This document shows, piece by piece, positions 1-64,000 of a stretch of DNA of 64,000 nucleotides (positions are counted from its first letter, which is position 1; each line of letters begins with the position of its first letter). The DNA is from Paramacrobiotus metropolitanus (Eukaryota > Tardigrada > Eutardigrada > Parachela > Macrobiotidae): contig NW_026570369.1 of assembly GCF_019649055.1 (NCBI RefSeq), forward strand, positions 230,914-294,913, read 5' to 3'. The position numbers and the translations under genes were made by a program. The notes below the pieces were generated by a model that was not told where the DNA came from, made no database searches, and was given only the letters and a program-made list of their open reading frames with translations.

Positions 1-454
1 TACTTGTGCTTGTCCGAAGAATGTGCTTGTCTGAAGCTCACAATGATTTCATTGTTTCGTGCGCTAATATTGTGAATCCCATAGGATCATGGAAAGCCAC
101 TCGCGATCGATGTTACATGCGTAGACACGTTAGCCGCAACATACATCGACCGCACCGCTGTTACAGCTGGAGCCGCTGCCGAAATTGCCGAGAACGCTAA
201 GCGACTCAAGCACGCTTGGCTATCTCCGTGATACAACTTTGCTGCTGCTGCGTTCGAAATATACGGCCCACAGGGTGAAGGCGCGAAAAGCCTAGGGGAC
301 CGTGTAGGGCGTGGGATCGCTCAGGCTACCGGCCAACCACGTTCCAAAGAGTTTTTCCGACAGCGACTGTCCATACAGATTCAAAGAGGAAACGCGCTTT
401 GCGTTATGGGCACCTTACCGGACACCGACGGCTTATCTGAAGTGTTTTTGTTGT
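1..454 (+). pseudogene. decayed 3' end of a retroelement reverse-transcriptase ORF
   Basis: Read in one frame from about 110 to the TAA at 452-454, this stretch gives a protein tail typical of reverse-transcriptase ORFs of animal retroelements. It contains GKPLAIDVTCVDTLA, then an Ala-rich helix with AENAKRLKHAWLSP, then IYGPQGEGAK, and finally RQRLSIQIQRGNA followed by CVMGTLP just before the stop. That order (a D-T-C-V-D-T-L-A block, an Ala/Lys helix, then an F-R-Q-R-x-S-x-x-I-Q-R-G-N-A block) is one I associate with RT proteins of aquatic invertebrates. The copy is dead: TGA interrupts the frame near 230, and a frame change near 95 separates the upstream block ending in PIGSW. The 5' part lies outside the window. 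The family assignment rests on recalled pattern similarity only. Confidence 0.5.
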
Positions 455-648
455 AATTTTGCTGTTGTGTTTTCGTTGTGATGCTGTTAGAACTTCATAA
501 ACTTAAGTTAAAATAGTACTACTCGAAACGCACTTTAGATGCGTTCTGTAACATACAGAGCCGAGATTTCTGTAAAAGTGAATCTACCAGTGGTGCAGGG
601 CTGAATCTTATGGAGCGTTACAGAGCAACGAGACCAATATTGTGAATG

Positions 649-877
649 CAAGCGCTCGATGAAGTCCTATGATCCTATGGCAGAAGGTTTTTAGATAATT
701 TACATTACATTATTAGCATTATAATGCTAATAATGTAATGTAAATTATCTAAAACTTTCATTATAATGCTACTAATGTAATGTAAATTACCTAAAACCTT
801 CATTATAATGCTAATAATGTAATGTAAATTATCTAAAGCCTTCTGCCATAGGATCATAGGACTTCACCGAGCGCTTG
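649..877. mobile_element. palindromic MITE with about 77-bp arms and 42-bp internal repeats
   Basis: The left end (649 onward, CAAGCGCTCGATGAAGTCC) and the reverse complement of the right end (to 877, CAAGCGCTCGGTGAAGTCC) match almost base for base for about 77 bp. The arms continue through CTATGGCAGAAGG and an AT-rich stretch to the palindrome CATTATAATG at 717-726. The CATTATAATG unit recurs at 759 and 801, a 42-bp period, so one arm has been expanded by tandem duplication. It has no coding capacity. No clear target duplication flanks it. It is best described as a foldback or MITE-type non-autonomous DNA element. Confidence 0.75.
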
Positions 878-914
878 GGCGCTTGGGTAACTGTGCCTTT
901 AAATCGCCAGTGCC

Positions 915-948
915 ATTTGGTTTCAGTATAATTATACTGAAACCAAAT
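915..948. repeat. perfect 34-bp palindrome between 12-bp direct repeats
   Basis: Bases 915-948 (ATTTGGTTTCAGTATAA and its exact reverse complement) form a perfect palindrome. It is flanked by the direct repeat GTAACTGTGCCT at 887-898 and 959-970. This looks like a tiny insertion or a perfect cruciform-forming site. Its function is unknown. Confidence 0.7.
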
Positions 949-970
949 TACGATGCGTGTAACTGTGCCT

Positions 971-2361
971 ACAGTCTCTTTTTCTGGCTTTCGTGCCCCC
1001 CGTGACGCTCCTATCAAAGAGCACTTGCTTCTGCGCCACAGACGTGTGCAATCAGCTCAGCCGGCGTCTGGGGGCATGGAATTATTACGAAGCTACACAG
1101 TACACACCATCAAGGCAATAAGACTTTGGGCCTGCTCAATCCACTGTTGCAGTATAGTATACCGGAAATGTGGAATAATTCCTTTTTTCCAGTTTGAATC
1201 GTTTACTAATGACACTGCATCTTTATTTTCATTGCGATAATGTAACGTGTGATTTGCTGTTCGTACTGGTATTTGTCGTAATGGTCTTGCATTTTCTGGT
1301 ATGTAAAGGTTACCAGAGTGTCTGGACATGGTTCAACGAAAATAACCGGCTCTATTTAAGTGGATATCTTGTGGCAACATTGAACAAAAATCAGCTTTTT
1401 CACGTGTGTAATCGGAAAAATCGTCCTAAAAGATAAACCGTGCGTCGCATGCTTTTGCATGCCGGGTTGCGGTGCCTTAAACGGCGGTAAGTAGCAGACC
1501 ATCCAACCGTTCCGGGATGAGGCCATCTGCACGGTACTGAATGAGAAAAATAATCTAAAGCACGCTGCACCGGCAACGCCAGCGCGTCGGGTTACTTATT
1601 TTTCGCGCATTGCAGAACCGAAGTGCCCGTTCACAACCTCTCACACAGTCTTTCGCTATGTCCACAACATTTCGACAGAACCATTGCGTATACTACCTTC
1701 TGCTCCGTTCAGAACCTTATTCGATATTTCTTTACTGACATTCAGTTACACCGAGACCGGAAACAGAACGCACAATCCGAGCTTCTAAGGTGCCTCAGGC
1801 ACCGCAAAATTGCAAAAAGCATTCATTACGATCTCCAATTCATAATTTGCTGCAACATCAACCAACTTTGGATCAAATTCTAAACCCACAAGAAACAAAC
1901 CTGCAAAACTGCTCGCGTTCGACGTTCGATTCCGCAGAATCGCAAAACTCCCGAATATAATATGCCCCGGCCAATTTGTTCACCTCCGAATATATTTACT
2001 CCAGAGAAACGGTTTACCAAAATACGCGCTCCTGCAACCTTCAATAAAACCTTGGGGCTCAAACGCTTCGTAAACTCACAGGCAGAAGCGTCTGGCGGAC
2101 GGTTCATCCGCCCGGACGATTTGCCGGTTACCTATACAGGCTACACCACAGAAAAACCTCGTACAGGACAGACCGTGTTTTTCAGTTTTAAGTGTTACAC
2201 TAGTATCCCGCGTCGTCAGCATTCCGAAGGTTGTCTCAGCTTTTCTTCCACAACAGTTAAAAGAGAAGCTGTGTCAAGTTTATGTGGAAAGCCATAAAGC
2301 CAATCTAATGTGGCTTGTAAGTATGCGCTAATCTATTCCAGCATCCAGCATAAGTGTCACG
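971..2361. other. region without a recognised gene, upstream of the transposase gene
   Basis: I find no ORF here with recognisable domains. The longest open stretch (1962-2297, plus, 111 codons) has no family signature and no convincing splice link to the gene that starts at 2362. The 5' terminal inverted repeat and promoter of the MULE-like element should lie here, but I could not find a long inverted match to the DNA downstream of 11444. Confidence 0.4.
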
Positions 2362-5300
2362 ATGGATGATCCCGGCTCTTCTGGTTTTGAGCCTGTGGAA
2401 CGGATTTCGGTCGGCCAGGAATGGCCAAACACGCATAGTTTGATGGAGTTCCTTGATTCGTATACTGGCAGAACGAAGCAAGTCTTCCGTAAAGGCAATA
2501 CGCAGTTCCGCTCGGACGCGCCAGGCGAATATCTCCGTCTGGAACTTTTGTGCGTACATGGAAAAAAAACTGGAGCGCGGAATCCTACAGAAGTTCGCCC
2601 AGTTCAGAACACCTTCCGAAAAGATTGTCCTGCCCGGATTGTTTTCTACTATAGCAAAAAAGAAAATTGTATTCACTGCACGCAGAGCTCTTTGGAGCAC
2701 AATCATGAATTGTTGGAGGCACTTCACTCCCATTATCCTTCTGTTCGACGATTATCAGCTACGGATCGTGAGAAGGCCAAACAGTTGCTACGCATGGGAA
2801 CGAACGTGAGCGCGATTGTTGCTTCTATGAAGCAGAATACTGGAAAAGATGTTCGCCCGAAGGACATTCACAACATTCGGACTCAAGATAAAGCAAAAAT
2901 CCGGGGCGCAAAATCGGATGAGGAGATTTTGCAGCAAGGCCTGCAGAACGCAAAAGAAACGGACCCCGGGTTGGAAATTAGGCACTCCACAAACGCAGAA
3001 GGTGGACTCGACGTGCTTGTTCTTGTAACAAGCAAAATGAAAGACACATTTGCTAGGTATTTTGTAAATGTCATAAGAGCAACCGTTTTCTTCCGTATAC
3101 ATGATTTGTAGTCCACTTTAACTTGCAAAGAAGAGTGGCTTCGCACTAGGCAGGCCCTGTTTTCAGAATTATGTATGATGCCATACTGTATTGCGAAGTA
3201 CGGAACACTGGACAAGGCAGTGTTCAGTACTGTTGTGCAACGCACCGCGACATTTCGTTGCGGGACGTTTTTTCGACAGGACATCACGCAGTGAGACATT
3301 CTCAACCGAACGCCGTGTGGGAGTTTCGACGATAAGACATTTTGCCCATCAGCGAAACGGGTCATTGCGCTTACAAAACGACCGAAAATTTAAAGAGTTA
3401 CTTACACCAAAGAATAAAGCATTTAAGAAAACACGACTAAAGACACAATAGACACAATATATGGAACAAAATACCTAAGAAACCAAACCAGATTCTTGAA
3501 AAATCCATGAAAAGCTAAGAACACCTAAAAAAACTAAGAAAGCTTAGAAAGGGTATGAAAATCTTAAAAAATCCAAGAAAGTCTAAGAATGACGCCTAAG
3601 TATAACCCAAGAAAAAGTTGAAAGAATCGGAAAGCTGAAAAATATATATGAAAGCCAAAAATAGAAAGCGTAAAAGCAACAAAACCTAAATGAAATCACG
3701 AACTTAACCTAAGAAGCCGAAAAAATGGCAAACATAAAAGAAAAAAGCCACAGTCTGGAAATGACGAGCGCATGTAAAACAGAGCGCGACGAAATAATTT
3801 GTGGCAACTTGTCGCATGATTTGGAAACACAAAGACAATTGTCCGTGCCGCAAGACGTGTGGTTTGTTTAGCCGATGGGAAATGTCTCAGAGCACGATGT
3901 CCTGAGCCGAAGTGTTCCAGCGTTTGTATGCCCGCGGCGAATTGTCTTCGCAGCGAAAGGTCAAGCATAGAAACTGAGTGCGGCAAAATGTCCCGCACCT
4001 AGTTGTTCTGAGTGCGGTTAACAAGGATACCCGTTACTGCCGTTTTCTCGCGGTAATGAAATCCAAAGCTACAGAAAAGTTTTCCATATCGCGGTCGTGA
4101 TAACACCCTTTCGGCAAAGGTTACGCGTACCATTCGGTCTTTAACGATTACTGGTTCACTTTCACTTTTCGATAAATCTTACCGCTTGAAAAAATTATTG
4201 AACCGCTTGACAACCAAGATGGATTACAGCTGTAGTTACACGCCACAGTATGGTTTAGCTATTAACTGCTTGATTTTAAAGTCGATTACAGTATCTTCGG
4301 GTAAATACTATCGAAAACGTTGGAAGGTGTGGAGAATGTCAGATTCAAAAACGTAAAACTCTGTTCGTTTCAAAACGCGCTCTACGCAGTCTTAATGAAA
4401 TCTGTAAATCTACCGGATGGTTTAAGTGCAAGCTGCGTACTGCAGCTTGAGCTCCCAGGACAGCGGGTATCTGCGGGGTGGAAACGTGGGAGGCAACAAG
4501 CAGCTCTTCAGCGCAAAATTCTTACTCAATTCTTTCACATTACGCTAAATAGCTGCACTGCTAGAACATTAGAGTTTTAATGGCAGTACTTATTAAACCA
4601 TGAGCTAGTTACCTAACCTATCTATTCAGATGTTGACTTTCCAGATAATTTAAATTAAACTATGATTTACAGATTTCCAGAAGTTTTGTTTATGGATGGA
4701 ACATACAATGTAACAGCTGAGCGGTACCCGTTGTACGTGTTAGCAGCGCAAGACAACAACGGCTATACTAGACCAGTTGCCGTCGGTTTTGTTACAAAGG
4801 ACAACAGCGAATTTATCGGAACTTTCCTAAGGTTGTTCAAATCAACGACTGCTGGCAAAAATGTCGCCCGTATATCAACAGTGTTCATAGATAAAGACCG
4901 CAAAGAAATGGCTGCACTTAAGGCAGAACTGCCGGGAGTGAGTGTGCTGTTGTGTTGGTTCCACGTGTTGAAGAGCATCAAGCTTGAAGTGGCGGCATCG
5001 TGTGAAACTGGAAAACGCAAAAAAGAAATGTTTGTTGCCTTTCAATCATTGTTGTACTCTAAATCAATGGACGAGTACCACGTCCGTCTCCAAAACTTTG
5101 GAAAAATCTGCACGGAGGAGTTTTATGAGTACTGCGCTCGCAACTGGTTTCCAGTTGTGGATATGTGGGCTTTTTACAAGCGAAAAGAAGTCCGCGCTTT
5201 GGGTAACAACACCACTAACCGTGTGGAGGCTCTAAATCGCGCGATTAAATTGGTCTTAAGGTGGGTGAACTGTAACAAAGGCATGATTTAAAGATCGTTA

Positions 5301-8300
5301 TTTGCAAGTAACGATTGTGTGACAATTATGTCAGTTTTCATCGACTTGCGTGCCCGAGTGCGCTATCCACGGTGACTAAAACAGTTAACCGTCTACGAGT
5401 TCACAACGGCAAGGCAGCCGGCTCGTCATGACGAACTGAATGTGCTGCTGATTTATATGTATAAGTTCACACCCCATCCCACTCGTGGTATCCGTTCGTA
5501 AACCACCGCCACTAAAATGATTAAATGCACATGTATTTGCACGGTGGAATTGCTGACAAATGCCCCTCTCTCTCCACGGTCGCCAAATTTACTCACAAAT
5601 ACACGGTTTCCGCCACCTCTGACATCATCTATGGGCCATTTCGTACCACCCTACAAACCGGGCCTTTTTTGGTCACCGTGTTCTATCTACTCTGACATAT
5701 GGAACGTGTACTCATGTCTGTATAATGCATTCAGTGTATTCTCTCCGTTATTTCGCTTGTGCAAGCGCTATGACTATAGCCGTTCGCAGTGTATTACCGC
5801 GTTCCATCGTCATGCCGGCTCAACCAAAGCCGGCTTTGCCGCGGCTCAAACGGCTTCGGCTGAGCCGTTACCATCTCTATGTTAGAGTACCTTATGACAA
5901 CCGACATGATCTCTTTACAGATCTGTACAGAGAACTAATATGAAGACCTGCGAAGCTATTTCAACACTTGTCCGTTTCCTGGTAATGGCTGATGCGTCGT
6001 CGTTGCACTCCGACTTTAAAAACGTTACCAAGATAACATACGTCAATTGTGCGGAATTCGGTGCAGAACTGGAGCGTGCCGGAAAACTCTTGACGGAAAG
6101 CGCTGTTCGCCTTCTTCACATTCAAATTAAAAAATTGAGGAGCGAAATAAATCATTATAACCTCCAAGAAGTCGATGAGGCAAACTGGACTCTTGCCAAT
6201 ACTCTTACGGATACGGTGTACATCATCCAGAGAGAACCTCAAGAGCAAGGCAGCGTCAGCGTTCAAAAGAGCGAAAGCCGACTAGTGTGCTCATGTTTTT
6301 TCAGCTGTACCTTTGGCTTGCCATGCAAACACGTCATGTACATCAGGGAAAAGACGTGTAACGCGTACATTCAGATCACGGACGCGATTGGTCGGTGGCA
6401 CCGTTCATTCTCTGGAGTTGATCCAGACTTTCTGCGCTCAGCAATCATAACTCATGCGGCATCTCATCTTGAGGATGACGACCTCGAAAACTTCGTGGAT
6501 AGTGAAGTGGGTATTAAATCTCCGCTACCACGCGAAGCCCGATTTAGCAAGGCGCTCAGTGTCGCGAAAGAAATCAGTTCCGGTATCGCAGTTTATGCGG
6601 GGAAGCGCTACGATGAATATCTGCACTTATTGCATATCCTGGAGAAAGCTATTAAAGATGGTGTTTTGGGTGAAAACATTACGATAACGGTAGCTACCTC
6701 ACCATGCCAGCAGTCTCTCACCAATTTTGCGTCGACGGTTTTACCAGAAGAGGAAACTGCCAGCCGTAAAGTTGATATGGTTGTGAATCTAGCCGCTGAT
6801 ACGGTTACAGAAAATGCAATTCCGACACTAACTTTTGTGGAAACAAGCGGTGAGGCTGACCACGGATTCGGCCAAGGTAATAATAACAGATCGAAGTTTC
6901 GTTAAACAAGGCTAATTCCGATCGAGAACAGCATGTTAGAAGCTCATAAGCTCATACTGGTAAGGTCGGTGCAAAGTAATGTATGTAATAATTATAAATT
7001 TAGCAGAAACGGGTGATGTGTTACGCCGTTCTTTAATAACTGCCTCGATAACTTTAAAGATGGCCGTTGGTGGCTCTGCGCTGACTTGGTTTTCTACTGT
7101 TTAGTGGGAAGATAGCTAGACAAAATTGTCGATCGCTTGCACAACTACTAACTGCTTTAATATTTTAAGTTAAGCAGAGCTCTCGACTGGTTTTGCTTGT
7201 TCAGTAACGCGGCTAAGAGGGAGATCCCCACTAATCGCGTTCTCTGAGAAGTTAGAACATTTTACTGTTGTAGCCAAAGTATGACCAAATACCATTACCA
7301 GGAGTTGTGGTAAATTGTCTAGCCTAGCATATCTGATATTTTTCAATGGGTAGGAAGACGTGGAAATGCAGTCTGGCCGGTTACTCGTTAAGCAACCACT
7401 TAGTGAGTCCATGTACAGTTATCGCAGATATCGCTCGCTCTAAGAACGCGCATCAAATGCTTTTCGAATTACTGTAAAGTGTAGTTACGCTAGCGCGGTT
7501 ACTTAACGAGGTCGCTTCAAAACGTGAAATGTTAGAGGTTTATTTCAACTGCGCCAGATTCGGGCTTCAATTCTCCACGTTCATAATCTTGAATTAAAAT
7601 CAGGGCGCGGTTGTGTTTGCCCGGCACCAGCTGGCTCCCATACAGAAGGTCACCAGACAAAACGTTTCTACTAATTATTGAACACTCATGACTTTTAATA
7701 CAGTGCCATCGAACTAAGACGGTTAAATAAGCGGTTTAAAGCGTTTATAATTTAACAGTCACAGCTGTTGCACTTAGCGTACCTTGCATATATTGTAGAG
7801 GCGACAACAAACAACACCAGCGAGGTGAAGACAGTGGCCAGCGAAGGTATCCTGGATCCGTTTGAAGCGATTCCTTTCAAACTCGTGGGCATGGCAATGA
7901 ACCCTCCGGGAAGACCTAAAGGAGGAAAAAGAAAAGTGAAGTTCAATACTCCTGGGAAAAAGACAAAAAAGACGCGCTACGAAACGGCGGTTTTGGTAAT
8001 AAAAAGCTGATTAGTAGGAACCGACAGGGCGGCGCAGATAAGTAAGGGAAATAATGAATTATCTGTTTACAGATCAGCGAAGATTTAGCACTGCCTTTCA
8101 CCTCCGGCATCGGTGGCAATTTAGCGAAATCGGATCTTGGAGAACGTATGCCAGTCGGTACAAGTAATTCAGACGAGGTTCAGGATGTCGATTTCACGAA
8201 AGATCAAATAGAATCCAACGCTCTGGAAGCCATAAAGCAACTGGCCAATTATTTTTCCACGAACGCGGTTCAGCGGGTAATAGCTATAGCGAAAGACCAC

Positions 8301-11300
8301 CCAACAACCAGGCAGAGCAGGGGGATGCTAAGGATAGAAGATCTGCGGAGGGACATCATTTATCCTACAGATGGTCACGGTTGGAGAATGTTTTTCCGAA
8401 CGTTGATAAACCTAGGGGCCATAGCTCATGGTATGATGGAGTGGACAGTCGTACAGCTATGGTATCAACAGGCAGCCCCCTTTGGTGTCGAGATTGGCGG
8501 TAAGCGTGAAAAAAATAGGTTGTTGTCGTGACAGCGTGACAAAAAAAGCCGAGGCTGTTTCTTGGCGGCCGAAGCATACCAAACGTCTCTATGTTCAGCG
8601 CTTATAAACCTTTGTGTCTATCGGTCACCGCCACCTAACGCCCATATGCCCGGCCTTCTTACTATTGTATGCACACATGTGCCCTGGCCGTATATACTAA
8701 CTATGGTGTCCACTGTCTACTGGACAGCGTCTCTCTTTATAAAGTGGTAATAAGCGCGGTAGCCATATACAAATGTTGTGCTGCCTACTGACGTTTCAAA
8801 GAAGTACCTTTTTCTGTGGTAGTTCTAGGTCAGCAGTTTCCATTCCTAATAATTTTTAAAGCACACGTAAAACGGCTGTGTTGTCACCGCCACCGCTACC
8901 CTATGTGAAAGGATGAAAGGGCGGTGTCCACTTATACTCGCCGCTTCAAGCAACAGTCGGTTTTTTTGGTTACCGATACGGCGGTATTCTCCTGTCATTG
9001 CGCTATTTGTTGCTGAAATGATTCTGAGTACTGGCACCGCTCATGATGTTACAGTAATGGTCAGAGAGCATGCCACGAAAGAAAACTTAACGTTACCCGA
9101 TTCGTGAAAAATGAAATTTGGAAACTGGATTAACGGTTGGCCAGCAACTCGTGTTTAACCGGTGGAGCCATGCAGGAAAGCGGCCAGCAGTTACCAAGAT
9201 ACTGGAAAACAATTGTTCGTAATGAGGTTTTCGCAGCGAAATACAGTATATTAGAACATGCAACATAAACAGCTGCATCGTCAATGATGCAGTTGTTGTT
9301 ACTCGTACTCATTCCCCTATCGGGCTGTGTGTCCAGAAAATTAGTGGTAATTTCATCTGACTTTTGTTTAGCCAGCTTTGTGACAGTTCGTTTCTCTAGC
9401 GGGCTCTGTGCACAAATACGTTCAATTGGCAGTTCGACCATTTACAGATTGTTTGTTGCTTGCGTATCGAGTGTCAGATATTGTATTGTTTTAACAGACT
9501 CATCTCTAACCAGAAACTGCAACTGGATAGCTTGCCAAGAAGTTAATTTAGGCTTGTGGCACTGGGCAGAAATCTTGGAAAAAGCTGGAGGTGGGTGGCT
9601 TGGCGAAACAACCATTACCGCCGCACTCAGGATTATGCATCATGAAAATCCACATGTTGGCGGATTTATTGACGTCGGTTATTTCAACACGTTCGAGCTT
9701 GAATCCAGCCCGCAACTGACCGCAGCTCAGATGGAGAGAGCGCGAGAAATCATAAAGGTCTGGAGAGAAAACGCTATGTTGCACTGGTTTGATCCCGATA
9801 AGTCAGATTCGAAGAAGATCCAAGTTCTTAACCGTGGCGGCAACCATTGGGTCACGCTTACTAACGTCCACAACGGACCCGAAAATTACGTTAATATCTT
9901 CGACAGTCTCATGATGTCTGTCACGACGTTTATGAAACAGGCCATTGCTTCGATCCTTCATCTTCCTCCCGCATTTGAAGATATCCGGTTGTACACGCCG
10001 ATGGTGCAACGACAACGAAACGGTAAAGACTGCGGAGTATATTCGATAGCTTACGGCGACCTCCTATGCAGAGGCCAAGATCCGACATATATGACGTTCG
10101 ACTTGCAGAAGGTAAGCTCTCAAACATGATGGTAGTATTGGCTTCCTGATCTGTGCGTTGTGTAAAGTCCAGAAAGGTTTCAACGTGTTTCAAAATCGGT
10201 TTTAGAGTAGCCGCTACACCACGCAATCGTTACGTACAATGGGCAAATGCAAAACTGAGTAGACGTCGGGCTAGAAGAGTTGCACAATTGGTTTTAACCG
10301 CTATATGTATTGGCCAGCGTTCACGCAGCTGTTCTGCGCATCGTACATCATTAATTTTTCTTCCGACATCACAGCAAACTATTTATTGCGTTTAGGTTTT
10401 GCACACGCAAAATAGAAAGTAAAGATGAGAAAAATATGCACGACACAATCCGGCAGGGAATCGGAATACCGTCTCGCTGCTCTATATGACCTTAGCAGTC
10501 TTCCGCAGACGCTATGAGCGGAGACAGTTTTAAAACAGCATATGTACTCGCATGTTGTGATGGGCACGCTGGTCGTCAATAAGTAATCTCATTACCGCTA
10601 GTTGGTTTTAAGCTGATTTGGTGCTTGTTCGTTGTTAATTGCTTTTCTAAAACTCAACGAGCCTCTCACATTTTTCATTTATATTTCTGCAATCGAACGA
10701 CGTCTCAGACAAGTCTACTACATAAAATTTTTAAAATTCTAAATATCATACTGCGCTCAATAAATTTGTTTTTACTATTTCCATGCCATTGACACCAACG
10801 GTAGATATCACAGAAAGCACGCTTCGTCTGTTTAAGTAAACGCACCGTCCTACGGATACAAGGCTCGTGTAAGGTCAATACTTGTGATATGCAGTGGCAC
10901 TACCGTTTGCGCAAAACGATGGCTACTTATATGTTTATCTTGCTGTCAATCTTACCTTGGAAAGGCAAAGATGGTCAAATGAACCATCTCGGCGTTAACC
11001 AAATAACAGCAACTTTAGCTGCGTTATGTGATACTGTTGCAGGATAGTGAGCAGCCGTTTGAGAAATGCCGAAATTATCTCGTTGAGCGGCTTGAAGCAG
11101 GATCGTTCAGCCAAGGTACCGGATTCCCGTCTGCTGCCGATCGTTCCTACAGCTGCACAATTCGTCCAAGCTGGGAAAAAGCCAAGATGGTCAAGATATA
11201 TTGCTATTGTCGTATGCCGAAGATGCCAACCGAATTTTTGGATGCCTTCCACACTGAACCAATGATCAAGTGCGCAAACAAGATGTGTGTAATCAAGCTC

Positions 11301-11444
11301 TTTCATCGTACTTGCGTAGAAAAACAAATGGATCCGCGACCATTGGATAAAAACTGGCTTTGCAACTTTTGCAAAAGCGACGAAAGCCTGACAGTTTCCG
11401 ATTTGGTCGAAAACTTGGATTTCGAGGAGATTGCCGAGCCGTAA
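2362..11444 (+). CDS. intact seven-exon MULE transposase-SWIM-Ulp1 protease-PHD fusion protein
   Basis: Exons are 2362-3056, 4673-5260, 5921-6876, 7799-7995, 8073-8499, 9498-10111 and 11043-11444. All six junctions use GT...AG and match in phase, giving one 1292-residue ORF without stops. The start ATG has A at -3 and G at +4. Domains in order: FAR1/WRKY-GCM-like zinc cluster (C64, C89, H113, H115); MULE DDE transposase (D240 in LFMDGTYN, D305 in VFIDKD, CWFH at 326-329, E417 in TNRVEALNR); SWIM finger (C551, C553, C563, H565); basic GRPKGGKRK stretch near 784-792; C48 Ulp1/SENP-like protease (H1071-W, D1090, Q1127, C1133 in KDCG); PHD finger C4HC3 (C1213 to C1269). DDE transposases cut and paste DNA. 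C48 proteases cleave SUMO-like proteins. PHD fingers read histone tails. Mutator-like elements carrying Ulp1 domains are known from plants (Kaonashi type); the PHD end is less familiar to me. It could be an active element or a domesticated gene. The domain calls are strong; the splicing is inferred. Confidence 0.85.
3430..3740. repeat. purine-rich degenerate repeats in intron 1 of the transposase gene
   Basis: Intron 1 (3057-4672, 1616 bp) contains an A/G-rich stretch in which units resembling AAGAAAGTCTAAGAA and AAAAATCCAAG recur irregularly. It holds no open frame. The other introns of this gene are 660, 922, 77, 998 and 931 bp and show nothing coding. Confidence 0.5.
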
Positions 11445-11906
11445 TCCGAGTGGTACGGAAAAGGTAGTTTGTTCAGTGGTTTTTTCTTTGGTTCGTGTCG
11501 TCCAAGGCTGTTACAGAATTTTTGTAACACTTTGTTGTGTTTCACTTTTTTTGGCTATCGAAATGTCCAGATGTGTATCCGGGATCTGTTTCGTTTCTTT
11601 TGTATGAAGCTTTTTTTATTGGCATGTTCTTCTATGACAGCGTCATCACTACATCCACATTGAAAGTAGTCCATTGCGTAGATGCTGGACGCCTGACGTG
11701 GTTGCATTTCGTCCCAGAATTACTGCTATACATAGCATTAAAGGAAGCAGCAGCAGTTATCGCGTTCGAGTTTTCTTAATCGTGATTAAAGATATGTTAC
11801 CGAATTTTTCTCATAAAATTGACCTTTCATCACTAACGCCATCCATTCAGAAAGGTTTATCCTTGCTGCCAGATAATCAGAACAACCAACAATTCGCTAC
11901 TAGTCT
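11445..11906. other. 3' flank of the transposase gene, no gene seen
   Basis: This AT-rich DNA after the TAA at 11442-11444 probably carries the 3' UTR of the transposase transcript. The short open frames here have no domain signature. Confidence 0.4.
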
Positions 11907-12330
11907 TTGGTAGTCACTCACCCACAAGAGGCTGAGGTGAAAATGGATTGAGGTGGAACTATCACCGTGGTAGTACGGCTAATCACTCAGCTGAGGTTCT
12001 GTGCAACAGAAAGGTCACTGATTTCCTAGCAGCTGCGTTTGCTGAGCAGTGGCAGCAGCTCGGTCAAGAACTTTCTTTAACAGTTTTATTTGCTAGGCAA
12101 AACTGATGACTCGGACACTCAATTCCTTACGGGATCTGTGCACTGGACAATAGAGAATGCTAGTCACTCATTCACCTAACGGGCTCTGCATTAGATAGTT
12201 GGTAGATTTGGTTACTCAGTTGCCTAACGACCTCGGTATACTGGGCAGTAGTTGTGCAGTTACTCACTAGCCTAATCCACTCTTTGTACTTAATAGTGTT
12301 GTCAAGTCGGTTGCTCATTTACCTAACGGA
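11907..12330. repeat. degenerate ~50-bp spaced repeats downstream of the transposase gene
   Basis: A motif like TTACTCAnTTnCCTAACG recurs about every 50 bp: near 11912, 11980, 12112, 12163, 12214, 12259 and 12309. Examples are TCACTCATTCACCTAACG, TTACTCAGTTGCCTAACG and TTGCTCATTTACCTAACG. Subterminal repeats of this kind are common in Mutator-like elements as transposase binding sites. I found no inverted partner upstream of 2362, so their link to the element is inferred. Confidence 0.45.
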
Positions 12331-12570
12331 GTACATGAATTGTATTACATAAAATCTGTAATTCTGTCATTCTTTCATTGGACGGAGGTGTTAGTTCGGA
12401 TGTTCGGGCATTCTCGCACGTACCGGGCTTTTTCGCTGCACGGTAGTGGTAGTTCGGTATTTGCTCACGTGCAGTACTTCTGCTCGATGGCAACCCAGGC
12501 AGCGGTAAACATACGGGCAATTTCTTATATGAGGGGATGTCGGTAGTGTATGTACCATTAATAATGTAAT

Positions 12571-12694
12571 GTACTAAATAATCCCTGTACTTTCTGCTGC
12601 TGCTGCTTTCTGCGGCGCGGTACATAAGCACCATGCACAGCCACGCCAAAGTCGGGCCGGCTGACGTCAGCAAGTGCAGGGATTACTTAGGTAC
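12571..12694. mobile_element. ~124-bp MITE with ~22-bp terminal inverted repeats
   Basis: The left end GTACTAAATAATCCCTGTACTT pairs with the reverse complement of the right end, GTACCTAAGTAATCCCTGCACTT, apart from one extra base and two substitutions. The interior is GC-richer and contains a CTG run. There is no coding capacity. This is a small non-autonomous inverted-repeat element. Confidence 0.6.
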
Positions 12695-12741
12695 TGAAAT
12701 CCCTACATTTACTTGAGCAATTACAATATTATATAATACTG

Positions 12742-12863
12742 TGGGATTGCTGCGCAGTGTATTGGATTTTTATATACAGAGTGTATATTCCGTACAACGT
12801 ATTTACAATGTATTAGTATGCAGAACGTATACTAAAAACCCAATACACTGCGCAGAAACCCCC
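12742..12863. mobile_element. ~122-bp inverted-repeat element
   Basis: TGCGCAGTGTATTGGATTTTTA (from 12751) and the reverse complement of the sequence ending at 12855 (TGCGCAGTGTATTGGGTTTTTA) match except at one base. A short G-run lies outside each arm. It sits just after the previous MITE, so two unrelated small elements lie next to each other. Confidence 0.6.
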
Positions 12864-13163
12864 TATGCTGGACTTTAGTGAACAGTTGTGACTTGTAATG
12901 TACAGACCATGAAGAAAGAAAGGACCTAAACTTTCGTAAACCTTTTTTTAGTTGGTTTACATGGCAACATTGTTTGGTTAAAAAGCTATGACGATTTACG
13001 AAGTGGCTATGCGCAGGAGTATCGTACTGCGGTGCTGTTCTGCGCATGGTACGTTACATAGCAACCTTTAATACCGTACAACAGTAAAGTAAAGTGCAAC
13101 CGTACCGTACTTGCATGACAACGGGTGCGACCAACATGTTTTCCATCGCTATTACAAGCAAAA

Positions 13164-13888
13164 GCCGGGAACGGCACAGCCGGGAACGGCACAGCCGGGA
13201 ACAACACAGCCGGGAACGGCACAGCCGGGAACGGCACAGCCAGGAACAACAGCCGGAACAACACAGCCAGGAACAACGCACAGCCGGGAACGGCACAGCC
13301 GGGAACAGCACAGCCAGAACAACTGGCCAGGAACAACACAATAAGGAACGGCACATCAGAACAACACAACAACTGTCAGACAACACCGGGAACAAACACC
13401 GGAACAACGCACAACGGGGCACACCGGAACGGCACAGCCAGGGAACAACTGCCGGGAACAACGGCAGGAAGGCAACAGCCAGGAACAACACAATGGGGAA
13501 CGGCACAGCCGAACAACTGTCAGGGACAACACAATAGGAACAGCACAGCCGGGAACAACTGTCAGGAACAACACAATAGGAACAACTGTCCAGGAACAAC
13601 ACAATGGACAACAGCCAGCCGGCACAACCGGAACAACACAACCGGGAACAACACAGCCGGAACGGCACAACCGGGAACAACACAGCCGGAACAACACAAC
13701 CGGGAACAGCACAGCCGGGAACAGCACAATAGGAACGGCACAGCCGGGAACAGCACAGCCGGGAACAGCACAACCGCGGCACAGCCGGGAACGGCACAGC
13801 CGGAACGGCACAGCCGGGAACAACACAGCCGGGAACGGCACAGCCGGGAACGGCACAGCCGGGAACGGCACAGCCGGGAACGGCACAA
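13164..13888. repeat. 15-bp minisatellite, CCGGGAACGGCACAG and CCGGGAACAACACAG variants
   Basis: About 725 bp is built of 15-bp units that switch between GGAACGGCACAGCCG and GGAACAACACAGCCG, with occasional deletions and hybrid units in the centre. Because the unit length is a multiple of three and contains no stop in either orientation, several frames on both strands stay open for long distances. Translations are Pro-Gly-Thr-Ala-Gln, Arg-Glu-Arg-His-Ser or Asn-Gly-Thr-Ala-Gly repeats on one strand and Cys/Val/Pro repeats on the other. I read these as chance ORFs, not genes. Uniform units at both ends and degenerate ones in the middle suggest expansion at the edges. Confidence 0.9.
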
Positions 13889-13940
13889 TTTATTCGAATA
13901 GAGTGTTTGACAAATTAGCTAACGGCTATACTGCGGACTA

Positions 13941-14070
13941 TACTGGGGCAAAATAGCTGAAGGCTATTTTAGCGCAGTGTGGGGCAAAATAGCAAAAGGC
14001 TATTTTGCCCCACATACTGGGGCAAAATAGCCAAAAGCTATTTTGCCACAAACACTGGGGTAAAATAGCC
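13941..14070. repeat. tandem hairpins GGGGCAAAATAGC / GCTATTTTGCCCC
   Basis: Three to four units of roughly 45-55 bp each contain the inverted pair GGGGCAAAATAGC and GCTATTTTGCCCC separated by 4-6 bases (for example CAAAAG). Each unit could fold into a near-perfect hairpin. The array abuts the minisatellite. It holds no gene. Confidence 0.7.
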
Positions 14071-14309
14071 ACTTCGGAACTATCGACGTTTTCAATCAAT
14101 CCGCACCAGACTGAACTAATCACAGATTGGCAAAATCCTCCCATTCCGTACTCTGCCGGCAGCTAATGGTAAATTCTTGTACCCTGAAAATTAACGTAGG
14201 AAACACTACGTTTCCTACTTATTTGCATCTCTAATGCTAGACCACAGTGTGATCCAGATACAGAGACCTAAACGGAATAGATCCTGCGTAGCGAGCAATG
14301 CTGTAAGTA

Positions 14310-15240
14310 CAGAGGGTGAGCCACCCACATTGGCACACTGCACGAACTCATTTTTTAAAACTTCCTTTCGTCTACAACAACTTTTTCAAAAACATTACCC
14401 GATAGCCTGGGTATTTTGTACTTGATAAATTAATCTGAGCTTAGTAAAGGATGCCTTTCAAAATCCAGGAAGAAAAACCTGGAGCGGGGTAGTAAAACAG
14501 TGCACTTCAAAACTGGAATGCCTTTCGCAAAACAAATCCTAAAAATCCCCCTTTACCGATCAGTACATACGAAATGCATTAAAGTGTTAAAGAATCAATG
14601 CTCTTTAAGACAAGTGTAATTCGGTTTTGATCAAAGCCACGGTTGAGTTTTTCTAGGCGTCGGCTCCCAAAACTGACCGGAAGTCCAGAAAACATCTGCC
14701 ATTCTCTAACAAATAGTCCATTCGTCCTGAATTTCATAGAATATCTTCTACAAGCCTGTCTAAATAAATATTTGTTTATATCAAAGCGAAATCGGCATCG
14801 GCGGTTTTTTTGTCACGAGTTTCCCACTGCAAAGGCCAGCCGCTTCATTGAAAGTGTAAATCCCCAATTTTTTAATACTTCTGTTTTTCCCTCAGGATCC
14901 TGAAAAGGTTTTCACACAACATTATACTTTTTCATATAGCCCTTAAAATCTTCTAAAATTAGGAACTGAATGTGACCAAAAAAATGCTTGCTTCATTTAA
15001 TAATCATTTAAAAACAAAAATACAAAGTGAAACGTTTTGTCTGCGTTTTTTTCGCCGGTCGCGGACACTTGTGGTCACTTTATGCCACGTGTGCGCAAAA
15101 TCTTCATGGAAAATTAGTTGTTTTCCGTTCACAGAGAGCTAAGGGAAAAAACTGCATCAGCGGATTTAGCAGGACTTGAGTCCAAAAGTCACAAATAATT
15201 TCCTACCAAAAGTGTGCCAATGCGGGCGGCTCACCCTCTG
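14310..15240. mobile_element. 931-bp non-autonomous Tc1/mariner-like element with 29-bp TIRs
   Basis: The left terminus CAGAGGGTGAGCCACCCACATTGGCACAC starts at 14310 and matches the reverse complement of the right terminus (ending 15240) at 27 of 29 positions. TA flanks each end (14308-14309 and 15241-15242), the target duplication of the Tc1/mariner superfamily. The interior has no transposase ORF, so it would need enzyme supplied in trans. The sequence GCGAGCAATGC occurs on both sides, at 14291 and 15245, so the pre-insertion site held a short tandem duplication. Confidence 0.75.
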
Positions 15241-15242
15241 TA

Positions 15243-17411
15243 TTGCGAGCAATGCAATAACACACGACGCTCACACAGCTAATTGCCAACTTTAATAATA
15301 TTGAAATTTCCGATAACAGAAAATCAACACTGATCGATGCAGCTCGATCATCGATCGGAGAGCCAAATCAACACTGCTCAGCACGTGCGCCATGCCGCGC
15401 CCACTAACAAAACACAAGCCAATCAGAAGCGAGACACAACACAGACACGTAATCCGATGGCGCAGCGCCTGGCGCCACAGGCGTGAACGCTAGTGATCCC
15501 TCGCCTCACACATCTTTATATTGAAATAGAATAAATTAATATACGTGTTCCCTAACTGGACGACATAATAATCCCTTCGTGCTTCAGTGTCTCCTTAACT
15601 CAAATAAATAGAGATTACTCCATACCGGCATTGTGCCTGCGCAGATGATACGTCTTTTTGAAATTTCTTCTTTTTGGTTTTCCTAATATACTTGTATGTG
15701 AATCTGTTCCTGTCCATCTGTTATAGGGAAGCATTCGTCAGGTAGAAATCTCGAACCCAAGCCGGGGATACCGATAAATCTTAACCGAATGAACTGGAAA
15801 TCGCTGATAGTTTCCGCATTACTAACATGAAAGAATTTTTAGTAAGTACAGCGAATAGAGATGACTGGTTGTACAGCAGCCGTGCATGCAGCCAATAGCA
15901 GCCACCTTTTAATCCCAGAGCCTAAAATCTTCAAAATCTATGTGAGCACACTTAATTTCGCAAAGAGGGGGGTATTGATTATTTGCTCTTTATTTTCATA
16001 TTGGCTGAAATTGTCATCACTCAGGAGATTGTACACGTTGGCAAATTTACAGAAAATTTTATAGGAATGCCTACCCAGTAAAACTGGCATTTAATACAAA
16101 AAACACGAGTTGTGAGATAGTTGGAGTTGTTAGTTTTTTTGTGCAAGAGTTCTGTAAGTACGACAGCGGATGTGTTTTTCTTTTTTCGCTTATCCCTTGA
16201 GTCCGAATCGAGGCCTCGCGCGAAGCGCGAAGCCGACGTTGCTTTTTGAACAGGAATTACAAGAAAATCAATAAAATTAAGTTATTTATTCCGAACTATT
16301 TCGGGTTTGTCAAATTTGTTCAACACTCGTCTATGAAACTAGCGAAGCGTTTTGTGTTGCGATTCGTTTTGCCCCGAACTCTTAACATGGCAGGGGCTGC
16401 ATTGATGACCTTACGGCTGACATTCAGCAACGGTGTAAGTTTTGGACCGGGCGAACTGGTCTTTGATAAAGATGAAGTAAACTAAGATAACCACGAGCTG
16501 AATCGCTAAGATACTCTAATGGTTGACTAAGATCACAAGTGCTACAAGTAGAGACTGTAAAAATATCGACCAGTAGAGAGATATATGCGCCAACACCCAC
16601 CACGTTTAAACGTTTTCAGTTACTGGGAGATTGGCCAGTAGACATTGGGAAAGTTTTTAAGTAACCACACTTCCACAATTTCTGGCGCTACATAACTCAA
16701 ATGCACAATAGCGCATTGCAGCATTTGTTGAACTTAATAATAATGCTGTTTCGCAGGGTAAATCCAAAAGCGGAAATGAGAAAAAAGTATTATAAATGTG
16801 GCTATTGTTTCCATTACGCAGATGGCATTCCCTATTTAACTCTATCGGTAAATGGACAATTGTTGCTGGTACAGCTACTAGAATACCGCATGTCTAGCCG
16901 AAAGGGGCGTTCTATCAAATGACCACCAGATCATCCCGTGAAAGTTGAAGCACACAATGCTTGTACATCAAATGACACAATCAAAGCAAGCAAATACCGT
17001 ACGTGGCTTGTGTAAATCTTTAATTTTCCACCTGATTCTGCCAACTGGAGGTCAAATATAAGAACGCAGCTGTTTCTCTGAGTTCGCTGATTAAAGATTT
17101 ATTTTTCAGTATTATACGACCCTATGCACTCTACTAACTGCGCACGAAAGTCATTTATACAAATGCTATTTGTATAAACAGCGCGCGTAGCACTATTGAG
17201 CATGTAAGCTGTGCATCGTCAGAAGTGTGGTTACTAAGTATAAAACATGCCGTCTGCCACATCTCCCAGTGGAAGGTAACGTGACACGCATTGGCTTATA
17301 GCTTTCACTTGTTTGTTCGTGAAATCTTTTGCACTCTTAAAACAATTAGAAGCCGGTTAATTACACAGAAGGGGGACTATTGCTAATTTTTAAGCACAAG
17401 TTGCGATCTAG
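15243..17411. other. 2.2 kb without a recognised gene
   Basis: This is mixed AT-rich sequence. The subregion 15300-15520 is locally GC-richer, with repeated GATCGATC-type words and a CCAATCAGAAGCG box, and could be an old element remnant or a regulatory patch. The open frames at 16246-16485 and 16701-16922 show no domain and no splice partner. I cannot assign anything here. Confidence 0.35.
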
Positions 17412-17534
17412 GTGAGCACATGCACCTTTATGTGAGCACATTTTGTGCTATGTGAGCACAAGTTTTTAGGCCCTGTTTAATCCGGTTGCGCAACCGGCTA
17501 TACGGTATGTCAAAGAGGGCTATACGGTATGTCA
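17412..17534. repeat. short tandem repeats with exact 20- and 22-bp spacing
   Basis: GTGAGCACA occurs at 17412, 17432 and 17452, exactly 20 bp apart, with an imperfect dyad TGTGnnCACA. It is followed by GGCTATACGGTATGTCA at 17496 and again at 17518, 22 bp apart. The array could be small satellite seeds or clustered protein-binding sites. Confidence 0.55.
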
Positions 17535-17603
17535 TGTCTTGCGTGTACAGAGATATGCCAGTGCACCACATCATGATTGCGCAATAAAATTCGTGACGGT
17601 GAA

Positions 17604-18002
17604 GATTTGACGCTGGCCCATAGACACATATGCTATAACTCAAATTTTCAAAAATTCATAACTTTGTTAATTTTCGCGTTAATGTTTTTTGAATATGCTT
17701 TAAAAATACAGAATAATATATACTAGTAGGCATAACAAATGTTTTTTCGATTTTATTTTAGGGTTGCGCACTATGTGCCTACGTAATTAGCATGGCTGTC
17801 TATGGAGAAGTCATTTAATTTGATTTAAAGATTTCTCGTAGGCGGCTATGTTAACCACGTATGCTCTCAGTGCCAAACCTTAAGACGGAAACAGAAAAAA
17901 AATCGTTTTGCCTAATAGTAGATATTATTCTATATTTTTAAAGCATACTCACAACGAAATTAACGTTAAATTTAATTAAGCATATGTATCCAGCGTCAAA
18001 AT
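17604..18002. mobile_element. ~400-bp foldback element with ~110-bp imperfect inverted arms
   Basis: The left arm starts GATTTGACGCTGG and the right arm, reverse complemented, starts GATTTTGACGCTGG. Similarity continues through ACATATGCT, TTAACGTTAATTT-like and TATGCTTTAAAAATA blocks to CTACTAGTAGGCA-like sequence about 110 bp inside. The centre carries GCACTATGTGCCTACG. It has no coding capacity. Confidence 0.65.
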
Positions 18003-18362
18003 CAATATTGCATCATGACACTATCTCTACACGTCTTGCTTGTTCTCCGGTAGACTTGTACTGCGTACGAACACGTACTGTACCGCTTTTCCGCGAATCC
18101 TCAATGGATAGTACAGCAATTACCATTCTTTTATAACAGGGTACGCACATTCTGTGAATACAAACTACCCTAGTGCGGATAGATGCCTTTATGTTGGTGG
18201 TTGAGCTAACTCAGCCACGTTTCCAGTTGCGAACTACCCAGTCTTCTGACTACTTTACGTTTTAAGTTTCACGCTCCGATCTACATTAATTTACCTAACC
18301 TCATCGTAACCGTGTGCATTGTAGAAGACTGATTTGCCAACATATTCCCTGATTTCTCCACC
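18003..18362. other. upstream region of the BTB-Kelch gene
   Basis: This is noncoding DNA just before the start codon at 18363. The ATG lies in TCCACCATGG, close to the ideal animal start context. The core promoter is not identifiable with confidence. Confidence 0.4.
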
Positions 18363-21300
18363 ATGGCCAAGCCTCGTGCGCGCCCCAAGAAGTCAAAGCC
18401 CGCGCGTCAGCAACAGCAGAAGCCAACGACTATGCAGCTGCGAATTGGTAACGCGACATTATCCGTCAACAAAGATGCTCTTATCCGGGGATCCCCGTAC
18501 TTCGCCGCCATGTTGGACGGGAATTTCCAGGAGAGCGGCGCCGCCAGTATCGAGCTGCAACAACCCGAGAACGTCCATCTTCAAACGCTGGTCAAACTGG
18601 TGGAACACCTGAGTCGTGGAGACTCAAAGCCCACGTTGTCGGTTGAACGCAAGGACGCCGTCAAAGTGTGGATGGCCGCCAAATACCTGCAAATGGATGA
18701 AGCGGTGGAAATGGCCGAGGATATCCTGCGCGAGATAATGGAGCGATCAGGGAACCTGTACCGCCTGTGGCGTCTGGCTCGTCGGGACGGACTGATGGAT
18801 TTGGAGAGAATGACCTTTAGGGAGATTGTTCAGCACCATCCACGCCGCACCTTTTTTACCGATTCCGATGAGTTTCTTAAGTGCAGTGCCGAAGAGATCA
18901 AGGACTTGCTGACCGATGAGGAGTTTGTGCCAGAATCAGAAGCAGCTGTGTATCAGGTTAGCGTGCTTTATGGAGCAGAATTAACTTAGATGCCAAATTT
19001 GTAAGTAACAATTTTCGTTTATATAAATATTATTAAATACGTTTTGATAAATGATCAAGATTTAAAAAGAATATGCCTAATTATGAGTCAGAATAACAAA
19101 TTTCGATATATTCAACTCACCTTAAACTACTGTATGTGTGTAAGCGTGGCGATTACGATGCACAGAAGTGCGAAGGAAATGCGACCGCGCTACCAAACAA
19201 ACTTTATTAAAAATGACGATTTTTAATAAAGGCAAGGTGCCCAACAAAATCTACACCATCCGCAGGATGGGAATCTGCCCAGAAGGGAAACAGAGAGGAA
19301 AACACTGTCGACTAGTCAGGATATTCCTGGCTAGGAGAAGGCAAAATCACGGAATGAGACTGTGTATTTTAATACACAGTCGAATATCGGAAAAAACAGA
19401 CCGGAGAGACGGTGCGGCATCCACGCAGCCCCACTATCCTGGGCGGTGGCACCGGCCTCCTAGCATGTCTGTAATTTTCTAATATTGTATTGGATTATCT
19501 GAATGGAGGAAAGTATCGTTTCAGTTAAAACTGCTAAACTGCATAGTGTATACTCGTTCCACATTCGCAGGCTGTGTTGCGTTGGTGCATGCGCGACCCC
19601 AAGGGGCGCAAACAGCACCAGCATCAGCTGCTGGATGAGTGCTTAGTCTGGGATCATCTGGACATGGAGTCTCTGAAAGCCTCCTCCTCGGGGCCTTTGA
19701 ATAAAGCGTTGACCCAGATTCTCGACGATCGACGCCACGGTCTGATGGGCGGTGGACCGTCGCTGAAGCGGGCCATTCCGACAGAAGTCATCTTCTGCCA
19801 CATGCGCCAAGGACATCCGCATCAGCTCCTTCGCTTCGACTTCATCCGCAACGAACTGACCAAAATGGATTCACCGCTGCAGGCGACACTGGCCGAATGC
19901 GGGTCCAAGCTCAAAGCGGACGGTTTTGCGGTGGCCGTGGGACGTGAGCTGATCGTCGCTACTGGAGATTCATGTGAGAAACAGGTGATCGCGATGGACT
20001 GTATCACCGGCAGCACACGTCCTGTCGTGGTGAATTCGCCGTTTCTTGCGACCTTGTGCGTGGCGGCGGTGGGAGACCGGCTTTACCGTGCTTGTAGAGC
20101 TAGTGGAGACGGCGAAAATTGGTACTGCCACGATATGCCCACTGGAAAAGTGCGTCGGGTCGGACAGATCCCGTTTTACACGTACGAGAAACATGGATTT
20201 GCCTTACGGTATAATCGGTGAGTTTGTTCCTCAATCTTGGTGCCTTCTTTCCATTTCGATATTTGTTAAGCAAAACTACAATGGACTTCAAAATTTTGTT
20301 ACACTCACAAAACGCGCGCAACCAGCTGTTTATCTGTACTCAATCAGCCAAATTCCGGGCTGGCCATCGGCCTGTTGAGTTCGAACACTTGCACCTCACG
20401 CATTTCCCAACAAAAACCATCCACCGATATCTCAAACGAAAGAGAAAAAAATTTTATGAATTTTGATACCAAACAAGTTAGCTTTTATGGGATCTGACAG
20501 AAAATCGACGCATCTAAAGTTTCTCGTAGACAAAGCATAGCATTTGAATCCACGGTTTGGTTTCAGTTTTCACACAGAAAACGTATGCTCTGTCTACGAG
20601 AAACTTTAGATGCGTCGGTTTCTGTCCCATCCTGTTTCGTATCAAAATTCATGAAATTTTTCTCTTTCGTTGAGATATCGATGGTGTTGGAAAATGCGCA
20701 AACAGCAAGTGTTCAAATACTGCGCGTTTCCAGTTTATTGGTCATTTGGTCTTGGCCATTTATTTCTATTGGTCATTCGGTCCCGGACCGAATGTAACAA
20801 AATTTTGAAGTCCATTGTAATTTGTAAGTTATTAAATTACCGATAACCGGATATTTAGTGGAGTGTTTTTGCTATCTCAGTTTGCTTTGAGCAAAATAAT
20901 ATTATGTACAGATGGAAAATTAATACAAGTCATTTTATGACCGCTTATTGTGGATCGGCCAATTTACCTTTGCCGTTTCAGTCTATCTTTTTCGAGTTTA
21001 CCTTTACCACCGCCAAATTGTGCCTGCTGCCGTAATCGGTGTCGCATTCTTTGTGCACGAAATAAGAATTGTACTGTTCTAATTATTTCGTAATCGCATC
21101 TTATTTGACATATTTTTCGTAGTGATGCTATGCAGGCCTTCGCGCTCCCCAACGGCCGAATCTGGTTCCTGTCGGTCGGATCCGTGGACGAGAAGCACGA
21201 TAACCACCCGCAGAGTTGCGTGGAATCCTACGACATCCACAGCAACACGTGGAAGAACCATGCCAGCTGGACAGATAAAGACATATTCCATCATGACAGC

Positions 21301-21849
21301 GGGATCGTCGTCTTCCAAGGCTACTTGTACTTCACGGGCGGCTGCGTGTTCGACGATCCCTTGGAGTACCTAGACAGCGATCCCAACGTGACCACTGCTT
21401 GCTACCGCATCTCGTTGGCCCACGGGTATTGGCCAGAGCGTATTGCGGATCTGAACGTGGCACGCTATCGTCACTGCGTCTTCATCAAGGACGGGAAGAT
21501 CTGGGTGTACGGTGGGACCACCCACGTCGACGGGGATAATCAGCGGAACCGGGCGCTGACGTCCTTTGAAGCGTACGATGCCGAGACTAACCAGTGGACC
21601 GTGATGGATATACCAATGTCCAAGGAACTACAGGAAGAAGTGGCGGGAGGGGATTACGCACAGAAGACCTTCTGTCTGCCGCTGCAACACCGTCTTCCAT
21701 CGGTGTGCGATGGGAAGGAATTTAGCGCTCGTGACGACAATTATGAGTACGTGCTGAGGGAAAATCGTCACATCGCAGCGGCATATGGAATGGGAGACGA
21801 TTCGGAGAACGACAGTGATAGCGAGTGGCCCGCTGGTTTGGATGACTGA
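18363..21849 (+). CDS. BTB-BACK-Kelch protein, three exons
   Basis: Exons are 18363-18956, 19571-20217 and 21123-21849. Both introns are GT...AG and phase-matched, giving 655 residues. After a basic Lys/Arg/Gln leader, residues about 24-122 form a BTB/POZ domain (SVNKDALIRGSPYFAAML, then VWMAAKYLQMDEAVEMAEDIL). A BACK-like helical region follows (LRWCMRDPKGR), then Kelch blades with FTGG and VYGG turns (YDIHSNTWKNHASW, DGKIWVYGG, YDAETNQW) and an acidic tail ending WPAGLDD. Proteins of this class usually dimerise through BTB, bind Cullin-3 and present Kelch-bound substrates for ubiquitination; that role is inferred from family. The CCACCATGG context supports the start. A diverged, broken copy lies directly downstream (22684-25807). 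Which named KLHL member it corresponds to cannot be told. Confidence 0.85.
20277..20820. mobile_element. ~544-bp foldback element inside intron 2 of the BTB-Kelch gene
   Basis: The outer arms TACAATGGACTTCAAAATTT (left) and their reverse complement (right, ending 20820) pair. Matching blocks continue inward: GAACACTTGC, CGATATCTCAA with CGAAAGAGAAAAA, ATGAATTTTGATAC, and GACGCATCTAAAGTTTCTCG. The arms are about 260 bp with small indels and a short centre. The sequence has no gene and would make a long hairpin in the pre-mRNA. Confidence 0.75.
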
Positions 21850-22683
21850 TCATGTACGGCGTGCCTGTAAATGCTGGGTTTTGCGATGCTGGGAATGCTT
21901 TTCGCCTTTTGCTCTGCTTTAGGGCGTAATTTATTTGTATCTGCTAGTGAAGTTTTTGCGTGCCTGTTTATGTGAATACCTGCAACTGACGCGAGTCATT
22001 TTTTCTATATTTAAACTATTTTTGTAGCTTTGCATGAAGTGTTAAGTATCTGCGAACTGTACGTTTTAATTCATGATTCACTAATTTAAACATTGTACCG
22101 TACTGTTTTCCTGTACAATAAACTAATTCCAATTTGATTATCGCACCACATGGTACTGAATCTGATGCACTTTTCGACTGGGTCTTTTAAGCGAAAGCAA
22201 AGCCAAGCAAACAAACGCTGACTGTTTTCTGGCTGCGAAAGCAAACGGACAAATTCCGAAATACCGTTCATATACAGGGGAGGGGTCTGTAAGTGTAGCC
22301 CCTGCACCGGTTGGCAGAAACACCAAGGCCGCCATGCCGCAGTGATTCATGGTTTTTCTTAGTCCATGGCCGACCAGTAGCAATGTTCGTTATCCGAGCT
22401 GGCTGTGTCCAGCGTCTATGGGCATTGTCCATGCAATGACTCAGTAACTTACTCAGCGTTTGCTGCTGCTGCCTGCACTTTCTTCACTCGACCAGGAACG
22501 GCCAATGGACAGACCTATCAGTGATAAGTTATCACTTGCCGGTTCAACGCATCCATTTCTATGTGCGTCAGATTTTGTTGCCAGCCTTCAGACTACGTAT
22601 ATATTACTGCAGCAATTTGCTACCGGTTTTCATTTCCACAACCTTGACTTTGGTATATACCGTTTTTTTTCCATTCTGCCACT
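21850..22683. other. spacer between the BTB-Kelch gene and its pseudogene
   Basis: It begins with the 3' flank of the BTB-Kelch gene. An AATAAA occurs near 22117 and could be its polyadenylation signal. A TATA-like CGTATATATTAC near 22594 and GTATATACC near 22652 precede the pseudogene start. No other gene is visible. Confidence 0.4.
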
Positions 22684-25600
22684 ATGGATGCAAATTGTGC
22701 GAAGAAATTGAAAACAACGCATCATGATCAGCAGCAGCAGGACCCAATGATCATTCAGCTGCGAATCGGCCTTGCTATACTGTCCGTGAATCGAGACGCC
22801 CTCATCCAGGGATCGCCGTACTTTGCCGCAATGGGCGGGAATTTTCAGGAAAGCAACTCGCCCATTATCGAGTTGCATCAACCGGACAACATCAATCTGG
22901 AAACGCTGGTGAAACAGGTAGGATACTTGAGCAGTGGAGACTCCCGATAACCGTTGAGCGCAAAGACGCCGTAAGAGTGTGGATGGCCGCTAAATACCTG
23001 CAGATTGAGAATGTCGTGGAAACGGCCGAAAAAATCCTGCGCAAGATAATGCAGTGACCGAAGAATGTGCTGCGTCTGTTGCGAGTGGCTCATCGGGACA
23101 GACTCGTGGATTTGAAAAGACTGGTCATTGCGGAGATTCAGCGCACGCCGCTTAAAAGTTCCGCGGTATTGCTTCAGTGCAGTGTGGAAGAGGTCCAGTA
23201 CGTGTTGAACGATGAGGAGTACGCTTCGACGTCCGAGGCCACTGTTCATGAGGTTGGTGTGTTTCCCAGAACTGATTGCCATTTCGTCTTTTATTTTTTT
23301 CTTGTTGTATATTTTTATTATATACTTTTACTATACGTTCTTATTATATATTCCTATTATATGTTCTTACTATATATTCTTATTATTATTCCGTATTATT
23401 ATATTATTATTATATTAGAATAATATTTCCAATTTTTGCCGCGCTTACAGTGAGTAAAGTATTTATTCGTAACTTCCAAAAGTCCAATCGGAGCAATGCG
23501 TAGAGTAATAAAAATGTTGTTTATTAGTGCCTCTCCATGAATGCAGATATATTGCGCTGGCACATGCACGATGCCAGCGAAAGTCTGCATCGTCTGCTGG
23601 GTGGATGCATCGCGTGGGATCACTTGAACATCGACTCACTAATCACCAGTTCACCACCGCTACAGCCTAAAGGTCCAGTGCATGCAGCGCTAACCCGAAT
23701 ATCGTGACGAGCGAAACCGTGGTCTACTGGTTAAGGGAGCGTTGCTGAATCGCGTCATGCCGAACGAGGCCATCTTCTGCCACATTCGCGACGGACATCC
23801 GCACCAGCTCATCCGTTTCGACTTCACCCGCAACGAACTGACCAATTGGATTCACCAGTCCAGGCGACACTGGCTAAATGTTGTTCCACGATCTTAGCCG
23901 ACGCTGTTGCGGTGGCCGTCGGGCGGGAACTGATTGTCGATCCTGTCGTTAAGTTCGGTAAGATGGAAGTAATCGCGATGGACGGCATTACGGGGATTGT
24001 GCGCGATCTCATCGTGAACCCGCCGTTTAGCGGATACCTGTGTGCGGTGGCCGTTTGAAACCAGTTCTTTCGTGCTTCAAAGCAAAGATTGGTAATGGCA
24101 AAGTGTGGTACTGCTTCGGTTTGGCCTAGGGACGATTGCAGCAGGTCGGGCACATTCCGGATTACCAGTCTGGGGAGAAACCACCGCAGCGATATAATCG
24201 GTGAGTTTCTGTCTGTCGCATGTGCACTCTAGGTAACGAGCGACGAATAACAACTTACCATTAGAATTACTTTTGTACTTCGATTTAGCGTGGTCTATCT
24301 GTTTAACGCGTACATACGCTGCGCGTGGTAAATTTAGAAACGCGTGACAACAGGATTTAATGAGCTAGAAATTAGGAAGATCACCAGTATGCGAGCTTAA
24401 ACAAGTTGGTTATGTGTGATCAGGAAGGTCATACGCATCTTATCAAAAAAGTCTTTTTTAAGTCTGTGTAACCGGTAACGTACTTTTCAAATAGACACAA
24501 GCAACGCACACTACTAAATTTAGTTTTCAAAGCACCTGCAACAGCGTGAAGCGTCAGTACGATTACGGGCAGCCTATTGTTAACAGCAATGTAATATTAC
24601 TACTTTGTAAAGAATACAGAATGTACTCGTAATATTAAAGCGTAATACTGAACAATACATTTTTTCAGTAGTATACTAAACAGCTTTTATAATATTGTAA
24701 AGAACAGATTTCCTGTATAAGAAAAGCGTGTTTTGAGAATTCTTTTCGAGGGTAAGGAAACTGGTATTGCGCACCATCTTTAAACGAATTGCAGTGGTGT
24801 CTGGTTGTAGCAGTGAAAGTACTGAATCTAACAAATAATAAGTAAATAACATCTAAAATAGCAGCTGCCTGATAAATAAACGTGCTCCTGCTGCAGCTTG
24901 TAAATAATAACTGCTTTTAAAGCGAATTGTATCTTGCTTACATTGTACCGAACTTTGGCGTCGTATTCTTAGTGAATTAAGAGATCCTAATTTCGTTGGT
25001 GTTTGCCATACAAATTACAATGTACGTAATCATACCTTATGGCTTATTGTACTGCTTTTCCAAAGTTTCGCAATGGAGGCGTACGCGAACGGTCGGATCT
25101 GGTTCCTGTCAATTGGTTCCGTGGATGAGAAGCCCAAGAGTCATCCGGAGAGCTGGGTGGAATTCCTACGATATCCACAGTAACACATGGGCGAAGCACA
25201 CCAGCTGGACGAATCCAACAAAATTTCATTATCGCTGCGGACTGATTGTGTTCCAAGGATATCTTTACTTCACGGGCGGCTGCATCTTTACGGATCCTTT
25301 CTCTGATAGCAAGAGTGATGGTAACGCGACAACCGCCTGTTACCATGTGTACGAGTATCTCAGCCACGCCCAGTCCCAACCGGAGCGCATCGCGGATCTG
25401 AACGTGGCGCGTTACCATCACTGGGTCTTTATTAAGGACGGTCATATATGGGTGTACGGTGGAATGACCCAAGATTGCTTCGAGAGTCAATGGAAGCTGA
25501 CTCTGTCGTCCTTTGAAGCGTGTAATGCCGAGACTAACCAGTGGAATGTGATGGAGGTGCCGGTGTCGAAGGAACTGCAGACGGAAGTGACTTGAAGGAT

Positions 25601-25807
25601 TCACGCGCAGAAGACCGTCTGTTTGCCACTGCAGCACATGGTTCCGGCGGTTTGTGATGGGGACCGGGTTGACAATTATGATTGCAACGGCAAAGGATTT
25701 GACTGCCGCTGTGCCGCATGACCGCCATGACGGACAAGAATGAACCAAGAAATGGCTTGTTGGAGGAAGACCCGGAGTCCGAGTGGCCCACTGGTTTGGA
25801 TGACTGA
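22684..25807 (+). pseudogene. tandem duplicate of the BTB-BACK-Kelch gene, broken by frameshifts and stops
   Basis: The three-exon layout of the neighbour is kept: about 22684-23252, 23547-24200 and 25068-25807, with GTGAGT after exon 2 in both copies. The ATG frame opens like the parent (QLRIGLAILSVNRDALIQG, SPYFAAM), but one codon is missing after AAM. A short deletion near 22950 shifts the frame (TAA at 22948-22950). TGA near 23055 replaces a sense codon before the helix read as PKNVLRLLRVAHRD. Exon 2 has further stops and a frameshift at about 23847, and exon 3 a frameshift near 25165, then TGA after KELQTEVT near 25593. The matching tail WPTGLDD ends at 25807. The copy keeps introns, so it arose by DNA duplication, not retrotransposition. 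Its first intron carries a TAT-rich microsatellite (about 23285-23420). Confidence 0.85.
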
Positions 25808-26074
25808 TGACTGTAAATGGTTAATTATACATCTCGCTTACTGTAAGATTTCTCATTAATTTTTGGCTCTGTACAGTTTGCCTGGCCACAATTCATTAAT
25901 TCCTGAAATTTAACTTATTCTAATTAAGAATTTGTTTAGTTTTGTGTCCGTTTTTGAAGTTTTTTTTACCTTCCATGCATTCAGTTGTGTAATTTTGAGA
26001 TACACACTGGACTTCAAAATGATGTTTACGCACATCCAATCATACGCATAGCGCTATCGGCCTTCGGTGTAACC

Positions 26075-26155
26075 GAGGCATTACGAAAGCTACGTAATGC
26101 TATTAGTGTTACGTAATAATAATGTTGTAATGTTATTAGTGTTACGTAATGCCTC
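26075..26155. mobile_element. 81-bp MITE with 11-bp TIRs and 9-bp target duplication
   Basis: GAGGCATTACG at 26075-26085 and CGTAATGCCTC at 26145-26155 are perfect inverted termini. They are flanked directly by GGTGTAACC at 26066-26074 and again at 26156-26164. The interior holds two copies of a TATTAGTGTTACGTAAT unit. A 9-bp duplication fits Mutator-like transposition. Confidence 0.65.
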
Positions 26156-26284
26156 GGTGTAACCATCTTTATACTGTCCACTGTATATGCATTTATATGA
26201 GTTTACGGGAATGGGTGTTTTTATGCCCCTACAAAAGTAATTCGAGCATTGTGTACTTACATGTTAGTGTTTTTGGTGTGCATC

Positions 26285-26829
26285 AGAGGTTGCCCATCTC
26301 CATTTTATTACGGGAATGGATCCCATTTTTTCCCCATTTACCATTTTTCTATACTAAAATGGTATGGATGGGGAAACTGTATTTATGGATGGAGATGGAT
26401 GGGAAAAACGGAGAAATGGGCGGGAATGGGAAATTTAGAAAGTAGGATAAAAATGACGAAGTAATACATTTCTACAACTATTTTGGTTGGCAAAATTCAC
26501 AAAAACTCTCGACACCTTCGCGCTTTGCGCGAAGATTTACGAAAGTTGTATTATTTTACACGTTAGGATCGAGAAAATTTTGGCAAAAACAGCGCTGAAT
26601 TCTCGCTTTCCATGAATAGCTGATTGCCAACGAAGACGTATTCCGTAAGCCGGCGTCAAGCAAGTTTTCGGTTGTACGTTGTAATTTTATTTTTAAAAAA
26701 TGGAGCGCTGAAATGGGGATGGAAGAAAATGGGTCTGATCCAAAAATTATGGATCGGAAATGGGTGGGAAAAATTTTAAGAAAATGGGGTATGGATGGGA
26801 TATGGAAAAAGCAGAAATGGGCAACCTCT
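26285..26829. mobile_element. 545-bp non-autonomous element with TIRs and a 10-bp target duplication
   Basis: The left end AGAGGTTGCCCAT and the right end ATGGGCAACCTCT are exact inverted termini. GGTGTGCATC directly flanks both (26275-26284 and 26830-26839). The ends are rich in imperfect ATGGGA/TCCCAT repeats, and the centre carries a TTCGCGCTTTGCGCGAA palindrome near 26518. There is no ORF. The 10-bp duplication points to a Mutator-like mechanism. The termini differ from those of the 81-bp element next to it. Confidence 0.75.
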
Positions 26830-26839
26830 GGTGTGCATC

Positions 26840-27142
26840 AAGCATTGGTAGACTGCTACCGTATCATTAACTGCTTGTGACTGGGATTTTCGCCAACTTT
26901 ATCAAAAACAATTTGTTGGTCATGAAAAACAAAATCAGACCTCTTTGCACGTCAAAAACTTTGTTGTCTTTTATATATATTTTTCTAGCAGCAGCCAAGC
27001 GCATAAAAGTTTTGGTAACATAATGTACTCATATGATCAGAAAAATTTGTCGACCGTTGCATGTTGCTGTCATGGATGTGCACAAAGTAAATGCATCGTG
27101 CGATCTGCGTCCAACCAGCAATCGGCAACAGAACACCCGCAC
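26840..27142. other. 3' flank of the neurexin gene
   Basis: This DNA lies downstream of the neurexin stop codon (minus strand) and probably contains its 3' UTR. No separate gene is seen. Confidence 0.4.
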
Positions 27143-30100
27143 TCAGACATAATACTCTTTATCCTTGTTCCGCCCCATCGTGCCATTCCCGCCGGCCTGC
27201 ACCGGCCCGCGCGCATGCCCGTTACGCTGCATCGTCCCGGCCGGACTGGGCTCTCGCTTACTGAAAGTCTGGTAGGTCTTGGCGCCGTCCGCCGCCGCGG
27301 CCGTAGTCGCCGGCCGGCCGTTCTTGCGATAGCGCACCGCCAGGAACACAATCAACGCCACCAGGATGACCACGCCCACCGCGATCCCGGCAATCAACGC
27401 CGCGTTCTCCCGGAAGATGTCCAGCGGATTGCCCGGCGGGGCGCCGGTGGTGGAGAGGACCGGGGCCGGCGGGAACGTGGGATAGGTGCCTAGTTTCCCG
27501 GGGGGCGGGGTAACGGTGAAGGTGGGCTTGGGGAAGGGCGTCTGGATAGACTCGGCGGTGCGGAAAAGGGAGGCGGGGGTGGTGAAGGGCGGCGGGGTGG
27601 TAAAGGTCACGTTGATGATGATCGGCGGGCGGGTGGAGCGGGAGAGAGCGGAGCGTGCCGCCAGGGGGCTGGCGTCGCCGGACGCCTCTGTATCACCTAT
27701 TTGGAAAGGTCAAATGGCCAATAATGTAACTAAACTTTTTTATTTTATCATTTATTGTGTAAATATTTTACTAATGCATTTTAGTTTTATGATTTCCAAT
27801 TTCTGTAACGCATGTCCTGATGCGCTAAGCGAATAAATTTATCTACAGTGTTTCGTATAATAATTTTACGAGTATCTTCATATGTTTTATTTTGTTTATT
27901 TTGAGGATTGTACGAGATCGGAGATTGTGATAGCATATCAGCATTAGGCCAGGTTAAATATGTCTTTCAAAACTAGGTTTATTCGGATTCTTCAATATTT
28001 AATTCGATTCTGCATAATTTACGTTTATCAAAGTTTTATTTGTTGGGAATTTTGATTTGTTGTCGATGAGCTTAGATTATTTTGTAACTCAGCATCAGTG
28101 CGCGCACTTACAGTCTTCTTCGTCATCACAGATTACTGAGCGCGGTGAGGAGATCACCCGTTTGGCAGTGGTCGACATGGTCGACAACGTCGACGCCGTT
28201 GTCGTCGTTTTCGGGAATACTGTCGTCGTCTTCACAATCGTGAAGGAAGCAAAAATCAGATCGTCATCTGAAGGACAAAACGAAAGGTCATACACATATA
28301 ATCGGCGCGGACAGTTTACGATATTTTAATACGTGCAAAAGGTCACATTAAGTTGCCTTTACATCGTACATACTTTTCTGACTGTTTGTCAGTGCACACC
28401 CTGTATCCTCCACTTTACACGGCACCGGCGTGGCGACAAACAGATCATCGGACGCTTTGGTGTCCGGTCCGTGGTGGGTGACATCGGTGTGCTGCATCTG
28501 GTCCATCCATTCCGCTGGCTGCTCTTTCTCGGGAAAAGAGGTATTCGTCGCCTGCAGTTCCTTCTCCATGTCGCTGACTAGCTCGGGATGACCTTCCAGC
28601 AGCACGTTCCCGTCGGTATCCGCCGCCAGATCCAGGATGCGAATGCCGTTGATGACCAGACCGGCAATGACGCCCTGGAATGCCCGCTCGATGTCGTCGT
28701 GACGTGCGTTGAGTTTGCCTCCAATTTCCACCGTGGAGATGCCGTTGAAGATGTCGTGTTGTTTGCCTGCAAAAACTCACAATTGCTTATTTAGATATCG
28801 TCACTTACCAGAAGCGAAATGTACATATATCGTCACTTTACGGCTACGAAATATTTATTCGTATTTTCCAAGCAAAATAAAACAGTCTGAAGTACCGTGA
28901 TCAAAATTTCAAATAAATATTCAGGAAGGTTCCTTGTTGATTAATTTTTAATATTAATACCATATTTAATAAATTGCAATTAGAGGTAATGAGAATTATA
29001 TGTGAATGAGATACGTATACGAGCATGTACTGAAAAAATAATTAATAAATCCAAATAACATTTTAATCTCACCTGATGGTACTTTTGTAACCGGTTCGTG
29101 CCCGTCAATCTGCAGCGTGGCATTGGCGCCATCCCGTTCGAAGCGCACGATGTGATACCGACCGTCGTTCAGCCGGTGTTGAAAATCGCTGATTAAATGC
29201 GCATAATTGCCCATATTGTAAACCACAAACAGGTGACCGGCAACCTGTAAAATAAAGAAAAGTCCAAAATTAATTTTGAAAAGAGGCAAAGCCAGTCGGA
29301 TAAAGCAAGCGGCATACAATTTGGAACTCAATCACATCTTCGGATGTGAAGCTGCCGATGCGGCAGATGAGCGCTTCGTCTTCCGAAGTCACCAACCCGA
29401 ACGCAATGCGATCGGATCGCGAATCCGGACGTTGTGCCGCATCGAAATGATAAATCACCAAACCCGGCAGCGGGCCGAACCGATAGGCAGTGCTAACTGT
29501 AAAGGTCACCGGTTACTACAATACTTTCGAATTCTCCGAAATCCAAAAGTAAATTTACATGAAAATTTATTTGGTTGAGGATAAAGTAGTTTAAAAATCA
29601 GTAATTTATTACGAAATTTATTAGTTTAATTTAATAATGACACGTAATTTAATAATAATACGCAATAGATAGTTTTTATATCAAAAGGCGTCATATGGTA
29701 AATTAGCTTACACTGGTAAAAATCTAATCGCTTTATTTATTTATAAACCGGGGAGCTTTCGTTTTGTTGTACTAAAATAAAAGAGAACAGTACAGTAAGA
29801 AAACGTACAGCAAGTAAGTTAACGGTAAGTAAGTTAACGTAGAACAGTGAATTAACGTACAGTTTGAGCAAGTATTCCCGGTGAAAGACGTCATATCACA
29901 GTCACACCCGAACCCCATCCACTGCTGCACACACCGTCCGCCGTGCTGGCACACCGCGCCCTTCCCGCACTCCCCGCGGGGCCCCTGACAACCCGCCACG
30001 ACCATATCGCTCTTTACCTTGACCCCGCCTACCAAATCCACCACCACCCCGTTGATCGTCAACCCCGCCAGACACCCCGAGAACCCGGTCTGCGCCCGAA

Positions 30101-33100
30101 CCGACCGCGGGAGACTGGCGAACATCCGTCCGGGAAGTCCGCCGACGTACAGACTCCCCTGGAGGTTCAGCCGGGACTTCTCCTTGACGTCGACCAACAC
30201 CCACTTCTCCCCGTCCACCACCAGGACATGGTCCGTCCGCTCAGGACGTCCGATCTCCACACTGTGCCATTGGTTGTCATTTAACGGCCGCCGGCTGCTG
30301 GACGACAGGCTCTGGGCGCCGTTGCCCATGTCGAAGACCAGGTGGAGCGTCGCGTGGACCAGCTCGACGGCGATGAAGTCCTGGGCGTACTTCCCGTTGA
30401 AGAGGATGAGCCCGGTGGTCTGGACGGTGCGGAAGGCGAAGCGGAGGGACAGCTGGGGGTCGGCCTGGAGGGGCTCGAGGGTCACGAAGGCCTCGGGGCT
30501 CTGGAAGGAGAAGCTGGAGGGTCCGGGGTCCGAGGGCTTGGTCTGCAGGCGGGTAAGGACGTCGGTGGTGTCCAGGTGGAGGTTCTGGAGCTGGCCCCGG
30601 AAGGGCGGGAGGGGACGAGTGGAGGTCGGAGGTGCAGGGCGGTGGGAGGAGGTGAGCGGCAGTCGGGAGGCGCGGATGAACTTCTTGGAGCGGGTGCCAG
30701 GCTGCTTGCCTAGGTCCAGCCGGCAGTAACGCAGGGAGATGCCGTCCAGGGTGGCTGATGTTTCTACACCGGTGAAATTATTTTACTAACGTTTTCAAAC
30801 GATTTTCCCAAATAATCAACGATTTTTTTCAGTTTAATTTACCGGCGAGTTCGTAATTATCCAAAACGATTTTCACATATTTTCCGTGGCGGTGAAATTT
30901 GACGAAATGCCATTTGTCATCGTTGAGCGTTTCACCGACTGTCCATTCCAACTGAAAACAGCAAGTCAGTCAAAATGAATAATAAGTTTTAATACTAAAA
31001 TAATTTCTTTAATTGTATTATTTCTTTTTAATTGTATTATTTAATTATTATGATGTTTTTTACCTTGTCGTTAATTATCGCTTCCGCGCTGAGTGTGACC
31101 TTTATCTTGCCGCTGACCAGCGCAACGACTAAGGCATCATCCGTTACGTCGCCGGCAGCTTTATTCAGACACCACAGTTTCAGGATAAAAGCACTGATAG
31201 ACAGCGACCGGAAGCGAAAGGACAGGCTGGTCACTTGGCGGGGTTTCGCCTCTTCAGCTGGCATTTCGTATTTTACGTACGGGTTGCTGTCGTCAAAGCG
31301 CATTTCCGATGCAGCTAAAATTCAAACGTCCGGTAAGGTCGTTTCACACTGCTTATACGAAAACTTTTGAATAATAATTAAAAGTGCAAATAAATTAAAT
31401 GTTGAATATTAGGTAAATGATTTCTAATTGTCTGCGTATTATGAAAATTAATGATGGTTTGATTTACTGTAGTATTCTTGCGCACGAGCGCCCCGCATAA
31501 AAATGAGCACGAATAATTAATTTAATAATACATAAATATGCGCGAATACCGTATATCCATGAAATGCTGAATGAAAATAGCCGAGCGGAACAATTTGCGC
31601 GTTCTATTGACACGGCCCACGGTGTTTTAATGGATTGAATGCACAATCTGACCAGACCGGCACACGTGCGGCCGGCTGTTTCGACCGGAAATAACCGGCG
31701 GCGGGACAACAGACCGATAGTGTCCAGCTGCCTTTTGTGCGAGCGCTAATAATTGGGTGAAAATTCTATATGCTGAATACACGGCACACGCCGTGGGTGG
31801 CGGTCAATATCTGAGCCAACGCTCGCCTATTTTGGAATGTTTACCTCCGTAGAAAATTTCGTGTTTTTATCACGCCGCAGAAACGCTTCAAATATATAAT
31901 TAACGGGTCAATGTGCCATATAATAAAATCAAATTAATTGGTCGTCGTTTGTGTGGAATATTTGCCGCTCTTCTATTAATACTCGTACGGCAAACCACAA
32001 CCGAATGGCACAGTTATTTATTATTTACATCACTATCATTAAATGATATTGATATGAATAATAAAAAATATTATTAAGATTAAGTTTTACTCTTATTAAT
32101 AAAAATAAATGTTATTCTTATTAAATAATCGATTCGAAATAATTTATATTTTATTTGTATAACTTCAGTAATAACTAATAAACCCTATGTTTTTCAGATA
32201 AAAACATGTTAAATAGTTTTTTTAAAAAATCATTTAAACACAAATACGAAAATTACAAGTTTGAAGAATTCTAGGCGATGTAATATTGTACTGTATTGAA
32301 AACTGCAACGCTTTTACCCATGTTGCGCGATTGCGCGCCGTACACTGCACTACGGTGCTGTCTGATTTTACCCGTGTCGTGTGTTAGGTCGAACTGATAT
32401 CATTTGGCTACAAGTCAAATTATGCTTGTCGAATGTCGATATCATTTCGCATGTTTCTTATTTAATATAATTAAGCGGGACACCTGTACAAATTTGCAAA
32501 AATTATATGATGCCCAAAAATATTTTGAATCTATTAACAAAATAAATAGATCATTAGTTTTATTAATTTTTATTTACCTGAGTTATTTTAAAAATAAATT
32601 AGACAGTTTAGCCGCTTTGTAAAAACAATAATCAGGAAATTATTTACCTATACATGACTGGAAAATGTTTGTCATACATAAGATCTGTGCCGAATATTGT
32701 AGCAAGACACCTACAGTAATTTAAATTAAAATATTAAAATAAACAATTTGATTTTATTTATTTGTTTTGTTACTTTGTTTTGGATATTTATTACTATTTT
32801 GTCTTGGATATTTATTATTGATACCTTGTTGGCAATTGGGGCCGGTAAAAGCGGTATGCTGGCAATCACACGTGTACCGCTGCCATCCCTCCCGGCATTT
32901 TCCGCCGTTGGCACACGGGTTGGACGGGCAGTGAGCGGCGGCGAAGGGACGATGCGGGCAGGACCATTTGTCCAGTTGTTCGCCGATATCCACCGGCTTC
33001 TTGTTCAGGGATATTTTTTTAATTAATCCCCGGAATGTCGCACCGGACTGCACCGACCAAAGGTCAGCCAAGTTCTCACGGCGCGGCGGCGCTCCACCGA

Positions 33101-36100
33101 TGTATAACTACAAACATGACATTTTACAGTCTTAATAAATATATTGCGATAACTTCACTATTTAGTGGAAAGATCCTGTTATTAGCAAGACACAATAACA
33201 AAAAATTGCGAGATAAAATTGTTAGTAGAAACCTACGGTAGAAATTCGAAAGTTTGATATTGTTTTAAATAGAACGAGGAATCGTAGAACAGTGGCGTTC
33301 ACAAGCTAAGGGACGACATGACAAATTAATTTATGAAAGCTTGACAAAAAATCTTCCAATACGGTTTTGATTTTTTTTTAATTAGGCGCCACGCATAAAC
33401 TGGATACAGAATTAGCAGTTGTGAACAGAGAATAAAAATTTAAAAAATTTAGATTGCGTTGATAAACCTGACCTAATAATCTGGATAAAGCAATGTGTTA
33501 AATATAAAAACAATAAACTGTATTTAAAAACGAAACGTAAATTCAAGTTAAACAATGAACGAGTTAAATATTAAATTAAATAATAAACGAATGAAATAAT
33601 AAAAATAGAAATCCGGTGATAAATGAATATACTTGTATGTTGTATGCATTGTATGTGTGACTGACTGTAGTGAATCAGTTTCAACTTGTATATATTCTAG
33701 CATGATTAACGGCGAACAGTAAATACTGTCGGCTTTAATTATTCGGGAATCGCAAAAAATGGAATAATGTTTCAACAGGTAAAATAAATCGATGCCCTAC
33801 GTTTATCGAAATTTTGAAATTATTTCTTGTCATCGCTGTGAAGAGATATTCGCGTCCGGTCTTACATTATGCGACATTATGCTTTTGGGGGTCGTGGTCA
33901 GTTTGCTGTATAAATTCACCCCGGGCTCATTACTCCCGCCAATGATGAACTCCGTGGCGGCATCATCCAGCTGGATTTGCCCGATCCCGCTGCGCTCGTC
34001 CAGTGTCAGATTCAGCTCATGCCAGGCACCTGCAGATAAAATGCCAGCTGGCTGACAAAAATTAAATAACTACAGAGTACATACAGTATTTATAATTACC
34101 AGACTAAAGTCTAAATAAAATGAAGATTTCAAAAAGATTTTAAATAATAGTTATATTAGAGCATTCGCTTGTATTCTGTACAGATATCAGCTTAGAACAA
34201 AAAAGACGCCTAACCCTGGCACTGTTTTTTTTTGCTGCTGTCACTGTTACACCCAGATATCCGTACGCAAGTGCACTTGTACGACAACCGGATATTTTGG
34301 CGGAGCCGTACGTATGTATATAACAAGGTGCAACGCCACAAAAATAATATTAGGCGATAATTTAGTTAATGTTTTAATGCAGTTTAAAGTTGTTTCATTT
34401 TAGTTAATCAGTCTAATTTAATTACGTCAGCACGAACTAAATGCACGGTTAGTGCTGCGAAACCAGCACACAACACAGTATAAGAAATGTCGTAGTGCAA
34501 TGGTATGCGACAGCTATGCCTCCGCTTTGCTTCTGGATTGTCAGCCAAATAAAAATCAAACAGTGCCAGTAGCAAAAATTAATTTTTTGCTGCCATTGCT
34601 ACATTTTTCCCGTTAGCTTCATAGTATTATGCTGCGGGCGTGTTTTTTGCGAATGTCTAGTAGTCTACTCTACCTTCCTATTTTTTTATATTATTTTCCC
34701 GATTCCCACCTGCGAGGCCGGCTATGATTAATATATTACTTTTACTGGTTTTGTTATTCAACCACATTAAACTCTTTGAACAAATTAAATGTCTTGATTT
34801 GGATCGCTGTTTTCGTAATATCTTTTGTCATCAGTTATTCCATTTATTTTACAGTTATTGTAAATTATTATTTGTTGTACTCTGTAGATATCAAAATTAT
34901 TTTTTATTCAAAATTATTCTTATTCAAAATTTTTTTTACAAACCATCGTTGGCTTTGAGTGTGGAAACCGGGATGCGGCTGGCCTCCTCCAGCTGCCCAC
35001 CGGCCGCCGCCCGCTGGATGAGCAGACCCAGCTGCCCGTCGTACATGTCCACCGCCGTTAGGGAGGCGTTGTTCTCGCGGTGCAACAGCAGCAAGCCGCT
35101 GGCTTCCGTCGTCTTGAACTTCACCGACAATGATTTGAACGGCTTATTTCCGGTGCCGATTAGTAGATACTGCTCCGCACCGCAGAAATTCACCGGTCCC
35201 AAGAAACGCTTACTGTTGCGCTGGCAGGTAAAGGTCACCGGCGCCGCGGACTGGTTGGTGTGCGGGTAGCGTTTGATGGAGCGGGTGAAAAGGTCATGCC
35301 GGATGTTCCCGTGTTGCAAAAACAGCTAAAATTTATGGAAAACGTTAATACCGTCGTTACGCGATATTAATGCATGACCCTTCAAAATGAGGGATTTTAT
35401 TTACATAAAGTTCAATCTACATAGGCATAGATGAATTGAATCATGTATTCAAAAATTGCAAAACTCTTTAGCAATGTTCGGTTTTTTGGTACTATACATG
35501 TGCGTACTGTTACATAGTAATAAATACAAATAATGAAAATAATCTTATTTTATGATATAAATTGAGTGTAATATTATTATAACATTTGTTATATATGTTA
35601 TTTTGTAAGTTTTTTAATATAATATTTTCATGTATTTTGTATATGTAAAATTAAGAATGCCGTATATGATATTTTTGTATACTGTTTTTTTGTAATAAAG
35701 AATTAAGAAATTCGTGGGCAGATACACATACTATGTGAATTTTGATACGTCCAAAATGTACTGGGACCTAGAGCGCGTATTGGATGGAATAATATCAGTA
35801 ATTTTAAGTAATACAAAAAAATAAAAAAAATACTCCGCAAAACAGTTAGTTCACTTTTTCAAAAGCAGGATTCTTATGTTACTGAACAGACCCGAAACCG
35901 GGTAGGTAGAAAGGGGCTTTATATACAGGAGAAATCGTAGTGCAAAGGCTTCAAGTATCTCCGTCATCCTTTGTCGCCAGATAAAGTTTGCAAAAATTTA
36001 ACACTTCTGACAGTATTATACCACTGATGGCTAGAATAAATTTTTTGTATATCAGAAAAGTGTGTGCAGATAATTATTTTAAGTCGCAACCGGGCTGACA

Positions 36101-39100
36101 TACGTCTATATATAGAGATCATCGAATTTTAGGCTGCAAATCATTTGTACCCAAAATGATTTGGGTACAAATGATAATATTTTGTGCAATGACAATATTT
36201 TGTGTTACAGTGCAACGTATATGTTCGGTGACTTTCTTGAGTTTCTAATCTGGCAAGTTGAAACTGTTTTCAGAAATGGCTGTGATTAATACGTACATCC
36301 AGCACCGTTCCGTGGAAATTATCCGTATTGTCAAAAAGATTTTCCACTTTGGCTTCTTCGACTTCCGCATCGGAAATCCCGCCGAGCAACAGTGTTTGAA
36401 TCTGCCCGATTTCTTCATATTTTTCTCCACTGGCTATTAAACGTTTAGCACGACTTTTTCCATTAATGGAGACGGTTATCTGCAAAACCAAAGTAATTTC
36501 TTAGTCAGTAAGTGCGCTAAAAATGTCAAAATTAAAAAACAAATCTTTGACTTGTTGCTAGAACGTAGCTGTTAACGTTTAAGTTAAAAATCGTAGAACA
36601 ATGACGTTCACATCACACGCAAAACCAATCGATGACGATATTACTGCAAACTCGATAAAAAAAATTGTTAATGCGAATCCACATTTAAATAAATCCATAA
36701 TTAAATTTTTTTATTTGATTACCTACGCTTAACGTAAATCCATATTAATATCAAATTGAAGGAGAAAATAAAATATGGTTCATAGAGTTTAAAAATGCGG
36801 TGATAATCCTGACCTCGGGGGGATCACTTTGCAGATGCACACTGATGTTATACTGCGCATAATCCCGGAAATCCCGCTTAATGTCCGGTTCAAACTCCTC
36901 CCGCACCGTATACGCGGCAAATCTACCGGCAAAGATCAGTCGGCCATTTTGCAAATAAAACGCTAAAAATCCGTTAGACGATGTTTTGGCGCAGATAATC
37001 ACGCCATTCGCTTGCCGGCTGCGACAACTAAGATGCAGAAATTCCGATACACCGTCCATAAATATTGTTGATGGAGGTTGAAGATAAAACGACAGGAAAT
37101 CCTTCCCCGAAAAGTCGTTTTCACCGGCCAGATTTTCTGTAAAAAATAATATTTGGTATTTTTGGTATTTAGTTTTATTTAGCTAAAAAAGTATCATTCG
37201 TTGGTTAAATAAATATATCTAAAATCAGAAAGTTATTACCAATTTTTACAAGTAATGTTTCTGATTTTGTTTGTATAAAATACATTTTTGTACAAACTAT
37301 TTTTGAAAAGATGTAAAATTTACTTTTGTGTATAAAATATATTTTTGTATTTTTTATTTAAATTATAAGGCTCGGGTATTTAATTCAAGTTAAAGAATTT
37401 TTGTTTGCGCACAAAACAGCATGTGAGTAGTTTAGGACCGTTGGTTTTTTTTAAATCTGAAGGTATTATCATTTGCTGGCCATTTTATTTTACAGCATAC
37501 ATGCTGTATTTTTTCCGCAGTCAATTTTTTTCTACACCGGCTATTCTGAAATTATTATTATTATTCTTTATCGTTCAGCAAAAGCTTTCAACAATATTTA
37601 GCCATATTTGCGGAAAATAAATGTCATTTAATCGCTTAATGGAAAATAGTCTTTTGATTTACCATTTTTTGCTGTTATCTATTTTTCTGCGCTGACTATT
37701 ATTGAAAAAATATTAATTTTAATTTATCGCTTAATGGGTAGTGTCATCAGTATTCAGCCCATTGTGGACATTCCAACAAAAATAAGGTCGTCTCTCATGG
37801 ATTATTGCCCGATGAGACGTCACGAGGAAAAAGATAATCCTTGTCCACTGTGGACACTGAAAGGCCTGCACCGATAAATATTTGTCTGCAAAATGCCGGC
37901 AGATTAGTTCAGCATGAATGGGGATGTGTGTAATTTTGTGCAAAATATCGGGGAATAAATATGCTGACATCTTTTCGTATCAAAAGAAAACCCAGGCCAC
38001 AAATCATCGGTCTGGCCACAAAGGAAAATCGTCTTGCCCATAAATCAGCCATATATGTACGGCGTAGATATCTACACGCAATCCGCTAATCCTATCAAAC
38101 AATCTTTTTCCATTTTGTATGGTCGGTGTATTATTTCCCGTATATACTCGTACAATGCCGGCACGCGCACATTTCTTCCCGTTCCGCTTGCCGGGCGCCG
38201 GCTGTATGGGGGCGTGGTCAAGCTTCATTAAGCACAATGTCCACGCAATCAGTTGGCCTTAATTTCTCTCTCACAGGAAAATACGATTTTCCTGTTTTTT
38301 TTTCACCAGAAATTTGCTTGTAAATCGTATAAAATTATGTAACCTAAAGCAAATATTTTTGAAAATGCTATAATATATTACTGCAAATTTTAATTTAAAT
38401 TTATTAGAATTTTGATTTATAAATTCTAAGTAATATCTTCAATCTTGTATAAACTTAATTTTTGCTTGCAAGAAATAATGAATTTAATTACGGCAGCAAT
38501 GGAAAAATAAAAGTATTATTATTGATTTTGTAGAAAATTATTAAGTTTCGGTTATTTTTTTTACAAAGCAAAATTAAATCAGTGTATACAGAAAAGTAAA
38601 ATATCAGTTTCAGCTCGGTAAATCAATCCTCCGCTTGTTTTAATTTATGTCGATTTGAATACAAAAATTTTGCCTATTGGGTTTTATTGCCTACATAATA
38701 TTTTAGGCTGTTTTACTTTGAGATTTGTTAAAACAGAACGTTTTAAATATTTAGATGCAACGCGCTGAAAACGTTTTAATTATTTTATGCCATCTAATAG
38801 ATGGCATAAAATAATTACAACGTTTTCAGCACGTTGAATCAATACGTAATTTTCTTCCCCAATTTATATTTATTTTGGTAATAAATTTTCATGGTTTGCC
38901 GGAAAAAGTCCGCTTCGTGTCAGCGGTTGATTAAGTAAATTAAAAAGGAAAACGGTCGATATTTAGTCAGAGTTGGATGGAGGGGAAAGTGTGTCAAAGG
39001 AGTGAGTGGCGCTACACATCAGGACTACGGAATAAATGGCCACGTCGCGGTGGATACATTTTATTTATTTAAGCCGCAGCAAGGGCCACTTGAGTCTGAT

Positions 39101-42100
39101 GGCACATCCTTTATTTTATCCGCTACACTTTCCCCCCATTCACAACATCCCCAATAACAATAACAACTTATGCCACTCAAACGTCCACGCCAGGACCATT
39201 TTACAACGCACCGGCCACATATGCCGGAGTGTGCAGAATTTTTCACATGATTAAATATACACAATACAACAGACGCTTTTATTATTTAATTGTACAGCAA
39301 CGCGGCATTTACCAGCTTCGGCAAAATAGTTTTTTTGCAAAACTTCTTATAGTAATTTGGTTTTTTGTATCTTGATTTATTAATGCACTTATGTACACTA
39401 AAATCAATATTTTAGTTTTATTTGTAACAAGCAGATCTGCAGATATATCTAAATTTTACTTTTTGGAAATATTTTGCATTGCGCATGGAAATATTATTAA
39501 AATTGTCCTGCAAAAACTCGAAAAGATCATAATAATTTTAAAAATAACTAAAGGTATTTTGCAGAATTTCCGCGCTCCATTACCTCCACGTAGATCTTTA
39601 CTTTATCAGTTTTTTTATATTTATTTTCCGATTTCACCAAAGAAATTTTTTTCTTTTTAAACACCTACGAATTTCTCCGATTTTTGTTTCGATTTTGGGC
39701 CGATTATCGAAGTAATTTTAATTTACAGTATTTGCAAAGCTCAGAAACATCATAAATAACTTAAAATAAAGTTTCCAAAATTTTTACGACGTTTTATCAT
39801 ATATCAATGAATAAAATGATTTTTCCTAGATTTTCGTGCAATTGCACTGACCAGTGGTCAGCCGGGTAAATTTACTGCGCGGGGGACATTAATTTGGGAA
39901 ATTGTTCATGGGCGATTGTCGTCGATTGTGGCCGATCGCGAGTGATTGCCGGGTGGATTAGCGAGGGCAAACTGGCCAAGTGATGGGGATATCGGTGGCC
40001 TGTGGCTAATTAAGGGAAACCATATCGCTCGCGCACCCGCCATCCCCGTTCGCCTATATATTTCCGCATTATGCTAATTTCCTCCGAGGCATCCTTGATC
40101 ATTAGGGTGTAATGTGCATGGATTATGCACTTGTCAAGCACCAATCATCGCAATATACTCCATTTCGGTCATCCCGAAATTTTCAAGAATATATTTAAAT
40201 TATATAATTTATCTTCAACGCAAAATTTGTACGGAAAAGAAAACATTTACAAAAAGATTTTTTCAGAATATTTTTCCCCATCAATGAGTTTTGAATTTCA
40301 CGTTTTTTTAGCTTGAAATAATATTTACTGATATAAGCATTTGCACAATTTTTAAATATTATGCAGCTTTACTTGGAAACATTTTGCAAGCTTTAAGTTA
40401 AAAGTGAATTTATTATAATCCTCGAAATAACTTCTATAAAAAAAAATTTAAAAATTGAAATGTTTTCTGTGCGACGAGCGCTTTACAAAATTATAACAAA
40501 ATTATTAAAATTCAGCATTTCCAGTTATGGAGATGCCACAAATTTTTAAAACTTATTTTTAAAACCGCAAAAAATTTATACAAAATCCATTAAAACTATG
40601 AAAAAATTGGGACGCGCATTCTATGCACGTTATCTTGACAATTTAATGAAGCATTGCCAAAATTATAAAAATTAATTTTATTTTCCTTTATGGAGACGCA
40701 GTAAATTTTCAAAAATTGCTAATAAAATCAAAAAATGTCTATATAAAATTCAGTAAAATTATGGCAAAATCAGGCCGGTCCTAATATGCATATCAGTCCC
40801 AGCATGCATGGCTGGACGGGTCCATTTGACCACGTTTTTCATGTGCAATGAAGGGAACCGGCATCGGTCGGGACGCGCGCGCGATGCTTATCCCCGCTTA
40901 TACAGAGGGCAGCCGAGGCCGTGATTTGGCTAATCAGCAAATCCCTGCCACATCAACATATGAATAATAATCGGGATATCGTTAGGGCCATGTTGCCCTA
41001 CACGTATCGATCCGGGATGAATGGGCCGGCGCCCATACACATCTATGTATGTTAATAATGAGCGGGGGCTAAAATGGGCAATTGGGTGGCCGGCCGGCCG
41101 AGTGGACGGCCGCGGCCCATTCAGTGCCGGCATAATTGTGTACTTTGGCCCCGCTGCGTGTAATTGCGCCCCGGCCGTCTGGCCTCATCACCGTCCAGCC
41201 ACGGATACGGTGATCCCGACTGAATAGTGTCCCGTGTAAACAACCGACTAATATATTTTTGTTCTGTTTGGAATAATGTGTTGACATATCGGGCCATTAT
41301 TGGCCACCGCCCGGCAGACAGTCACATTAAAATTTTTTTTAATGAAAATTGCCAACCACACAGTGTTCTAAACAGGCCAATGCAATTTCTTAATTTTTAA
41401 GGAGTAAAAAACATCGGAAAACATATATTTCAATTTTATAAACAAATTGTAATGTCGAGGGTCGACTTAAAAAATAAATGCTGTAAAAAATTGGAACAAT
41501 TTTATTACTTTTAAACGGAAATACATCGGAAAGTGATTTAAGCTAAATTATAAATTAACAGGACATTTTTGAATCTGCGTTATTAGTAAACTAATACGGC
41601 ACGTAACAAAGAACGATAAAATCTTGAAATAAATAATTTTAATTTATAAAATCACAGTAATTAAAAAATACTGTACATACATGTATATAAAACATTATAA
41701 TTACCATATATAAATGAAATATAATATCCATATATATATATAACATAACATATATACTCGTATATACAGTACTTATATAAATAAATGCATATATAAAGCA
41801 AAATAAAGATATAAAATTGAAGCAAATATTCTAATAACGCCTAAATATTATCTTAGTACGTGCAGTAACAGCGGACGTTCATTGCTGACCTTTCTCGCAG
41901 AGACCGGTCTCGTGGATGACCTCCATGCCGCCGTGACTGACCACCTGCGGGTCTTTGCCCGCGGCTGTCTCGTACATGATGTGCCGCAGCAATCCCCGGA
42001 AGCGCGGCTCGAAGAGAACCGACGGATGGGTGAGGGGGCGCGACAGATTGCCCGGCATCCCGCCCATGCACACCGCCACCGGCGGCTGGGTGAACACACT

Positions 42101-43070
42101 GCCGCTGGGCAGCGTGCGCTTCTCCACGTGCTGACCGTGGCTGCTGAATAAAGTAACCGAGAAAACATTGGATGTTTTGGATAGCTGGACAATCGACCAC
42201 TGATGGTCGTGGGGCGGTCGGCGTAGCGTCAATGTCAAATGGTGCTCATGATGCCGGCTGACCGGTAACTGAAATATTAAAATAAATATTTTTCATCATT
42301 TTTTAGTGAAAAAACTATTTACAAAAATTATATAGCATTCTGTTTCTTTACTCTGATTTTAATTTAGCTTATGGTTAAAAATCAATTAATAATGTAAAGC
42401 TAAAAAATTGTATAGATAAATAAACTAAAATAATGTTTATAATTTTAATTAAATAAAATAACTGGTTAATATTTTATTTTAGCGTGTGCTAAATTGAAGT
42501 AGTAGCTTTATACCAAGCTACTGTAGTTAATAACTGCCGTGGAATTTCAAATTTGTACCGGCATATTATTTCTAAATCTACAAAACTGGCATTTAGGTAA
42601 ACGCGTATGAATTATATTTTTTTAATTACTCGTAGCGTTGTGCCAGTGTTTTCAGTGTTCGATTAATTTTCTTAATTTTATATTAGTCCGTAATGTTTTT
42701 AGTTTTGTAATTTCGTTTTTTTTACCGTGGGAGATGTGGGAATTTGTAGCCGGCACTCCAACAGATGTTCCTGTGTGGTTTCCGACTCGGTTAATCGAAG
42801 CAGGACGAACGCCCGACTGCGCACATCATCGGCGTACAGCAGCAGCCCGGTCGAATGATTCGTCCGGAATTCAAAGGAAAAATTCCAGCTACCCGGCGAC
42901 GGCGTCCATTCCGTCATGTGCAGAAAGGACGACTCCATGCCGTTCAGCCGGTAGCCGACCGTGGCTGCGGCTAACGCCGACCGCCAGGCCAATGTCAATA
43001 AGAAGAGTAATAAAGAGATATCCGACCATTCGCGCCGGTCGCGCATCCGAGCCGGCTTGATTATCGCCAT
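27143..43070 (-). CDS. Nrx-1: alpha-neurexin, 15 coding exons
   Basis: Exons from 5' to 3' on the minus strand: 43070-42726, 42268-41890, 37136-36814, 36479-36297, 35325-34944, 34029-33866, 33107-32825, 31314-31064, 30951-30843, 30763-29861, 29496-29318, 29244-29073, 28766-28374, 28267-28112, 27696-27143. All 14 junctions are GT...AG and in phase, giving 1591 residues. A signal peptide (LLLFLLTLAW, cleaved near 36) is followed by LNS1 (GYRLNG...FSFEFRTNHSTGLLLY), LNS2, LNS3, an EGF module (652-684, CPSNPCANGGKC), LNS4, LNS5 (PLNDNQWHSVEIG, LYVGGLPG), an EGF module (CQHGGRC...GFGCDCDMTSFTG), LNS6 (LNDGRYHIVRFERDGANATL), a Thr/Pro-rich stalk, a membrane helix near 1506-1528 and the PDZ-binding end KDKEYYV. 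Neurexins are presynaptic adhesion receptors for neuroligins and related ligands. The EGF module expected between LNS1 and LNS2 is absent from this model. An out-of-frame ATG lies just upstream of the start. Confidence 0.92.
38758..38836. repeat. 79-bp near-perfect palindrome in neurexin intron 2
   Basis: CAACGCGCTGAAAACGTT at the left pairs with AACGTTTTCAGCACGTTG at the right. AATTATTTTATGCCATCTA continues inward on the left arm and its inverse on the right arm. The loop is almost absent, so RNA from this intron could fold into a long hairpin. Confidence 0.7.
41690..41790. repeat. TA-rich microsatellite in neurexin intron 2
   Basis: Irregular TATATA, CATATATA and ATAACATA runs lie just downstream (minus strand) of exon 2. 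It is low complexity with no gene. Confidence 0.6.
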
Positions 43071-46000
43071 GCCGCATGGAATCTACGAAAACCCGAACAA
43101 AAATCAATGCTTTTAATTTTTGAAAAAAGTTTCGAATATTTTCTGGCAACATAATCATGCAGTAATTAATATATCAATGGTGATAGCATTGAATAATTCC
43201 AGAAAACGAAAAACTGTCGAACTTGAACAAAAATATTGTAATCCACATTTAAAAAATAATATTAAGTCATAATAATTTCGGCTTGATAATGTTCAGTAAT
43301 TCTCCGCTTAATAATATTCAGTAATTTCTATTCAAAAATGCCTGTAAAAAAGTCTGTAATTAATCTTCACATAAAATTTTATTTATAAATTGAGAATAAA
43401 TAAAAAATATAATTATGGCAACATTCAGAAAAAATCCAGATAACTTAAACAAAATAATAGAAGATACAACGACGGTAAAAAAAAGGTCTGTACCACATTA
43501 TTTGCGGCTAAAGTAGTATCTGAAAAAACTCAAATCTACGAGTAAAATTTCTTCAAAAAGCGGAAAAATGCGCTGACACTGTCGTTCACCGGGTTTATGG
43601 GTTATACCAATATATATACCGGCGAAAAAAAAGAATTGTTTGCCGCGGTTTTGTAACACTAACCACCTTTTGAGCCGCAATGCGGTGAATGCAAAAAAAG
43701 CCCCGCAGCGGAAGCGCAGAGTGCAGCGGAAGTGGTGCTGCGTGTTTGGCGGGAGAGGATGGGATACAATCATAAAACGCTGGTGAGTAAATCCGCGGAT
43801 TTTTTCCCACCGCAATGTTTAGCCCCTTTTAACCTGGCTCTTGCCACACTCACACACACACTCCACAAATACACTGACAGGTTTTTCCTTTGGATCAACG
43901 AGCGTTCACCGCCGCAGCCGGAAGCCGATAATGGGCTGTGTCGGCGTTCGGCGTATTACATGCAACGGTAACCGAAGATATACATATACGGCCAATATAT
44001 ACAGTTCTGTCCCTAATATCTTTATGCTTGGTTTGAAACAGCCAAATCGAACAAATTCCGTTTTACAGAATTTTCGATTTAAAGAATTTTTTAATATAAA
44101 CGTTTTCATATTCTTATATATGTGTTTCTCAAAAAAATAATGTAATTTAGCGGAAAAGTATTTACAGTGTTAGTTGAAGTTTTTATTGCCAGGGCAAATT
44201 TTTGCAAATTCGAAAAAAACGTTACAACAGCACAGTTGAAGTTGATCAGTCAAATCCATCAACACGCATTCTAATACTATATGAAGGAGATATCGTAGTA
44301 AAGTGGCACGGGGGGCACTACAGGCTGTTTTAGCAAACACACGATAACATAATATTTCCTACATAATATTTCCTACGATGTGAAATCAAATTTCTAACCT
44401 TTTCAGCAATTTTTATTGCTCGATTCCGGAGAAAACAAACTGTAAAACGACCGGTAATAAATTCTGCAAACCGATAATAAAACCGCGACACTCACCGCTT
44501 CCTAATCGTCCAAATTAAACAGCATTTCTCGCAGACAAAGCCAAACTGATTTCATAGATTTACTCTGTATACAAATAAAACATTAGGAATATTCCACAAT
44601 ATTTTGCAAATTAATCCTGATAATAAAACGAATCCCGAAAACATATTCTGCCCATCTTGCGATTTAAGCCGAAAGAGCAGACCGCACAATCACTAGCCAC
44701 ACACTGCACCGTGACCTTTGGCAACATCTCAACGCCGACCACAATTAGCGTAAAACGCCGGCTACACGAATATAATATACATTCGCAAGGTGTTAATCCG
44801 CCAGGTTCCTCCTGCGCTCTGCCGGAAATGGTCAGCTAAACGCCGCTAATCAGCACACTGATGATTACAACCCATACCGGCTTTTAGCGGCTAAATATTC
44901 GCACTGGTTAAATCTCTGGATTAACTCCGAGGGATCTGTAACGTGCTGTGCATATGTGTAAGTGTGTAGTACAAATGTCTTAGTCATCGCGTGGGCTGCG
45001 GCGTGAAAGCAGGCAGCCGATGATTAGGCTGCTGTGCGCATGCTCAGCGTCCATCAGGCAAATTAGTGGCCGTATTACGTGGGCGGCTGTCTGTGGATGT
45101 GCACTCTCTCCCCGCTTTTGATATTCTTCCCTTTTGTGCGGACGGGAAGAGCGGATAAGAGGGAGGAGACTAAGCTGGCACTACTACCCTCATTTTTATA
45201 CCCCGATCAGGCCGAGATTAGGGGAACGAGAAAAGGTCACTATTTTATTCTTATAAAACGTTCACAAAATGGACATTTTCGATTTATTTTAAATTTAAAA
45301 CAATTTTAAAAATTTTTTAAGCATATAAAAAACGTAAACGAGTGACATTACGTTTAACTCTCATATTAAAAAACTAATAATTAGAGAACGCCTTTTAAAT
45401 TATTTTGACATTATTACAACAATTTAAAACTGGCAATAAAGAATGTCAACAAACAATATTATGTAATATAAAATCTCAATGCAAAACGACCAGTTTTCTG
45501 ATATAAATTTAAAAAAGCATTGTTAAGCCGAATTTTAAACACAGAAAAAGAATACAAGTATAAACGATTAAAATTACCGGCAGTTATTCGTATAGAAAAC
45601 ATTAAAACTAAAATGTATTTTAAATTATTTTGATTTTCCAAAAAAATCTTAACTGTAAAACTGGCTTAACTACAAAACACTAGTACGTTAAACAGGCAAA
45701 TCGATCAAAAAATTTAAAAAAATAAAACATTACTTGTGATTTCTAAACTCAAACAATCGGCATCAACATTCATCCATCAATTACAAAGATTTCAAGTTCA
45801 AGAGTAAACAACGTGCAAAAATCCCTGAAAGTATTTTAAATTAACTCCATTTTCATTTAGATTCCAACCGATCAAACGGAAAACCCCGGCGCTTATAAAT
45901 ACCCCGTTTTTTAATCACAGACAGGAGCCGGTATACTTATTATTAACTCACGATTAGGGCAATCGTGCGTTGCGCAAAAAGATAAACAACCCCGTCCGCA

Positions 46001-46688
46001 ATGCGTCATCGGGGAATAAAATAAAACACTCCACCGTCATGGCGAATAATAATATTTCATACCGAAAAACCATCCGAATACTCCGCGCATCACGCCCCAC
46101 TGCATTACCACAGACTGTCTCCCTTCGCGATAACCGGTACACCAGCGTCGGACGGGGATGATCAGTATTTTCTCACATTGTGTCCCAAGAGGCCCGGCAC
46201 AGGAAGCGCTTGATTATTCCAGCGACTCAACGCACATATACACAGGGCGCTCCTGTGTCTTAAGGGATTCTAACCGCATTCCCGCGCTTTTCCATCATAG
46301 AACGCCGGCATTTGCATACTATGTATTAAGAGATTCTTGACCTATGTCAAGCTTTTATTTTAAAAACAACGCCGCTATATCCGAGTGTTATATCTATGTG
46401 TGCACAGCAAATGAGCCGCTTCTAGATGATTTTCCCAAGATTGATAGCTGTGAGAATTTCCTTCCGCAAACGGATTTTCTAACAAGAAAATCAACAACAA
46501 CCAAATCAATTTTTTTTCTTAAGTAGAACCTTTTTAAAAAGGTAACAGAATAATATAAAATAATATACTAGATCGTAATATTAAAAAAAGAGATAAGGAA
46601 TAAAAATAAAATAAAGTAATAACAAGATAAAAAATTCTTTTCACTATTGCATGTATGAAAAAATATCATTGTTATTAGTCAGTTAAGC

Positions 46689-46762
46689 GTCGAAGCATTT
46701 AAATAATTTGCTAAATAAAACTACTGTCGAAGCATTTAAATAATTTCCTAAATGAAACTAGT
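46689..46762. repeat. 37-bp tandem duplication
   Basis: Two adjacent copies of GTCGAAGCATTTAAATAATT plus a following AAATnAAACTA-type end start at 46689 and 46726. They differ at a few bases, so the duplication is not very recent. Confidence 0.7.
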
Positions 46763-49700
46763 GCCGCACTAATTCCCTAATAAGATTCATTTCCCAAGTT
46801 ATCGATTATAATAAAATCATCAAAAATATACAGCAGTGCCTGCAATGGCAACGTTATAACACAAATAACAGAATAAAAAAATGTGGAGTTTAAAAAGGAC
46901 AGTTATTCAGCGCAAGAATTGCGGGATTTTAATTTAATAACACTGCACAGTTAAACGTCGATTGGACGAATTTAGCCGTCGGTTCGGAAGAATAAGTAGC
47001 AGAGTTTTATCGTGCATAAAGAGAAAAGAGCGTAATATTGATCATAACCGGCACGGAAGGCACGGCGCCCGGGAGTCTTAGCATTTCTAATAAAGCCAGT
47101 CAAGCAGGAATCACGCAGTCCGCCGCAATTTCCATATATAAATACCGGCTTTGTTTACCCATCTTATAATTCATCGGGATCGTCTGACGGATATATGCGC
47201 TGCTCATTGATTGAACAGCCTTTTTTGCGAAATTTTCTCGATCCGTTTTATTATTTACTTTCTGATTTTTTCCGTGATTTATGTTTTAAATTTTTAAAGT
47301 TTTGACCTTGTTCTCTAAAAAAACAAAAATCAGAGCATCCTGTTTTTGCACAATTCTACAAAATAATTTTTTTATGTACATTATTTTAAAATTAGGGAAA
47401 TGTTTTACAAAATTTGTAAGAAAAATGATTTTAAATAAAAATAAATAGCAGATTCTTACGTAATTACGGTTTACACGATTATACCAACGATTAATTAAAC
47501 TGCTATTTATTCTAAAATTCTGGAACAGCTGTTGCGCAATATGGTGTGTAAAAGGAACATGTGGTGTCGAAAAAAATAAAGAAAAGTGGTAAAGCAGCTG
47601 CGGTACGGATGGATGGATTGGCTGTAATCAATAAGGACATATGTCAACATGGTGTTATTGGATTGGCAAAAAAATCCAATATACACACGGGCGACGATGG
47701 GACCGCGCAGTGTGCCGGCAGCAGCACTCACGGCGCGCCGGTCGCCTCAACATCAACAATTACAACGCTCCACATCTTGCGGCTATTTTCCCATTAATTT
47801 ATCATCCCTGCCAATCATTCGCCGTCAGGACAGCTTTAATCATTACGTACAACACTTTTTTTCGCCTTCCACAGGGACCGCGGCACAAATCTCCAGATAA
47901 TAAAATCGCCAGTTACTGCATATATGCCGGTTTTTGTTGGATTAATGCTTAATAGCCTATTCTCATTTTTCAATAATTTTGTAATTTATTGTAGACAATT
48001 AATTTATTTATTTATATTTTTCAAACCAAACGGCAAAGAATACTGCTTTAATTTTTTTTATTGCCAAATCAGTTTTTAGCCTAATTTCCATTTTTTTTGA
48101 TATTTTGTAATTTATTTTCGAATACTTACGAAATTTATTTGCATTCTTGTAATTTTCGTTTTTCACTAATTTTGAAACTTATTGCCGAACCCTTATTTAA
48201 TTTATTTGTATTCATTTAGATCAAACTGCAAAGAATTACCGCTGTAATTTTTGTTTTAATGGCTAATCCATTTTTGGCATAATTTCTGTTTTTCCTTACT
48301 TTTGTCATTTATTGACAAATTTCTTTAGTTTTTTCGTATTAATAGCAAATTTATATAAATAAATTTAGAAAATTGTGGATGATTCGGAAATAAACATTAT
48401 TTTGAGGATATATCATAGCGTACGAGATGCACGATACACAAAGCACAGAGTTGACGGATGGAGAAATTTGAATGAAGAATGATAGCAATGAAATCACGCC
48501 GTTGTGCATGGCTGTGCGGCCACGCGTGATGGCCTTAATTCCCGGCTTCTCATTTTCTTCAGCCTCAGCAATCTTCCCTGCTTTCAGCAGTATTTTAAAA
48601 ATAATATTATTTACCATACGTCCAACGAAAATTCAAATATCGTTATAAATAAATATAAATATATTGAAATTCCGATTAATACCATTTTGCAGCCGGGAAA
48701 ATTATTGAAAAATTAGGATCAAATTCGTTCAAAATTTTACCCGTATCAAAGCAAGAAAATATTTTTTAAAAAATATTTTTAAGAATTTGAAATTTTGTGT
48801 AAAAAATTTTGCTTCGGAAACAATTTCGTTCGAATACAGAAACGAATGTTATGCAATGGTAAACAATAATTCCGTAATTTCCGACAATTACACAATATTC
48901 TAAAAAAAGTATTTAACGGATCAAATAGCGCATATAAATAAGTAAATATAATCAGCCATACACGGGCGAAAAATTTTCCCATCATCTCCCACTTCCGGTG
49001 GAATGTGGGAAAAAGTGGCCCCGGCCTATTGTTAACCGGTTTTTGTCGCGGACACAACGGCCTAGGATAACAGTTTGTTTGCCGCGTATTTAGCTCTTTA
49101 TACCACTCGACAGTGCGGCAAATATTTGTTTTAATACTTGGCGTGATTAGTGTTCTACTTTTCCCATTCCTATGGAAATCCCAGCGCACACGCTGGTCCT
49201 GCCTCATTGGGATTGAATAAATAAATGACACTTGATGACTGCATACACACTACTGGCTTCTCTGCACAAGTAGTCTATATACAACCGGCAGAGAAAATTT
49301 CAGCCTTTTATTTACTCCCATCCAGCGTAAATCTGATAAGCGAGAGCAGAAACCACACAAAACCTATTGACAACCGATTCGACTCCGACATTGGACAATT
49401 ATAAGAAAACATTTCTGACATCTTTATTCTATATATTCAGCGTTAGTGGACATATGGCGACACTTTTCCCGGTAAAGAAAACTTTACATCTTTTTTTGAT
49501 ATTAATTTAATTTAAGTCGTGCATAAATCTATCTGAACTAAAATCTGTCTTTTGAAGTCCCAAAAAAGTAACGCTGTACATTACGTAACCATTCCATACA
49601 AAAAAAATATAACAAAAATATTTTCGCCAAAATAAAAAATTTATTCGCACATTTTATGAGTTTTGTATTATTTTTCTATTGGTTTTTTTTAAATTTGTTA

Positions 49701-52352
49701 TTTAAAATTTCCGAATAAGTAACGCTGTATTAATCTTTATACAATTTAACAAATAGCAAAAATTAATTTTTTTTCGTACATTTTTATGGCTGTTTATTAC
49801 TTCTAGTGTTTTGAGTATTCTAAATAAATTTCATTTTATTTTAAATGCGGTTAAGTATTATTTACTGAACTAGCACGATTTTCACGCGTTTTATTAATAA
49901 ATGCCTTTTCGCTCATTTAAGTGGAATTTTTTTGCCGGCGTGCGTCGAAAGGAATTTTCCGGAGCCCGGCATGCGCCGCGCGTAACGCAAAGGGAAAACA
50001 TTTAGCCATGATTTAACGCTCTGGCTTCCGGCGCATTTGAGGAGATGTTTTAAATAAAAAGTCGATAAGAAGCAAAAGCCATTTACAACGCTGGGTGTCC
50101 CCTCGGCACCGGCGCAGGGGCCTATATATACGTACACAGTATATTTATATGCGCATCGACCACCGCCAACCGCCGACCGGCTATTCAATTCAACGGGCAA
50201 ATATTGAACTGCAGCCATCGCCATCTTATCGGCAAAACATTATCATTGATTTTTGCTGTTCCCGCGCGATGGTAATTATTCCACCGATTCAAGTGCACAT
50301 CCCAGTACAATAAAACATTACTCCGAAAATTGTTGGTTAACCACTTGGTGCCACTCAATGACAGAAAAATCCCTAATTAAGATTTTCTGTTACTGTTACT
50401 GAAAAAATTTAATTAATAAATAAAATATTGCCACTAAAATTGCGCGGGCAACGCAAAAAATGCGATATATATTTTCGTGTTTTCCTGATTTCGATTATTT
50501 TGTACTACTAATAATTATTTGCGCGAATATTCTTCGTTTAAACTTGTATATATATAATAATAATAAAAATAATTAAAATCGTTATTTAAATTTACAACAG
50601 GTTCAGAATGCGTAAACCGCAACAAAATGAATTAAATTCTTTTCAGGTATTCCACTTTACTGTTTTTATTAAAATGGTGAAAATGATCTAAGTATAAATA
50701 CTTTGCCCTGTAAATTGAGTTTAAATAGGTTGATTTTAATGTGGATTTTTACGATGCCACTTATACAGGAAATTCGGTATTTTACTGGAATAGTGCGACT
50801 ATATAAAACGAAGAAATATGACGTTAATTGTGCACGCACCTCCGACACTGATTAACTCATCACGACATATCCCGCGTGCATATATGCAGCAAATGCCGGA
50901 AACAGTCCCGATTGAACACCACCGATTAATCCACCCACTCACAATCCCAACCGGCAAATGTCTCGCGTCATCACACGCACCGCATGATCAATAATAATCC
51001 CGTGCAACTGATGCCGGCAAAGACAAAACATGGAGTAAATATATTTTTGAAGAAAACTTTCTAGGAGCAGGACACAGATGTACATTAATGCAGAAAGCCG
51101 TTGTGGGAAACGTTTTCCTGAAAACCACTTGGTTGCGGTTGAAGATGATCGTGAAGGGTTCGGCAGGAAAGACGTGTGCGGAGCGGAATGTTGCAATCAG
51201 TAAAGGGCACAGCCGCACTTGGCGGTTGCCGGAATCCAACCGCGGATGAATGGGCGGTAACCTTTTTACAACTTTCACTACATCGCGACAACGATCTTAA
51301 TCGGCAATTGTTTTGGAAGCGGCAAGCGTCTTTTTTTGTACAGATTAATTTGCCATAAACGGCACATTTCCTAATGCAAATTTCGCAAAAACAAAGTAAA
51401 CGAAATTTAGAAAAAAGTACTCATTCGTCGATCAGTGCAAAAGCATTTATTAATTGCTAAAATAACAAAATTCTGGTCGTCTGAACGCGGAGTTTCGTAA
51501 ACAGTTTTGCGTATCGAATTTTAATATTTATTTTGACAGTAATTTTTAGTGGGTTAGTATTTGTACAGGATGTAATATTTATTTCTATTTATAGGTACTT
51601 ATATTTCAGTGTTTTTTTTGTAAAATTAAGTGTTTGTTTTTTTACATGAATTATTTTTTTCGATGGAGAATACCGCAGCAGTTTATTTGCCGTGGAAAAT
51701 CGATTTAACGTGGTTTATGGAAGCGATATCTAAACCGCAGCTAACTGTTGATCCACTTTTTTCTCCGGTGCTGTTAAAAATCGGGGAGGAAAAGCTCCGA
51801 TGACCCAGAGCGGAAGAAAGAGAGAGTGAGTGAGTGAACGGCGAGAAATATGAGCCAACGGAAGCATTGTATGAAAACGGCGCATTGCCGGCAATACTAT
51901 GCATTTGCGACGGTTTTCCCGTAAAACGATGCCCCATGTTCATTAACCTTGGGTCAACAAGTTGATTCAACTAACACCATCCAGTACACCCCACTGCCAT
52001 TTCTGACTCGGGTATCCTGTTTTCTGACTATTTTTTATCCCGATCGCACGACTTACTTTACCGACTTCGGAAAATGCCAATTATACCAACGCGACATGCC
52101 CCACCCGGCTCGTTTTAGCCGGCAATTATCGGTAAGGCGTGGATTCGTCCGTGACCTTTCGGGTACATAATTACAGACGGTGGAAATTAACACGCGTCTC
52201 ATTGGCTCATTTATGGTGCGCCGCTTTTAACGACAATCTTGATAACGGCGTAGACGACAGCGTTGCGCAAACGGATATTCAAACAATGGCCGTTTAAAGC
52301 CGGTTGCGTCACGACGGAGTTTGTTTGTGCAGCAGAAACCGGTTTACTGTCG

Positions 52353-52453
52353 ACCAGACAGCTTGCGCAACGGGGATATTCAGAACAAAGCCGAATATAT
52401 CCGGCTATTCCGAAACAAAGCAAAATATATCCGATTGCGCAACACTGTCTGGT
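52353..52453. repeat. ~100-bp inverted-repeat unit
   Basis: ACCAGACAGCTTGCGCAAC at the left matches the reverse complement of the right end (ACCAGACAGTGTTGCGCAA). GGATAT-type sequence follows inside both arms. A related TTGCGCAAACGGATATTC lies at about 52264. This is probably a small inverted-repeat element. Confidence 0.5.
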
Positions 52454-53276
52454 TTCTCAAATTTACAAAGGAAAATAAAAACCAGCGACCAACGGTACTA
52501 CACCGTCAACCGCGGCTTTTTAAGTGCACTTTTGATGACAGCGTCGTTGCGCTTGACTGGACAACATACACCCTGAGTACACTACACTGTACACACACGT
52601 CTGTACATGTAGACGTGTCCTGAAAATTCCCGGCACACATTGGCACACATGTTGGCATTCAAACAGCAACCGTCAAACAGCTGAGACCACGGTTGGCGTG
52701 CCGCGCGCTGGAACGGGAACAACGTGCGGAATTGTTGTTGTAACGGGGAATTAGCGGATACACAGAGATGTATGGGGAGGGAGAGAGTGGTTTAACCCTT
52801 TATACAAACCAGGCCTGGCTTCTGCCAGTCAACGTGGGTAATCCAATCAACGGGCGTGTGGACTGTTTTCATTATGAACTGGATTTTTCTCCTTAACGTA
52901 TTCTTTACGCTATAATCCGTGTGTGTGCGTGGAGGCTTTTGTGGATTTGAAAGGAGAATGACAATGGGCTGAGCCAATAGAAAATGTCAACGGTTGGATT
53001 GCTTTAGCGAGCAGTGCTTGTAAACGTTAGCATACTGTTCCGTTAAAAATTAAATTACACTGGTTTTTCTTTTTCGCGATTAAGAAGGAATTTAAACAGC
53101 AACGCTGAGTCGCTGACTATTCTTTATACCAAGATTTAATAAAAATCGCAATAAATAAAAATCTTGTTTACTAATCTCGTTTTATTTTTTTACAGTTATA
53201 AATATTACGCGCAGCAACAAATAAGTAACCAACCAAACCACATTTTCCAGAATGTTTTGGCATTTCCGAAATAAAA

Positions 53277-54883
<1,607 letters not shown>

Positions 54884-55366
54884 GTTTTTAAGCGTCACAC
54901 AGAATTAACGCGCGTGTACCAAGACGCTAATGTCCGTATACGAATTTGCAGTTGTCGATGTCGATGGATCTCGCGAAAGTTGACCTTTAGGTTCTTCGAG
55001 GAAAAGCGAGTTGTATCGTACAATTCGAAAAAATCACTGCCGCTGCCGCATATGTCTCGCTAATCGAATGCGCGATGGTACTAACAAAACTGTATTTTTT
55101 GCGGATTGTTTTAATTTCTGCACGATATGGGTTTTAGTTCTTCATCTGAATAAAACAGTAATAAATCCTTTCCATGAAATCTCAAATTAATTATTTCTGG
55201 CATTAATTTCAAGTGCTTCTGTATTTGGATCGGAAGACGCAAGATGTTGAGGATAGGTCACCTAGCAATTACGCATATATTTTCAGTAACAGGCGTCAAA
55301 AATTAAAATTTTCAGCAGTACTTAGCTTTTAAGCAAGAAAATTAATCTTGTCACAGAATATTCACG
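54884..55366. promoter_or_regulatory. shared 483-bp spacer between divergent genes
   Basis: RSPH1 starts at 54883 on the minus strand and a coiled-coil ORF starts at 55367 on the plus strand. The short spacer could be a two-way promoter. I see no clear TATA box or recognised factor site. The assignment is by position only. Confidence 0.35.
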
Positions 55367-55603
55367 ATGACTTCGCCATGCAACTGTCACTCTGAGAACC
55401 TCACCACCATCAGCCAGAAATGCCGGAAAAAAGAGCAAGAACTGGAAGCCCTCGACAACGTCATCCATTCTCTACAGCATAAACTCAACGAACTGCAGAC
55501 ACAGAACAGCACCGAAACGCGGGAAATTGCCATTTTACGCAAGGATTTAGCCGCGCTGGAAGCTGAGGAAAAAGAACTCCGCAGTTTATTGAATGTACAC
55601 TGA
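55367..55603 (+). CDS. small coiled-coil protein, 78 residues
   Basis: A single uninterrupted frame runs from an ATG in CACGATGA context. After a Cys-containing start (TSPCNCHSEN) the whole protein is a predicted amphipathic helix. Heptads of Leu, Ile and Val are seen in ELEALDNVIHSLQHKLNELQ, and charged pairs in AALEAEEKELRSLL. The stretch is GC-richer than its flanks, with codon-like composition, and lies head-to-head with RSPH1. I do not recognise the family. A short coiled-coil adaptor, such as a subunit of a larger complex, is possible. The alternatives are a chance ORF or one exon of a longer transcript; no good splice site or partner was found. Confidence 0.55.
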   Translation: MTSPCNCHSENLTTISQKCRKKEQELEALDNVIHSLQHKLNELQTQNSTETREIAILRKDLAALEAEEKELRSLLNVH

Positions 55604-56257
55604 ACTGTGCAATTCATTCATTGGTAATCATTTGATGTAAACTGGTCTCCATAATTATTGATGTTTACTTAAATTAAAATTAACTCCGCAATCTATTGAT
55701 ACTCATTTAACCTAAAAACATAATCTGAACCGTGATATTAGTTGCTTGATATTAATTCAATTTATACTGAACAACGCCATTTATTGATATTAATTTACCG
55801 TAAAAATAATTCTGCAGTTTCTTGATATTAATTTACCGTAAACTTAACTCCGTAATTTATTGATATTTATTTAACTTTAATTTATTGATATTTATTAAAC
55901 TTTAACTTTAATTATGTTAATATAATATAAACTAAACTCCACATTGTTTTGGTATTATTGTACATAATACAAACTGAGATCCGCAATTTATTGATATTTA
56001 TTCAACGTAAACAAAACTTTACGTTGAAAATTTATTGCACCAAATTAACTGAATCCCAAAATTTCCCCGCCACCATAAAATTATTTGGTTTGAACGGAAA
56101 TCTTCACCATCACTGTGTGCTCAAAAATTAACAAAAGTATCTAACAATTCGAGGTATTTTGCTCAGCCACAATTTTGTTAACAAAAACAAATCTGTCAGT
56201 ATTAAAATACAAAAATAATCTGTGGTTATTCCACGGAACGTTTAAATGAGAAACAAT
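55604..56257. other. AT-rich spacer between convergent genes
   Basis: This is AT-rich DNA with loosely repeated TTATTGATATT(A/T)ATTTA words, at about 55630-55990, spaced roughly 30-60 bp. It separates the coiled-coil ORF (plus) from the filamin 3' end (minus). No gene is seen. Confidence 0.45.
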
Positions 56258-59200
56258 TTACTGGCACTGCAGAATAAACGGGCTGCCGTTGACGTGATCA
56301 TCTCCGTATTTGACGATCAGCAGGTATTCCCCGCGTTCCTTCAACTCATAGGTCACCTCGTACGTGGCTTGACCTTTATACGTCATCTTCACTTCGTGCG
56401 CGTTGAGGATTTTCCCATACACACCCACCAGCAGCACGTTGTAGCCTGTGGAAGATATCGAATTTAACAAAACGGGTAAATCTTCGGAGCGTATAAACTT
56501 CTGAAATAATTCTCTACAGGGGAAAAAAATTATCGGGGAAAAACTGTGCAAAAATAATGCGGGAAAAATTCCACCGATTGTGTCATTAAATGTAAATACT
56601 TTTCAAACCGCCATACATTATCAAGGAAATAAAGAGCGTAAAAAAATGCGAAAACAATTATACGGATTGTGTCATTTAAATTTTTCGGGCGCGCTGCATG
56701 AACAGCTAATTAATATAAAATAAGAAAAAGGAAAAAATACCATGTAATTATGTAATACTAACATCAACACAGTACAGGCACAGGATTGCTTCACGGTGTT
56801 GGTTGTATTCACCAGAATATAAAATGTAAAATATAGATATGTACTTAGGGAATTCACATGTCGGATACGGACCGTACGCGTATAAAAACGAGAGAATCGT
56901 AGCGCGATGGATTGACTCACTATTGCTCAGTGGTAATTTTGGGAAATCCGCTTTAATTAACAGACGTTTTAAAATTCCTGTTTTAACCATTTGCCATAAT
57001 TTTTTAACGAAATTAAATTAATTGATCGGAGAGGTGTTTATAATAATATCAGGAAAAACGCAAAAGAGGAACATCCATGCGTTGGCGACGAACAGAAAAA
57101 GTTATCACTGTTCTCAATTAATGATTATTTTTCCTTTACTTATCAGAATCAAAAAATATGTACAGTATCGTTAAAAAATTTAAAAAAACATGTATATATC
57201 TAGAACGCTTAAATAAAAAGATAAAAAAATATGCAAGTAAACATACTTATATCAATACAAAAGAAATGATAAAATTCCGTAAAACAGTCTTAACTGAATA
57301 CAGCGGAGTAAATCTCCGGGAAAATGGAATAACTATTAAAAATCGCTCAACTTACCGGCCGCGTCAGCGCGGACCGTGAAGGTGTTGACCTGGTTGACGC
57401 GGGCCCGCTGCACGCCCTCCCCCACCAGCACCACCTTGGAGGCGTCGCCCTGTGCCAATCGCCGCCATGGCGCTCGGCAGTCCGTTCATCACGCTGCTTG
57501 TACTGCTGCCCAGGATGCTCTCAGTGCACACACTGGACACCGTCTCGCGCACCAGCCGCGTCTCGCGCCGGATAATCGTCGTACCGTCGCCGGACATTTC
57601 CTCGCTGACGGAATAATCCTCCGTCTTCTGGCCACCGGCCAATCCGCCGCCGTTCTTCATCAGAGAATAACTTCCGGTTGGATTTCCGGCGGTGATAATC
57701 AGGGGCTGACCGCGGACCGGCAACCCGTCCAGCGACATGCTCAGCGTGTGCGGTCCTACACCAAACATTATTTTCAAAAATTATTTTGTAAACAGAGCCT
57801 TAATTTGAACAAATTTTAAAAGAAATTTTGACTGTTTTTTGAGGTTGAATTAACTTTCCGTAAGAAAATCAAACTGAAATTATACTGTTAAAACGCCAGT
57901 TTATTTCTTCAATTATACTGTCAAATTATTTTTACATGGTTAAATATTGTACTGTTAAATTATTATGTTGTTGATTTATATTATGCTAGTATTTTTTGAC
58001 ATAAAATTTTTTTCATTATCACAATCCGTATTAAACCTTGTTATTATTAACAGATTTATTAACACGATTAGTCAAGAAAAGGATCACAGGAAGGTGCGCG
58101 TTTAGAAAAATTTAACTATTCATTTTTGTGAGCTCTATTTACTCATTCAAAAAATTTACCGAACCAGTGAATGCGAAATCACTACAGCGATAGCGAATCT
58201 GAATGATGCATGCGACGATGACGACAAATAACGGCCATAGCATACAGCCATTACACTACGAATTTGTCCAAATCTATCGATTATTAATAAAGCAATTAAT
58301 TAGAAGAAAAACGCCGTTTCGGACACACATCAAAATGCACGATGATGCAGCAGCATGAAATCGTTGAGAGAAATAAAAAATTCCGTTTTAATATTTTAAA
58401 AGAGAAATACGATTTACACCAAAATATGTAACCGGAGAACTTATTCGTAGCGGCAATTTCACATCGTACGAAACATTAGGACGCTTACCTTCTTCAAATA
58501 CACTGCAGGAGACGTTATACAATCCCGGGCTCTTTTCCGATACCAGCGCTTCACCGGAAATTCCACTGGGCGAATGAATGACCACCTTCAGCGCGGCGCT
58601 TTCCCCCACCGACGCATCACGACAGTCCACCAGAAATTCGCTTAGCGTATTCAACGCCACATCTGCAAAAGCAATAAAACCTGCATACAGAATTTTTATA
58701 AATTTGAATAAAATACAAATATAAACAAAACTGCACCGGCAACAGTTTTAAAATAAATAATTCAACAAATTTTACAAATGAAACAAAAGATGCACAGATT
58801 TTCTGAAACGCACAGCAACAGTAATTATCAGAAAGGAGACGTATAGAAAACATTAATTTATAAATTTTCAAAAACCAAACTGATACTTTTATAAATTATA
58901 AAAAAGAATGCCTACAAAAAACGCACAAAAGAAATGCGCAGATGTTCGAGAAACTGAGAAAGCACAGCAACAACAATTTATCGTTAAGCAAAGATCAGAT
59001 AAAAGAAAACAGTCACTGCACTACGAAAATCTCCCAAATCACCAAATTATTATGTAGCATTACTTCGTGAAGCTCGATTCCTATAATCACCGTCACTATA
59101 TTTTTAAAAAAACGTATAGAAGTATAAAATAAGTAAATATTACATGAGAAAAAAATTTATAAGCGTTTATAAATAAAATGAAACTAGATAAAAGTATAAG

Positions 59201-59594
59201 AAGAAAAAATAAAACGAGAACGTAGTCGTACAACAACAATAGTTCTATAAAAAACGTGGCATTACGTACTTGTCTGGAAGCCGATAATCCGCAGTGAACT
59301 CATCTCCAAGCTGGACAGGAAGTTATCGTTGGAACGCGAGGACCGCGGTGACAAGAGTGACGGGCCCACCGCCGTGGAACTGCGAACCGGAATCTACAAA
59401 AAGATTAAGCACACAAAAAGTTAATATTAATACTAACTAGTATAGAAGGTCGTAACCGCCCTTAGTGCAAGCGAGCGAGCGTGTAAGACTTTTTTGTGGA
59501 AAAACTTCTTTGGATAAAACACCAACAACAGTAAACATGCGGGGGTCTGTCTTACCGTTCCCAGCTGCATCATATGCTGGGACATATCGGTAAG
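56258..59594 (-). CDS. filamin, 3' end of the gene with the last Ig repeat
   Basis: Exons on the minus strand: 59594-59556 (tentative), 59393-59270, 58662-58489, 57755-57356, 56445-56258. A Ser/Pro-rich linker is followed by a filamin Ig repeat (VALNTLSEFLVDC, VVIHSPSG, EEGPHTLSMSLDGLPVRG, QPLIITAG), then a hinge of about 80 residues. The final repeat starts at DASKVVLVGEGV and continues across the last intron into NVLLVGVYG, VTYELKERGEYLLIVKYGDD and HVNGSPFILQCQ. The last part resembles Ig24 of vertebrate filamins, the dimerisation repeat. Filamins cross-link actin and anchor membrane receptors. Exon 57755-57356 is 400 bases, one more than phase allows: the frame of the hinge does not continue into DASKVV, with the break near 57445-57455. 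The 5' part of the gene must lie to the right but no further Ig exon is visible in the window. Confidence 0.8.
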
Positions 59595-60685
59595 CTGTTT
59601 ACGTCAGACGTCCTATACTATGTCGGTCCTGGCACCGACTTTCAGAATAAGACGACCGTATTTGTTTGTACATCCTTTTATTGGGTATAAACAGGGTATA
59701 GAAGGGTACATCCTTTCATTGGGTAATGAAGTCTGCTGTAAATTTTTATTAAGAACCCACAGCAAAACCCGATAAATGATCTCATACAATTCTGGCAACC
59801 CGCAAACTTGTCTGTTTGTTATAGACAAAAAGCGATTATTAAACAGATGTCTGTCTGTGCAGAAGTAGCGTTAACTATTTTAAAATTAAACATGTTCAGG
59901 CTACCGGGTCACACCGGGTCATAGCCGGCTTAGTGAGGTCAGCCCACTGACGACATTGACGTCCACGGACACGACCACCAGTACTGACAGGTAACTTAGC
60001 GGTGACGGGACTTATAACATTGAGATTTTGTTTGTGAGTGCGGTCGGCCGAATGGAATGTTTTGGAGAATAGCAAAGCCGGTTTTTGCACGCAGGAAAGA
60101 GTAGGCAGTCGAGAACGGGTTGGCAGTCTGACATAACGCGCTTAGCTCCAAAGGGGTAGTGGATAGTCGGAGCAGTGAGAAAAATCGTTGAGCACAGCTG
60201 GCCTAGCGCAAGCCGGTCTTGGGATAGCAGCCAAAAGCATCATGGTCACAGGGAGTGCTGACCGGCATGTTTTAAGATTTTGAGCCAGCTCTTCAACTTG
60301 ACGGCCGCAACCAGCCAGTAAACAATGCTACACCTGGCGGCGTAAGGGATGGTCCCGAAAGAGCAAAGAGAGTCGCGAAGCGAAAAAATGAAACGAGAAT
60401 AAAACATATCCTTATTTCAAATACAATATAGAAGAAACACTATTCCACTCAGTGGGATGCATTTCTGCTGTGACTGCAAGAGATAAGGAGAGTAGTTGGC
60501 CTTCACTTCGCGGAAAGCGCAGGCTTAAAGCAGTTGAATGTAAAAGTATGATTCAAGTAACAAAAAGTGGTTACTCAAGTAAAAGCAAAAAAACAAGGGT
60601 AAGTGGTGGCGGAAAATGATATAGTAATTATGGTAATAACCGATAAGGTACTACTTACGACGGAAAACGATAAAGTAACTGGCAG
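59595..60685. other. region without a recognised exon
   Basis: This could be a filamin intron or upstream DNA. The words GGGTACATCCTTT and ATTGGGTA occur twice, near 59669 and 59713. No Ig-repeat coding or other domain was found. Confidence 0.35.
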
Positions 60686-60904
60686 TTAAACAACGAATAA
60701 ATGAATGCAAAAGCCAACTTTTCCAAAACCCATTCGAGTCCATGATTTTGGGATGTCAGAGCCACTGCAGTTAAACAACAGTGGCTCTTGATTTTCTTGC
60801 GCATACTGGCATGCGGAAGATTTGAAACAACGAAATTCGGTTCCGGTGATGAATAAAAGCAGGAGCAGATACGCGAAAATTTGTTTGAAAATGGCGGTTT
60901 GCAT
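60686..60904 (-). CDS. possible small secreted Cys-containing protein or first exon
   Basis: Starting at the ATG at 60904, the frame encodes about 72 residues: a clear signal peptide (FAYLLLLLFITG after a short Lys-containing start), then a stretch with several Cys (FRCFKSSACQY, LLFNCSGSDIPKSW, GFCIH) and a stop at 60686. The C-x-Y...L-x-F-N-C-S-G-S-D-I-P pattern resembles the N-cap of secreted leucine-rich-repeat proteins, so this may be the first exon of such a gene. No downstream LRR exon was found. A chance ORF cannot be excluded. Confidence 0.3.
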   Translation of the reverse strand: MQTAIFKQIFAYLLLLLFITGTEFRCFKSSACQYAQENQEPLLFNCSGSDIPKSWTRMGFGKVGFCIHLFVV

Positions 60905-63299
60905 TTGACAAAGCATACAGTGAATATTTGACACTCAATTTTTTGCGTTTAGTGGCGGGGCTATCTGGCTGCGGTGGTCTTTTCGTGCCCTATTCGGTGG
61001 CACAGTGGCTTCGCAACCCGTAATCAATCGCCGATAGTGTCGGTTTGCCACCCTTAGCCAGCAGGCTGTAGACTTAGGTAACTATCCTGGTTAGCATACC
61101 AAGGGTCTCCCGGGTAGGCCTTGTTCTTTTCTACCTTGTCCGTGGGAATGGAACGACGACTTGCCGTCACTTCAGGTAACGGATGCTTTGAACGATATCC
61201 GTATCGCAGTGCCAAATCTGGCATTCTACCGTTAAGCAAGGATAGTCGGAGCCGTCCAAGGGGGTGGCATTTATTTCTTTCCCCTCATTCCGGCTGTTGA
61301 ACTGTAATTTCCGCGCATAAGGGCTCGTCATTGGTGGCAAATTTTTTCAGGGCCCTCGTTTTCATGAGATGCTCTTTGCCACATGTTCTGCACGATGCTG
61401 GTATCTTGTTTTCCAGATGGGTGCGGGTATTCCATGGACCGGCAGGTAGGCCTGTTTAAATCTAAGCGCGGAATTTCAAAGCCATGTGGTACAGGGATCC
61501 CATACTCCATAAACTCCATGTGGAGGACTATTGCCTGTCTTCCCGCCTGATGGCTTCTTCCTTTTAGGGTGTTGGGGGGAGCAGAGATAGCCGTGTGATC
61601 AGCTTCAATTTCGTTTTTTCTCCACTGCCTCTGGGGTTTTGGTATCGGGATAGGCTGGGGCACCCCATAGGTGCAGCTGGTTCGGTTTGCAAGCCATTCT
61701 TTCTGTTTGCGGTTTTGTCTGTGTGGAGGTTTCAGCTCCATGTCAATTATTGCGGTTGTTGGCGTCGGCCATATGTGGATCTGATGTGTCAATGCTCGGA
61801 CGATTTTTGTCTACTCCGGTCGAGTTTAGGAAAACAACTTCTCGAATCACTGATCTACCAGTTATTAAAGGGATTTGTCTGCAGTTATTTGTAGCTGGTC
61901 TGCTTCAACTCGAGTCTTCATGCGGGACTTGAGAGCCGTCTCTCGATGTCGTATCACAGTTACCCAGGTTTTGCACATCCCGACGGGCGGCTTTTTGCTG
62001 CTGTGAGCTGCGGCCACGTTTTCTTGAGTGAGATAATTATGTTGTACAGCTCCAGCAACCACCATAGGCTTTTCAACGGAGTGTATCTTTTGCTAGAGTT
62101 TAGTTCTGGCTCGAGGAACCTGGCAAGGATCTGCATCCTGCGGCACGATACTAAAACGATACGGGTACTTCCAAAAATTGTTGACGGATCGCTCCAAGTT
62201 TTGTCTGGTCGAATCTTTCGATACTCACTGACGCGAATTTACTGGTGGTTCAGTGGTGCCTCAATATCTTTAATTGGTTAACCGATCCTGCCGAAAAGCG
62301 GTGAAAGCAAGTTCAAATGGCCGGTAAAAGATCTGTTAAAATAACCAAAAAAATTTTACGAAGGGCTTGTCAAGGCTGGACCCAGATTAAGGATCGACTG
62401 CCGATCCACACTTCAATTCTGCAGAACAGTTTGGTACGATGCCATTCTGGCGACTCGTCGGTAAGGACGGAGTTTATTTCGCTCAGCAACTCCAGTTAAA
62501 CTTAATCGGAGTCAATTGAACGATTGGGTTTGCAATCGCTTGATTCTACGTTGCATAAATTGGACGTTGCATTATTGGATACTACGTTGCAATATTTACC
62601 TTTAATCTTTAGTGACGGTATCCTGTGATTGTGATAAATGGCTTTAAGTAAGTTTCATAGCGGCAGCCACAAATTTGTTTGAAGCTCGCCTCAAAAGGCG
62701 CAATAAATCGAAACCTGCTTGAACTGTTGCAACTGTCGAGCTGCGGGTTCTAGTGGTGGGTCAACCACCGATCAAGATTAAACCGCCAATTCAGGTTCTT
62801 GTATACCTTGTGATAGCGACATCGGGTTTGCTTGTGAACGTGATGCGTTTGGTCATATTCTTCTTGCAGCTGGCAACGATTCGGACGTCGCCAGATGCAT
62901 CAAAAATGTTGCATCTGTCTTTCATTTTATTAACAAAACAAATAAAAATTGCTTTATTTCCTGGTCCGTGTCACGCGAGTACTATCAGTTTTTACGGAGT
63001 CTCGACCCATCAGTGAGTAGCAGTCTCGAGATGGCGACGGCACAGCCGTAGAAGTTTGAGCAGCAGGTAGATTGGCTTCGATTGGGCCGGCTGGATTCTA
63101 AAATACAGCCGAGGTTTATGCCTGCTTGGTCTTTCTGCATTTTGGGAACCAAGCAAGTGCCTACTGAAAGCTTGCCGGAAAAAACATTTTAAAATTTGAA
63201 CCTTCTCCCTTTTACAATGCTCAACGCCGTTTAGATATATCAAAAATTCTTCAGTTTTGTTAAACGTTGTTCCCGTGATTTATTTTTTCCGTCGTGAAA
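60905..63299. other. 2.4 kb without a recognised gene
   Basis: Base composition is more even than in the neighbouring introns, and open frames occur on both strands (for example 61328-61792 minus, 61595-61894 plus), but none shows a domain, motif or splice partner I recognise. Decayed mobile elements are a possible source. Confidence 0.35.
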
Positions 63300-64000
63300 C
63301 TAAGTTCCGGACCGAAAACGAACTTTCCGGGGAAGGTCCAAATTTACGCCCCCATAAAATAGAACGGTGGCTTCGTCTATATTGACCAGGTGGTTCTAAG
63401 CGTGACGGTTAACAGCTCACCCAACACACCACCTAAACCCGTCAAAATTCTCGGACTGGGTCAAAATATACGGTTTCGCTTTGCATAAGTACGGCGGGTT
63501 CGCTTATAATGCCCAAATGGTTTTCCGTGTGACGGTTCTTCCAAAACACGCCACCTGGACCGGTCAAAATTTTTGGACCGAGTAAAAATTTTACGGCCCT
63601 GCCATACTTTAGTACGGCGGGTTCGTCAATAATGCCCGGGTGGTTCTCTGCGTGACGGTTCTTCCAAAACACGCCACCTGGACCGGTCAAGATTTCCGGA
63701 CCGGGTTCAAATTTACGCCCCCGCCATACATTAGTACGGCGGGTTCGTCAATAATGCCCGGGTGGTTCTCTGCGTGACGGTTCTTCCAAAACACGCCACC
63801 TGGACCGGTCAAAATTTCCGGACCGGGTCCAAATTTACGCCCCGCCATACATTAGTACGGCGGGTTCGTCAATAATGCCCGGGTGGTTCTCCGTGTGACG
63901 GTTCTTCCAAAACACGCCACCTGGACCGGTCAGAATTTCCGACCGGGTCAAAATTTACGGCCCTGCCATATTTAGTACGGCGGTTCGTCAAAATGCCCGG
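63300..64000. repeat. ~122-bp tandem satellite, cut by the window end
   Basis: The block CCACCTGGACCGGTCAAAAT recurs at 63551, 63674, 63796 and 63917 (spacing 121-123 bp), with a more diverged copy near 63427 and a partial one from about 63300. Each unit also holds TTAGTACGGCGGGTTCGTCA, ATGCCCGGGTGGTTCTC and GTGACGGTTCTTCCAAAACA. Units become more alike toward the right edge, so the array continues past the window and is probably homogenising there. The open frame on the minus strand (63442-63690) is a by-product of the repeat. Confidence 0.9.

Follow-up and report, generated by a model that had tools for sequence, protein, structure and literature searches.

A tardigrade Mutator-like transposon with a predicted fusion of transposase, Ulp1-like protease and PHD-type finger

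The element, its ends and its gene

The window analysed here, 64,000 nucleotides of the Paramacrobiotus metropolitanus genome (G000:C149:230914-294913), opens inside a Mutator-like transposon that carries a gene modelled in seven exons. The whole element extends from C149:230232 to window position 14076, a length of 14,758 bp, of which the first 681 bp precede the window. Its terminal repeats were located by a comparison that included 8 kb of upstream sequence and lie at window positions -681 and 13902-14076. The features in the window are listed below; C41, C48, C1a, C1b and C31 are further copies in the same genome.

1..14076, forward strand: part of the Mutator-like transposon in the window, delimited by terminal inverted repeats and a 9-bp duplication
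2362..3056, forward strand: exon 1, N-terminal FAR1-like zinc cluster (residues 1-231); FAR1 and ZSWIM3_N matches below cut-off; 80% identical in C41
4673..5260, forward strand: exon 2, MULE DDE core with D240 (codon 4695-4697), D305 and E417; recognised by Pfam, its splice sites shared in position by C41, C1a, C1b and C31
5921..6876, forward strand: exon 3, helical part, SWIM-like CxC-x9-CxH (residues 551-565) and start of the linker; motif in the window, C41 and C1b models
7799..7995, forward strand: exon 4, basic stretch with PPGRPKGGKRK (from residue 782), labelled AT-hook-like by eye; a similar one occurs in the models of C41 and C1b
8073..8499, forward strand: exon 5, linker; 52% identity over 125 residues in C41; donor GGTAAGC matching in C41 and C48
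9498..10111, forward strand: exon 6, C48/Ulp1-like protease domain (H1071, D1090, Q1127, C1133); Peptidase_C48 at 1e-5, with all four residues unchanged across window, C41 and C1b
11043..11444, forward strand: exon 7, end of the Ulp1 domain, PHD-type zinc finger (C4HC3) and stop codon; ligands invariant in window, C41 and C1b; ING PHD at E 7.7e-4, Pfam PHD at E 0.8
13163..13887, forward strand: minisatellite with a 15/30-bp unit, next to the inner edge of the 3' terminal repeat in the window copy
13902..14076, reverse strand: 3' terminal inverted repeat, built from 36-38-bp units, found by comparing the ends
14077..14085, forward strand: 9-bp target-site duplication GAACTATCG, with its twin directly before the element, outside the window

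The two ends of the window copy pair as inverted repeats, with matches of 129-143 bp at 80-84%, and GAACTATCG flanks the 14,758-bp element on both sides. Exact 9-bp target duplications were present in five of the six copies measured, the remaining four being AAAACTTTA in C41, CTTAGATTT in C1a, ATAAAATAT in C1b and ATAAGTAAA in C31; the sixth copy, C13, has both ends and no exact 9-bp duplication. When at most two mismatches are allowed, a 22-bp end motif matches the genome 153 times (78 forward, 75 reverse), against 0 matches for the control, the same pattern read backwards, and the 182-bp end has at least 94 genome matches (40 of 175 candidates scored). The MULE superfamily is judged by a DDE transposase core, a target-site duplication of 8-11 bp, mostly 9 bp, and terminal inverted repeats; the window element has a MULE-type DDE core, a 9-bp duplication and terminal inverted repeats. 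The minisatellite was not seen between exon 7 and the 3' repeat in C41, C13, C1a, C1b or C31.

Some end pairs lie close together in the genome, for example at C1:3059186 and C1:3060437, and may mark short relatives that are non-autonomous. The transposon context of the gene, its ends and duplication, is absent from the first-pass annotation of this DNA.

Near the exon borders of that annotation, 48 combinations of GT/AG sites keep one frame from the ATG at 2362 to the TAA at 11444. The preferred model has 3879 nt, 1292 residues, seven exons and six GT-AG introns of 1616, 660, 922, 77, 998 and 931 bp with phases 2, 2, 1, 0, 1 and 0 (introns 1-6 in order); the donors at 7996 and 8500 are preferred because a matching donor occurs in C48 for intron 4 and in both C41 and C48 for intron 5. 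The original proposal of seven exons joined in matching phase into one 1292-residue frame holds, with open joined models in C41 and C1b as well. Evidence for splicing comes from comparing copies in genomic DNA. For introns 1, 2, 5 and 6, the donors and acceptors of C41 and of the C1a/C1b/C31 group fall at the corresponding places or close by, a few bases off in some cases; both sites of introns 3 and 4 are matched in C48, and C41 and C1b have sites close to the corresponding positions. Joined at homologous junctions, C41 gives eight open models of 1292-1305 residues and C1b five of 1317-1361, the precise borders of introns 3 and 4 not being fixed in either copy. A wider splice search yields 16 open models for C41 and 260 for C1b.

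Domains of the predicted protein and selection on them

Pfam was run on a 1292-residue variant with donors 7990/8506, in which a few residues differ from the preferred model at two junctions. The MULE DDE core named in the first-pass annotation is well recognised: ZSWIM1-3_RNaseH-like (PF21056, 5.2e-26) and MULE (PF10551, 1.8e-13) both exceed their curated cut-offs, and D240, D305 and E417 are assigned as the acidic residues by motif. PF21056 is the best Pfam family for this core, and in this the window protein resembles ZSWIM1 and ZSWIM3; unlike them, it has three DDE acidic residues by motif, belongs to a mobile element and carries Ulp1 and PHD-type parts. The candidate FAR1/WRKY-GCM1-type zinc cluster fares less well, with FAR1 at E 0.0016 and ZSWIM3_N at E 0.0013, both under the Pfam cut-off. 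SWIM zinc fingers have the consensus CxCx(n)CxH, and a CxC-x9-CxH motif does lie at residues 551-565 of the window protein, but Pfam returned no SWIM row for it at E up to 1. Pfam likewise gave the window protein no row for rve, the Gypsy-type integrase core of Ginger1.

The C48 protease domain is recognised by Pfam as well, with Peptidase_C48 (PF02902) over its curated cut-off at 1e-5 in the window protein and at 1e-7 in C41, and with the previously noted H, D, Q and C (H1071, D1090, Q1127, C1133) invariant in all three aligned copies (window, C41 and C1b). The PHD finger is a more divided case. Its eight ligands (C1213, C1215, C1236, C1241, H1247, C1250, C1266 and C1269) are invariant in the same three copies, yet Pfam PHD reaches E 0.8 in the window protein, under the cut-off, and C41 has no PHD row up to E 0.1. 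When a profile of the three copies was compared with solved structures, ING PHD fingers matched best (ING2, 7.7e-4) and SENP2 appeared at 0.0065; both matches are weak, and they fall on the expected parts. Rows for WRKY proteins in the same search (0.0076 and 0.0077) were taken for chance.

In ING PHD fingers, the tryptophan before FH and the Asp after the third ligand have a role in methyl-lysine reading. The counterpart of ING WFH is LFH in the window and C41 and YFH in C1b, and that of ING CDN is CAN or CAS, the window having Ala for Asp. A classical methyl-lysine cage is not evident in the predicted finger, because the ING tryptophan is replaced by Leu, Leu and Tyr in the window, C41 and C1b. 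Given these replacements, the earlier suggestion that the protein reads chromatin is doubtful.

Selection was estimated by Nei-Gojobori counts. Between the window and C41 (1189 codons), dS is 1.61, dN 0.17 and their ratio 0.10, with 0.06 for exon 1, 0.08 for DDE and SWIM, 0.23 for the linker, 0.16 for Ulp1 and 0.06 for the PHD exon; these ratios are rough because dS is high. Between the window and C27 (1039 codons), dN/dS is 0.22 overall, 0.15 for DDE and SWIM, 0.43 for the linker, 0.12 for Ulp1 and 0.15 for the PHD exon. In both pairs, the comparison between copies that the first-pass annotation had proposed gives overall ratios well below 1. Values of 0.91 for C1a-C1b and 0.87 for C1b-C31 were left out of the argument because they include frameshifted stretches, and dS is saturated for window-C1b and C41-C1b. 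C13 and C48 differ by 6.0 synonymous and 2.0 nonsynonymous changes over 335 codons, a comparison of little weight. The ratios indicate that each domain has been kept for its protein sequence during the history separating the window, C41 and C27; for a transposon, this would mean that the lineages that moved retained all parts.

Copies and the reading of the locus

A DNA search with exon 6 found five places, namely itself, C27 (86%), and C48, C13 and C41 (77% each). The Ulp1-PHD peptide has 31 genome matches, including two copies on C1 (C1a and C1b), C31 and a finger-only match on C189; the DDE-SWIM peptide has 55. The further copies sought by the first-pass annotation thus exist (C27, C48, C13, C41, C1a, C1b and C31). 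In the stretches read, all seven exons occur in the same order in C41, C1a, C1b and C31, while C48 runs from part of exon 3 to exon 7 without 5' exons, and C13 has exons 6-7 only, its Ulp1 and PHD exons open. In C27, exon 1 was not seen, the copy is inverted from within exon 3 onwards and stops are present. Exon 3 of C1a is interrupted by about 1.4 kb of inserted sequence whose borders overlap by 8 bp, and C31 has stops in exon 6. Breakage of many copies at one site, which had been named as an argument against function, was not seen; the breaks differ by copy. Over 20 kb, C1a and C1b share about 99.6% identity, and C31 is about 98.5% identical to both; their flanks differ, as recent transposition would give. 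This near-identity, the exact 9-bp duplications, the terminal repeats and the 153 end motifs lend indirect support to the recent activity that had been proposed from the lack of stops.

We consider it very probable that the window element is an autonomous animal Mutator-like (MULE) DNA transposon, most likely expressed from one spliced mRNA as one 1292-residue protein. The DNA itself shows the transposase core, the residues of protease and finger, terminal repeats with a 9-bp duplication, and purifying selection in every domain. Homologous junctions in the copies, together with this selection, support a predicted in-frame fusion of a MULE-type transposase, a C48/Ulp1-like protease and a PHD-type finger. 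Several points weigh against this reading: its splicing is modelled by comparing copies, PHD and FAR1 lie under Pfam thresholds and SWIM is not listed, C13 has both ends without an exact duplication and with only exons 6-7 found, and there are the C1a-C1b and C1b-C31 ratios, frameshifts included, together with the saturated window-C1b dS. A rival reading is that the locus holds two genes on the same strand, the MULE transposase being encoded by exons 1-3 and an Ulp1-PHD protease, as a gene of its own, by exons 4-7. Intron 3, at 922 bp, lies in the least conserved part of the protein, the linker; in C13 the Ulp1 and PHD exons stay open and no MULE exons were detected; and a start in exon 4 is possible because its methionine (KLV.MA) is matched in the models of C41 and C1b. 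However, exon 3 of the window reaches its donor without a stop, and a phase-compatible junction of exons 3 and 4 can also be made in C41 and C1b, so that two genes seem unlikely.

The intact frame and the low dN/dS against C41, whose exon 6 DNA is 77% identical, would also be expected of a domesticated host gene that merely resembles a transposon, as the first-pass annotation had entertained. The terminal repeats, the exact target duplication, the insertions with different flanks and the 153 end motifs make this reading scarcely credible. Domestication is not supported, because the gene still lies inside a transposon with its own ends, and the selection is read as acting at the level of the transposon. 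A dead fossil, open by luck, is very improbable: the damage in C27, C31 and C1a and the lack of 5' exons in the stretches of C48 and C13 would suit it, but the breaks differ by copy, open joined models exist for the window, C41 and C1b, and window-C41 dN/dS is 0.10.

A further question, compatible with an autonomous MULE, is one of classification. The element may tentatively be placed in the Repbase group Rehavkus rather than an ordinary MULE group, although we think this the less probable assignment. Rehavkus elements, compared here by description only, have a PHD finger, a 9-bp target-site duplication, terminal inverted repeats of 26-400 bp and a minisatellite that precedes the 3' repeat (Dupeyron 2019, PMC6446971), and Rehavkus-1_TC of Tribolium has tandem repeats within its inverted termini (PMC10218199). 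The window copy shares the PHD-type finger, the 9-bp duplication, the repeat length class and the minisatellite near the 3' end. However, that minisatellite is not family-wide, being missing there in C41, C13, C1a, C1b and C31, and neither Ulp nor protease occurs in the main text of Dupeyron 2019 (PMC6446971).

For the predicted protein, it is possible to outline how the parts might act together. The N-terminal zinc cluster and AT-hook-like stretch may bind the 36-38-bp units in the ends, and the DDE core would cut and join DNA. The Ulp1 domain could act on the transposase itself, or on host proteins present at the element or the break, by stripping off SUMO or a SUMO-like tag. The PHD-type finger may provide a protein contact, to a histone tail or otherwise, that places the protease or the insertion.

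Known relatives and the Ulp1-PHD pair in other transposons

The element is a new family with clear ends, and transposons of such kind are already known. Bao et al. 2010 report, from Repbase Reports, hydra and lancelet Mutator elements that carry Ulp1 (PMC2836005), and these MuDR elements, compared by published description only, are likewise animal Mutator elements with Ulp1. Table 1 of the same paper lists Ulp1 and PHD in Ginger1-9_HM, and the legend of its Fig. 1e, our source for the figure, names both domains as aligned in Ginger1 and Mutator transposases. In view of these reports, the first-pass judgement that the combined animal form is poorly described was too strong. Plant Ulp1-bearing MULEs of Arabidopsis, maize, rice and melon, as cited in PMC2836005, also join a MULE with an Ulp1-type protease, but in plant hosts and with PHD unmentioned in that source. 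The main text of a 2026 survey of arthropod MULEs contains none of PHD, Ulp, protease, SWIM or OTU (PMC13359780); Caenorhabditis MULEs are treated in PMC10015627. A literature search linking Peptidase_C48 with MULE transposons by name found nothing.

Ginger1 is alike in its C-terminal Ulp1 and PHD, and differs in a Gypsy-type integrase transposase and a 4-bp target-site duplication (PMC2836005), against 9 bp in the window element. In the present genome, Ulp1 is followed by a CxCRMP finger at all five further loci read (C84, C58, C1:4.43 Mb, C419 and C245); weaker Ulp1-PHD peptide matches, for example on C35, C252, C55, C175, C475 and C14, were left unread. At C245 and C419 the homologous cassette adjoins matches to the rve integrase core (1.2e-7 and 1.1e-4), both under the Pfam cut-off. 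An integrase-like frame was seen by eye at C58, where Pfam did not recognise it, and none was seen by eye in the 9 kb read at C84 and C1:4.43 Mb. At C58, C84 and C1:4.43 Mb the Ulp1-PHD unit is doubled, the second Ulp1 being without the catalytic cysteine. 

These loci raise the possibility, which we put forward with some doubt, that the Ulp1-PHD pair is a portable cassette and that one MULE lineage here shares it by exchange with Ginger-type (integrase) transposons. MULE and Ginger-type loci have the same domain order, CxCRMP finger start and FPS linker motif, and the cassette was unmatched at E 0.001 in MULE relatives of 24-34% identity on C19, C68, C181, C50, C139 and C76, a search that may miss weak matches. 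On the other hand, a common or similar cellular source could have supplied both. A phase-0 intron separates Ulp1 and finger at all eight junctions inspected outside the MULE family (two each at C84, C58 and C1:4.43 Mb, one each at C419 and C245), among which C84 and C1:4.43 Mb are near-copies and only C245 and C419 have an integrase match. We dropped this shared intron as proof of Ginger exchange: a host SENP-like gene (C5) has a phase-0 intron at the matching place (INFDH|TNMPYF), so the intron may come from a SENP-like gene. The unrooted Ulp1 tree, in which host branches are long, groups Ginger rows at 98/98, MULE at 76/87 and host at 72/39; it is indecisive, neither favouring nor contradicting exchange.

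A NNCGVY motif near the C-terminal end of the MULE relative on C50 was tried as Ulp1 and rejected, with no Pfam C48 row and an hhalign probability of 9.5%. No viral relatives of the cassette were confirmed in IMG/VR, where 217 stretches matched a pattern. Marker searches of the genome gave Wnt matches, in keeping with an animal source, and nothing for TTR-52 or an SL1 pattern; TTR-52 was likewise unmatched in the controls.

With the tardigrade element, an animal MULE is available in full: its ends and target duplications have been measured, open joined models exist for three copies, and selection has clearly constrained the exons of the protease and the finger as well as the transposase core. 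A part for Ulp1 in transposition had been suggested earlier (cited in PMC2836005), and a complete element makes that suggestion testable. If the cassette was indeed exchanged, two unrelated transposase types took up the same module for SUMO removal and protein contact, and it is tempting to speculate that such sharing would point to a common barrier in the host, one that DNA transposons have to lift.

Direct repeat and flanks of the element

A 15-bp direct repeat, ACTTCGGAACTATCG, surrounds the Mutator-like (MULE) element, with one copy in its 5' flank (L015 7304-7318) and the other at window 14071-14085. The repeat is 15 bp rather than 9 because the 5' flank carries ACTTCG directly before the 9-bp target duplication, and this hexamer is identical to the last six bases of the element itself. 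The hexamer may stand in the flank by chance, or insertion may favour targets that resemble the element's ends. On the 3' side of the element, window 18333-25592 holds frames judged by eye to be BTB/Kelch-like.

Nested units and rearranged copies

Within the element, at window 649-877, lies a small inverted-repeat unit whose 43-bp arms enclose three 42-bp tandem copies; it looks like a nested small transposon. Another copy of the element, C48 (L005/L006), contains a ~3.6-kb stretch (oriented 14576-18218) that has 42-bp arrays near both ends and is missing from copy C13. A 9-bp overlap lies at its border, and this stretch too looks like a nested element.

Two further copies are rearranged. From within exon 3 onwards, C27 (L001/L002) is reversed in orientation relative to its 5' part, together with a terminal repeat. 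C31 (L014) carries an internal inversion of 1,172 bp near its 3' end; copies C1a and C1b have this stretch in the opposite orientation, at ~99% identity.

A MULE relative and doubled Ulp1-PHD units

The MULE relative at L023:4749-7277 is a single 843-aa frame with DDE and SWIM-like parts. Its C-terminal domain bears a Q..NNCGVY motif; kinship of this domain to Ulp1 is not supported.

Doubled Ulp1-PHD units occur outside the MULE family:

L021 3614-4333, minus strand, doubled unit, second Ulp1 without catalytic cysteine
L020 7035-7535, plus strand, doubled unit, second Ulp1 without catalytic cysteine
L022 2468-2866, minus strand, doubled unit, second Ulp1 without catalytic cysteine

In these second domains DCG is replaced by NSG or FSA, and each is apparently a pseudo-protease adjoining an active-looking one.
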